From contig OY997655.1 of the NCBI GenBank assembly GCA_963921795.1, positions 11,633,083-11,697,082 on the forward strand: a DNA stretch of 64,000 nt, given 5' to 3'. Below are positions 1 to 64,000 of this stretch, in pieces (within the stretch, counting starts at the first letter, position 1; each line of letters opens with the position of its first letter). The notes under the pieces are model-generated. The model was given only the letters and a program-made list of their open reading frames with translations, was not told the DNA's origin and made no database searches. The translations under genes were made by a program, and so were the position numbers. Source of the DNA: Nannobrachium achirus. Taxonomy: Eukaryota; Chordata; Actinopteri; Myctophiformes; Myctophidae.

Positions 1-344
1 GAAAAAGGAAAATAATTAGACTTACTGTCTTTTACAATGGCGACGATCAAGTATGATAAATGACAAGTAAAGGCAAATAAAGGTATCAAATGAAAATTGA
101 CAAACATAGACTTGTTTGAAAGCACTATCAAAGTGTAGCGCTGTGCACCTGTATTTTCAGACAGTAACCACTTAAAACCTCAAAGCTTGTAGATCTGCTA
201 TTTTTGGATAATGCACATTGTGAGCTTGTAGATCGGCTATTTTTGGGTAATTTACCCTTCAGAATAGGGGTGCTAGGGTTCAAGTGGTCAATGTTTTTTT
301 ATTAAAGGCCCCTAGGGGTCCTGGTCCCCCTGTTGAAGACTCAC
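1..344. other. Non-coding, hairpin-arm repeats
   Basis: Apart from right arms of the recurrent hairpin at about 184-205 and 226-250 (AGCTTGTAGATC followed by GCTATTTTTGG, twice in direct orientation), nothing recognisable is seen. The stretch would be intron or 3' flank of the GIMAP-type gene. Confidence 0.5.
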
Positions 345-487
345 ATCAGACTCTCCCATGGTTTCAACTCCCGAAGAGGATGCTATTGATCCACGATGTC
401 TCCTCTCCATCCAATCAGAAACCTTCTTGCTAGGTGAACCGACGTATGAACTTCCTGCTTCGGATGGTGTCGGGGTTCCACCACTCA
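345..487 (-). CDS. Serine-rich tail exon of the GIMAP-type gene
   Basis: A 143-bp exon with acceptor TGTCCCAG and donor GTGAGT, entering in phase 1 and leaving in phase 0. It encodes [20 protein letters not shown], then [20 protein letters not shown] and GESD. The beginning (SGG...) and end ([10 protein letters not shown]) resemble the small B-type exons at 37135-37068 and 36020-35953 in the kinase gene. No domain is recognised; it looks disordered and rich in phosphorylatable Ser. Any further exon would lie left of the window. Confidence 0.6.
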
Positions 488-3400
488 CTGGGACACAGAC
501 AACAGACATCAAAACAAGTACAATGATAATAATTTAAAAAAGAAAAAACTGTAACCCATTATATTTTTATTTTATTTTATTCTCTTTTCCACTTCACCCT
601 TTTGCAACCTATCTTCATGGAATGGAAGTGACCCTCACTAATGCTTGTAGATCTGTTATTTTATTGTAAATTATTATATAGTTTTAACAATATATTTTCA
701 AATGGGGGACCTGTCACAAAATGCATTTGTAGACAAATGCATTTCCAAGTTGGTTGGTTGATTGATTGATTGATTGATTGATTGACACCATCATTATTCA
801 AACAGTACAGAAGTACAGTAAAACAATTGAGCTAAAAGGTTAACACAACAAAGTCCTGGGGACTTGATTCCATTGTTGTCTGAATAATTGATACTCACTG
901 CTTGGAGGAAGGTGTAGTAGACTGCCCCTTCTCCTCCTGGCTGGTGTTGGTTCTGGCTCCTTCACCACAATCTTCAACATCCTCTCTATCATCTCCTCCT
1001 CTCTCTTCTTCCATTCTTCTTCCAAGCTGTTCCGTTCTTCATCTGTCAATCTTTCTTTCAGACTTTTGAACGGTATCATGTCTAAAGGTCCATAGTGTCC
1101 GCTGTTCCTCGTCACCATGTCTTCTATTTTCTCCATCAACTCTCGTATCTCTGAAATGCTCAACTTAGCGAATTCTAGAACATGGTACCTGTAGCCACAT
1201 TTCTCCAGAAGCCACCTCAGAGGTTCTCCTTCAGACTCGATGTACTCCTCAACACATCTCTCTCCCAGCCAGTATCCCCATGTGAACAGAACCAGAGCGT
1301 ATCTCCAGACTCGGTCCCCCAGCAGCTTCATGTGTTCCTCCACTGATCTCCTGTCAGCTTCAGAGAAACTGGATCGGACAGGAACAGGCAAAAGGACAGC
1401 ATGGGGTCCAGGGGAACACAGAGTCACACCGTGTAGAAGGACATCTTTGGTCTTCTGTGATGGAGGTGTAGTCGACCAGTCTGGACAGATCACCACACTC
1501 GCATGTCTTTCAGCAACTCTTCTCTGTTGTCTGACACATTCTGTCAGTTTAGTCTGGGTTTTAAACTCCTGGAATATGAGTTTACTATGTTAGTCATAAC
1601 TCATAATAATCAAAACCTTCATTCTATTCTGTCCTCAGTGAGGAGTTCCCTAGTCCTTGACTATTCTAACAATGTCACAGGAACACTTCACAATAAATAT
1701 GAATAAATACATGAATAATAAAAAATAATGAATGAACTAATTGCAACCTAACAACCTAAATATATCTGAATATGGTTAATAATCACATCATAGAAATGTA
1801 ATCTCAGTGTCAAGTACATGTAAATGTATTACAAGTACAATAATGTATTCTTATGTAATGACTCTTGAGAGGGAATATGTGTGTATGTGTGTATTGATCA
1901 CTGACGGTTAAATGGTCAATTAGTCATGCTGTCTTAAACAGTTGAACAGTATTTTATACTTTGGGTGTTCAAAAATAGAAGGATAAGCTCTCAACGTGTC
2001 ACTATGTGACATGGTTGCAACCTTATGGATATATTTTTGCGTCATCATCAGAAACAATTCCATTTGATATCTTTATGTTGAGGTCATTCATTACATCATT
2101 AGAACATCACATTCATACTGTATATTACTCACCTTGAATGGAGTTTCTGCAAACACAGTCTTCTGCAGTATTTCATTTCCAGCTCTGATCCTCTGAAGCT
2201 GCTCTCCACCAGCCAACATCACCCTCACATCTGGTAGACTCTGATGTTCTCCTGAAAGACAAACTCTACATTAGTTCACTTAACGCCGATTTAAATATTT
2301 AGGAGGCCGGATTCAGAGGTTGAGTGTTACAGCAGCCTTCATATTGTCGCTGTTGTGGAGAAACCTTGTATATCCAGAACTGATAGTTGTCATTATCAGT
2401 TGACATAACAAGCTCTTGGTAATGCTATTCATTGGTTCAATATAACCACAGGCAAACATATATATAGACAAATACAGAAAATAGCTGATCTACAAGCTCA
2501 CAACTTGTGTTGTGAGATTGTACGTTTTCCTATAATCATTTACCAGACAGTTTCATAACAGACAGGCAGATATACAGTAAACATTACCTTCAAACAGAGC
2601 TTTCAGAGCTGTTCTTTGTCTGTGTGTCTTGGTCATTAATGACTGGCCATGTTCCTCCACATTCTTCTTCCTCTCTGACAGCTTCTCTGAGACTTCTCCA
2701 TCAACTTCACAGTGTCCACCGCTGTTTGCTGCCACCATCTCCTCCATCTTCTCCAGAAGCTCTGTGACCTGAGTGTCATCTCTCTTCTGATTGTCGAGGA
2801 CATGATACCGGTTCCCACATTTGTCAACAAGCCAACGGAGGTCTTCCCCTTCGGTCTCTATGTGGTGCTCAATGCTTCTGTCTCCCAGATAGTCTGCCTT
2901 GGTGAACAGTACCATAGAGTGACTCCACACACTCTGTGGGAAAAGTGTCATGTGTTCCTCTACTGCTACTCTCTGTGCTTTGGTGAATGATCTATCGAGT
3001 GGAACCGCCAGAAGAACAGCATGTGGTCCAGGAGGACAGAGACACACACTGTTCTGGATCTCCAGTTTGTCCATCTCTGAGGTGTCCTGTAGTGGACTGT
3101 TGTAGAGCCAGCCTGGTGACTCCACCACTGTCAGACGTCTCCCTGCTACTTCACCCTGTCTCACCTTACACTGCACTGACCTCTGACCTCCCTGACTAAC
3201 TTTAAAAACACTCTGTCCCAGAATGGTGTTTCCTGCTGAACTCTTCCCAGACCACTCCCTTCCCAGCAACACAATCCTGAGGTCAGTCAGTCCTGTGAAA
3301 GAAAAGATAGTTTACTTTCACTTTCACTTCATTTTTGTTTAACCACATTTTTATTTTCTTCAAGAAATCCCTAAAAGCCAATCTACAACAGGCAACACAT

Positions 3401-4480
3401 TGTGAGCTTATAGATCAGCTAATTTCACAGTTTGTCATAAGGCAAAGTATACATGCCGTATTTTCCGGACTATAAGGCGCACTTAAAAGCCTTTAATTTT
3501 CTCAAAAAACTACAGTGCGCCTTATAGTCCAGTGCGCCTTATATATGGATCATTCATTGACATTGACATTCCCTTTAGCACAGCTCCATCTGTTGGATGC
3601 ATAACACAATGGTAGCGCCTATTATGTGCGCCTTATAGTCAGGTGCGCCTTATATATGAAAACAGTTTGAAAATAGACCATTCATTGACAGTGCGCCTTA
3701 TAGTCAGGTGCGCCTTATAGTCCAGAAAATACTGTAGGTTTAAAACATTGTAGCTATAACAGGATGTTCCTTGACTACTTCAACCCTATACTTAGTTGAC
3801 TGGAGTACCCCAGGGGATTATACTAGACCTCCTCCGGTGTCCGCTCGACATTAATAACCAATCTACAAACTCACAACACAAAGCAACGCAGAACGTGGTG
3901 AGCTTGCAGATCAGCTATTTTTGCCTAATGTTTTCTCCACGATAGGGATGCTAGGGATGTGGTTAAGCCATATATACTCCATAATATAAAAATAGCCAGT
4001 CTACAGTCTCACAACGGACCAATATGTGACGCAGAAATCAGTTATTGCCACTATTTTCAGGAAGGTACCAGTGTTGGCGACGGCGTATTTAAAAATGAAT
4101 CTCCAGCTAATACAATACAAACACAGAACATTTATTATAATAGCTAAATCCATTTTTATGGTTTCATGGGCTTTGAAACATAGCAAAAAAATCAAACCCA
4201 AGTTTGAAGTGAGCGGTGGTGCCTGCACGTGTGTGGGGGTGGGGGTGTGTGTGCGTGCGCGTGCGTGCGTGCATGCGTGCGTGCGTGCGTTGCTCACCCA
4301 GCTGGACTGTGTGCGTGTGTGTTCGGGGGGGGGGGGGGGGGTGCTTGTGCGTGAGAGAGAGAGTGAGCCATACTTGCTCACTCAGGCCCCAACTGGTTGC
4401 AGTTGATGCTCAGGGTAAGCTAGACTCAACAGCACCTCTCTGGTCACCCAGAGGTACTGAGGCTACATACACCTCAGGCT

Positions 4481-4515
<35 letters not shown>

Positions 4516-7500
4516 CACAGACACGGATACACACACGGCCACGCTATGGAGACGGTGTGACCACCGCTCAAAAATGCCAAAGCATATTTTCTCTCATGTG
4601 GTACAACACCTTTTAACACGTACATATCATTGCTTTCATGACTGTAGTTAGATCAGAGCTTCATGCATGTGCTTATTGTAATTGGATACTTTTTTTTTTT
4701 TTTGGAATGGAAACAATGTAAACTCTTTAGTATTTGTATAGAAAGGCCTAACCAGGGACAGGGATGCCAATTAGCCCCGGCTAGAAACACAATGCAACGG
4801 TTTCATGATTTTCTTTATAACTTGATATGTTTGTTTTTTGTATTGTCCCGGTCAAATAAACATAAATAAATAAATAAATAAATACACATGTTTTTAGTGG
4901 CAGAAATGAACATACAGTAGTTATACTCAAAGTTTCCCATGATGTAGTTTAACTATTATACAAGCTCTCTGTGCCACGCTGCAAGCTTGTAGATCTGCTA
5001 TTTTCGTATTAATTGTGAATATGTGTGCAACTCTTTAATATATTCACTCGATTCTATAAATATCTTCTAAATAGTTTTGGCAATATACACTCCCACCCAA
5101 TATGATTCCGTCCCTCTCGGGTCCAAAGCCCTGCATGGTCCTGGCCTGGACTTTGAACTTGTACGCCACGTTCTCACTCAGGTCCGGCACCGTCAGACTG
5201 GTCTCTGCGCCGTCCCCGCTCACCTGGAAGGAACGCACGTCTCCTGGGGGTGAAACACAGGGAACGATGGCTATTTAATACTTCCCGTCTATCAAGACTT
5301 TTGTTTGTTGTTTAGTTTGTTTCATTCAAGGCCTTTTTTTATTTGTATTTACAAGTATTAAAAAAGAAGTCTGGTAGAAAAAGAGAAGTATTTAACCCAT
5401 TCAAAACGGGTACACATTATTGCGTATTATTGTTTTATGCTTTAACTATTGAAAAATAGCAGATGTACTATACATGTATATCTGCTATTTTTCAATAGTT
5501 AAAGCATTCAATAATTCTAGGCCTAAATGGGTTAATGGGTTGATGTCCTTCCTGCTCACCTCCACCATGCAGCTGCTCACAGGTCACCCTGTAGCCCAGG
5601 ATGTCTCCGCTGGGCCTGCAGGGTTTGTCCCAGCTCAGGTGCAGGGCCTCTGGGCTCAGCACTGTGAACACCAGCGGCCCCGGAGCACTGGGGGTGCTCA
5701 GGGTGAACGGAGAACCTGTAGCAAGAATAACCAAGAACCAGAAAAGAGAAAAAAGATTAGGAAAACTAGAAAGGAAATGGGTAGATTTTATATAGATGTG
5801 AGTACGTAAAGTATGTATGTTGATAAGGATATGAAAAAGACACACTCTTCTCTGATGTTTTTTTGATGCAAGGTCTTCTTTTTTGGTCACATTTAACACC
5901 TGTTAATTCTACACATGTTACAGTAACGATTCCCCCCGTGAGGTCCCCCGGCCCCGTTAACACATTCCCTGACCAAATCGACCAACTTCATCGGGAATCA
6001 ATTCATTGCATTTTCCTAAGAGATACGTTATATAGTTTAACTTATATAAATGTATTCGTGAATACATTTTCTCCATTGAAAAATTAATTAAACTTTTCCA
6101 AAATATGGGCTTAATATTGATGACATCATGGATCTCCATATATGGGCATAAAAGGGACAATGACGGAATGGTTAGCACCGCTCAAATAAGGACAAGGACT
6201 GACAGATACAGAGAGATTTGCAAGTGTGACTCACCTCAAGGCAACCACACTTGCAATTTCCAATTGCATCTTTCTAGTTGTGTAAAACAAGTAAAAACAA
6301 AAGTGTAAAAGAAAGAAATCTCAAAAAGGATGCTACTATTTTCTTAAAAGGGTAAACCAATATAACGTCACTGTCGGACAGAAACCTTGCATCTCCAAGT
6401 GTACGTTCTTTCGTAAAGTCAAGCCCTGCTTCATACAAGACTGTCGCACAAAACCAGTGAAAATAGCAGATCGGCTGTTTTCACTGGTTTTGCGAATCTT
6501 CTAAATGATAAATGGAAAACGAACAGTTTTGGACATACAAGGTTGAGGAATGTACTGCAACAGGGTGAGTATACCTGGCATGGGGCTGAGTGGACTGTTG
6601 GGGTCCACGGCAGACTCGATGGTGGTGATCACTCCCTCTCTCTCCAGGCCCCAGCCCTCCTGGCTCTGACCTTTGACCTTGAACAGGTAGGAGTGGTTGG
6701 GCAGCAGGTCCTGGACGATCACAGAGTTCTCCGCTGGGCCGGTCAGGTTGATGCGCTTCACCTCCCCTGGGAGGAAGAGGAGTTAGAGTTCTCAACGGGC
6801 CTGAAAATTAACATACATTTTAAGCCCTACCCGGCCTGAAAACGTTGGGTCGGGTGTGGTCAGGTCTATCACAGAGTAATAGTAATAAAATAAAATAAAT
6901 ATATATTTTCTTTTTTCATTGAGCCTGAAGCCCTACCCGGCCCGACTAATTAGCATACATTTTAGGCCCTATCCTACCCTAAATGTGGGTCAGGTCCGGG
7001 TATGGTCGGGTTCGGGCAGAATTTGAGAACTCTAAGAGGAGTAGGGATGAAAATTTCATGTCGCGATTACCGTGACCAAAGATGTTGCGATTTACGATAT
7101 TATAATCATGATAATCAAAATATCCCCAACGTCCATCCTGGGGCGGAACATTTGCCAAAAAATAGCAGATCAACAAGCTCACAAGCTTGTAGATCAGCTA
7201 TTGTTTGGCAAAGAGATTTGGTAGAGAGTGAACAAAAAGACTGTATCAAGTACGTTATTTCCAGGTCCGTTTTACCAATTATAAAGGGTTTAAATGGTAC
7301 CGGATATGCAGCTCGGCAAATAAAAGGTGAATTGATCACAGTGCATGATGGAGGACGATTTCACGATAAATTAAATCCCCACGATACGATTATTGTGAGT
7401 GTTTTGTTATCACGTTAAACAATAATAACGATTATCATCCCATGCATAAAGAGGAGAGGAGAGGACACGCCGCGCTCAGCAGTGGCTCAATATCCTGTGG

Positions 7501-10500
7501 GTGATTGTCTTCATTCAACCGCTCATCTTTTAGTGGTTCACTATTATAACCACTCAGATTGTCCATTGAGAGAATGACTAAGATTGACTATTCAACTCTC
7601 TCCACCACTATGATACCCAAGTACCTGTAAACATTAAGGATGTCCATAATTACAACACCAGAGGCAGCGCCACAGACCACTTTCAACCCAGAGTCAAAAC
7701 CAACAAAGGGTCAAACTCTTTTCTCTGCTATACCACCAAAATGTGGAAAGCCTTACCGAAGGCCATAAAGGAGTGTGGATCACTAGCATCCTTTAAAATT
7801 GCCCTGAAAAACCACTTACAGGCAGCAGCCGTTCGCAACTGGTAAAAAAACTAACCTAACCCAACCCTACCCTCCCCTGCCCCTTCTTTGTATATACTTA
7901 CTGTTTGTTTTGAATTACTGTTTTCCTTTTTTTTTGTTCTCTCATTTTTATTTGTATTTACATATCTACTGCATAGTACTGTGTTCTATTCGTCTGTCAT
8001 TCAATGTTATATGAGATACTTTAATGGTCCTTGTACCAGTGAACTGTACCGTCATGAAACTGTACCTTTTCCTATGCAAACTTCTAATAAAGTCTTCAAT
8101 CAATCAATTAATCAATCCAGTAGAGACAGTAGAGACAGAATTTGGCAGTAAATCTAATATAACAGCAAACAACAAACTCTTATGAGAGCCCCTGGTACAA
8201 ACTATTAGCAAAAGAAGTCGGGGTTCTTGAAAACAAAACTTTTTCTTATACAGAATAAAAAAAAAAAAAAATTGAGAGCAGTGGTTTGAAAATTACAAAA
8301 TGTAAACAATCTTTTGAAATGATAAAAACTAAATGTAGGAAACCAAAAATAATTCGGAATATATTCTTTACACTGTTTAGGAAACAGTGTAAATTAGGAA
8401 TAAAAGGTCAAAGGAACTCAAAGCTCATCACACGTTACCTCCGTTCAGGAGCTGATAGAGGACACAGTAACCCAGGATGTCCTTCTCACAGTGGGGCTCC
8501 TGCCAGCTGACCTTGAGGGCAGTGGGACCCAGGGCAGAGAACACCAGCCTGGTGGGGGTTTCTGGGACCCCTGGGCTTAGCCTTGTATCTGAGGGGGTGG
8601 GGGTACAGAGGACTGCGTTTAGGAAGACAAGAGGCTGAATAATATCAAGCTGAGATGTACTGTACATCTTGGGAAAAGAGGGAGCGGGGCAAGTGCTCAC
8701 AGCGTGAAATTGAGAAATATGGCTGTAATGTTCTTATTTTTTTAATACTGTCTTTTGCGATGTTTGCATGAGACTATTAACAGATGGAAAATTCACTTTG
8801 TTGGGAAAATGAAAAAGAAAAATGTGTGCTCAACACCAAAACCTCCTATCTACTATTTCTACTATTTCTAGGTAAAAACCTCTGCAGTCGACAACATGCA
8901 GATTGGAGAATTTTACCTAGAAATAGTTAGGCAATTTCTTTGTTAAATAACACTTTTTTTTGTACAGCTCTTAATTATGCTCCTTTTGAGATCAGGACAT
9001 TCTACAGGTCTGTTACAATGAAAAAATGTTATCAACACACCCTCTTGGTGCGGTAAAAGTTTCACCGCCTGACACCAATCATTAATGCAGATAGGAGGTT
9101 TTAAGCTTCAACATTTTGCCACTTGCCCATGGCCTACTATACAGTTAGCTGCACACTCACCCTGGAGGACCCTGTCCAGGTTGGCCAGGGGGTCGGTGAC
9201 ATCTGAAGCTGGGGACCTGGCTGCACGCGAGCGCTGCTGCGGCAGGCTGAAGCCGTGTGTAGAGCTACTACTGTCAGGGGTGCCGTAGCCAAACCCACCT
9301 GAGAATGAACCAATGAGCAAAAAAAGGCAAGAGAGAAAATGGGGAGATGGGGAATGGGTTGGTGGGGGGGTGGGGTGGGTTGTGGAAGGGAGAAAGATAG
9401 ATCAAATACGGAGATAATATGGTAGAGCAGGGGTGGGCAACTTTGATGATGGCGAGGGCCACTATATTTCCACCTTCACTCCAGAGGGCCACATTGCATA
9501 TTGCTACGTCCTACTTTATCATATCTCATACAAAATAAGCAAAAATTGCCGATCTACAAGCTCAAAACGCATCGCAGTAGATCGGCTATTTTTGCTTCTT
9601 TTGAATTGGAATCCTGAATTATTTTTTGTTGTTTTTTAATTGAAATCCTGAAATGTAACATTTGTATCTAATTTCAAATGCATTTAGTTATATACTCATG
9701 TTAACTTTATGAACCTAAATACGAATACATTGGACATAAAAAAATACATTTTAATACTACTATACTAGTCATTAAGCTACTAATATAGACTGACGGTATT
9801 AAAGCAGGTCTTGTTTGGAATTGTAACAGCTGAAATCAGTAATATATCAGTATTCCGGTATTAACCTGCGGGCCGCATTAAGTGAAGGTGGGGGCCGCAT
9901 GTGGCCCCCGGGCCGCCTGTTGCCCATGTATGCGGTAGAGGAAGAGTAAAGACAGACAGGAGGAGAGAGGGAAGGGGAAATTCAAGGTGACAGGAGGAGT
10001 CATAAAATGGAAGGAAAAGATATAGAGGATGAAAGAGTTTTTTTCCAGTGCTATTGAACACCCTTTAAGGTTGTGTGTTGGTTAAAAATATTGAACTAAT
10101 GAAAAGTATCAAAAAGCTCTCCGGCCCCAAAGTTTAAACCTCCTAGCTCCACTTGTGTTTTTATTTCCTGAAAGAGTTAGCTAGTTACTGCCCGATAGCA
10201 GAGATATATATTTTTGGACTGTATGATCTCCTCAAATTATAACAATAGCATTTAGATTAGAAAAGTATCACTTTAACAAAGTAAAACTAAACATACCCAT
10301 ATTTTTTGGAAGTCCAGTTGATTGTTTCTGAGCGTCTGCCCTCCTTTGTTCTGCTCTTCTGCTGATAGATCTCCCCATCTCCTTCAGTTCCTCTGAGACG
10401 TGTTCTTCTGTCTCATAGTGACCATTACTAGTCACCATCTGATCTATCTTCTCCATCAGCTCTGTGACCTGACTACCATCTCCTCTGTCACTGATGTTAA

Positions 10501-11575
10501 GAACATGGAAGCGGCCCTCACATTTCTCAGTAAGATATTTTAACTGATAGTCAGATCTTATGCGATCTGGTGCCATTTGCACAAGTGACTCATAGCTTTT
10601 GGTTACAGTGAACACCACAATAGTGTGGGTCCACACTCGATCACCGAGGAGAAATCTCAAATGCTCCTCTACTGACATCCCTGTTCCTTCATATGGGGCG
10701 GGATCCAATCTCATCACTAGGACAAAGACATGGGGTCCTGGAGGACACAGATTAACACTCTGTTGGATTTCTAACTGAGTGAGTTTTGGGGTCAGATCTA
10801 GGGGATAAGATAACCTCCATCCTGGAGTGTTGATCACAGTCACCTGTCTCCCTGAAACTACTGCTTGTCTCATGACACTCTTTGTTGTGTATGCGTCAAA
10901 AACATCTCTTCCCAAGATTATGTTTCCTACTGAACACTTTCCACAGAGTGACTTTCCTCTTTTTCTTGCACCAAGCAGAACAATTCTCAGTTCTGTCAGG
11001 TTGCTGTTCTTCCCTGGTTGGAAAAAATAAAAATAATATTCATAAAGATCACAGATGTGACTAAATCAGTATCAGTTTGTTGGTTTCATGTGTTTGTTGT
11101 TTTAACATAACTCACCTCTGATGGAAGCTGAGGTGGACATCCTGCCGACAGCTGTTTGAACAGTAAAAAAGTCAAAATAATATCTTTATTATTAATATGT
11201 TATTATTATTATTGTAGTTAATGTGCTCAAACAATGTATGTGCACTGCTATATTTGACATCATTGTAGGGTCACATTATCTCTCTTAAAAGCTTCCATTG
11301 ATGAGGAGAAGCATAGATATCTGTCTTGTGAGTGCCCGGATCTACAATTTTTTATCATAAATGTCTTATCCCGTTTGATCCAGGAGCACCTTTAACTACA
11401 TTTAACTTTAGCTACTTTTTTGCGTCTCCGGTGAACACCTGTTTATCTCTTTCTCTCTGCAAATTAATAAGTCATACAGTATGCTTGATATTTCACGTCA
11501 TAATGTTTTACCTGCTGGCGTGCTGCTGGTCTGATTCCTGCTCTGCAAAGTGTCGCTCTGCGTTGCTGCCTCCAT
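345..11575 (-). CDS. Candidate chimeric GIMAP / integrin-beta-4 FN3 / GIMAP gene (multi-exon)
   Basis: Proposed coding exons, in transcript order on the minus strand: 11575-11512, 11151-11116, 11013-10297 (GIMAP), 9298-9161, 8588-8439, 6766-6575, 5715-5560, 5243-5097 (integrin beta-4-like linker and two FN3 domains), 3292-2588 (GIMAP), 2251-2133 plus 1568-899 (degenerate GIMAP), 487-345 (tail), possibly continuing past the window. Each border shows AG before and GT after. The exons from the first GIMAP through the second GIMAP all start and end in phase 1, so any subset can be spliced in frame. GIMAPs are small GTPases on lymphocyte membranes; the integrin beta-4 FN3 domains normally face the cytoplasm. 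The simplest reading is a GIMAP gene with several AIG1 domains that has captured an itgb4 fragment in an intron. Alternatives are two interleaved genes, a silent itgb4 fragment that is skipped, or a misassembly. Individual domains are certain; the joined transcript is inference. Confidence 0.5.
751..785. repeat. (TTGA)n microsatellite
   Basis: Tandem TTGA/GATT units, as found at the 3' tails of teleost LINE copies; no LINE body is evident next to it. Confidence 0.7.
899..2251 (-). CDS. Degenerate GIMAP domain split over two exons (likely pseudo-GTPase)
   Basis: Exon 2251-2133 encodes [20 protein letters not shown] followed by NEILQKTVF, which aligns with the start of an AIG1 domain, but the GxxGxGKS loop has become [11 protein letters not shown] with no lysine-serine. 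Exon 1568-899 resumes in phase 0 with [25 protein letters not shown] stands where DTPGW is expected; the GIMAP box follows as [15 protein letters not shown], then [20 protein letters not shown], where TWGYWLGE replaces TKAD. G1, G3 and G4 are thus all lost while the rest of the fold and the reading frame persist, which suggests a selected non-binding domain rather than decay. The exon ends with an Arg-rich stretch and PPSS before a GTGAGT donor, a tail shared with the kinase gene at 35-37 kb. Confidence 0.75.
2588..3292 (-). CDS. GIMAP/AIG1 GTPase domain exon 2 (most intact)
   Basis: A 705-bp exon, acceptor TTTCACAG and donor GTAATG, phase 1 to 1. The encoded domain starts [10 protein letters not shown] and carries the P-loop [16 protein letters not shown], a G3-like VVESPGW (E instead of D), the GIMAP box [35 protein letters not shown], a clean TKAD G4 motif, the [14 protein letters not shown] stretch and a Lys/Glu/Arg-rich C-terminal helix. 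This is the only one of the three GIMAP domains in which G1 and G4 both look functional. The upstream integrin-type exon at 5097 also ends in phase 1, so direct splicing is possible. Confidence 0.9.
3454..3737. mobile_element. MITE with CGTATTTTCCGGACTATAAG ends
   Basis: Inverted ends CCGTATTTTCCGGACTATAA (about 3456) and its near-complement ending TCCAGAAAATACTGTA (about 3736) flank a 280-bp unit with internal repeats of GCGCCTTATAGTCC. It lies in the intron upstream of GIMAP exon 2. No coding sequence. Confidence 0.65.
4238..4520. repeat. Simple repeats: GT/GC, poly-G, (ACAG)n
   Basis: A GTGTGCGTGCG tract (4238-4320), a run of about 18 G (4324-4342), a GAGA run, and (ACAG)n at 4481-4514. 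Confidence 0.85.
4855..4886. repeat. (AAAT)n microsatellite
   Basis: AAATAAAC followed by repeated AAAT units; short and otherwise unremarkable. Confidence 0.7.
5097..5715 (-). CDS. itgb4: Integrin beta-4-like fibronectin type III domain (FN3-4), two exons
   Basis: Exons 5715-5560 and 5243-5097 encode [20 protein letters not shown] through [20 protein letters not shown], the last FN3 domain of integrin beta-4. The phase is 1 at each border. The second exon stops after RDGIILG at a GTGGGA donor. The family normally continues with an IITIES-type strand and a C-terminal tail of several dozen residues, and no exon for that tail is visible between 5096 and 3293. The itgb4-derived segment therefore seems truncated almost exactly at the domain end, which supports a captured fragment over the native gene. 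A missed tail exon elsewhere remains possible. Confidence 0.85.
5439..5505. repeat. Hairpin of the recurrent family, 25-bp perfect stem
   Basis: GCTTTAACTATTGAAAAATA GCAGA at 5439-5463 is the exact complement of 5481-5505, with a loop of about 17 bases. The inner part matches the family core; the outer GCTTTAACTATTGA is shared with copies at 21.7 and 22.3 kb. Confidence 0.85.
6361..6543. mobile_element. MITE-A copy (TCGGACAGAAACC end) with central hairpin
   Basis: Starts near GTCACTGTCGGACAGAAACC and ends in GGACATACAAGGTT. Central hairpin arms read AAAACCAGTGAAAATAGC and GCTGTTTTCACTGGTTTT. It shares both flanks with copies at 57.6, 58.4 and 59.2 kb. It sits 32 bp from the FN3 exon ending at 6575. 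Confidence 0.6.
6575..8588 (-). CDS. itgb4: Integrin beta-4-like fibronectin type III domain (FN3-3), two exons
   Basis: Exons 8588-8439 and 6766-6575 encode one complete FN3 domain. Recognisable stretches are [27 protein letters not shown], the NHSYLFKV strand and [15 protein letters not shown], which match integrin beta-4 FN3-3 closely. Donors are GTAACG and GTATAC, acceptors CCCCCTCAG and TTCCTCCCAG, and all phases are 1. In integrin beta-4 this region is cytoplasmic and binds plectin and BP180 in hemidesmosomes. There are no stops or frameshifts. The intron between the two exons (6767-8438) holds a LINE 3' end. Confidence 0.85.
7151..7212. repeat. Hairpin of the recurrent family
   Basis: Outer arms TTTGCCAAA and TTTGGCAAA, then core AATAGCAGATCAACAAGCT and AAGCTTGTAGATCAGCTATT, with a 3-base loop. 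Confidence 0.8.
7600..8118 (+). mobile_element. Non-LTR retrotransposon 3' fragment
   Basis: The plus strand encodes the typical C-terminus of a LINE reverse transcriptase [29 protein letters not shown] and FKIALKNHL, then a stop. A T-rich 3' UTR and an ATCAATCAATC tail follow. It is truncated at the 5' end and lies inside the intron between FN3 exons. The related copy at 21.1-21.4 kb is inverted. Confidence 0.75.
9161..9298 (-). CDS. itgb4: Integrin beta-4-like linker exon before the third FN3 domain
   Basis: This 138-bp exon (acceptor TTCTCAG, donor GTGAGT, phase 1 to 1) encodes a Ser/Arg/Pro-rich stretch starting [20 protein letters not shown] and ending [12 protein letters not shown]. 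By position and composition it matches the low-complexity connecting segment that precedes FN3 domain 3 in integrin beta-4. It is the first itgb4-type exon seen here; the extracellular, transmembrane and first two FN3 parts are absent from the window. The linker match is weaker than the FN3 match and rests mainly on order and phase. Confidence 0.55.
9428..9932. mobile_element. hAT-type MITE with 8-bp target duplication
   Basis: Inverted ends CAGGGGTGGGCAAC and GTTGCCCATGTATG, flanked by TGGTAGAG and CGGTAGAG (7 of 8 equal). A family hairpin lies at 9537-9597 with arms AAGCAAAAA and TTTTTGCTT. Confidence 0.75.
10297..11013 (-). CDS. GIMAP/AIG1 GTPase domain exon 1 with an altered P-loop
   Basis: One 717-bp exon encodes a nearly complete AIG1 domain. 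Order of motifs: [10 protein letters not shown], then the nucleotide-binding loop, a G3-like VINTPGW, the GIMAP-specific [12 protein letters not shown] box, [22 protein letters not shown], and a C-terminal helix with [15 protein letters not shown] ending in a basic stretch. The loop is unusual: [17 protein letters not shown] replaces the usual GKTGxGKSxxGNT form, so there are about five extra residues and GKC sits where GKS is expected, although another GKS lies just upstream. The usual TKAD-like G4 position reads FTVTKSYE. The acceptor CCAACCAG and donor GTATGT give phase 1 at both ends. GTP binding could be lost or altered; the fold assignment is secure. Confidence 0.85.
11512..11575 (-). 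CDS. First coding exon of the GIMAP-type gene (likely start codon)
   Basis: On the minus strand an ATG at 11575 opens a frame of 21 codons beginning [11 protein letters not shown], followed by a GTAAAA donor at 11511 in phase 1. Joined to a 36-bp exon at 11151-11116 (acceptor TTCAAACAG, donor GTGAGT), the frame stays open and enters the first GIMAP exon at 11013 in the correct phase. The 36-bp exon holds a second in-frame ATG at 11140 that could serve as an internal start. The N-terminus is short, polar and without signal peptide, as expected for a cytosolic GIMAP. The choice of start is inference from phase alone. Confidence 0.45.
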
Positions 11576-12490
11576 CAGCTCTCTCTCTGCTTTCGTTTCC
11601 TCTATTTGGAATGCGTTGTAGCCTACTGGAAACACCCCAAATTAACATACATTTTAGTCTCCCGTAAGCAGAAAACTATTCCACAATCACTGAATGCTAC
11701 ACAGAGCAATGGTTCTCAACCTTTTCAGGCCGTAACCCCCCAAATAATTATATTTGAACTGGGGAGCCCCTCATGATCAGTGGTTTTCAACCAACCTACA
11801 TGATTAAGCAATAACAATCATCCTTCCATACATTTATAGACTCCCTGCTAGGGTCTTGACTGTATTATTATTCATACAGTAGATACAGCACTATGCCTTG
11901 TTTACATTAGGGTCCTTTTGTACTCAATTCATTGACTGATTGTCTGTGCAAAGGCAAGACAGATTACTGTACTTTGGGTTGACATTGTATATTTGCTTAA
12001 CTACTGAAGAGGCCAACACAGGGTTTAGGTTTACGTTACAGTATGCTCCTTGTTGCCAAGCAAGAACCACCAGCTGCACACATGCCAAGAGAACACAAGT
12101 GAGTGGATACTTTCTGGACTACTTTTGCTCCTAGTCTGGTGTACTGGTGCCCCCTCTTGTCCAGGGCCCGTAACGACAGCCATAAATATGCCTAGCAACA
12201 CAGACAGCCAACACACAACATAACACATTGTAAGACTGTAAAACACACAAATAAAGGGTTTCACCTGCTAACAACTGCTGAAAACATGCACACATTGGTA
12301 TGATTTCCAACAACACTAATCACATAGACACCTGTTGCGCACATGGGAATCTGGGAATGGGTAGACCAACAACAGACACTAGCAAGTTACAAAAACAGCC
12401 AAATTGACTAGTAGGCTACACATCACAGAACAAACATTTCGTTACACACTTTGACACAATAATATTTGAGTTTACTCACAGACATAGGCT
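11576..12490. other. Non-coding region upstream of the GIMAP-type gene
   Basis: Contains a broken copy of the CAATGGTTCTCAACCTTTTC (hAT-type) repeat at about 11708-11800. I see no exon with convincing borders. It could hold the promoter of the GIMAP-type gene; no clear TATA box or CpG cluster was spotted. Confidence 0.4.
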
Positions 12491-12615
12491 GGGCTCTATT
12501 ATGATCCAGGTCTTATGCCTTATGCCTTAACTTCTTTGCCTTTTTTTTTTTACTATTTTGAAAATCATTTTTAAATACTTCAAATGCTGATCTACATCTG
12601 CATGTTGTGAGCTTG

Positions 12616-13888
12616 TGTAGCATGGTGGTATAATTAAAAGTTGCCAACAACGCCACCTAGGGTATTGCGCCCTAGGAAATAGTTTTTAGATATATTGAAC
12701 CACCTGAATACATAAAATACCCACTAGGTTCGTTGTACAGAGAGAAGGCAGAAACAGGTTTTACAAAAGTACAAAATTAGTTTTATTTAAACATCATGTT
12801 ATGTCATTAAGATCATACATCATATCAATAAAATAGGATGCATACAATGAACAGGAGAGCTTAGACACTGAGTCCATAAAACATGCTAGTCACTTAGACC
12901 AGTGCTGGGGACTGGGAGGAGGGGCAGGCTAACCAGCCCCATGGCAGTAGCATCCCCAATGAGCACAGCAAAGCAAACAAAACAAAAACACAACAAAACA
13001 GGGGTTTACCACCACGGGCAGCCGGTACCTGTCCCAGGCATAAGCCCCAGCACCAGGCCTGTAGATAGAAATAGCAATTAGTAATATGTAAATCAATATA
13101 GCCCATTCAGATACATCAGTTGACAGGATGATGTTAGAGGCCTATGTGTCCAGGTTGTCTCTACCAGCAAACCCATGCACAGTTAAAACAGTCCCGAGTT
13201 GTGGATGGGAGGTGTGCAAGTAGGGTTGAAGTTCTCAATGGGGAATTTGTACATCCGGCAAAGCAGCAGTTAAGCGTCTCTGGCCCTGCAATGATAAGCG
13301 GCCATGTTAGCCTACTATTCAGTAATGATGAACTCAAAAGCAAGCAAACTGACAGTAACCTACCCCATTTGCCAGGGCAGAGCGCACAGTCGCCAAGCCC
13401 GCAATGGTGGGAACCAGGTAGTTAGCGAACTGAAAGAATACAAATGTACATTTACTATAGGCTAGTGCCACTAAACAAGTTAACAGGCTGGTTGCAGAGA
13501 AGAACAAAACAGCCTACCTTCCTTGTGTAGTGACATAGTGTCACACACCAGGAGCAAACAGTCTAGGAGAACCGTTTGTAGCACAGAGCTATAAAGGACA
13601 ACATAAGAGTCAAGTTCAAGACCACACAATATAGGCTATGTGCGATTGTTTAACAGTTTAGAAAGCACATACCTGCATAATGTGACGCTAAGCCCAACAG
13701 GCCAGCCGAATTTAAGAGGGCACATGCTGTGGGACGCATGGCCAGCTGAAGCCCAACAGGCCAGCTTCTGGGAGAACCTGACGAGCCCACAGAGTGTGCT
13801 CTTTAAATAGTGTCAGCAATCAGCCCACTGATGAGTGGGAGGAGGATGGGCCATGAGCAGATTGGAAGCCAACGCCCATCCTGCTACA
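12616..13888 (-). repeat. LTR (3' copy relative to the element)
   Basis: 1273-bp terminal repeat ending in TGTAGCA/TGCTACA. It contains AATAAA on the plus strand near 12827. Short frames inside are not supported as genes. Confidence 0.85.
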
Positions 13889-14069
13889 ATCCATCCCCCC
13901 CAATTGCATCGTCGCCCCGACGATGACACAATAGGGAAGCACAAGCCAATAGACTCCACCATTACGGTTACATATAACGCTGAAGCCCATAAGGCCAGCT
14001 ACTACAAGAAACATACATATAACGCTGAAGCCCATCAGGCCAGCTACTATGAACAAACTGAAGGGGAAC

Positions 14070-14350
14070 TAGGACTTGTTCAGCTCCTCTGGAGGTGAAC
14101 ACAATTGAAACGTGACATTATGGACTGTTCAGCTCCTCTGGAGAAGAACACACTGGGAACGTGACATTATGGACTGTTCAGCTCCTCTGGAGAAGAACAC
14201 ACTTGGAACGTGACATTATGGACTGTTCAGCTCCTCTGGAGAAGAACACACTTGGAACGTGACATTATGGACTGTTCAGCTCCTCTGGAGAAGAACACAC
14301 TTGGAACGTGACATTATGGACTGTTCAGCTCCTCTGGAGAAGAACACAAT
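14070..14350. repeat. 49-bp tandem repeat inside the LTR element
   Basis: Units beginning GTGACATTATGGACTGTTCA at 14112, 14161, 14210, 14259 and 14308, nearly identical, with a divergent unit before. More degenerate TGTTCAGCTC units recur at about 14687, 14758, 14900 and 14985. Confidence 0.85.
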
Positions 14351-15222
14351 TGACACTATGAGAACCATACCTTCATGTAATACACTAGATGAGCGTCCCT
14401 CTGTGAGAGGTGGCTCCCGGGTGCTTGGGAAGGGGTGGTGCAGGTCCTTCAGGTACCGCCACGGCCATTGCCCGTGTGCACCCTAACCTCACCATCCCCA
14501 CTCCCAGCCCAAACTGAGGCCTAGCCGAAAGGCAAAGTTGCCACGAAGTGGTCCATTTAAGGCTGCCACCTCAAAACTTCCCTTAGAGCTAACAACCCCT
14601 GATTAAACTTATCACCACCCGGTCCCTTGACGGGAGAGCCTGGGAGCGCCACAGATACTAGGCAAACGTTTTAAAACCTGGCTGTTCAGCTCATTGAGGT
14701 GAACAAAATTGACAACTAAGCCCAACGGGCCAGCCATAGAACCTTTTAAAACCATGCATGTTCAGCTCGTCGAGGTGAACAAAATTGATTACTCAGCCCA
14801 ACAGGCCAGCCACTATGAGACACCCTTGACGGTGTGCCTACCTGAAATGTCAGTATCTGAATATATGGACACGATTAAAATCCTCTAACACTATGACTGT
14901 CCAGCTCTTGAAGAGGTGGGCAACTACTGTCCAGCTCTTTACAGAGTGAACATGTGAACACAACTTTAAAAACCAAACCCTGATTGCTCAGCTCCTGAGG
15001 TGAACAATGAACACTCACTCATCCTATGGGGGAGGGAGGGGGCCGTCCTATTCGCCGACACATGCTGCTGCTTTGCCTCTGAACAAAAGATATACAGACA
15101 ATTAAGTCAAGCAAACAGAATTAGTTTGTTTTTCAGAATTGGTCTAAACACAATACAAAGGGAAAACAAATTTATAACCACGTCTCTGCCTTCATTTAGT
15201 ACATCCTGCCGACAACGCCAAA

Positions 15223-16495
15223 TGTAGCATGGTGGTATAATTAAAAGTTGCCAACAACGCCACCTAGGGTATTGCGCCCTAGGAAATAGTTTTTAGATAT
15301 ATTGAACCACCTGAATACATAAAATACCCACTAGGTTCGTTGTACAGAGAGAAGGCAGAAACAGGTTTTACAAAAGTACAAAATTAGTTTTATTTAAACA
15401 TCATGTTATGTCATTAAGATCATACATCATATCAATAAAATAGGATGCATACAATGAACAGGAGAGCTTAGACACTGAGTCCATAAAACATGCTAGTCAC
15501 TTAGACCAGTGCTGGGGACTGGGAGGAGGGGCAGGCTAACCAGCCCCATGGCAGTAGCATCCCCAATGAGCACAGCAAAGCAAACAAAACAAAAACACAA
15601 CAAAACAGGGGTTTACCACCACGGGCAGCCGGTACCTGTCCCAGGCATAAGCCCCAGCACCAGGCCTGTAGATAGAAATAGCAATTAGTAATATGTAAAT
15701 CAATATAGCCCATTCAGATACATCAGTTGACAGGATGATGTTAGAGGCCTATGTGTCCAGGTTGTCTCTACCAGCAAACCCATGCACAGTTAAAACAGTC
15801 CCGAGTTGTGGATGGGAGGTGTGCAAGTAGGGTTGAAGTTCTCAATGGGGAATTTGTACATCCGGCAAAGCAGCAGTTAAGCGTCTCTGGCCCTGCAATG
15901 ATAAGCGGCCATGTTAGCCTACTATTCAGTAATGATGAACTCAAAAGCAAGCAAACTGACAGTAACCTACCCCATTTGCCAGGGCAGAGCGCACAGTCGC
16001 CAAGCCCGCAATGGTGGGAACCAGGTAGTTAGCGAACTGAAAGAATACAAATGTACATTTACTATAGGCTAGTGCCACTAAACAAGTTAACAGGCTGGTT
16101 GCAGAGAAGAACAAAACAGCCTACCTTCCTTGTGTAGTGACATAGTGTCACACACCAGGAGCAAACAGTCTAGGAGAACCGTTTGTAGCACAGAGCTATA
16201 AAGGACAACATAAGAGTCAAGTTCAAGACCACACAATATAGGCTATGTGCGATTGTTTAACAGTTTAGAAAGCACATACCTGCATAATGTGACGCTAAGC
16301 CCAACAGGCCAGCCGAATTTAAGAGGGCACATGCTGTGGGACGCATGGCCAGCTGAAGCCCAACAGGCCAGCTTCTGGGAGAACCTGACGAGCCCACAGA
16401 GTGTGCTCTTTAAATAGTGTCAGCAATCAGCCCACTGATGAGTGGGAGGAGGATGGGCCATGAGCAGATTGGAAGCCAACGCCCATCCTGCTACA
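15223..16495 (-). repeat. LTR (5' copy relative to the element)
   Basis: Second copy, offset by exactly 2607 bp from the first with no length change. Confidence 0.85.
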
Positions 16496-16585
16496 ATCGC
16501 AAATCAGCTATTTGAAATATTTTAAAAAATATGTATATATAGTAAAAGGCATAAGGCATAAGACCTGGATCATAATAGAGCCCTA

Positions 16586-19565
16586 AGTGTTGGAGAGCTG
16601 TGGAGAACACACTGCAGCATGCTTGCTTCTCAACAGGCAATGAAGGAATGACCTACAGCAGCAGCAGCTTCCTTACAGGCAATAAAGAACCTAACTTTCA
16701 GTTTCACTGACTGAAATGAAACTGGGATATATACAGAGTAGGCTACCATCTAAGAGGCAATTAAATACAATAACACACAACAATCCCAAGGGAACACTCA
16801 GACATGCAGTGACATGCAGGACAGCAACACAAACAAGTGTTTCAAGGACCCTTTTCTGAAGTAAAAGTTGTCAAGCTGTCCTATCAAAAGTTAGCAGGAA
16901 ATGCACACGTACAGGGGCCCACTTCAATGTCTTTAACTAGCACCCCTTTAACTAGATGCACCAGGGGCCAGCACAGGGGCGCTTGAGCACATGAGAAAAG
17001 TGGGAAAGGGAACTGTATAGCAGAAAAAAGTACAACTAATCTGTTCAGGAAGTTCTCTGTTCTCATTCTCACTGGATACACTCATTGTTACAACACCTAT
17101 TGTGATCAAGGGGGAACAGGAGTAATGCATAGTGACTTGAAAGAGCACAAACACATAGGCCCTATAACGGAAATGTGATTGCTCACCAAAATCAGGTTTA
17201 TGGTAAACTAAACTACAACAAAATGGCTAGCTTGAGATGTCAGGGTGGCCATGGTCAAAACAACACACCAAACATCACAATTTATAATGAACAAATAAAC
17301 TATTCTTCTACACCAAGTAAAATCAAAATACAACTCCTGAAAAAAATAAAAAATAAAAGGGGGGAAAAAAAGCCCCCACCCTGGAACTCTCTACCAAAGG
17401 GGATTGGTAAGTGAAGTTTGATGTATTGTCTGGTTGTTTGTTTGTTTGTGGTTGTTCATTGTTTTGATGTAAAGCATCATTGTGTTCAAGATATTAATAT
17501 GATTAGCCTACTATATTATTATTGTCATTTTATTAAAAACCTCTACACTTCAGCTTGATTTGGGTAAAATATTATATGACAACACCATACTGTATAGAAA
17601 GACACTTCAACAACTTTGATGACACTGCACAAAACACTCTTAACTTACCTCAGATTGAAATATTATTTTAGTCTTGATGGGGAATTGTTGATTTGCAGTC
17701 ACATGAGCAGATCGTTGCGGATGGCCATTTCCTCTCCGCCTGCGTGTGCCAAAAAAAAGAACAAAAAAGAGAAAATGACAGAACAGTTCAGTTCCTCATT
17801 TATTGTTCTCAGTTCATTGGTCTGTCGCTGCGTAGTTGCAGAAATCAACATAGGCCTACCCCATGCAGTATGGTGAGCACAAACAAGCTATCAGATCCAT
17901 GGACAGCACTGTGACACATAAAACAGATGTTTAACCTGAATCCTATTATGATTCTGTGAGAAAACATATGTTTACATTGCCAAAGCAAGTGTCACAATTA
18001 GGTGCCGTCAGCATTTTCAAAGTTGCCAGGGAGGGATTAATGCACATAATTGTTGATAAAACTATAAATAAGCCAAGAACAAATCACTAGTGTAACTAAT
18101 TAGTACACTTGTGGTTCAACTGAAGCTAGCTACGTAGGCTATATATGAACACAAATCACAAAACAAAACACCCCTTTTTGGCATCTGTCATCTGAATTAA
18201 GGTGACTTGATGCAATGCTTTAATTTCAATAGTCAGTATAACCTACCACTTCTATATTAGGCAGGCTACTTCCATATAGATATGGGACGAGTAAAAGAAT
18301 GTGTGCACACGTGATGTAGATAATTCCACATCCACAATCAAATACAACATTTCTAAGTAGCCTAATTGCAGGGCCTGACTTTGAATAATGAATAGGCCTA
18401 TTGCCTATGGTAGCTATGCATACATGCATTTAGCATTTTGAGAATATCAGAAGGGTTTACTGTAAACAGTCAGCTGGTTATTTTGTTATTGCTCAACAAT
18501 TGAAAATAGAGAATAGGATAAAAGAGAATGCAATAGGATAGGCCTATATGCCTACAGTTGGTGTGAATTTGTGTATGTTACCGGCCTACCGGAGACTTCG
18601 TTACAATTACGTTTTTATCAGAGGTTATGAGGTGGTCAAAAGCAAAACGAAATAAAATGGTAAAAAAGTGGTATTGCCAGGTAAGAATACCAGATTGAAA
18701 ACTAGCCATGGCAATACTGGCAAACTGAAAACTTAACCTACTGTATGGCTGAACCTGAACTTATTCCTAAACTTAACCTCAGTAAAACTACGCCTAGCCT
18801 CGGAAACCCAGACTTATTTTGGCGATAGGAAGAAAAATAAAACTATGCCTAAATTTAGCCATAAATCAACGTCCGAATATTAGCGACCTCTACAGGTGTT
18901 ATGATTTATGGCTACGCCTAAACAGGCATAGAACCGCTAGGGACGAGCAGTCTGCAAAAAAAATCCTTTTGGATGATTTTAATGGCATTCCACTCCCCTC
19001 TCCCTCAAACTCACTCCCCCTTCCACTGCTGTAGGCTGATAACAGTATCTAACCTCATAGAACTCATACTGTTCCCTGTATTCTCCTCCGTTAGCCCCTT
19101 CTAATCTGGCAATGTCTGCCCTAGTATTTTGGTATCCTTTACCCATTTGACTAGTTTGATCTTTTATGTTTGTCTTTGTTATTGTGGTTAGGGGTCATGT
19201 TTAGGCTACTATGCGTATTGTCATCCCCTGATGGCCCATTCTGAACTATAAACTGATATTAGGCTACCATGTCTTCACAAACTGTTTCCAGTGAGCTATA
19301 CGTTTGTATTTAATGAATATATTTTACAATATTTCATCAGCATAAACTTATACTATTATAATAGTCATATACAGTTCTATTGTATGTAACACTAAACATG
19401 TTTAATTCCTCACCTGTCATTAGTCCATGATGTCTGTCCAAAATCCTTGTCTGAAGACAATGAGTTGTAACTGGATGGATTTGTAGTTGATCTGTAGTCA
19501 GACTGTCAGATACAAGATGCCCTGAATAATAAAATGGTTTCTATTTCCTGGAAAGAGTTGAGCTG
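16586..19565. other. Non-coding, no gene seen
   Basis: AT-rich sequence without credible exons. A GAAAACATATGTTTACATTG segment at about 17959 recurs at 20397 and is a dispersed repeat. Nothing else is recognised. Confidence 0.45.
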
Positions 19566-19567
19566 GG

Positions 19568-19726
<159 letters not shown>

Positions 19727-20004
19727 TGCCAAAGTCCTTACCCTACGCACATTCAAACAACCAATCATGTCTTGACATGATACACCATCAGCATTAGAAA
19801 GCACATGAGAACGTGAAAACAATCCAAACGAGAGCAAAACTACATGCATGACAAAAAAATACTTCCTTTTTTCACTGGCAAAAACTTTCAGTTAATTTGC
19901 ATGCAATGTCTTGCATAATCCATCATCCTGTTTTATGCAGCCTAACTTGTCTAAGTATGTCTATGCATGTTTTTTTTTTCTTTATTAGAAGTCCTCACAT
20001 TGTC

Positions 20005-20095
20005 ACTTCACTCTCATCTGCGGACCCTCCACAAATCATGTGGGGACCCCCCTGGGGATCCAGGCCCACAGGTTGGGAACCTCTGGCCTACGTCT
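20005..20095. mobile_element. Fragment of hAT-type MITE
   Basis: GGGGACCCCCCTGGGGATCC and GGTTGGGAACCTCTGG match the right end of the element at 20618-21025; the left part is missing. Confidence 0.5.
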
Positions 20096-20617
20096 CTCTC
20101 ACACACACAGCTCACATTGATTGTGCAATCACACTGCCTTTCAGGTATCAAAAGAAGAAAAGTATAATGGTGTTTAAAACTTGCGAGCACGATATCTTAG
20201 GGGTGACGTGAGGTTTTGTCAAAGGTCAGAAAGAGGCTCCCTGAGCAAGACACTTGAACTAACTGACCCCTAACTATCTCCACACACCCGCCCCGCCCCC
20301 CCATCTTGATTTGTGTGGTACAATGTTGCCAAAAATAGATTTTATTTCTAACAATATATCAAAAGATTAGTACCTTTAGTAGCTTTATTGGCATGAGAAA
20401 ACATATGTTTACATTGCCAAAGCAAGTGTCAAAATATAATGAAAACTGTTAAAAAAGGGAACGTATACAGTTGGAGGGGGTAAACCATTGTGTAAACAGA
20501 GCTTCTGTAAGTCATATTTTGTAGTTGTATACATGTTACAGTATACTATGCATGTTATATACAGTATTCAGGGTATAACGCTTTCATTCAGAGTGCTTCC
20601 TTCTTACTTACCTAAGG

Positions 20618-21025
20618 CAGTGGTTCTCAACCTTTTCAGGCCACGACCACAAAATAATCATATTTGAACTGGGGACCCCCACAATAATAATATTTAAATA
20701 ATCATATTTGAATATATTGTATATATATATTATACATTACATTTTGTACAACACGATTCTATTGTGAAAATAGCAGATCTACATGCTCACAACGCCTCGC
20801 AACCCGAGGCGCTGTGAGCATGTAGATCGGCTATTTTCACAATTTCTGCCTCTAATATTTGACATTTTTGGCCAATGTTTAATTTTGTGCAGATGCCCTC
20901 TATACACTTAAACTTTATGTTCGTTTGCTTACTGTTAAGTGAGAAAACAATGTTGCGCATTAAGTTAATCATCTGGGGACCCCTCAAAATAATTTGGGGA
21001 CCCCCCTGGGGGTTGAGAACCACTG
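20618..21025. mobile_element. hAT-type MITE with 8-bp target duplication and central hairpin
   Basis: Ends CAGTGGTTCTCAACC and GGTTGAGAACCACTG, flanked by ACCTAAGG and GCCTAAGG (7 of 8 equal). A strong hairpin at 20761-20843 has arms ATTGTGAAAATAGCAGATC and GATCGGCTATTTTCACAAT. Confidence 0.8.
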
Positions 21026-21099
21026 GCCTAAGGTGTGGTAGAAGAGACCAGTCAGTCCAGCTTGCTCCCCCAGTGTCACAGATTGTTACCTGAACTGAG

Positions 21100-21436
21100 A
21101 AGTGATTGATTGATTGATTGATTGATTGAAGACTTTATTAGAAGTTTGCATAGGAAAAGGTACAGTTTCATGACGGTACAGTTCACTGGTACAAGGTCTA
21201 CTAAAAGGAGATCCATGAAAAGACTAAGCTTATTTCCACAGGAAACCATTAAAGTATCTCATATAACATTGAATGACAGACGAATAGAACACAGTACTAT
21301 GCAGTAGATATGTAAATAAAAATAAAAATGAGAGAGAAAAAAAAAAAAAGGAAAACAGTAATTCAAAACAAACAGTAAGTATATACAAAGAAGGGGCAGG
21401 GGAGGGTAGGGTTGGGCTAGGTTAGTTTTTTTTTAC
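21100..21436 (-). mobile_element. Non-LTR retrotransposon 3' end, inverted
   Basis: GATTGATTGATTGAAGACTT, then the complement of the UTR seen at 7850-8118, up to ACCAGTTGCGAACGGC. Severely 5'-truncated. Confidence 0.7.
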
Positions 21437-21688
21437 CAGTTGCGAACGGCTGCTGCCTGTAAGTGGTAGTGTACATGAATAAAACTGTAAAACTCATTAA
21501 CCTGCTGTAAGGAATGACTCTGCGGGTAAAAGTCCACAGGCGTGGCTCTGCATGAGGCTTGCCATGTGTAAGAGTCGGTGTGTGTGTGTGTGCGTGTGTG
21601 TGCGTGTGTATGTGCGCGCAGAGGTGTCGCACCAAATTCTGGGCCCTGGGTACAAGGATTCACTGCAGGGCCCCTGTGCTTTAACTAT

Positions 21689-22117
21689 TGAAAAATAGCA
21701 GATCTACAAGCTCACAGCGCGGCACCGAGTGCCGCACTGCGAGCTTGTAGATCTGCTATTTTTGACAAATCTATGTTTCTACAGTATGTCAGTGGAGCTC
21801 AAACCTTTTCATGTGAAGGACCCCCAAAATGGAATGTATTTGGCCACGGACCCCCATATCAAAATATTGAGTTCTAGGGACCCCCCTGAAGCAAAATTTG
21901 AGTTACAAATGTTCACATAAAAATACATATAGTCAAAGATTTGCACACATTTTCACGACTTTTCAAAAATAGCAGATCTACAAGCTCGCAGCACGGCACT
22001 TGTATATGAGCTTGTATATCTGCTATTTTTCAATAGCTAAAGTATAAAATAATTAAGGCCCCTCCACCACCTTGGGCCCTAGTAACTCAGTCCCACTTTC
22101 CTACCCCTTGTGACGCC

Positions 22118-22168
<51 letters not shown>

Positions 22169-22643
22169 ACACACCTACTGGAAGGACAGTGTCAACTGTT
22201 GTAGTGACAGTCAGGCAGCAACAACGGTGTTAACCCATTAACCTGGAAGACCTGGAATTATGTTTTACTTTAGCTATTGAAAAATAGCAGATTTACAAGC
22301 TCACAGCGCGGCACCGAATGCCGTGCTGCAAGCTTGTAGATCTGCTATTTTTGTAAAGTCATGGAAAATGTGTGCAAATCTTTGAATATATATATTTTTT
22401 AATGCTAACATTTGTAACTCAAATTTTGCTTCTGGGGGTCCCTGGAAGAAATATTTTGAGATGGGGGTCCGGGGCCAAATACATATCATCTTGACATGAA
22501 ACAGTTTGAGCACCACTGACATAGAAACAGGTTTTTCAGCAACCTGTTATTCAAAGACTTTTCAAAATAGCAGATCTACAAGCTCGCTGCGCGGTACTCT
22601 GTGCCATACTGTGAGCTTGTACATCTGCTATTTATTAATAGTT
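21689..22643. repeat. Inverted duplication of a hAT-type unit flanked by hairpins
   Basis: Left unit 21689-22032 and right unit 22268-22643 are inverted, diverged copies. Each has a family hairpin on either side of a CAGTGG(A/T)GCTCAAAC ... GACCCCC segment. Hairpins: 21689-21763, 21961-22032, 22268-22352, 22562-22643. The (GT)n tract 22121-22167 lies between them. Confidence 0.7.
22121..22167. repeat. (GT)n microsatellite
   Basis: Pure GT repeat followed by GCACACACC. Confidence 0.95.
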
Positions 22644-22649
22644 AAAGCA

Positions 22650-24300
22650 TAACATAATGGTTAAAGTATAATTGCGTTCCAGCCAGGTCTTAAAGGTTTA
22701 AACAGGATTTGTATTCAATTTGTTAGAAACTCCAAAAGGTAATCCAACCACGTCATCAAAGCATTTGATGACTGGAAAGGTGTAACCGAAGCAAGCACCT
22801 TCAAACATGGCATTGGACATTGGTTCTCACCACCCAGTAAAATTCAGTTACAAATGGATTAATTAACACAGGTTTTACTGTGGAGTCTATAGCTATAGCT
22901 TGTTATTCATGCAGGATGTGTGTCCGTGCATGCGTGTGATTCCACATCTGGCTGTGTCACACATGGACCTATAGAGGGTATCAAGGCAAAGGCATAGGCT
23001 ACAAAGGTGGGCTAAGCGTTTTTTTGTCTGTTGATAGTAGGCATGTTGTTGTAAATATAAGTAACTTGTTTATTTAATGTTTACGCTAATGGAACGTCTA
23101 GTCTTAATCTAATTTTATCCACCATTTTTGGTTCTACTCACTGTAAAAGGTGATTCATTGAGTAATGGTCATTGAGTAATGATTAATTAATAGATCAGAG
23201 ATCAGATATTTGGAAGTGTCATATTTTTATTGTTGCCATCAGTTATCAGCCATTTGTATCAGGTAACGTGAATCAGAATTTCCCTTGCGAGATCAGTAAA
23301 GGTCCATCTGTCTAATTTTCTTGTCGATTTTAATGATGTATAATGCAATCAAATTAGTACGTAACACAGCCTTTGCAATTTAATCAATTTAGTCAATCCT
23401 TACTTCATATGATGGGTGTTATTAAATGTGCATTGATCTGCTCATGCAATAGGTCCTTGAGACGAGTTTAACACTTGCTACCTTCCAGAAACACCATACT
23501 AAAGCTTTTAGATATTCAGCAGGAACAGTAGCATACACAGATTCCCAGTTTCACTATGTTCAAATAACACATTAGACACGTGTTTTATGCTAGTTGAGTA
23601 ATTTTTGAACAATGAAAAAATAGACATACAAATGTCTGATACGTGTTTCACTGAACAGAAATTTGACTTCAGACACTTTCAGACTGCTGGTGTTATACAG
23701 TCTGAATAAAAGTATTCAGTGTTATCTGGAATGTACCATCTATGCTTGAAGACTATTGATGAATCTGGGGGAAACATACCGGTACAGTATAGGATAACAG
23801 TAGCCCTTGTCATATTCAAAACATCAGCACCATGTATAAACATGCAGTATACAATTAGATACAACTAGAAAGATTAACAAAGGGCATATGATCAACATCT
23901 CTTAACATGTCAAATCATTGTATAATTTTAACATCGGTTGTTTGATGTCTCCCTGTGCCCGTTGACACGTTTGCCACGTTGTACAGTAGGCCTAAACTGT
24001 ATTAATCTGTAGCTACTGTACAAAGCTTCATGTTTAAAACGCGGCCTTCTCTACCGGCCGTTACAAAACCACTGTGGCCCGCGATTGTTTCAAAACTGTC
24101 CTGACTGAAAGAAAATACTATCGCGAACATAAACAGGACATACTTGTATTACATTTACTCTGATTACTTCAAAAGAAGGTAAAATGGCGGGTTGCCATGG
24201 GCACCTGCCGATGAAATGTTGAATAATAATGGACATCCTATGTGTTAAAGATGGGGTGCCATGACCTTTGCCGCCCTAAAACATGCTGATCGGGTTGTAT
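22650..24300. other. Non-coding, no gene seen
   Basis: AT-rich unique-looking sequence. No splice-bounded frame or recognised repeat was found. Confidence 0.4.
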
Positions 24301-24314
24301 GATTAATACTAGGA

Positions 24315-24510
24315 ATACGTTTTTTGGAGCCGTGTGCAAAGCACATGAGCTCCCAGTGCACAGCTCTCAGCTTTTGTCCCGTCTAGTGGGAAAAGATTGT
24401 TTCGTTCAGTTCGAACAGGTTCTACGCATGCGCGACTTTTACCACACACGCACCACGCACTTACGCACGCACGCACGCACACACACACACACACACACAC
24501 GCAGTGAGTG
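24315..24510. repeat. Dispersed repeat with CA tract, related to 36389-36600
   Basis: GAGCTCCCAGTGCACAGCTC, CTTTTGTCCC, CAGTTCGAACAGG, CATGCGCGACTTTTACC and a CA/CG microsatellite recur in inverted orientation at 36389-36600. Confidence 0.6.
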
Positions 24511-24700
24511 CAGCCTCTGTGTCGTGTGTCGGACTCGGCAAGCGCATCACTCACTCTCCCCAAGCCTGCATTCCTCCCCAGAGTGTTTGTGTTGGAGCGT
24601 CTCATTGCTGCTGCAGATTTCATGTTTTAACGTGCGATTAACGCAGTGATGTTGGAGCCTCGGTAGGAAGCAAATGCACTGACAACAGACAGTCAGCGTG

Positions 24701-25035
24701 GCGTTATTTGGAATTGCACACGCGTTCTGGGCAAACCCCGCCCATGGAAGCTTTTGATTGGCTGAACTGGCGCTAGGGAGCGCTCCTTTTTGTCCGCTTG
24801 GACCGCACAGAGGTGCGCGGTGTGTTTATCGTGCGCTTGCCCAGGCCTTACGGCCTGGGCATAAATAGAACGATTGCATTCACCACGGCTTCGTAACTCG
24901 CGCGCGGCCACTCGCGCCTGCGGCGCTCGGGGGCGAAGAGCAGGACCAAGGTCCGCTGGCCTTCGCGCCGCTTGCAGTGTCGTGGACAATAATCAACGCC
25001 TCCGCCCAGAACGCGTGTGCAATTCCAAATAACGC
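24701..25035. mobile_element. GC-rich MITE with 32-bp perfect inverted ends, Mutator-like
   Basis: Ends GCGTTATTTGGAATTGCACA (24701) and its perfect complement at 25004-25035, 32 bp each, flanked by GTCAGCGTG and GTCAGTGTG, a 9-bp direct repeat with one mismatch. The 9-bp duplication suits Mutator-type elements. The interior is CpG-rich and has a perfect CCCAGGCC/GGCCTGGG hairpin just before CATAAATAG, a possible TATA-type box. Confidence 0.7.
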
Positions 25036-25049
25036 GTCAGTGTGAGATG

Positions 25050-26399
25050 CTGCTAGCTAGCAGCAGGGCTAGTAGTATGAGACCCCATAACTCTATGTAT
25101 GAGACAGACAAAACGGCAGAGATTTTTGTAGCAGACAACCACAATCAAAACTACAATATTACCACTGACCGCGTCGCGCGCAGCAAATACCGAAGCGTTG
25201 AAACGGCACATATGTAGACAGCGCGAGCCCCATGACACATACCCTCCCAAGAACATCAGCGCTCCAACTTGTACACGAGCACATAGTAGCCTACGTCCTT
25301 TATACAGTGCAGACCCCCGCACCAACACGCTAACAGTGACCACCAAATGCATGCAAAAACGGCCAGAGAACCCACATAGCAAACAGGTTTGGCCCAAATC
25401 CGGCTGAACTCCGGCAGATCTGGCTGACTATGGCTTGTGTGCCACACATCTCCAATGAGTAATCACAGTGTCTCTACAGTTAACATCATAACATAACAGC
25501 TAGTTTATCTGCGTTCTGTTCAGTTCAGAACTCCATCCTATGGGTGGCACTCTAGCGTCACAGAACTGGCACTCTAGCGTCACAGAACACCCCTGAGTTG
25601 CACTGTACTTGAGTTATTTTTCCATACGCCAACTCTCTTCCCCAAAAATAGCCGATCTACAAGCTCTTGTAGCATCTTGTAGTGAGCTTGTAAATCTGCT
25701 ACTTTTGGTGAATATCCCCTTAGAATAGGGATGCTGGGGTTTAGTGATTGAATGCCAAGTATAAACGTTTATTTTAAATCTGTCCTAATGAAATATAAGG
25801 GAGCCAAGATTTAAGGGAGCCTCCACACACTCAAAAGTGTGCAAAATCATGTTCTTTATTTTCAGTTAAATAAAGTGCAAGCTTTTGGTCATATACCTTC
25901 TTCAGGCATGCAGCACCTCGATGAGCGGTGGTCCTTTCACTATTAATCTGTCCTAATGGAAGCAGATATTTTTGTTATATGTTTGTTAGGCCTATTATGG
26001 ACAGTATTTGTTATTATTTCAAAAATAGTAAATATGCTGCATTTGCATAAAGTAAGTATTTGTCTACTCCCATGTTATGAGTAGTAATATCTGTTTAAGG
26101 TAGATTTAGAACAGATAAGAAATATGCGATTAATTTGCACATAGAATTTATAGTTCTAGAACACATAGAATTCATAGATCTAGAACACATAGAATCAAAA
26201 ACATAGATCTGGAAGTGCTCAAATTCACGGCTCCAATTCGAACCAAGGTTTGATTTTTATTTCTCCAAAAAGTGTACAGAAAGTGTTAAAATTATGTTTT
26301 TATGTGGCCACACCCAAGAGTGCATTAAGTATGCCTGGTTGTCAGGTTGGTGGTGACCCAGCTTAAGCACCTCATGTCCATGGCCTCTCTCTACATGCT
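25050..26399. other. Non-coding flank downstream of the PARP gene
   Basis: Includes a repeat near 25850-25930 (GCAAGCTTTTGGTCATATAC, CTTCTTCAGG) typical of dispersed fish sequences, and at 26215-26265 a fragment (CTCAAATTCACGGCTCC, AACCAAGGTTTGATTTTT) related to the palindrome arm at 61.8 kb. No exon seen. Confidence 0.45.
25641..25709. repeat. Hairpin of the recurrent family
   Basis: CCAAAAATAGCCGATCTACA pairs with TGTAAATCTGCTACTTTTGG (one or two mismatches) around a CTCTTGTAGCATCTTGTAG loop region. Confidence 0.75.
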
Positions 26400-29300
26400 T
26401 TACTTAAATGTAATTAAGTATTCAGGATAAGCCATGGAGTCGTGGAAGATGATAAACATGGCTGGGCTTTGCATGTTGTTCACAACACTGTCATAAAGCA
26501 CAGTGGAGTTGGAGCTCTTGACTGGTGGTACGATCATGTGCTGCTTCCCCAGAGTGTAGTCTCCAGTCAGGACACGGCAGAGAAACATGAACTTCTGCCC
26601 CCGAGCATCCGGCTTGGAATAAGTGTCCTGGGCGCAATAATCGGCTCTTACGGAAAAGTAAGTGCCATTGCCATAACAGGCGGCTGAAAATACAGAGAAG
26701 AAGAAAGTGTGTTTAAGCCATGGTATCTTCATGGCATAAAGGCCATGAAGACAACTGTTTACACAAGAACAGTTAAAGTACATGTTCTGAATTTAGTCTT
26801 CCATTCCAACTAAATAATTTCCAATACAGTTACAGTTTAGGCATTTAGCAGACTTAATCCAGAGCGACTTACAATAACAATAAGCAAGGTAATACATAAA
26901 TACATCAATTGCATCAATCTAGAAAACATTACGTAGGTAGACCAAGAACCTAATCATAAAAACCTAAGAATAAAAACCTAATCATAAAAACCTAAGAATG
27001 CTATACTGTATATAGCAGGTACCGGTATATAGAAGATATACTGTAGCAGATGTATCCAGAGCATGCTTACAACTGCAATATGATAGTAAATGGCATGAAT
27101 CCTAGTCAACAGGCTGAAGACAATCATCTTTCTTTCTTTTTTATTAATTTAGATGGGACAATTAAAATGAATCAGCTGATCATGATCTTATGTAGACATG
27201 CCAGATTTAGCTAGAAGCAAATTTGGCCAATAGCTGGGAGACCCTCCCAGAGGAAGCACACATAAGCTCTGGTAAGGATTGCATTCCTCATTCTTTCACA
27301 CTTCAGCTCACTTAGCGAACCTGGCTAGCAAACCTGGCTAGCAAAACACACATTCTCGCTGGATTTAGCATGTATTTCTACATGGAAAATGAGGTCGCAG
27401 TTAATTGGCGGCTGTCAATTAACTAACACAACAACTGTTTGCTATGCCTAAGAAATGTTGTTGGACAAGGTGGTGTGTGTGTGTGTACACGGTCACCTCA
27501 ATTGATCCAATAGCCAGTGTCGCATACATTTTCTTGAATCTCTCACCCAGCAATTCTCACTTTAAACACTGCCCTCAGATGGTCCAATGTTTCTACCAGC
27601 TTAGTCTTTGCCTAACAAAGACTGTGCTGTCAGTGTGTGGAGAAATATTTTTCTATTCGTAATTGATGATTATGACCTGGACCTGTACACCGCCGATCTT
27701 TGTGTCTAACGTACTTCTCCCCATGAAAACATGCACATTAAAGCATACAATCAAAACCTAGAATATTGTCTTGACTCCAATTGCCTCATCAACTGATTGG
27801 TCCAGAATTCCACGACAATGTGTACACTATATATCTACTAATCTTACAAGGTATAACTCTCACCATTCATCCCAGCATAACTCCTGTTGAAGCCATAATT
27901 GCTGATGGGTTCAACAGTGGTTGGGCAGGTTCCATGGAAGAGGCGTTTCTCGTTGTTAGTGTGGCCGTTTCTCTGTTCCATGTCCTGCTTCTTGATTTGG
28001 AAACTCTTCCACAAGGTTTTGTTCTGTATCCTCTCGATCTGGGGGAGAGTAAAAATACTTGGTTGTTCCTCTTCTTACTTGAAGTTTTTGTTATTGCAAT
28101 GCATGGATGACATTACAGTTCATCATTTATATATAGACACCTTATTCACAGAGATTGTTATATCGTTTACCATCTCCTTTTCGATGCGTATCTCCCTTTT
28201 TAGCTACATCTAATTAGCTTGTGCCACAGTGCATAATGCATATTTGCCTATGAGGTGCAGGGTGCTTTTAAAACGTGTGTATGAATTATATTTACATTTG
28301 TGCAAAGTAATTGTGGGCTCGCCTATAAGGCGAGCACACTCTAGATATTGTCATTATTAGTGGGCTCGCCTGTAAGGCGAGCACACTCTAGATATTGTCA
28401 TTATTTCTATACTAAGCATATCAAGTTCTCCTCAATACTTTGTCCGCTTTCAACTCCTACATACTTAGTGAGAAAATGAAAATAAAAACATCAATGTGTT
28501 CAGCCTATAGTGGCGACGTGTGCTATTATTTTCTAAAGCAATCGGCCAAATGGTGGCGCTGTAGGAAGCCTTCGAAAGTGCGAACTTTGAACAGGTAGAG
28601 CTCATGCTCTGTTATACGTACAGCCATGAAACCTGTATACACGTATGCGTCTCCTCATGCCGAACAACTTTTACGCTCTGACTTTTGACCTCTGACCTTT
28701 AGATCCCCCAGAATTTGGAATTATATGAAAAACAGTAAAAATCTATCTCCTCCTAGGATTTTTGCGATACGCGCATGAAACTTTTTTTCACATGAACTTT
28801 GGACTAATACGGCCAAACTAGTCTCGGCGGATTTCTTTTAAAATGAAATATAATTTTTTAATAATTCAATCAATATTGCGGTTTTATGCAAATTATTCTT
28901 CGGCCTCTAAATCATACATGCAAAGTTACACGTTCATGGCATTTGGCAAAGATGTGGAGGGTTAGTCAAAGTATCACTGAAACCAATTTTATTCCAATCG
29001 GCCAAAGGGGAGCGCTATACGAAGCGTTTGAAAATTCAAACTTCAAACGGGCATAAGTCATGACTCGTTTTGTTTGAAGACATGCAACTTGTTACACGCG
29101 TGCTTTGACTCGAGCGGAAGACATCTGTGTCGTTGTTAAGTAAGCTCCGCCCTTAGATTTTCCGCCATATTGAGCAGTTTGTAAAACGCGTAAACCCGCT
29201 TTTATTCTGGAATTTTCGCTCCACGTGCACAAAACTTTTTTTTACGTGAACTTTGGACCGATATCTAAAGATCTGTCAGATCGGATTTCTTTAAAATTGA

Positions 29301-30298
29301 AACATGCTTTTTTAAATAAATTCAATGAATATTGCAGTTTCATGCAAATTATTCTTCTGCCTCTAAATCATACATACAAAGTAACATGTTCATGGCATTT
29401 GGCAAAGATGTAGAGTGTTAGTCCAAATATCACTAAAACCAATCTTACCCCAATTGGCCAAAGGGGGGCGCTATATCATTTTGAGCAGTTTGTGAAACGC
29501 TTAAACATGTTAGGATTTTTTTTGCAATTTGCATGAAACATTCTACACACAATCTAAGGACCTTTATCTAATATGCCTATGAAGTGCACACACACAAAAA
29601 AAATAATAATGAATATAGCTGCAAGCAGCGATAAAGTGACCAAAGCCAAAAACACCTCAAATCATGAACACAGCCTGCAATGTGCGTGAAATCATGCAAG
29701 CACATTACCAATAGGTCAAGGAACAGATACCACCCTTCTCACATTGGCCTGTTATAGCGCCACCAGCGGGTCAACTTTTGCACAACACATTTTTGGAACA
29801 AAATGGACCAATCTTTGACGTCAGTAACGTCAAAGAGAGCACTGCCTGCGATCTTGACATTTTGTACTTTTATAGCCATTGTTTTCTGGCTTGAAGCGAG
29901 CCCACAATTGTTTCGAAGGAACAATATTTTTTCTTTAGTGCTTATATAAAGCTAGAGTATAGGGAAAGGCAGGTAACCTATAGTGTGGGGAAAGGCAGGC
30001 AGCAATCACACTGAGAAGCATTGCTACAAACCTTTTACTGGAATCTCTCTTGACTTTTAACACGCATTTAACCCAGAAGTAAAGGAACCACAAATCCAGC
30101 ATAAGGGAGTTGTTGTATAGCAAGCAAGGGTTATAGTACATATTAACAAATTGACTACCTTAATAACCGTTCGGGTACATGAGAGACTGAACAGAGTCAG
30201 GACTTCATTGTACTCTGGGCTTCTAGGCTGGACGGTGATGGTTTGGCATGGTGTGTTGACTGGCATGGCATCCCAGTGCTGAAGCAGATTGTTAGCAT
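26400..30298 (-). CDS. parp14: PARP14-type ADP-ribosyltransferase catalytic cassette, copy B (C-terminal)
   Basis: Exons 30298-30159, 28038-27864 and 26683-26400 repeat the order of copy A and encode [14 protein letters not shown] ... [27 protein letters not shown] ... LFHGT ... GFNRSYAGMN, and CYGNGTYFSVRADYCAQDTY ... YPEYLITFK followed by TAA. Borders are ACATACAG/GTAGTC, CCCCCAG/GTGAGA and TTTTCAG. The first exon starts in phase 1, which matches the phase-1 donor ending copy A only 322 bp upstream, so both cassettes could belong to one protein with tandem catalytic domains. The intron between exons 1 and 2 is 1.6 kb longer than in copy A because of an inserted element (28308-29908). An independent gene would need its 5' exons inside the 320-bp gap, which looks too small. 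Confidence 0.8.
26826..26965. repeat. Dispersed repeat, copy 1 (GGCATTTAGCAGAC)
   Basis: GGCATTTAGCAGACTTAATC then AGAGCGACTTACAATAA, a motif widespread in fish genomes. The second copy at 31070-31205 lies at the same place in the duplicated PARP unit, so it predates the duplication. Confidence 0.6.
28308..29908. mobile_element. 1.6-kb insertion in the intron of PARP copy B
   Basis: Absent from the equivalent intron of copy A (about 32735). Ends AATTGTGGGCTCGCC and GCGAGCCCACAATTG are inverted. The left end carries two 47-bp tandem units with GGGCTCGCC and GGCGAGCACACTC. The interior has two diverged repeats of about 440 bp with GGCCAAAGGGG(A/G)GCGCTAT. No open frame of note. Confidence 0.7.
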
Positions 30299-30619
30299 CT
30301 GTATGTAGAGTTCAAAGCATAAAACTCATTACAGAGGTCAACCTGGCATTTGTTTTAATCAACTGGGGGTAAAGATTGTGGGTTTTGCCACAACAATTAC
30401 ATTTCAGACAGGAATCCATACATGTACTTTGAAACATGTTCCTATCATCACACGTCAATTCAAACCCGAACAAACTCTAAGAACAAACTGAAAGTATAAT
30501 TTGACCTATACATAGATCTGCTTTGGATATCGTTTAACACTGGCTCCCTACATAACATATCTAATTAAATAGTGCCTCCCAAGCCAAAAATACAAGTTAC
30601 ATTTTCTTACACAACTTAC

Positions 30620-33098
30620 CATTGACTTTGTCAATGCGCCTGAAGGTAATTAAGTATTCAGGATAAGCCATAGAGTCGTGGAAGATGACAAACAGGGCTG
30701 GGCTTTGCATGTTGTTCACAACACTGTCATAAAGCACAGTGGAGTTGGAGCTCTTGGCTGGTGGTACGATCATGTGCTGCTTCCCCAGAGCGTAGTCTCC
30801 AGTCAGGACACGGCAGAGATACATGAACTTCTGCCCCTGAGCATCCGGCTTGGAATAAGTGTCCTGGGCGGCATAGTCGGCTCTTACGGCAAAGTAAGTG
30901 CCATTGCCATAAAGGGCGACTGAAAATACAGAGAAGAAGAAAGTGTGTTATAGCCATGGTATCTTTATGGCATAAAGGCCATGAAGACAACTGTTTACAC
31001 AAGAACAGTTAATGTACATGTTCTGAATTTAGTCTTCTCTTCCAACTAAATGACTTCCAATACAGTTACAGTTTAGGCATTTAGCAGACTTAATCCAGAG
31101 CGACTTACAATAAGCAGGGTAATACATCAATTCAATAAGCAAGGTAGTACATAGATACATCAATTGCATCAATCTAGAAAAACATACGTAGGTAGACCAA
31201 GAACCTAATCAGTAAAAAAAAAGAATACGTTATATAAAAACCTAAGAATGCTATACTGTATAGCAGGTATATAGCAGATATACTGTAGCAGAAGTTCTTA
31301 TCCAGAGCATGCTTACAACTGCAATATGAGAGTAAATGGCATGAATCCTAGTCAACAGGCTGAAGACAATCATCTTTCTTTCTTTTTTATTTATTTAGAT
31401 GGGACAATTAAAATGAATCAGCTGATCACGATCTTATGTAGACGTGCCAGATTTAGCTAGAAGCAAATTTGGCCAATAACTGGGAGACCCTCCCAGAGGA
31501 AGCACACATAAGCTCTGGGTAACGATTGCATTCCTCATTCTTTCACACTTCATCTCACTGAATGAACAAAATAAACGTGGCTAGTAAAACACACATGCTC
31601 GCTGCATTTAGCATGTATTTCTTCATGGAAAATGAGGTCGCAGTTAATTGGCGGCTGTCCAAATCGCCAAGATGAACCCTAACACAACAAATGTTTGCTA
31701 TGCCTATGGAATTTTGTTGGAAAAGGTGGTGTGTGTGTGTGCTGTCACCTCAATTGATCCAATAGTCAGTGTCGCATACATTTTCTTGAATGTCTCACTC
31801 AGCAATTCTCACTTTAACCACTGCCCTCGGATGGTTCAGACACATATCAGAAAACAAATATCCACACACTGAATTCAACTTGCATAAGTATCTCTACAGT
31901 CATGCCATCAACATGGATCTGTCCCATTTCCCTTATTCCCTCCTGATTGGCTACCATTGCCTTCAAAAGTTTGATGGTCGCTTATCTCCCTTTTTAGGGA
32001 GTCTTACTGGTAATAGCAATGTTTCTACCAGCTCAGTCTTTGCCTAACAAAGACTGTGCTGTCAGTGTGTGGAGAAATATTTTTCTATTTGTAATTGATG
32101 ATTATGAGCTGCACCTGTACAGCACCGATATGTGTGTCTAACGTACTTCTCCCCATGAAAACATGCACATTAAAACATACAATCAAAACCTAGAATATTG
32201 TCTTGACTCCAATTGCCTCATCAACTGATTGGTCCAGAATTCCACGACAATGTGTACACTATATATCTACTAATTTTACAAGGTATAACTCTCACCATTC
32301 ATCCCAGCAAAACTCCTGTTGAAGCCATAATTGCTGATGTGGTCAATAGTAGTTTGGCAGGTTCCATGGAAGAGGCGTCTCTCGTTGTTAGTGTGGCCGT
32401 TTCTCTGTTCCATGTCCTGCTTCTTGATTTGGAAACTCTTCCACAAGGTTTTGTTCTGTATCCTCTCGATCTGGGGGAGAGTGAAAATACTTGGTTGTTC
32501 CTCTTCTTACTTGAAGTTTTTGTTATTGCAATGCATGGATGATATTACAGTTCATCATTTATATATAGACACATTATTCACAGAGATTGTTATATGGTTT
32601 AGCATCTCCTTTTCGATGCTTATCTCCTTTTTTAACTACATCTAATTAGCTTGTGCCACAGTGCATAATGCATATTTGCCTATGAGGTGCGCTTTTAAAC
32701 GTGTGTATGAATTATATTACATTTGTGCAAAGTGATGCTTATACTGTATAAAGCTAGAGTAGAGGGAAAGGCAGGTAACCTATAGTGTGGGGAAAGGTAT
32801 GCAATCACATTGAGAAGCATTGCTACAGACCTTTTACTGGAATCTCTCTTGACTTTTAACACATATTTAACCCAGAAATAAAGGAACCAAGACATCCAGC
32901 ATAAGGGAGTTGTTGCATAGCAAGCAAGGGTTATAGTACATATTAACAAATTGACTACCTTAATAACCGTTCGAGTACATGAGAATCTGAACAGAGTAAG
33001 GACTTCATTGTACTCTGGGCTTCTCCGCTGGACGGTGATGGTTTGGCATGGGGTGTTGACTGGCATGGCATCCCAGTGCTGAGGCAGATTGTTAGCAT
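30620..33098 (-). CDS. parp14: PARP14-type ADP-ribosyltransferase catalytic cassette, copy A
   Basis: Three exons: 33098-32959 ([17 protein letters not shown] ... SPEYNEVL), 32470-32296 ([10 protein letters not shown] ... RLFHGT ... [10 protein letters not shown]) and 30919-30620 ([20 protein letters not shown] ... [18 protein letters not shown] ... [15 protein letters not shown]). Together they form a complete catalytic domain of the PARP14/PARP15 class, which adds single ADP-ribose units to proteins and is interferon-linked in vertebrates. The NAD-binding His (FHGT) and Tyr (GTYF) are present. Unlike copy B, the end does not stop after ITF; it runs on to a GTAAGT donor at 30619 in phase 1. 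If that donor is ignored, translation would stop near 30597. Macro and WWE domains are not found upstream within the window. Confidence 0.8.
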
Positions 33099-33297
33099 CT
33101 GTATGTAGAGTTCAAAGCATAAAATTCATTACAGAGGTCAACCTGGCATTTGTTTTAATCAACTGGGGGTAAAGATTGTGGGTTTTGCCACAACAATTAC
33201 ATTTCAGACAGGAATCCACACCTGTACTTTGAAACATGTTCCTATTATCACACGTCAATTCAAACCCGAACAAACTCTAAGAACAAACTGAAAGTAC

Positions 33298-33872
33298 CAG
33301 TAAGACTCCCTAATCGGGAGATAAGCGACCGTAGGTCGCGATAAGCGACCGTAGGTCGCTTATCTCCACAAATAGGCCAAAAAATTGTTTTTCCTAAATC
33401 GTCCTGGTCCATGTTGATGACATGAGTGTAGACATGCTGTGTAGTGAGTTTCGTGATTTTAGGGCAAAATCTGTAGGAGTTACGGCATTTTATGTGAGCT
33501 GCAGTGGAGGGTTGTCCTCCACTGGGGGCGCCACCACTTTTGCATCCGTTCTGGAGTGGGTGGTCCCCAGGAATTCCCCGTGAGCAGCCCCGTTGGGGTG
33601 GTCATTTGGTCATTTTTGCACATGTGGTCATTTTTTACACCTGGGGGTCCCTGGAGCTCCGGGGGTCCTTGGAGGTTGTAGTTTGGCAGGCAAGGAACGT
33701 GTGTGCAAAATGTGGCATGGATCGGGGCAACGGTTGCGGAGATATGAGCAGGGCAAGAGTGTGACGTGTGAGGTGTGACAGACAGACAGACTGACTGACT
33801 GACTGACGGACTTACACTTTGTGGAGGTTTTGATAGTAAGTGCGACCTGACGGTCGCAATAAATTGTCCTAC
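33298..33872. mobile_element. Transposon of the GACTCCCTAATCGGGAG family, copy 1
   Basis: Starts CCAGTAAGACTCCCTAATCG and ends GCGACCTGACGGTCGC, with internal CTCCACTGGGGGCGCC, GACAGACAGACTGACTGACT. Inserted in the second PARP unit, interrupting a sequence that is continuous at about 30517. Confidence 0.7.
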
Positions 33873-33990
33873 ATAGATCTGCTTTGGATATAGTTTAACA
33901 CTGGCTGCCTACATAACAGATCTAATTAAATAGTGCTTCCCAAGCCAAAAATACAAGTTACATTTTCTTACACAACTTACAAACTTCAAG
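33870..33990 (-). other. Left edge of the PARP cassette duplication, possible upstream exon end
   Basis: Bases 33875-33980 repeat the sequence around 30520-30615, the intron just downstream of copy A, including the GTAAGTTGTGTAAG donor. Here the donor would end an exon whose last codons read KKALSFCLLEV in phase 1. This suggests the duplication unit starts at this intron and that an upstream exon of the PARP gene ends near 33981. I could not find a convincing acceptor or domain for it. Confidence 0.3.
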
Positions 33991-34447
33991 AAGGCAGAAA
34001 GATAATGCTTTCTTCTCGAAAATCCTGTTTCTGCGGCAGGTTGTAATGAAATCTATGTTTTCTGTCAGTTATGAATAGAAAATGAGACCGTAAGTAAAAT
34101 ACAATAACATACAGCAAAAGAGTTCTGAGAATCCATTTCGAAATTAGTTATGCATCCAGGTATTAACCAGACCACAAGGTCCATACAAAACATCAGAGTT
34201 CCAATTATACTTTAGGAACATTCATGTAACAACAGTGGAAAGTGTATCTTTATCTTGGAAAGAAAAAAATGGTTGGAGAGAATAAGAAAATATTGGAAAA
34301 TGTAAAGAATGACACAGTGATCAATTACCACAACGTCAATGAAATGCTGAGGGACATACATGTCTTCCTGTTTGGCATTTTGCATAAAAAAGATAGGGTC
34401 TACTATGCATATTTGTAACATTCAAGTAAAAATCCCATTTTCTTTTA

Positions 34448-34935
<488 letters not shown>

Positions 34936-35272
34936 ATCACTGGCCAAATGGCCAAGACATGGCGCGACCTCGCGTGTCACCCTGAGGTGTCTTACTAGTT
35001 AAGAAGCTGGTACAATAGCCGATCTACGTGTTGTGAGCTTACAGATCTGCTATGTTCACTAGTTTGGGTCCCGGGCAAACACCTAATCTCTCTTTTGGGT
35101 CTTGAGCTAAAAGGAAACCCTTGGCTCTAAGGTGAAAAGTGACCTCGCCCTAAAGGCCTACGGTCGCAATTTCAAACAAAAGTTACTTATGGCAACCTAA
35201 TGATCAATATTGAACATCCAAGGTTTCCACCTGTCAGTGATGATTAGCTGTAAACGGGATATTGATACTCAC

Positions 35273-36386
35273 TGCTTGGAGGAATCAGTTCCATGGTGTT
35301 CCTTCTTCTGACAGCTGGTGGAAGGGATGATTCTACTGGATCCTTCACCACAGACACATAAAAAAATAACACATAAAGTAAAGAAATAATAATTAAAATG
35401 TGTGTGATTAACACATCGGGTGCTCCTGGATTGCCCCATTTATCTCCTCTTGCTGCCCAGGCCCACCACCATTGTGGCGAATCCGGCCCTGCTGCGTCAA
35501 TGCATGTGTAATGACGTCACTTGGTCACATGAGCGCAGACAGGATGTTATTGTGTAACTTACTGTATGGACCAGTGTTGATCATAGCTGTTCATTACCGA
35601 TCAAAATTTGGACATTTTGCCGCACCACGCCACAGTTTTAGCCATAAAACAAACATCAGAGATAAAGGGCGTTAAAGATGGGGAAATGCATTGGAGTATA
35701 CAGAGAAAAACGGCCGCGCAATGCTCTCAGCATCGACTCGAAGCGACTAGCGGCTAATGGGCTACATCCAGGCGCAGCCCCAACCTAAAGGTGAGGTTTA
35801 AAGTTAATACAGTAAATACAGTAAACACGTCAACGCGTCGTGGGCCTCCAGCGACATCAAAGAGATTGGCGTGTAGACACCTCGTGGGCACCCGCTGAGT
35901 TAATGTCAGACTAAAGTTACATCTATGAAACATCTTCATCTCTCACACTCACATCAGCATCAGCCTGGGTAGGAGCTTCACTGGTGGTATGATATCCTGA
36001 AGAGCTTCTTCCACCACTCACTGCAACACAAGACAACAGACAGCAAGACATTTACAATGACAATAAAACACTGCAACACAAGACAACAGACAGCAAGACA
36101 TTTACAATGACAATAAAAACACTGCAACACAAGACAACAGACAGCAAGACATTTACAATGACAATAAAAACACTGCAACACAAGACAACAGACAGCAAGA
36201 CATTTACAATGACAATAAAAACACTGCAACACAAGACAACAGACAGCAAGACATTTACAATGACAATAAAAACACTGCAACAGAAGACAACAGACAGGAG
36301 GCTGGGAGGAATGCAGGCTTGGAGAGAGTGAGAGATGCGCTGCTGACACAGAGGATGCACTGCGTGCGTGTGTCTGTGTAGTGACT

Positions 36387-36476
<90 letters not shown>

Positions 36477-37690
36477 TAAAAGTCGCGCATGCGCAGATCC
36501 TGTTCGAACTGAACAACACCATTTTTCGCACTACATGGGACAAAAGCTAAAGCTGTGTATTGGGAGCTTGTGTTGCACACCGCTCCAAAAAATGTTTACT
36601 CTATGCTCTCTAGTCTCTAGTAATAATGTCACACTTCGGTGCTCTATTGGATCCAATGAAACATTTCTTTTTTCTGTTTACTGAAAGTTAACATTATTGA
36701 TCCAGTGGTGATATGCTGTAAACAGGATAAAGATACTCACTGCTTGGAGGATTATACAGCATGCTCCTCCTTCTCCTGACAGCTGGCACCAGAGACTTGA
36801 AATAAAACATAAAACATAAATTAAATACTTAATATTTTGTTTATCTATGAAGATGATAATGAAACATCACCGGCCGACGACCTATACCTAACCCTAACCC
36901 TTAACTCAGTAAATTAACGCTGGTGAATGCTAACCTGGTGAAATGCTAACCTGCCGACACTGGCGAGTATCTAACCTGCCCACGCTAGTCAATTCTAACC
37001 TGGTGAATGTTATCCTACTCGGACCAACGGACCCTTGGAACAATGAATTATCCCTTCTTACACTCACATCAGCATCAGCCTGGGTAGGAGCTTCACTCAT
37101 GGTTCCAACTCCTGAAGAGCATGTTTCCCCACTCACTGGAACAGAAGACAACAAGACATTCACAATGATAATATGAATCATTACGGCATTTATGAAAAAA
37201 TTATAATATCGTATTGTAGGCGAAATCTCTTAGTCTGTAGAGGGTTAGGGTTAGGTTTAGGGTTGCTGGCCTGCCCTGGAATCGTACCTGGGACAACCAA
37301 GGGCTCTGGTTCTCTAGGTGGGCTCCACCACTCACCTATGGCTGTCCACAGACCTGATGGCTGAGTGATATCCTCATTTTCTCTAGTGGCATTTTCCCAT
37401 TGGTCCTAGAGAGAGTGGGAGGAGAAAACAGAAAGAAAACAAATAAATAAAAGCATTAAAATCGATCAATCATCATTACCATCATCATTCATTATCAGCT
37501 TTGTTACCACTTGTAGCATTGTTTTAAAGTGAGAAAGTGAGTGTTGACTGTGCATTCATTACCAGTTCTGTTAACACTTGGTGGACGGCATCCTTCATCC
37601 CAGGCTTGTGCTTCTCATACAGGGTTTCTGTCACAGCAGTGCATTCTGGGAACAGTAGATTCAGCTTATCAGACAGACTGTAGTTGATTC
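35273..37690 (-). CDS. Kinase-gene tail: unknown domain plus alternating B-A-B-A exons
   Basis: Exon 37690-37563 encodes INYSLSDKLNLLFPECTAVT to KHKPGMKDAVHQVLTEL, a helical segment I do not recognise. Exon 37405-37336 encodes DQWENATRENEDITQPSG. Then come two B exons (68 bp each, 37135-37068 and 36020-35953: V/M-SG...SSG... SEAPTQADAD) alternating with two A exons (36795-36741 and 35342-35273, each with an Arg cluster and ending PPSS). A exons resemble the last codons of the GIMAP exon at 899; B exons resemble the GIMAP tail exon at 345-487. All phases join. The pattern looks like in-frame duplication of a two-exon cassette of GIMAP-gene origin. Confidence 0.65.
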
Positions 37691-40600
37691 CTAGAATCCT
37701 CTCTCGCCAGGGGGATATGCACACTCACAGTATATGAGGGATTGAATGTAGGAGTCACAGAAGTAATGTTGGAGAGCCCAGACCGGTGCCCGTTGGGCAG
37801 AACAGACACCATTGACGTCCAGTTGTGCAATACCCGTTGTATCAGTCTGTGATGTCAGTACTATGACATCAGAGCTGTTACCATGGTGGTGACACTGTTT
37901 AGTATCAGTGATGTCAGCATGCAGACAGACGGTGTGGAGTTCCTTGGAGAGAGGGCGAGATCATTTAGCGACCTCCAACCGGGTTGCGACCTGGTCGGTA
38001 GTTTTCAGCGACCGGGTTGCTAAATCTACCGACCGGGTCGCTCCATTGTAGTCACTTGGATCGCGGCAGAGGTGCACCAAAACCTAAACCTAACCCTAAC
38101 TCTAACTCTAACTCTAACTCTAACTCTAACTCTAACTCTAACTCTAACCCTAACCCTAACCCTAACCCTAACCCTAACCTAACCTGCAGCGTGCTTAGGG
38201 CTTGGGCACAAGGTATATATTTAACGTTAACTAAAACAATATACATTGTGTGCCTGCACCAAGCAGCAGCACAATGCACACAATGCTTCAACTCAGTTCA
38301 CCATTGTTAGCAAGCATCTATGCCTTCTCACCTGGAAAAAGAGGTCTTTCATTTGGTTCTTGGTGCCAGCACCTCTTGGTGAGTTTGACCAGGTCCTCCA
38401 GCCCCGGGGTCTGCTCTGGGCCAACCTCTTCCAGGGATGGCCTTTGTCCCGTAGGGATCAGAATCTTTATGATGGTGGGGTCGGTTTCTGAGAGAAGTTG
38501 AGGATAGATGATGGGAGGGGATGGAAGAAGAGAAAAGAATACTTTGTAAATCTATATGAGACTTGTCAAATAATGTTTATTGCTTTTGTTGAATTAATAT
38601 TAAGCCAAAGAGTGACATATGTGAGTCAGAGGCAATGCATGATTTAAAGGAGTAAGAGATTGATGGAGAAGACAGAGGACAAAGCAAGAACAAATAAAGA
38701 GAGAACATCACTTGCCATATGGTTCTGTCCCCTTCACAATGGAACACAGAAGTATCCCATAACTAAAATAAAAAGAGAGACATCAGCAACGTCAGTAGTT
38801 ACCTTACACAAAGCATACATGTTTAACTTGCAAAATGAGAACAAAAACAACACAATAGCAACTAGACTAGAAAAGAAAATTTCCAAGAAATTTTAAGTGT
38901 GCCTGCAGCTCGCTAAGTCTGTGCAACCTTGTGTAGCGGTTGGTGTTAGCATTAGCGTTACATTTTTTAACATTAGCATTTTTTGCATAAGCTTTAACAT
39001 TATGGTTCTTCATATGACACCAACCACAGCCATTTCGACTAATTAGTGGCGTTTTGGCGCATTTTTGGCCGTTATCACGGGTCGCACTTTAACAACAGTT
39101 TTTTTGAGAAAAAATTGTTTTGTGAGGAAAAGAAAGTTTTTTGAGAAAAAAAAAAGTTTTTTCAGAAAAAAAAAGTTTTTTGAGAAAAAAAAATCGAGAA
39201 AAAATTTTTTTTTGAGAAAAAAACATTTTTGAGAAAAAAAAATTTGAGAAAAAAACATTTTGAGAAAAAAAAAATTGAGAAAAAAAAATTGAGAAAAAAA
39301 CATTTTTGAGAAAAAAAAATTGAGAAAAAAAAATTTTTTGAGAAAAAAAAATTGAGAAGAAACTTTTGAGAAAAAAAAAATTTGAGAAAAAAAAAATTGA
39401 GAAAAAAAAATTTTGAGAAAAAAAAAATTGAGAAAAATAAAAGAATTATGACACCAGCCGCGAGTCTGTACGACAAACGGTTCATAGAGGCACTTCCTGT
39501 TTGGCGAAGGACACTTCCTGTTACAGAGGGGGCGGGGCTTAATCAATTACAGCTCATCCCTATTGGCCGGAAAAAGACCAAAGTTGTGTGTGCATTTTAA
39601 AGTTTAAATCACGTTGCTAGGCAAAAGTATGGCAGAGTTATGTGGCGCCAAAGTTTCTGGGTTTTTTTCGGAGTCCCCCATTCTAAGTCAATGGGGTTTT
39701 TTGGCGTCGTTTTTTGCGAATTACGTCGCAATGGTAACGCGGATCGGAAAGAAAAGTAATAGCACACCATTCCCGGCCGAGCCGCACGTTTTGATGTATA
39801 TATTGCGGCGGTGGCGTAAATTGTGCGGCAGTTATTACGTGCCGAAATTTGCAAGGAACTTAATTAATTACTTACTTACTTAAAGGGATATTACACTTTC
39901 AAAACTTTTTTTTCGTCTAATCAGGCTTGTATGAACACCCTGAACAGTTTTTAATTTGCTTCATTCAGTATTTAGATATTTGATGTAAATGTTACCACCT
40001 CCAACACGCCCAGGCCCTCTCCACATACACACCCATTGTAACTTCAAACTCCATTTTAACCATGATAGATTCATTAAAAACACCCATTATTTTTTCTGGT
40101 GACTCATAATACCCTCCTAATACGTGAGCAGACTGTGTTTTTTCAATAACTTTTTTCATTTATTTTCAATAAAATATTATTGTATTTAATGTTTTCCATT
40201 TTCCCAAAGAATTATTAAAAATAAAAGAAAAAGGTTATTGAAAAAACACAGTCTGCTCACGTATTAGGAGGGTATTATGAGTCACCAGAAAAAATAATGT
40301 GTGTTTTTAATGAATCTATCATGGTTAAAATGGAGTTTGAAGTTACAATGGGTGTGTATGTGGAGAGGGCCTGGGCGTGTTGGAGGTGGTAACATTTACA
40401 TCAAATATCTAAATACTGAATGAAGCAAATTAAAAACTGTTCAGGGTGTTCATACAAGCCTGATTAGACGAAAAAAAAGTTTTGAAAGTGTAATATCCCT
40501 TTAAGTATGGCGGATTACAATAAGTGTTTTGCCATTGCGTTGCATGGCAGGCACACTTAATAAAATGTCCAAATTGTTGGGGTATTTGTCACTGTAAACA

Positions 40601-43521
40601 TAGGCCTATGTGAACTTAGTTTGCACATAAATAACTGCATGTATCTACTTTCTGTTAAACAAAACAAAATACTAATTGCGACCGTAGGTCGCAGTTACTT
40701 CTATACTATCCAAACCTCCACAGGCCGTCAGTCCGTCAGTCAGTCAGTCAGTCTGTCCCTCCGTCACGTCACTCGTCACACGTCACACTTTCCCCCTACT
40801 CATATCTCCGCCACCGTTGGCCCGATCCATGCCAAAATTTCCACACAAACTCCTTGCCTGCCAAACTACAACCTCCAAGGACCCCCGGAGCTCCAGGGAC
40901 CCCCAGGTCCCTGGGGGACCACCAGGTGTAAAAAATGACCAAATGTGCAAAAAAGACCAAATGACCACCCCAACGGGGCTGCACACGAGGAATTCCCGGG
41001 GACCACCGACACCTGGTGCTCCAAAACGGATGCAAAAGTGGTAGCGCCCCCAGTGGAGGACCCCCTCCACTGCAGCGCACATAAAATGCCGTAACTCGGG
41101 CTAGGAGCGACCGGGAGAGCCGGGGCCGGTACCTATTCGTCCGCTTCGGCGGCGCGGACACCCCACCCCTCACTTCTCACATGGCCCTCTTCTAGCGCCA
41201 CCATGAGGCCGATTCTTGCAAAACACATTCTTGGACACTGCTCCTACAATTTTTGCCCTAAAATCACGAAAATCGGTACACAGTATGTCTACACTCATGT
41301 CATCAACTTGGATCTGTCCCATATAGCGCCACCTTCAGGCCGATTTTTTAAAACACATTTTTGGACACTGCTCCTACCATTTTTTCCCTAAAATCACGCA
41401 AATCGCTACACAGTATGTCTACACTCATCTCATCAACATGGATCTGTCCCATATAGCGCCACCTTCAGGCCGATTTTTTTAAACACATTTTTGGACACTG
41501 CTCCTACAATTTTTGCCCTAAAATCACGCAAATCGCTACACAGTATGTCTACACTCATGTCATCAACATGGATCTGTCCCATATAGCGCCACCTTCAGGC
41601 CGATTTTTTTAAACACATTTTTGGACACTGCTCCTACAATTTTTGCCCTAAAATCACGCAAATCGCACAGTATCTCTACAGTCATGTAATCACAACGCAT
41701 CTGTCCCATCTAGCGCCACCATCAGGACGATTTTGGAAAGACATTTTTTTTTGCCTATTTGTGGAGATAAGCGACTTATCTCCCGATTAGGGAGTCTTAC
41801 TGGTATTAATATGGGTAATAAGGGAAATAATAATAAGGGTAATAATAATAATCAGCTGAGTTGATTCAGGGGGACATAATTAGATAGACCCAGACAATCC
41901 AACAGAAAATGATGACTACCTGTAGACATCAAAGGCGGGGGTGGATTTGTATGACAAGGAGAAGGCCTCTGGAGGCATGTAGCTGGTCGTCCCCGCCCCC
42001 TTGCGAGCAGAGGTTGTCGAACAGCTGTTGATGAACCTCGAAAGGCCAAAGTCAGTGATCTGGATGAGTAAGAGAGGAGAACGGAGAGAACAAAGGGAAC
42101 AGACAGAGGAAGAGAGACATGCAGAGAAGTGCAAGGTTAGGAGGAATAGAGAGAGGTTTAGGAGAGAGAGAGCAAGGGTGAATGATGATAGTAAGTGTTA
42201 GTATCTCCTATTCTCAGAGACTTTTCTCCTTTACACTCACCAGTGTGGCAAACTATGTGAAAGTCACCTTTTATGGGTTGACAGGTTTAATTGCGACCGT
42301 AGGTCGCAGTTACTTTTACACTCTCATACTATCCAAACCTCCACCAGCCGTCAGTCCTTCCTTCCTTCCTTCCGTCACGTCACGTCACTCGTCACACGTC
42401 ACACTTTCCCCCTACTCATATCTCCGCCACCGTTGCCCCGATCCATGCCAAAATTTCCACACAAACTCCTTGCCTGCCAAACTACAACCTCCAAGGACCC
42501 CCGGAGCTCCAGGGACCCCCAGGTCCCTGGGGGACCCCCAGGTGTAAAAAATTACCAAATGTGCAAAAATGACCAACCCAACGGGGCTGCTCACGGGGAA
42601 TTCCCGGGGACCACCGACTCCTGGTGCTCCAGAACGGATGCCAAAGTGGTGGCGCCCCCAGTGGAGGACCCCCTCCACTGCAGCTCACATAAAATGCCTT
42701 AACTCGGGCTAGGAGCGACCGGGAGAGCCGGGGCCGGTACCTATTCGTCCGCCTCGGCGGCGCGGAGACCCCACCCCTCATTTCTCACATGGCCCTCTTC
42801 TAGCGCCACCTTCAGGCCAATTCTTGCAAAACACATTTTTGGACACTGCTCCTAAAATCTTTTCCCTAAAATCACGTAAATCGGTACACAGTATGTCTAC
42901 ACTCATGTCATCAACTTGGATCTGTCCCATTTAGCGCCACCTTCAGGCCGATTTTTTTAAACACATTTTTGGACACTGCTCCTACAGATTTGCTCTAAAA
43001 TCACACAAATCGCACAGTATCTCTACAGTCATGTAATCAAAACGCATCTGTCCCATCTAGCGCCACCATCAGGACGATTTTGGTAAAACAAACTTTTGGC
43101 TTATCTCCCGATTAGGGAGTCTTACTGGTTTAAGTAGTCCTACAGTTAAATTGCAGGCAGTGAACTTTACTCAGACACTTGGTTTTTACAGTTCTGGAGT
43201 TTGCAGAGGTCTGTACTAAGGCTGCCAAATTCATATTCGAATATCGAATATTCCTCGAATATGGAAAGATATCTACATTCGAATATGAAAATTAATATTC
43301 AAATTATTAAATATTGTTGTTATTGTTATTATTATTATTATAATTATTATTTTCTTTTTTTTAGGAGGGGGGCTAGTGAAAGTTACGGATATGGTGTGTG
43401 TGATATGAAATGTAAGCTTACCATAATCAATCAACTTAATCATTTTCAATTAAGGGCTTTTGGAGAGAAATGAGACACACTCCAGTCACTTTCAGAGCAC
43501 TGCAGAGGGAGGGTGTGTGTG

Positions 43522-43585
<64 letters not shown>

Positions 43586-46500
43586 TGTGTGTGTGTGTCC
43601 GTCCAGCTGATGCTAATTAGTATTTGATGGTTCGTTAATTCAATTCAATTCAATTTTATTAAAGTGTCAAATCAAATCATAAGACACTTTACAAAGGCTA
43701 AAGAGCCTTGAGAGAGAGAGGGATTAAGGCAATCAAAGGAAGGCAATTATGTCTCTGCACTGTTAACCTCATTTAGCGCCGATCCCGAGTATACTCGCGA
43801 AAAATACTCGAGTATTTAGAGTGCCGATCCCGAGTATACTCGCGTAATATACTGTATATAAAGCTGGCAATCTTACCGTACCGTCCGTTGGAAAGTGCTG
43901 GCACGGATGGACTCGCGGATTCATCATCATCGCGCATCCACGTGCACAAAATAGTGATCCCTTAACATGGAAGCCGACAGTCATTCTCGTCTTTGATGTC
44001 CATTTTCCCCGAAAAACACTTTTGATGCCAAGGATGGCATTGGATTCTCGCTAAAATAGTACAAGCTGAAAGGCATCGATCCGCCATTACTGCTCCCGCA
44101 TGGGACGATGATCACTTCCGGTCGTCAAGTAAATGTCGTCAAGTAGGAATTGTTTGCGCAATCTACTTCCGGCCTTCAAAATAAGAGACTGGCCGCGGAT
44201 GGAGCCTGCGAACAGCAGCCTGGACATTTTAACCCGTTCATGTCTGGAGCACTAAATGAGTTAACTGGCTGCTGTTATACAGATGCATACTTTTCAAGCA
44301 GACTGGTTGGTTCTTAACTTTTGTTTAAACTTTAACGAGTGCATTTTCTCCTTGTGTGACACTCAACACAGGATTTAAGAATCCCAGGGCTAAATTACCA
44401 GTAAGACTCCCTAATCGGGAGATAAGCGACCGTCAGGTCACATGTATACACAAAGAGGCCTGTAAGTGCCATTGGTTCTTGGGGTGCCGGCCCCGTCTCT
44501 CCCGGTCGCTTGGGGGCCGAGTTACGGCCTTTTTAGCGGGCTGCAGTGGCGGGGGTCGACCCACTTTTGCATCCGTTCTCGAGCATCAGGAGTGGGTGGT
44601 CCCCGGGAATTCCACATGAGGGTGGTTATTTGCTCATTTTTGCACTTTTTGGCAACCAATAATAATTATAACTTTATAATTTGTATAACTTGATAAATAC
44701 TTTTTTTCTGACTGATAAAGTATTCAATCATTCAATCAAAAACTATAACTGAATGGATGTGAGCTTGAACAATCACAGAGGACTGGCATGCTTGGCCCAT
44801 CGTCACCTTGACATTTAGGCCTGCGTCCAGCAGCACGTTGTCAGGCTTCAGGTCCTTGTGGATGATGGGAGGGGTCAGACTGTGAAGGTGCTCCATGCCC
44901 AGAGACACTTGGTGAGCCAGACGAAAGACCAGCGACCAGGGTAGTCGGTGGTTTAGTTTTCTCTGGTGAGGAAGGGGGTTTCAGAATCAGAGTTTCAGAA
45001 TCACAGATACAAATACAAATAAAGGCTCATCTACAATGCTTAAGTTATAGCCTATGTTCGTTGTTTCCCTCTTCAACATAGAGGTAATTGCAACCATGTC
45101 CTACAATGAAGAAGTAGTGTCCAGTCTGGTGACCGTATATGTTTCAAATAAGGGCATGATGTAACTGATCTGCATAATAATAAATTAAGAATGTATCTAA
45201 AGTGCATATTAATAAAACACATGTATGTGCAAAAAGACCACTAAAACACAGCAGGTGAGTAGCTCTAACCTGACAACGGGGGTGAGTAACTAACCACTTG
45301 AATAGTTTTCATGAATGCAAACCCTTACCCACCAAATCATTTTTTATTGCCAATATTATGTCTCCCATGTTCAAAATCGTTCTGAAGTCACCAACAGACA
45401 GCAGCTACTCGAAACTTGCAATAGACTAAGCCCATACTTATCTCCCCTTTTCCAATGTAATATCTTCTATTTCTTTTTATTTTACTTTTCTTTTTTCCCC
45501 TTCTTTATGACCAGCATTATTTATGTTTTTGGTTTGTCTTCTGTACAGTTAGCCACTAAAGACTCTAGGAGGTGCTCTCATTGATTACGGAATCCTCGTA
45601 TGGTATCGCAAATTTCGCAATGCCCCAATTCCCTTAAAATTAAAGCTCCAAACAGCCCAGAACAAACTGATTAGGATCGTGCTTGGTCTTCCTTCTCTCA
45701 CCGCTTATCACTACATACGCGTGATAAATGGTTCCTGTGTAAGGCTTACTAGGATTTCCTTTTAGTTTACCTTGTATCAGTGATGTCATGAAACTAGTAC
45801 TTTTTTCTATTGCAAACTGCTAATAAACTCTTCAATCAATCAAACCCACATAATAAACCTAATCTATCAAAGAGGGTCATGTCCCCCAGGATTTAAATTT
45901 TCACTAGCAAAAGTAACCCCCTGCACAAAAAAAGGTAGCAAAGTAGACCCTGGCAACTACCGCCCCATTTCAATTCTTAGTTCCATCTCAAAAGTCATGG
46001 AAAAAAATAGGTTGCAAGATATCTTGAAGTGAATAAATTAAATTCCAGCACGACTTCCTCTGTGCCTCTCTCTCCGCCGTTTCTTCTTCACTGCTAATTA
46101 ATGATAATATCATTATCATTAATTCCCCAGCAGTGAAGTCATGTGGGTCCGGTTCCATGAAACTCAGATGAGTGGAGAGCCATCGCTGATCTGATTTCTA
46201 AAAGTGTGTGCGAATACTTTATTGCAAGGCTGTGGTGGTTGAGTCTGGACCTGGTCAGGTGTCTCATGTCTCACCTTTTTAAGTTACTCAGGCCGAGCCA
46301 TTAACAGTTCCACCCAATCACAACATTAAGGCCTCTCCATACTTCGACCGAAAAGTTCGGTGAGTTGTGTTTTCCGACGTGCAAATTTCCGAACGCTCGT
46401 TCGGTCCAATGCTTTTCAGAAGTCCCGAGGGATATAATTTTATGGTAGAAAAGGACCTTTTGACCGAAAACGGCGGTTTTGGTCAAAGTATGGAACGGCC

Positions 46501-48136
46501 TTTATTCCAGAAGGACATAAGGGAGAGGTGTAACGTCGTCGTTGACCTCAATTAGCAACAGCATTTTGCCAGAATCAAATAATTAAAAAAAAAGAAAAAA
46601 CATTACAATATAAGAAGAAATAGTTGGGTATGATCAAATAGTGAACAATTTATTTTGCGTGAAGAATTAAGCAACTTAGCGCCTCCTTGAATTTACCTGC
46701 AAGGAGGCGAGGGATCCTCTCTCCATCAGCTCCATGACCAGGCCAATCCGAATGCCAGAGACAGATGGTGGACGGCCCCTGAAGACTCCCAGGACCTGGA
46801 TGACACGGGGGCTCTCTGCCCGTCGCATCAGTTCACACTCACGAAGCAAGTACCTATCTGAGCTGGACCTGAGGATAGTATTAATAAGACGATTAAGAAG
46901 TACTTCATGTAAGCAACTTGGGCAACAGTCCAAAGTCCAAATGCCACAAATGAATCTAACTCATGGGGACCACAGTATAACCAGAGCTTACTGATGCTTC
47001 AAAATGACACATCAACCTGGAACACAAAGCGACATGGGTCTAAAAGCTTGCATCAGTTACTGCAGTTCATGTATACAGTATATGCAGTGCACATAATGTA
47101 TGACACAAGCTATACATCAAACTTACATATAGACTACAAAAGTGAGTCAGGCCGGGTTGCCAACCCAGACCTGTGACATTTGGATTTGGAAGTCATAGCC
47201 AATTGGTATGGAATCTGACAAATCTGACTGATACATGTTGATCACATGACCCATGACACAGATATGGGCTGTCTTGGCCATCTGTTTTGGACATATGGAT
47301 TGGACATATGGATTCTGTTAGTGTGGTATGTGGCCGATGTGGCCTCCATATACTGTATGGGCATTCCCATGAAGTCCTGTTAGATATGGGCTTAATATTG
47401 ATGATATCAGGGAACTCCATATATAGGCATTCTTCAAAAGGATTCTGTTAGGGTGAAATCACAGTGAAGCCAGAGCATGATGTCAGAGCCCCATATATGG
47501 AGATCCCTGCTCTGAGTATCTGACATCACTGTGATGTCGCCTGTGATGTCATAGTGATGTGTCAGGGGAACCACAGTGTCAGGCCTGACAGAGATAAGGT
47601 CAAGCTATAACCGATCACATAGTAATCTGCAACCGATCACATGGTAATCTGCGACCTATGGTCGCAACAATACAATATTACGGTATTCACCCACCCACTA
47701 TTTTTAACCTTTAAACCTGTAATGTGACAATCATTCTGATTCTGATTCAAACACACTTTTTTTTTTCTTTCTTGTTTTTTTTTTTCATCTAGGAAGTGCT
47801 CATAACATTTTATACATAGGTATAATACCACATTTCTGAAGTGGTAAAAAAAAGCTTGCTGTTCAGTGCACATTATTGCAATTCAAATGAGGTTTTCACA
47901 AAACATATACTATACTATTGTGTTGTATGTGTGCAAGAGGTTTCCAAGAACACAAGAGATGAAATACAGCACGTATTCTTTTCTTACCCGTCATCAAGAC
48001 ATAATAGTTTAATGGCCACATCTGATCTCAGCTGAATATGTCTTGCTTTATAGACTTGTCCAAATCCACCTGCACCAATCACCTTCCAGCTCTTCTTGTC
48101 CAGACTCTCCTCATCGATCACTTGATATTCTGCCAT
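35273..48136 (-). CDS. RIPK-type serine/threonine kinase with repeated small tail exons
   Basis: Kinase exons: 48136-47988, 46868-46697, 44962-44807, 42059-41920, 38762-38716, 38487-38332. Tail exons: 37690-37563, 37405-37336, 37135-37068, 36795-36741, 36020-35953, 35342-35273. The start ATG (AACAATGG) opens MAEYQVIDEESLDKKSWKVI, then the glycine loop GAGGFGQVYKAR and VAIK; exon 2 has the C-helix RECELMRR and hinge GLVMELMERGSL; exon 3 has HKDLKPDNVLL; exon 4 has TDFGLSR and YMPPEAF; the last kinase exons give YGILLCSIVKGTEPY and RCWHQEPNERPLF. All catalytic residues are present. The sequence is closest to receptor-interacting kinases such as RIPK2/RIPK3, which signal in inflammation and cell death. 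Phases agree throughout; one intron uses a GC donor. The true 3' end is not seen. Confidence 0.8.
36021..36292. repeat. 51-bp tandem repeat at an exon acceptor
   Basis: Units begin CTGCAACACAAGACAACAGA at 36021, 36071, 36122, 36173, 36224 and 36275 (50-51 bp). On the minus strand each unit reads TGTCTTGTGTTGCAG, the same as the acceptor of the exon at 36020. Confidence 0.9.
36389..36600. repeat. (GT)n tract and attached dispersed repeat
   Basis: Pure GT to 36475, then GGTAAAAGTCGCGCATGCGC and CTGTTCGAACTGAAC, the inverted counterpart of 24315-24510. It sits in the intron between kinase tail exons. Confidence 0.8.
36935..37020. repeat. Short minisatellite (CTAACCTGGTGAA)
   Basis: Four or five imperfect units of about 24-30 bp with GCTAACCTG(G/C)(T/C)GA inside an intron of the kinase gene. 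Confidence 0.6.
38082..38186. repeat. Interstitial telomere-like array
   Basis: About eight CTAACT units followed by about six CCCTAA units and CTAACC variants. CCCTAA is the vertebrate telomere repeat; CTAACT is a uniform one-base variant. It lies in the intron downstream of the last kinase-domain exon. Confidence 0.85.
38488..38715 (-). other. GC-AG intron in the kinase gene
   Basis: The minus strand reads ATATG then GCAAGTG at 38715. Using the GC gives TEPYETDPTIIKIL in frame, matching the kinase family. Using the GT four bases later (38711) would shift the frame. The acceptor CTTCTCTCAG is standard. GC donors with a GCAAGT context are a known minor class. Confidence 0.55.
39099..39437. 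repeat. A-rich minisatellite (TTGAGAAAAAAAA)n
   Basis: Roughly 20 units of TTGAGAAAAAAAA with varying A and T runs. Long frames crossing it are artefacts of low complexity. Confidence 0.85.
39880..40504. mobile_element. Near-palindromic TTAA element, copy 1
   Basis: TTAAAGGGATATTACACTTT at the left mirrors AAGTGTAATATCCCTTTAA at the right. Arms of about 268 bp match almost perfectly around an about 85-bp AT-rich centre. TTAA at each end suits piggyBac-type insertion. Arms include GTGAGCAGACTGTG and CCCATTGTAACTTCAAACTC. Confidence 0.8.
40676..41804. mobile_element. Transposon of the GACTCCCTAATCGGGAG family, copy 2 (inverted)
   Basis: Begins GCGACCGTAGGTCGC and ends CCGATTAGGGAGTCTTACTGG. 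It contains TCAGTCAGTCAGTC, a GC-rich block, and four to five tandem units of about 125 bp each starting TAGCGCCACC (41193, 41334, 41454, 41585, 41711). Confidence 0.75.
41920..48136 (-). CDS. Kinase N-lobe to activation-loop exons
   Basis: Four exons carry the ATP-binding and catalytic parts. Exon 1 (149 bp) ends in phase 2, exon 2 (172 bp) ends in phase 0 after GSLASLQ, exon 3 (156 bp, phase 0 to 0) encodes RKLNHRLPWSLVFRLAHQVS to LLDAGLNVK, and exon 4 (140 bp) encodes the DFG motif, the activation segment KGAGTTSYMPPE and ends AFDVY. The HKD form of the catalytic loop (His-Lys-Asp rather than HRD) is found in several kinases and keeps the aspartate. Introns contain several transposon copies, the largest being the elements at 42293-43129 and 39880-41804. 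Confidence 0.85.
42293..43129. mobile_element. Transposon of the GACTCCCTAATCGGGAG family, copy 3 (inverted)
   Basis: Same ends and order as copy 2, with fewer TAGCGCCACC units. It lies upstream of the kinase exon with the DFG motif. Confidence 0.75.
43527..43598. repeat. (GTGC)n/(GT)n microsatellite
   Basis: GTGTGTGT followed by GCGTGCGTGCGTGC and again GTGTGTGT. Confidence 0.9.
43645..44290. other. Repeat-rich intron segment
   Basis: TTCAATTCAATTCAATTTTA marks a LINE-type 3' tail at about 43645. Two copies of GCCGATCCCGAGTATACTCG lie at about 43777 and 43821. The rest is unidentified. Confidence 0.45.
44398..44650. mobile_element. Transposon of the GACTCCCTAATCGGGAG family, partial copy 4
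   Basis: CCAGTAAGACTCCCTAATCG start, then a shortened GC-rich block with GGTCCCCGGGAATTCC. The other end is missing. Confidence 0.65.
45555..45845 (+). mobile_element. Non-LTR retrotransposon fragment (RT end plus 3' tail)
   Basis: Encodes IDYGILVWYRKFRNAPIPLK and LQTAQNKLIRIVLGLPSL, characteristic of the end of LINE reverse transcriptases, then an ATCAATC tail. Internally deleted. Confidence 0.65.
45890..46036 (+). mobile_element. Non-LTR reverse transcriptase fragment
   Basis: Encodes GSKVDPGNYRPISILSSISK, the conserved start of the LINE reverse transcriptase domain; about 150 bp only. Confidence 0.7.
46328..46502. mobile_element. Short MITE, GGCCTCTCCATACTTCGACC ends
   Basis: AAGGCCTCTCCATACTTCGA and the imperfect complement GGTCAAAGTATGGAACGGCC bound 175 bp. 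It lies upstream of the kinase exon ending at 46697. Confidence 0.65.
47320..47520. repeat. CCATATATGG-rich dispersed repeat, second copy
   Basis: Inverted relative to 34575-34935. GGGCTTAATATTGATGA and CCATATACTGTATGG are visible. Confidence 0.55.
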
Positions 48137-48169
48137 TGTTTACTGAAGAGATGTGATAGAGGATTACAA

Positions 48170-48306
48170 TAGCTGTGTATACATGACAGCCTCATTCCAA
48201 TCTGATCTAAATAAACCCGATTGAAGGTATTGGATCAAGTGTATACATGGGGTGAGATCAATCCGATCTGGTGTTTACATGTGCCCACTTTTAAATCGTG
48301 TTGTGA
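48170..48306. mobile_element. DNA-transposon end (TGTTTACATG type), left half
   Basis: TGTATACATGACAGCC with repeated GATC(T/C)-AATAAACCCGAT and GTGTTTACATGTGCCC. It pairs in inverted orientation with 49755-49966, which ends GCATGTAAACGGGGCT. Either one element with 1.45 kb of interior or two separate copies. Confidence 0.5.
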
Positions 48307-48483
48307 CGCAAATGATTAAATAGATCGCATTTCCCTGTATCCATTAATAACAATAGTAATAATAATGGAGCCTAAGCAAATACACAGCCCCACCAAAGTG
48401 AAAAAATAAGCTGCAATGCTCTTTTAATTAGATTATTGGGGATGTGCGTTGTTCTGTATGTATTAGGCCTATATTATCATTAT

Positions 48484-48484
<1 letters not shown>

Positions 48485-48520
<36 letters not shown>
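48485..48520. repeat. (ATC)n microsatellite
   Basis: Twelve ATC units upstream of the kinase gene. Confidence 0.9.
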
Positions 48521-48521
<1 letters not shown>

Positions 48522-49754
48522 CGTCACAATCCATATTTGCTCCCGATGGGCGACGGCCCATAGAACATAGGCCTATGGCTTCATGGACAAGTGCATTCAC
48601 GATAATAAACAAAAAGTCTGTAATACTTTTAAAATTGACTCTCTTAGCTATATCCACTTACCCCAGCCCCCAGGCCCCTTTAAATATTATTTATCTGATG
48701 AAGAATATAGGATGTTTTGCTGGTGGTTTCTTAGGCTATTTATGATCGCAAGAAGACAATTAGTTAGTGGCCAGATCAATCTGACATGGGCAAAGACGCA
48801 CAGGAGGATAGATGAACAAGGACGTAGCGTCCAGTCGCGCTAGAATAGGCTATCTTTCTCTTTCTCTCACCGAACTACTGGAGTTCTGTTTCGTGTGTGC
48901 TGTGTTTAGGCTGACCTAGGATCAGGTCTGTTAGCCGTGAGGCCGCGAGATGAATGAATGGCTGTGTAAGTGAGATGATAATGCTGGTCTAGGATCAGTT
49001 TAACGTGATGCGTAGCCTGCTGCCAGGATTTGAGACGCGTTGTGAGCTTTTAGATCGGCTATTTTTTGATGAGAAGGCATCCGCGACCGCGTACAAGTTA
49101 AACATGTCAAACAAACCGAAAATGACTTACCTCTGTAGTTAGAAAGTAGCCTATAAGCATTCCTTTATCCCTGACTTTTGTTTCGATCTTAATATTAGGC
49201 CTATAGATTCCTTGGCAGCCTTATTCTGCCTGTCAATCAGTTAACAGCACGCTGCACGGCTGCAGTGAGTTACACAAAAGAGGATTTTAATAATGATTAA
49301 ATGGTCGGGTCTCTCGGAACCTTGGAAATAAAAGGATTTCGGGACAACATGTCACGGGTTTCGGTCTGTAAAAAAAGAATGAACGTCGGAACAGGACGGA
49401 ATCGGACGAGACCGTTACGGGGCCACTCAGGTTTGGTTTTGTAATTTGATTATTGTTTCATAACAGGTCGGAATCGGTCAAAATTTGACGGTCCATTTAG
49501 TTTTCGGGACCATTTTTTGGACCTGTGAAGATCTCTAGCCTACGGTTCTTCTCAATTGAGACAGGAGTCAATTAGTTGGGACTCGCGTGAGCGCACGCAA
49601 ACACGCACACTAACGTAGGCAGGCTACACAGATAGTCTGCACATTTATAGATTGATTAAAAAATGCGTTTATAAACTAAATAGATGTGGTGAAACATCAC
49701 AAAAAGTGCCACAATAAATGGCCAGGAAGCCTGCGCTGAAAGAACATGTCACAT

Positions 49755-49966
49755 TCTAATCGGGTTAGGTGTTTACATGGAAGGATTTTCCTTTTGATCG
49801 GGTCGTAAAAAAGTCTAGACCACCCCTCTGCATCCGATCAGAATTTAAATCGTGTTGGTTTTGATCGGGTTTATTTAGGTGTATACATGCAGAATTAGAT
49901 CGGGTTTATCTAAAATCTTGTTTTTAATACGATTAGATGCGTGCATGTAAACGGGGCTATTGACAG
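49755..49966. mobile_element. DNA-transposon end (TGTTTACATG type), right half
   Basis: AATCGGGTTAGGTGTTTACA at the left and GTGCATGTAAACGGGGCT at the right, with GATCGGGTTTAT repeats; see 48170-48306. Confidence 0.5.
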
Positions 49967-50480
49967 GTCATTCATATATCACTCACAAATAGAAAGAACT
50001 ACTACAATACTACTATAAAAGTGCTCCTCGAAGCACAGTTCATCACGAGGTCAGGTAGGTTATTGTGGTCCAGCAATGTTCGGAATTCAGTCATTATAGA
50101 GGTGAGTGGAATCTGTAGAAATTGTGGGATTAATTATGATTGAGTTATTTATTGCACAAGCAAACTTTAGATGCTAATCTCAGGATGGCATATGAAAACT
50201 CTAACAGATCTGTTTTGATCTTGATGACTAGAGATACTAGAGATAATGTGTATCGATTTGCATGTTTGAATAGAATCTGGATCAGAATCTTCGCAACATT
50301 CGGCATGATGACTCGCTCGCCTGAGCTCGCTCAACGGTGCCTCTCTTGGCTTAAGTCTGCTTCTGGCTGCGCACCTCCGTCATGATTGGATCCCAGGAGG
50401 TTGGGATGAAAGTCAGGAGACCTTTCTCAGAGATTTGAATCCATTGACTTAGTGAAATTGACCTGACCAAATTGACCAAT

Positions 50481-50966
50481 TTAAAGGGATAAAAAAAAAC
50501 TTTTTGTCATTTTATTCATTGTCTAATCAGGCTTTTATGAACACCCTGGACAGATTTTAATTTGATTGATTCAGTATTTAGATGTTTGATGTAAATGTTA
50601 TCAGGCCCTCCTCCAGCAGGGCCCTTCCCCATACACACCCATTGTAACTTCAAACTCCATTTTAACCATGATAGATTCATTTTATTTTATTTTCTTCCCT
50701 CCATTTTCCCAAATAATTGAAAACACTGCCTGCTCACGTATTAGGAGGGTAATGTGAGTCACCAGAAAGAATAATGGGTGTTTTAATGAATTTATCATGG
50801 TTAAATAGAAGTTTGAAGTTACAATGGGTGTGTATGGGGAGAGGCCCTGGGCCTGGAGGGCCTGATAACATTTACACCAAAAATCTAAATATTGAATCAA
50901 GCAAATTAAAATCTGTTCAGGGTGTTCATAAAAGCCTGATTAGACAATACAATGATATCCCTTTAA
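50481..50966. mobile_element. Near-palindromic TTAA element, copy 2
   Basis: TTAAAGGGATA left, GATATCCCTTTAA right. Arms share CCCATTGTAACTTCAAACTC and GTATTAGGAGGGTA with copy 1 but are shorter. Confidence 0.75.
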
Positions 50967-51120
50967 CTGCACTTTTACTGTACTACATTGTGTTTGTTGT
51001 ATTGACTACTTGTACTGTTCTCCATTTTTGTCTAATAAAATACTCAATCAATAAATCAATCAATCAAACCTTTGGCTCTGTAAGCTACTTGGTCTTGGTT
51101 TTTTACCCATCAAACCTCTG

Positions 51121-51160
51121 ACGAAAATAGCCAATCTACAAGTATATCTGCTATTTTCAG
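51121..51160. repeat. Short hairpin of the recurrent family
   Basis: GAAAATAGCCAATCTACA and AGTATATCTGCTATTTTC; the middle of the core is lost. Confidence 0.65.
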
Positions 51161-52439
51161 AAAAAAATAAGAAAAAAAAAATCATCTTTAATTTGGACCC
51201 GGACCCCCAACTAGATTGATGGAGGGACAGGCTGTTACAAACCAGATACTAATTTTGGAAAAGTTCTCACTAAGCATTTGTTCATGATTTGTAGCCTACA
51301 ATCAATTACTCAATCAATTATGCACATTATTGGTTATTTGTGATAAATGTAATGAGTCTTACGGTTCACCTGTTTGCCCTGAAAACCCGTAGAGAAGATT
51401 GTGTGTAAAGAGCAGTGCACATAATGTACTTGTTGTATAGAGAATATTGTGCAATATTTGTTTGGTGTTTAGTACTCCAGTGTAATTTAGTGGTAGGCCA
51501 ACCCATTCCTCATGTAGAGTGATAGCTCATTATTGTACCTAATTGTTTATTGTCTATCTGTATACTTGTATAATATGTGCTTCTTTCTTTCAAAGCATAA
51601 GCCTCATCATTTCCTTGCCCAATTACAAATGCTCATGTGTGTCAAAATAAATGGCTTAAACAGAACTCAGTTACCCTACATTCTTGCATGGTGAAGTTCA
51701 ATATCTTATCTTACACATGTTACAAAGTCCAAACTGCTCATATACATTTACTGTAATACAGTATAATAAAAAGGTTCCTGAGCACACAGGCTTTTAGCCC
51801 ATGCAGGAGCTCTTTTACCAACCTTCAGTCTTCATGCATTTATTGCCTTGGAATTGTGGGCGAACCGAACGCACTGGTCCATCTGCATTGCTACAGAGAC
51901 ATAGGTGAAAGAAAGGAGAACCATAGTGTTGTCAATGCATTCTGTGAGACATAAGCCCCTGATACACGTAGCAATTTTTTCGTCAATATCAACCAGCAAC
52001 GACCAGAGGCGTCAATTGGGTATGGATAGGTATGGCAGTTGCCATACCTTGGCTAAAGGGGGGAAAAAAATAAATGTACTTCCTAAAATAAATTCATGCC
52101 TGTTGATAAGGTATGGCAACATGACTGGTGTCTTGCACGCATGAAGGCACAAAAAGATTAATCCAATGACGCTGCCAATGGCCATACCCAATTGACGCCT
52201 CTGGTCATTGCTGGTTGATATTGATGAAAAATTGCTACGTTTATCAGGGGCTTTAGACCTGAGGGAAGAATGTGTGCACTGCACTCACCCACGCGCGCGT
52301 GCACACATACATACATACATGCACGCACGCACACACACACCTCTCTATGCCCTAATAACTGGAAGTTCTAGAGCACTGTTTCCATTGGGTCGGGCATTGG
52401 TTGAAATTGTCTCCGCCAGGCCGAAAGGCATTGCAGAGA

Positions 52440-54270
52440 CTATGTTTTCACCCCTGTCCGTCCGTCCGTCCGTCCGTCCGTCCGTCCGTCCGTCCGTCCG
52501 TCCGTCCGTCCGTCCATCAGTCCGTGTGTGTGCGTGTCCTTCCGTCTGTGGAGTGGACAGCTAATCTCCGGCACCGTTGGCACGATGGCTGCGAAACTGT
52601 CACACACTCTCTCTGGGTGCCAGAGCAGAACCTCTGCGCCCAATTTTTTGCATGTTATAGCGCCACCAGGAGGCGGATTTGGGCAAAACACATTTTTGGA
52701 CAGTACTCCTACAGATTTGGTCCAAAAATCACGCAAATCCGTACACAGTATCTCTATAGTCATTAAACGAAACCGGTCCGGTATTTCAGATTTGAGAGTG
52801 CTCCCTTCTGAACAAAATCACTCAAATCATGAATACATGCAATACTATAACAGTCCGATTCGTGTTTTTTACCAATAACTCCACTGATCAGTGTATGCAC
52901 ACTCCCTAGTAGAGACCAAGGGTAAAACCTTTGCCCTGCAATTTTTCACATCTGCTTTTTATAGCGCCACCAGGAGGCTGACTTATGTAAAACATTTTCT
53001 TTTTTATTATTATTTATATTACTCAGATTTGTTCCAAAATTGTTTTGACACTTTTGACAGAAATCTCTTCAGATGGGGTGGGGGTCCAAGGTAACCTGAA
53101 TGCATCATATATATTTTTGTCTCCACCAGCCGAAGGCATGGGGGAGAGTATGTTTTCCCCTTCGTCCGTCCGTACGTCCGTCCGTGCGTCCGTCCGTGCG
53201 TCCGTGCGTCCGTGCGTCCGTGCGTCCTCGCAGTTTGTGTGCACCAAATCTCAGTCGCCGTTGGCCCGGTCGCTGCGAAATTGAGCACACACATTCCCTG
53301 GATGCCAATCTAGAACCTCTGCCTTAAATTTTTCAAATAGGCCTTTTATAGCGCCACCTAGTGGCCAATGTTCACAAAACACATTTCTGTGCACTACTCT
53401 TACAGATTTTGTCCAAAAATCCTACAAATCGGTAGGCAGTATCTCGACAGTCATGTGATCGACACGAATCTGTCCAATTTTGCATATTCCATCCTGATTG
53501 GCTAAGATTGGCTTTCAAAATTTGTAGGATTGAGCCGTTTTGAACAAAATGCCTCAAATCCCTAACGCAAAGTGCAATTATCATGAAATTGCGCACACAC
53601 GTTCCCACTAGGACGAGAAAGAAATGCCACTTAAAATCTTTGAAATCAGCCTCATGGTGGCGCTATAACAGGCCGATGTGTGGTTTTACCTATAACTCCA
53701 CCGATCAATTTCAAACTTTGTAAGCGCACTCCCTAGAGGCTAAGGATAAACCTTTGCATTTCTCACATCAGCCTTTCATAGCGCCACCTTTGGGCCGACT
53801 TATGTAAAACACATTTTTGAATATTACTCCTTGAGATTTTATCCAAAAATCATGCAGTATCTCTATAACCATGTGAACAAGTCCGATCCATCTGATATTT
53901 CATATTCCATCCTGTTTGGCTAATATTGGCTTCCAAAGTTTGCAGGATTGCTCCGTTTTTGAACAAAATGCCTCAAATCATCAACGCAGCTTGCGATTAC
54001 CGTGAAATTTGCCACACATATTCTCACTAGATCAAGCAACAAATGCTACCTTTTTCACATTGGCCTGTTATAGCGCCACCAGCAGCAGGTAGACTTTAGC
54101 AAACCACATTTTTGGAACACAATGCTTCAAATCATGCATGCAGCGTCCGATTGCCATGAAAGATCTAAGGTGAAGAACATATGCCACCCTTTTTACACTG
54201 GCCTATTATACAGTAACACCACCAGGATGCACGGCCTGGTGGAGACCTGTGCTCGGAAGAGCACTGCTTC
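52440..54270. repeat. Tandem GCGCCACC repeat block with (CCGT)n
   Basis: (CCGT)n at 52457-52515 and a TCCGT/GCGTCC array at 53163-53228, each followed by blocks containing TATAGCGCCACCAGGAGG, AAACACATTTTTGGA and AATCACGCAAATC. Five or more diverged units of about 200-400 bp. Confidence 0.7.
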
Positions 54271-55618
54271 TAGTTATATTTGCATCTAAATTGTCCACCA
54301 CTTTGCAGATGTGTGGAACACGCCCAATCAATGGGAACTTCTATAGATCATTTACCCTAAAATAATAGTTAGTAGGCTACTGCATGTAGCCTACCTGTGC
54401 TATTTAGAGAAACTATAAGCTTTATAACTGTAGAAGCTGCCAAGATGGCCCCTTTGTCTCTGACCAACAATGACCCGAATACTCTGCGTTCTGCCTTCTA
54501 TCAGACATCCAGACATCGTGAACAACATTATTGTTTCACCATGAACTCACATTTATCAACCTTCAATTACTGTTCAATCACATCTTTCCTCCTTCCAGAA
54601 CACTACTGGACATAATTATTATTATTATATCTAGTAATGAAGTATAATGACATTGGATTGGAATAGAATACAGAATAATCACTTTAGAAATACAGTGGTG
54701 GGAAGTAACTAAGTAGGCCCTACTGTACATTTCGTTATTGTACTTATGTACTATTTAGAGGTATGGCAACTTTACTTGAGTATTTCCAATACTTTTACTT
54801 CTAGTCCACTACAATTATTTGAAAGCTTTTAGTTACTAGTTACTTTGCAGATGTTCAAACATTTTACTTTTACTGCAGCAGTCAGTGCAGTTCGATATCT
54901 ATGGTGTCAACTTCAAGCCAGCACTCAGTGGTGTACAGTAACCGACAGTAACTAAGTAGGCCTACATTTACTCAAGTACTGTACTCAAGTACAGTTTTGA
55001 GGTTTACTTGAGTATTTCTAGATTTCAGTTTTTACTCCACAATTAACATATAGGCTACATTAATCCACTTTAGCCCTATTGTATACCTTGGCTATTTGAA
55101 AATAGACGATCTACAAGCTCACAATGCGTTGTGATGTGAGTAGGCCTACTTAAGTAAAACATATTTTTGAAAAGTAATGTTACATTGGTACAACTGGTAC
55201 AATTCTTACCTGTGAATTCAGCAAACATATATGAAGCTGTTCAATGTCTTGTTGTTTAGTTCCTGCTTCATGACAAAGTATTGTTTGAAGTTAATAAGTG
55301 TTAAAACACTGTGGCACAGTGACATGTGCTGCCTCTGTGTCTCCTGCTGCTAAAGATTTCCTGGTTTGAACAACAATAATTGAGCTCCGTGAAGCTATCA
55401 GCACTAGCGTTTCCGGTCTGGGAGCTTGCAGCATCAGCACAGCAATAAGCCCAACTCTAGCCTTCAAAATAAAATCGCTTTTTTTTTAAGTACATGTAGG
55501 CTATGATGTATGTCTCTGTACAATAAATAGCCTACACTTAGTGTATTTAATGTGTCCTAACACATTTTGAAGGTTCTTTCAGTTTGAAATGCGTGGAATG
55601 CGAGCTATTAAAGGCCAC

Positions 55619-56288
55619 TTAAAGGGATATTTCACTTTCAAAAAAACTTTTGGTAGTTTTATCGTCTAATTAGGCTTTTGGGAATAACACCCTGAACAGT
55701 TTTTAATTTGCTTGATTCAATATTTAGATATTTGTTGTAAATGCACGAAGCCCTCCTCCTCCAGGACCCCTCCCCATACACACCCATTGTAACTCCAAAC
55801 TCCATTTTAACCATGATAAATTCATTAAAAACACCCATAATCTTTTTCTGGTTACTCACACTACAATCCTAATACGTGAGCAGGCTGTGTGTGTTTTTTT
55901 TAATAACGTTTTAAATTTATTTTTAATAATTTCTTATTGTGTTTAATTTTTTTCCATTTGCCCAAAGAATTATAACAAATAAATGAAAAAAGTTATCAAG
56001 AAAAAACAGCCTGCTCACGAATTAGGAGGGTAGTATGAGTCACCAGAAAATAAAATAAAATAATAATGGGTGTTTTTTAATGAATCTATGGTTAAAATGA
56101 AGTTTGAAGTTACAATGGGTGTGTATGGGGAGAGGCCCTGGACCTAGAGGGCCTGATAACATCATCATATATCATCAAATATTTAAATATTGAATCAAGC
56201 AAATTAAAATCTGTTCAGATGTTCATAAAAGCCTGATTAGACGATAAAATGACCAAAAGGTTTTTTTGAAAGTAAAATATCCCTTTAA
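55619..56288. mobile_element. Near-palindromic TTAA element, copy 3
   Basis: TTAAAGGGATATTTCACTTT left and AAATATCCCTTTAA right. Arms match copies 1 and 2 with more changes. Confidence 0.75.
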
Positions 56289-56639
56289 CATGTTAATTCT
56301 ATTCATAGAAGAGCATAGGCTAGCACAAACATACAAGGCACACAATTGGCAGGTAATAACACCACCTGTCAATTGTTTGCCTCTACGTTTGTGCTTCACA
56401 AAGGAAGTTTCCATATATTCAGTCCAGCACTCATTCAGGGCCCCTCGCCCGGTCTGAAAGTCGTCTGTGTTGGGCTTGTGGAAAAGTGGAGATATTTGAC
56501 TAAATACACGTTTTAAGGCTTCATTCTTATAATGGGACCCTATGAGTGTGCAGAAGATTTTACAAGGAGAGCACAACTGCATCTTTTTAGCCCGCGCACA
56601 AGGAAATCCGGCCATCATGGAATATTCTATGACTTTAAG

Positions 56640-56960
56640 GTTATATTGCCAATTCAGAAACTCTGCCCCACACTTTTCACATGGGCTTAACTAGTGCCAG
56701 CACGAGGCAGATTTTTGCACATTTTTGCAAAACACAGCCTGTTGAGGAACTAGGTTATGGAAAAAATTCCATCCTTTTTACATTGACCTGTTATAGCGCC
56801 ACCAGCAGGCCAACATTTACAGAACACATTTTTGGAACAAAATGCCTCAGAAATCATGCATGAAGCGAAGACATGATGGTACCCTTTTGCCTATTATAGC
56901 ACCACCAGGAGGCCACAATAACCTACCTGACCTGGTGGAGACCTGTGCTCGGAAGAGCTT
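56640..56960. repeat. Fragment of the GCGCCACC repeat family
   Basis: TATAGCGCCACCAGCAGGCC and GAACACATTTTTGGAACAAA followed by GACCTGGTGGAGACCTGTGC, the same ending as at 54240. Confidence 0.6.
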
Positions 56961-57636
56961 AAAAAAGTTTCATACAATGTAACACTTTGACACAGATTTG
57001 TGTCAAATAGAACGTGAAAATAAAATGTTATTGTTAACTTCAATAAGAGTTAAAACAACTTTCATAAGCAGTGTTTTTATTTTTTACATTCATACACACA
57101 AAGTTAAGATCTGCATTACAAAATGATTCTGAAATCTGAACACAACATAATGCAGTCCATACAAAAAGGGACAGCTGTCAAGTCATTCATTCGTAAACAT
57201 CACTTCACTTAAGAAAATAGCAGTAATCAAATAGTAGTATATCCTTTATTTCAGTACTTACAAGAAGTCAGAAAAGGCCCTCTGTTCTCTAACTCTCCAA
57301 TACAGGAGCCTATGCAGTTCATATAGGTAGTTATGTTACTTTAAACAAGTGAATAGGCTAAAGCAGCGGTTCTCAACCTGTGGTTCAGGACCCTCCAAGG
57401 GGCCCTCACATGATTTCATTGCTGTGCAGACTATTGAATACATTCTTTATGCTATTAATTATTTGCGCTGCTACATATCGTTTTTTGTCTGTTCTTAAAA
57501 CAGATTGCATCAAGCTCTATTAAGCATCACAGCATCCTTTTCCTGGATTCATCAGCCGCCACCAATGCAATGCGTTGTGAACTTGTAGATCGGCTATTCT
57601 TTGGTGAAAAGGGTTTGTGTGTAGAGGTTAAGAGTG

Positions 57637-57871
57637 GACAGTATATCATCATTGTCACCAATCGGGCAGAAACCATATATCTCAAATTTTCAAATGTGTG
57701 TTTTTTTTCGTAAAGCTCTGCTTCATCATACAAGACCGTTGCGCAAGACTATTGAAAACAGCAGATCGGCAATTTTCACTATTTTAATTTGTTTAAATGA
57801 TAAATACAAAGCGAGCAGTTTTGGACATACAAGGTTTCCACCCGACAACGACAATATAATTCAGGTTAGTT
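57637..57871. mobile_element. MITE-A copy just downstream of the SMYD2-like stop codon
   Basis: Bounded by the direct repeat GACAGTATATCAT (57637 and again at 57872). It contains a reduced hairpin (GAAAACAGCAGATCGGCAAT) and ends in GGTTTCCACCCGACAACGAC. The stop codon lies about 10 bp beyond, so the element probably forms part of the 3' UTR. Confidence 0.6.
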
Positions 57872-57881
57872 TGACAGTATA

Positions 57882-60800
57882 TCATTCAGGTCTCAGTGTA
57901 TAGTTGACTAGGTGGTTAAAGTTTAGTTTGACGTCTTTCTTGGTTCCGAGCTTTGCCATCTCTTTGTGGAGCGCTGTCATGTACGGATGATCCTTCCCGT
58001 GGGCCACTTCCATGATGGACATTGCCTGAAAACACACATTTCAATGTCTTTATTTGAGTCCACATTTATAAAATACATTACAGGGGCACACATGTGTTTC
58101 AGTGCTTGAATCCAAACAGAGTGAAAACAACACCGGAGAAAGATTATGGGTACAGAAAGGACCTTCTCCTCCAAATAGATCGACTGCCTATAACGGAGGA
58201 GGCTGAGCAATATGTTACAATATTTGCCTCTGAAATGTAAGCAAGCGGAGTAGAAGTAATTAAAAATGAACTTAAATACTTTACACCAGGGGTTCCCAAA
58301 CCTTTTTGTCTCAGGGCACCCCATACATTTTTTTTTAATCCGAGGCACCCCTACATTATAATTTTCACTCCCAGCACCTTATATTTATAGCATGTTGTCG
58401 GGTGGAAACCTTGTATGTCCTTGTATTTATCAACTATAAAATGTACTAAACTAGTGAAAACAGCAGATCTACAAGCGCACAACGCCTCGCATCGCGAGGC
58501 GTTGTGTGCTTGTAGATCGGCTGTTTTCACTAGTTTTGTGCGACAGTCTTGTATGATGAAGCAGGGCTTCGCTTTATCAAAAGACGTACACATTTGAAAC
58601 TTGGAGATACGAGGTGACGACAGTGACGATATTTTAGTGATTATGTTGCGAGGAAAACATTGAGATAATAGCCATTTTGTTTAGAACTGACTGAAAATAT
58701 GTTTGTACTTCAATTTTAAAATGACACTAAAGATTTTTTTAAGTGTCCAAATAAATTCCAAATATTATCAAGTTATCTCGCGGCACCCCTGGACTGCTGT
58801 CGCGTCACCCCAGGGTGCCCCGTCACCCACTGGTAGCAACTGTAACTGATGCGCTGTTTGAAAATGTTCAGCAACCCACGCTGTGAGTCTTTCAGACAGC
58901 AGTGTGCTATATACATCATTACCTTCTTGTAATAATCCGTGGCCGTGAGAGGTTTGTCCATTTCCTTATAGAGTCTGCCCAGCTTCAGGTAGATGGCAGA
59001 CACGTTCAGAGAGTATGGTGGATACAGCTCACTGCACAGGACAAGGAGCATTGGCACAGACATTATGTAAGGCAGGGTTCCCCAAATAGTTTTCCCCAAG
59101 GGCCGAATTATGTCTAGGGTACCAAGTCGAGGGCCACAACATTGCAGGGGGCGACGGTGGCGCTCCCGCTACTCCAGTGACAGTTCAGATATCGTCGTCG
59201 TCGGGTGAAAATCTTGTATATTTCTGGACTACTTGGAAGGGAGTAACTGAGTTGTTTGCTTGTGACCTTTTGCATGCATGAGCTGTCTTGTTGTGAGGTA
59301 ATCTACGCCTCCATCCGCGCACACACATAGAGGGCCTTGCAGATCTCTGGCCTGCGTCCCACTGTCCCGTTATGGTGGGAAGGGGGCGCCCCAGGGTTCT
59401 CCCCCTCATCAGGGTGGTGGGATACAGGCTGAGGAGATTTGCTGAAGCTTTATACCACTTGATAATCCTATTTTTTGTTTTCCTTCCTGTCTGTTTTATT
59501 GTTTATATTATTTGTATGATTTGTTGTATTGTATTCTTGTCTTGTGTCTTATGTCCAGGTCCGAGTCTTGTTTGTCGGAAAACCTTGAAAATAAAAAATA
59601 ACAAAAAAAGAAAACCGTTCGTTTTGCATTTATCATTTTAAAAATGATTTAAACTAGTGAAAACAGCCGATCTACAAGCACACAACGCCTCGTTGTGTGC
59701 TTGTAGATCTGCTGTTTTCACTACTTTTGTGCGACGGCCATGTTTGATCAAGCAGAGCTTTAGCCTACTTTGTGAAAGAACGTACACATTTTGAGATACA
59801 GGTTTTCCACCCGACAAAGACGATATACTAGTGTTGTTGCTGCTCTTATACCACCATTATTACTGGGGTTGGTGGGGGCCAGACAGTAGCACCCCGCGGG
59901 CCGCCTATTGGGGAACCCTGATGTAAGGGATAATTGTCACCATGTCGGAAGTTGCTGAGGTCAGGACACTTTTGTGGGTCACGGATACATTTGTATGTGT
60001 CTCTTAATCCCTTATAGTTTCCTACATTTTTAATTATTTCAAAACATTTTCAAAAAACATTCTCACAAAAGCTAAGATTGAAAAAAAGGAAAAATAATGC
60101 AACTATTTTAAAGTAATTTCATTAATAAATGAAATAAAAATCTACGAAATGTCATAAATTAGACAGCAAATGTTTAAGAAATAGTGAAAATAGACGATTT
60201 ACAAGCTCACAATGCGGCGCAAAGCGATGCGTTGTGAGCTTGTAGATGTGCGGTTTCCCCTAGTTTGGGTCCCGGGCCGCGTTGTGAGCTTGTAGATCGG
60301 CTCTTTTGGGTCTCGACCACAAACGTTTGGGAACCACTGCTCTGGTAGGCTATACCTGTAAGGTTGTGCGATCTTCTCGCCGTAGCGGATGGCGCCGTCC
60401 GAGTCGTACATGTAGAGACACACGCCCATGGCCTGGTACTGCATGTGCAGCATGTACACGTTGGAGTCGTGGAACACGGTGCCCATCTTGTTCAGGGACG
60501 CCTCGCACATGTTCAGAAGGTCGCTAGGAGGTGCAAGAGAGTCAAGGAGGCAATGGCACCTGTTAGGCCTGTCACAATTATTACATAATCGTCTAATCGC
60601 AAATTATTTGAGATAATCGCATGTTGAAAAATTTGACAAATAGCTGAAATAGCAGATCTACAAGCTTACAACGTGTTGTAAGCTTGTTGATCAGCTATTT
60701 CCGCTATTTTAAGAAATACATTTAAAAGTATAAAATGATTAAATAGGTCAGTAATCTTCCCTGTACAGTTCATGATTGTGAAGCCTAAATGGCACACAGA

Positions 60801-61624
60801 AATTAAGTATTCATATGTTCAAGTATTCAGTGACAAAAACACAATTAAATCTCTGATCGCTAATTTGTGGGACAATTAATCGTCAACTTAAATGTGTAAT
60901 CGTGACAGCTCTAAGCACCTGCAGGCTGAACCTGAAAGGCTATTGTTAGAGGTCTAATGACAAGCTGTTTTTTTTAAGGGTCATGGTCCTTCAAACGTGT
61001 ATTAAAAGGTTTTAACTGAAAAATCCACTCCAGTGAGGCTTGAGCCATGGCCGTTTTATTTCTCTCTGTGTTCTGATGCCTTTTGAGTTGCAGTGAAAAG
61101 AATGCGTGATTCCTAAACCCACCAGGCTTGAGTTAAGACCCGCCTCGCGGAAACGCGAGGACTTCCAGGAGTGGCTGAAATCCCTGCCTGACACATGGAG
61201 GGTGGATAAAGTCAGAGGCATGAAGACTTGTACTTGAGAAATCAAACCTCGGTTCGAAGTGGAGCGGTGAATTTGAGCAGCTGTACCCTATGTGAGTGAG
61301 TGAGTGAGTGTAAACTGTGCCTGTGAGTGAGTGGTGAGTGTGCCTGGCCTGCACAAAACAGCGCCCCTCCTTTAACTAGTGTGTTGTGTGTGGCCACTCA
61401 AGGTATTGCCCAGGCTACGGACAGGGCCAGCCAGCCAGCCAGCCAGCCAGCCACATACCCACGGATATACCTGTTCATTGGAAGCGCTTTCACCGCTCCA
61501 AAAAGCCTGCATTTGCACAATGCATAACTATTAATTTCTCACTACAGTGCTCAAAATAAACTGTGCTAAAACATTTTTGGAGCGGTGAAAGCGCTCCCAA
61601 TGAACAGGTATATCCGTGGGTATG

Positions 61625-61656
<32 letters not shown>

Positions 61657-63286
61657 CCTGTCCGTAGCCTGGGCAATACCTTGAGTGGCCACACACAACA
61701 CACTAGTTAAAGGAGGGGCGCTGTTTTGTGCAGGCCAGGCACACTCACCACTCACTCACAGGCACAGTTTACACTCACTCACTCACTCACATAGGGTACA
61801 GCTGCTCAAATTCACCGCTCCACTTCGAACCGAGGTTTGATTTTTTTAAACTGACTTAATTGTACTGTGCTTAATAAAGGGAAAACTTTGCTAAAGAGAA
61901 AAACGTACTGAGAATTTGAGAAAGCTATTAATTTGTCACTACTGTTCTCAAAATAAAAACTCTTACTGATTATCAGTTAAATTGTTGTGGTTTGGATATG
62001 GCTTTGGGCATATTATGCTGCGTGTATTATTGTAATGGATCAGTAGGTAGTAGGTACTTTGCACTTGAGCGAGCAGCACTAACGTTCATGGGCACTTTCA
62101 TACTTAAGATTATCGAGAGGAGGCGGGTCTTAACTCAATCCTGGTGGGTTTAGGAATCACGCGAAAAGAATACCTATTTTACTGCTGGTTTTGCCTGTCA
62201 ATCATCACCTCTGCCCGGCCCCCCCCCAGGGGGAGAAAGAGAGGGGAGGAGAGGAGGCGGGATTAATGGACTCTGAGCCTAATTATTCAGAAAAGCCCAG
62301 ACCACAGGAAAAACACTGAATGTTGAAAAGTAACAAATAGACATTTTATGTGATGAGACCTTTAATGAAGGTACTCTGACTCAAATCAGACTCTTGTAGC
62401 GGTGGGATGCTAATTCAACAGCTTTGTGTGAAATAATACATATCAGTGTGCACTGGGGAATTAACGACTTGTGATTTTTGAAAGTCGACTCGGCTCAGTA
62501 AAACGTTGAGTTGAAGTCGACCAGATGATTAACTTAATGTTGCAACATTGTTTTCTCACTCAACTGTAAACAAACCAACATAAAGTTTAAGTGTATAGAG
62601 GGATATCTTCACATTTCTAAAGTGACAATTTAAGGACTTTTTAGTACCTCTAAAATGACAAATTAAACATTGTCGAAATTGTCAAATATATATAGGCAGA
62701 AATTGTGAAAATAGCCGATGTGCATGCTCACAATGCGAGGCGTTGTGAGCATGTAGATCTGCTATTTTCACAATAGATGCGAGGTGTTGTGAGCATAGAT
62801 CTGCTATTTTCACAATATAACCCTGTTATATGAAATGTAACGCCTCAATTCTTAATGCTCGTCAGGTTGGGTTGCAAAAATAATGATAGAAAAAGTACGA
62901 AGGATTTCTTTTTTTTACTTCGACTTTCGACTTTGTCTGGTGGGAGTCGACTTGTGTAACGAAGTCGACATGACGACTTTTTCGTTACTGGCCTAGTGTA
63001 CACAGCGTTTGTTCAGCAATTCAGCTGACAATATACATATTGTTTGTTCAATCCCTCTTACTCTTACTGTATGTCTTCGGGTGCTATTTATACGATCAAT
63101 GGCAGAAGGATGGTCTAAAACGCATAGCGTTGTGGCTGTGAAAATCTCATCTTTCGTAAGGATATCTTTGTCGTTCTTGACTGCTGCGAACTCTAGCATG
63201 ACCTTCTTGGCGTAGCGGACCATGTTGCTGACGACCTCTGGCTCAATGGGTTCGCTCCGCTTACGCACTTTGAGCTTGGCCTGGTC
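57882..63286 (-). CDS. smyd2: SMYD2-like protein lysine methyltransferase, C-terminal exons
   Basis: Four exons encode the post-SET and TPR-like C-terminal part: 63286-63166 (DQAKLKVRKRSEPIEPE ... VSNMVRYAKKVMLEF), 60530-60356 (PSDLLNMCEASLNKMGTVFH, then NVYMLHMQYQAMGVCLYMYD), 59031-58923 (ELYPPYSLNVSAIYLKLGRL) and 58025-57882 (AMSIMEVAHGKDHPYM ... NYTLRPE, TGA at 57882). The order and the AHGKDHPY motif match SMYD2, a SET-MYND enzyme that methylates histone H3 and p53. MYND and SET exons must lie right of the window. The C-terminus is somewhat longer than the usual family end. The first intron seems to be U12-type (ATATCCTT donor, AC acceptor). Introns and the 3' UTR are crowded with hAT-type and other MITEs. 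Confidence 0.85.
58287..58790. mobile_element. hAT-type element fragment interrupted by MITE-A
   Basis: CAGGGGTTCCCAAACCTTTT start and GGCACCCC repeats on both sides of the MITE-A at 58394-58632. The right end is unclear. Confidence 0.5.
58394..58632. mobile_element. MITE-A copy with perfect central hairpin
   Basis: GTTGTCGGGTGGAAACCTTG at the left; AGATACGAGGTGACGACAGTGACGAT-type end at the right. The hairpin 58448-58536 has arms AAACTAGTGAAAACAGCAGA and its complement, with CGCCTCGCATCGCGAGGCG at the tip. Confidence 0.75.
59073..59920. mobile_element. hAT-type element with perfect 8-bp target duplication, nested insertions
   Basis: Ends CAGGGTTCCCCAAATAG and CTATTGGGGAACCCTG, flanked on both sides by ATGTAAGG (59065-59072 and 59921-59928). 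A MITE-A copy (59189-59826) is nested inside and itself carries an insertion of about 350 bp ending in an A-rich tail (about 59240-59610). Confidence 0.85.
59189..59826. mobile_element. MITE-A copy nested in the hAT-type element
   Basis: ATATCGTCGTCGTCGGGTG at the left and CACCCGACAAAGACGATAT at the right form inverted ends. The hairpin 59651-59727 has arms AAACTAGTGAAAACAGCCGA and the near-complement. Confidence 0.75.
60182..60256. repeat. Hairpin of the recurrent family
   Basis: TAGTGAAAATAGACGATTTA to GTAGATGTGCGGTTTCCCCT, with core ACAAGCTCACAATGCG and GCGTTGTGAGCTTGT. A second right arm follows at 60277-60305. Confidence 0.75.
60565..60910. mobile_element. MITE with GCCTGTCACAATTATTACAT ends
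   Basis: AGGCCTGTCACAATTATTAC at the left and AAATGTGTAATCGTGACAGC at the right, with TAATCG repeats inside. The hairpin 60638-60709 carries AAATAGCTGAAATAGCAGAT arms. It begins 35 bp upstream of the SMYD2-like exon at 60530, close to the proposed U12 branch site. Confidence 0.65.
61104..62170. mobile_element. Foldback element containing a large palindrome
   Basis: Outer inverted ends CGTGATTCCTAAACCCACCA and TGGTGGGTTTAGGAATCACG. Inside, arms 61240-61504 and 61574-61844 (about 265-270 bp) are near-perfect complements around an about 70-bp loop. Arms contain (CCAG)n/(CTGG)n and (GTGA)n/(TCAC)n tracts. Confidence 0.8.
62445..62998. mobile_element. Possible transposon carrying the hairpin at 62702
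   Basis: AACGACTTGTGATTTTTGAA with AAGTCGAC repeats at the left, and GTCGACTTGTGTAACGAAGT with TGACGACTTTTTCGTTA at the right, look like diverged inverted ends. Boundaries are uncertain. Confidence 0.4.
62702..62774. repeat. Hairpin of the recurrent family
   Basis: ATTGTGAAAATAGCCGATGT to GTAGATCTGCTATTTTCACAAT-type arm, with a partly repeated second right arm to 62815. Confidence 0.8.
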
Positions 63287-63415
63287 CTGAGGCCAAGGAG
63301 AGAAGATGACATGTTAGGAACATTAGCCGCTTATGTGAACTAGGATAACTCTGTTATAAATGATCTATCAATACTGCTGTGATGTGTCTTGTGTGTGATG
63401 TTGAGTAGTGCGGGG

Positions 63416-63903
63416 CCTTAAGGGGAGAAAATGCTCATTTCGTGCAAATCAGTCTAAAAGCGCCAACTTTTGCACAGATGTAGCCCAGGGCTGATGATTT
63501 AGCTAGGGCGCCCGAGTCGGCGACCTTCATGGGTCGCCACAGCGACCAAATCAAGTTGGGCTCCCATCGACGTTCTATACAGGAGGAAAATACCCAGAAA
63601 AAAATCTGCTTTAAGTAGAATGTGTGGGGTCTATCTAGTGGTTTGACATGATTCTGAATCCATTGCAAGCATTTGTTTTCCACAAAAAACATTCCTTGGG
63701 CTATAAATGGCCTAACAAAACAATGGTTTAGTGATGAGTCATCACTTTTCACAGTTTAGTGGGCATTTTGTGGGACCATTTTTAGCCCAAGGAATGTTTT
63801 TTTGTGCAAAACAAAAAACATTGGGCTACATCTGTGCAAAGTTTGGCGCTTTTAGACTGATTTGCAAGAAATTAGCATTTTCTCCCCTTAAGGCCCCGCA
63901 CTA
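63416..63903. mobile_element. MITE with about 80-bp inverted ends and TA borders
   Basis: TAGTGCGGGGCCTTAAGGGG at the left mirrors CCCCTTAAGGCCCCGCACTA at the right. The match runs on through CAAATCAGTCTAAAAGCGCC to the ACATCTGTGCAAA region. An inner inverted pair around CATTCCTTGGGCTA also exists. It lies in the SMYD2-like intron 130 bp upstream of the exon at 63286. Confidence 0.75.
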
Positions 63904-64000
63904 GAAGGGATGATTTAGGGCTTAAGTGATTCATAAAGTATTTTTGCACATTTGGGTCCCATGCAGACACCAAATTCCTCTTTTGAGTACTGAGTCGGAA

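Follow-up and report, generated by a model that had tools for sequence, protein, structure and literature searches.

Capture of an itgb4 FnIII segment in an intron of a three-domain GIMAP gene of the fish Nannobrachium achirus

In the window, by which is meant the whole 64,000-nucleotide stretch of DNA that was analysed, exons for GIMAP (AIG1) GTPase domains and exons resembling part of integrin beta-4 (ITGB4) lie together on the minus strand, raising the question of whether a piece of itgb4 was captured by a GIMAP gene and, if so, what has become of it since. The host is a three-domain GIMAP gene running from a start exon at 11140 to a stop codon at 312; the intron separating its first two GTPase exons holds five exons of itgb4 origin (9298-5097). 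The one-strand order and the coordinates of the GIMAP, itgb4 and GIMAP exons given in the original prediction were borne out, each border being located in the sequence:

11116..11140, minus strand: GIMAP start-codon exon (MSTSASIR) with a phase 1 donor; border located in sequence
10297..11013, minus strand: exon of GIMAP (AIG1) domain 1, GIMAP1; profile match and borders
4162..10042, minus strand: itgb4-derived block of exons and introns, interrupted by later inserts; homology to the parent at C18:26173673-26178536
9161..9298, minus strand: captured exon, end of the itgb4 connecting segment, 46 aa; parent comparison
8439..8588, minus strand: captured exon, first half of FnIII-3; parent comparison
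6575..6766, minus strand: captured exon, second half of FnIII-3 (F3b), with one in-frame 3-bp insertion; parent comparison
5560..5715, minus strand: captured exon, first half of FnIII-4; parent comparison
5097..5243, minus strand: captured exon, second half of FnIII-4 (F4b), truncated, native donor deleted; parent comparison
4193..4571, no strand assigned: later insertion with simple repeats within the itgb4-derived block; sequence comparison
3261..3953, minus strand: GIMAP intron and first GIMAP2 bases on the 3' side of the insertion; homologous to the L029/L035 intron
2588..3292, minus strand: exon of GIMAP domain 2, GIMAP2, with the canonical P-loop GREWSGKS; profile match and borders
2133..2251, minus strand: first exon of GIMAP domain 3, GIMAP3a, without a P-loop, as in paralogues; borders and paralogue comparison
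899..1568, minus strand: second exon of GIMAP domain 3, GIMAP3b; profile match and borders
312..487, minus strand: terminal coding exon, containing the stop codon; border located in sequence

All nine internal exons of the gene are flanked by AG and GT. Phase 1, which had been claimed for every border from GIMAP1 through GIMAP2, was found for all borders from the start exon up to the GIMAP3a acceptor, with the GIMAP3a/3b border in phase 0 and the last border of the gene in phase 1. The absence of a frame break likewise held, the 1064-aa chimera frame being open throughout, as is the 803-aa GIMAP-only frame that leaves out the five itgb4 exons. All three GTPase domains pass the curated AIG1 (PF04548) cut-off of 27 bits (95.1, 138.1 and 69.9 bits, respectively). 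An intact P-loop (GxxxxGK[ST]) is present in domain 2 only; that of domain 1 ends in GKC, versus GKS in 29 of 30 aligned copies of the GIMAP array, and domain 3 has none. The third domain had been described as degenerate, which is correct as to the missing P-loop, but the same GIMAP3a exon was found in eight of ten paralogue loci, ruling out a decay peculiar to the window copy.

The FnIII part of the frame scores 114.9 bits against an fn3 cut-off of 25 and matches the solved human ITGB4 FnIII-3,4 pair (6gvk/6gvl) with an E value of 5e-99; the window fn3 domains have ITGB4 domains 3 and 4 as their closest counterparts and share the ITGB4 exon borders. When the FnIII protein was searched against the complete genome (1.66 Gb in 564 contigs), nine matches were obtained: four in the window, four at C18:26.174-26.177 Mb and one, weak, on C22. 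The parent itgb4 is thus the sole other strong FnIII-3,4 locus in this search, on the same contig as the window gene and 14.5 Mb from it, and itgb4 can be read along C18:26.17-26.207 Mb, integrin head through C-tail. When block and parent were compared by segment alignments, homology was collinear, introns included, between window 10042-4162 and parent 26178536-26173673. Because this copied piece aligns with introns as well as exons over 4.9 kb of the parent, the itgb4 likeness is not due to chance. The captured exons have kept their native splice sites at five of five acceptors and four of five donors, the fifth donor having been replaced in phase. FN3 exons are classically 1-1, and, with the GIMAP borders flanking the insertion in phase 1, a mismatch was possible for the entry phase only; the matching of phases alone is therefore weak evidence.

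Fourteen peptides read from the parent region all map back to it, as required. In the window together with 20 kb of flanking sequence, eleven of them went unmatched, and none of the peptides for the integrin head, EGF, Calx-beta, FnIII-1 or C-tail was found; peptide fn2a gave a cross-match to FnIII-4 only, and the true matches were confined to the connecting-segment and FnIII-3 peptides, which rules out a second complete itgb4 gene. An old whole-genome-duplication copy is ruled out by an intron divergence of only 7.9% (127 mismatches in 1612 aligned sites, with 32 indels). A plasmid search of the window gave, as was to be expected, no match.

The host intron was also found without the block. 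Among the 40 scored of 756 candidate matches to the GIMAP1 exon in the genome, 39 were other places, 36 of which lie at C18:6.08-8.38 Mb. Ten paralogue loci were compared, each read over 10 kb, and eight of these carry GIMAP1, GIMAP2 and GIMAP3a arranged as in the window, seven together with GIMAP3b; the terminal exon was matched in two of the loci read, and GIMAP2 frames are open in L028 and L036. Going by the good matches, locus L030 has GIMAP1 alone and L029 has GIMAP1 plus a portion of GIMAP2; neither showed a GIMAP3a match over the 10 kb examined. The L029 and L035 intron that separates domains 1 and 2 is shorter than 1 kb and lacks the itgb4 block; at 65-70% identity it aligns with the window intron at either edge (10310-10205 and 3953-3261), the second stretch being broken at about 3733-3455 by a further inserted element. 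Inside the block the same intron matches just a short hairpin repeat (e.g. 5103-4970). The insertion breakpoints can be placed only approximately, because for some 225 bp of the paralogous intron the window has no corresponding sequence. With parent found, introns homologous and a paralogous intron free of the block, the prediction that a fragment of itgb4 was captured by a GIMAP intron is supported. In a midpoint-rooted tree of the GIMAP1 exon the window copy is an early outlier. Of 38 copies of the GIMAP array that were compared, 30 pass the motif filter and the other eight are open in frame too; the array's P-loop and switch positions are hypervariable.

The insertion, together with its direction, phase and divergence, is established by these alignments, and splicing-in of the captured exons is plausible. 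The reading preferred here, held with somewhat better than even confidence, is that of a real and fairly young exon-shuffling event whose exons are probably spliced in at least partly, a functional chimera being possible. As the alignment shows, an internal part of the parent itgb4 was copied, comprising the last connecting-segment exon, FnIII-3 and FnIII-4 along with the introns belonging to them and a stretch of the following intron. The copy entered, in sense orientation, the phase-1 intron that separates domains 1 and 2 in a GIMAP8-like gene with three GTPase domains. Since captured and host exons around the site are symmetric (phase 1-1), the frame stays open whichever of the captured exons are included, from none to all five, and two or more isoforms would be expected. 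Most likely, the gene would give the ordinary 803-aa GIMAP protein and, from some of its transcripts, also a cytosolic GIMAP-FnIII-GIMAP chimera of up to 1064 aa.

The two captured FnIII domains differ in how far they have departed from the parent, most visibly at the 3' end. The original prediction of five itgb4 exons at 9298-5097 was right in its coordinates but missed both the near-neutral drift of FnIII-4 and the deletion of the native donor, 5097 not being an itgb4 border. The last FnIII-4 exon is 165 bp in the parent versus 147 bp in the window, where about 23 bp have been lost from F4b, including that donor (GAG/GTACGG in the parent), and the residues TIESQDG, downstream of GII, have been deleted and replaced, leaving the last strand incomplete. 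A new donor at 5097 (TGG/GTGGGA) keeps phase 1. By the weights used it scores 0.38 versus 3.05 for the parent's, a low score that is nonetheless compatible with use because the parent's native F3b donor scores -0.06 by the same weights.

Between window and parent the FnIII exons have a dS of 0.125 and a dN of 0.035, a ratio of 0.28 that by itself is uninformative on the window copy because the constrained parent branch is included; the connecting-segment exon has a dS of 0.218 and a dN of 0.084. Exon 8588-8439 shows five synonymous and no nonsynonymous differences, and the synonymous differences that remain rule out gene conversion as the source of this conserved FnIII-3 exon. Differences were polarised with the 120 listed of 844 fish itgb4-like proteins, in which a species may be represented several times. 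The window copy accounts for two of the three FnIII-3 substitutions, the direction of S/G at 106 being unclear. All ten substitutions in FnIII-4 were judged window-copy changes, among them the six in exon 5715-5560; at five of the ten sites 120 of the 120 listed fish proteins agree with the parent, and at three more the parent residue is present in at least 116 of the 120. For the connecting segment, direction is unclear at seven of eight differences.

Neutral simulations were started from the parental exons and run at both the intron rate and the dS rate. For FnIII-3, three amino-acid changes were seen versus 9.3 expected at the intron rate (P 0.0145) and 14.4 at the dS rate (0 of 4000 runs), figures to be read with the split between FnIII-3 and FnIII-4 having been chosen post hoc, on data already seen, from a single copy in a single genome. 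FnIII-4 has 10-11 changes versus 8.1 (intron rate) or 12.6 (dS rate) expected. Some constraint thus seems to have acted on FnIII-3, and FnIII-4 is evolving at a near-neutral rate. With FnIII-4 drifted and both its end and its donor gone, the useful part of the module, if any, would be the connecting segment and FnIII-3, placed between two GTPase domains.

The main alternative is a silent passenger, i.e. a neutral intronic insertion whose exons are skipped or rarely included and whose open frame is a remnant of a fairly recent duplication, an explanation considered tenable though less probable than the partly spliced shuffling event. It would account for the near-neutral rate of FnIII-4 and the loss of its end and donor, and for the pooled amino-acid changes of both domains, which are not below neutral expectation at the intron rate (P 0.24); at the dS rate, however, they are (P 0.003). 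The absence of a new stop has a chance of 0.27-0.43 under neutrality and would likewise be unsurprising. The indels point the other way: exonic frameshifts on the window branch number zero versus 6.7 expected from the dense intronic indels (P 0.0013), or versus 3.3 if exons take half as many (P 0.035). The two indel events within exons both leave the frame intact (P 0.024), with that in F4b counted as one event and in frame only given the new donor. The few changes in FnIII-3 also fit poorly with a passenger, and, with nearly all native splice sites kept, complete skipping would need an active reason.

The partly spliced shuffling event also leaves room for a product with a selected role. The chimera had been pictured as membrane-linked and equipped with adhesion-type binding modules; neither membrane linkage nor adhesion of an extracellular kind found support: by eye, no membrane segment is recognised in the open frame, and ITGB4 FnIII-3,4 are cytoplasmic, an intracellular hemidesmosome module that, in the passages available of PMC4388270, is reported to bind BPAG1e and BPAG2. 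The chimeric product would be cytosolic. According to the same source and PMC4452579, also available in part, the end of the connecting segment together with FnIII-3,4 suffices for BPAG1e binding, which requires both FnIII domains, and BPAG2 is bound by FnIII-3. It is unlikely that a chimeric isoform is translated, has its FnIII-3 under selection and brings a GIMAP GTPase to plakin/keratin anchorage sites, and a selected chimera whose module tethers the GTPase to a plakin (e.g. BPAG1e) or to BPAG2 in epithelial cells, gaining an added anchoring or sensing function, must be rated quite unlikely. In favour of such tethering, the captured unit closely corresponds to the piece reported, in the part of PMC4388270 available, as sufficient for BPAG1e binding, and FnIII-3, the reported BPAG2 binder, is the better conserved half. 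Against it, BPAG1e needs both domains and FnIII-4 is truncated and drifting, making BPAG1e binding doubtful, and GIMAP domain 1 has a noncanonical P-loop; a function of FnIII-3 is the better guess. Points against the preferred reading are that the FnIII-4 changes match neutrality and hit sites that are invariant or nearly invariant, and that the F4b donor is weak. Finally, a misjoining of an itgb4 fragment into the GIMAP locus during assembly is very improbable, as the roughly 8% intron difference and the block's own indels mark it as a separate, diverged copy, the homologous GIMAP intron continues on both flanks, and the window contains no N.

With the host gene, the donor gene and an insert-free matching intron in one genome, the fate of the captured module can be traced, one half being kept, the other drifting and a splice donor being replaced. 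If the chimera is made, it would represent a pairing of AIG1 with ITGB4 FnIII domains for which no description was found in the literature searched, as far as the available parts of it extend, in an immune family known for its expansion in fishes. Were a chimera with a selected FnIII-3 to prove real, exon capture would have supplied a fast-evolving fish immune GTPase with a docking module of the intracellular, hemidesmosome type. A GIMAP8 expansion is reported in European anchovy (PMC13403563), and in certain teleosts the reported number of GIMAP genes reaches almost 190 (PMC9245644).

Three known systems bear comparison. In searches whose candidates were limited by length, PF00041 was not seen among the 120 listed of 1041 relatives of the GIMAP part, nor PF04548 among the 120 listed of 844 itgb4-like relatives of the FnIII part. 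Several of the 120 listed GIMAP-part relatives are from European anchovy, a GIMAP protein of which matches this genome at 39-60% identity (58 matches listed). Fish GIMAP8-like multi-AIG1 genes, whose related proteins are 40-50% identical among the 120 listed of 1041, resemble the window gene in having several AIG1 domains above the cut-off; the window gene differs from them in the itgb4 FnIII block in the intron after domain 1. The captured module resembles ITGB4 FnIII-3,4 in sequence, exon borders and the introns of the parent gene, whereas it has lost the last residues of FnIII-4 and its host is a GTPase gene. The closest parallel in kind is with chimeric genes formed by exon shuffling or partial duplication, in which symmetric 1-1 exons likewise lie in a foreign intron and the donor gene is elsewhere; here, a phase-compatible insertion in a host intron is found together with a donor gene elsewhere and the host intron without the block.

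Copies of the GIMAP1 exon, which encodes the first AIG1 GTPase domain, form an array in which the frame was open in all 38 copies examined, and 30 of these were aligned for analysis of their variation.

L016-L026, L031, L033, L035 and L037-L060: genomic GIMAP1 exon copies, mostly at 6.08-8.38 Mb of C18, the contig that also carries the window

Across the aligned copies, variation was concentrated in the P-loop, which is expanded and of variable length, directly after the motif DTPGW, and in two other loops. At 17 codons, chosen post hoc once the variation had been inspected, pN was 0.34 and pS 0.16, compared with 0.025 and 0.048, respectively, at the remaining codons. The pattern suggests that residues surrounding the nucleotide pocket have been under diversifying selection.

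The second AIG1 domain was likewise variable at positions matching the hotspots of the first.

L027, L028, L029, L031 and L033-L036: GIMAP2 exons, eight loci

The columns tested here (three P-loop residues, four after DSPGW and two after VPL) were derived from domain 1, domain 2 variation at them having already been noticed before the test, and gave pN 0.33 and pS 0.03, against 0.042 and 0.047 in the other columns; none of 2000 random column sets was as extreme. The window's own GIMAP1 exon (10297-11013) has a P-loop ending in GKC, where 29 of the 30 aligned array copies read GKS and the sole exception, L017, reads GRS. The GKC ending may weaken nucleotide binding by domain 1 of the window gene.

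A GIMAP intron of the window contains an inserted element, and the matching intron of L029 was found to lack it.

3455-3733: element of approximately 280 bp with inverted ends (ACTATAAGGCGCAC)

Several short palindromic hairpin repeats also occur in the window, e.g. at 21679-21771 (repeat family D7). Further putative coding features were as follows.

58776-63313, minus strand: exon-like frames
41919-42197 and 46679-46960, minus strand: weak Pfam protein-kinase matches, below cut-off
26403-26792, minus strand: PARP catalytic-domain exon (Pfam PARP, 41.9 bits, first of the pair as listed)
30600-30947, minus strand: PARP catalytic-domain exon (Pfam PARP, 42.8 bits, second of the pair as listed)

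The exon-like frames resemble an SMYD2 relative, and for them Pfam returned nothing beyond a sub-threshold TPR match in one of three; the sub-threshold kinase matches appear RIPK-like. The two PARP exons lie in a tandem duplication, with the window repeats D10, D12 and D15 spaced at 4.2-4.4 kb.
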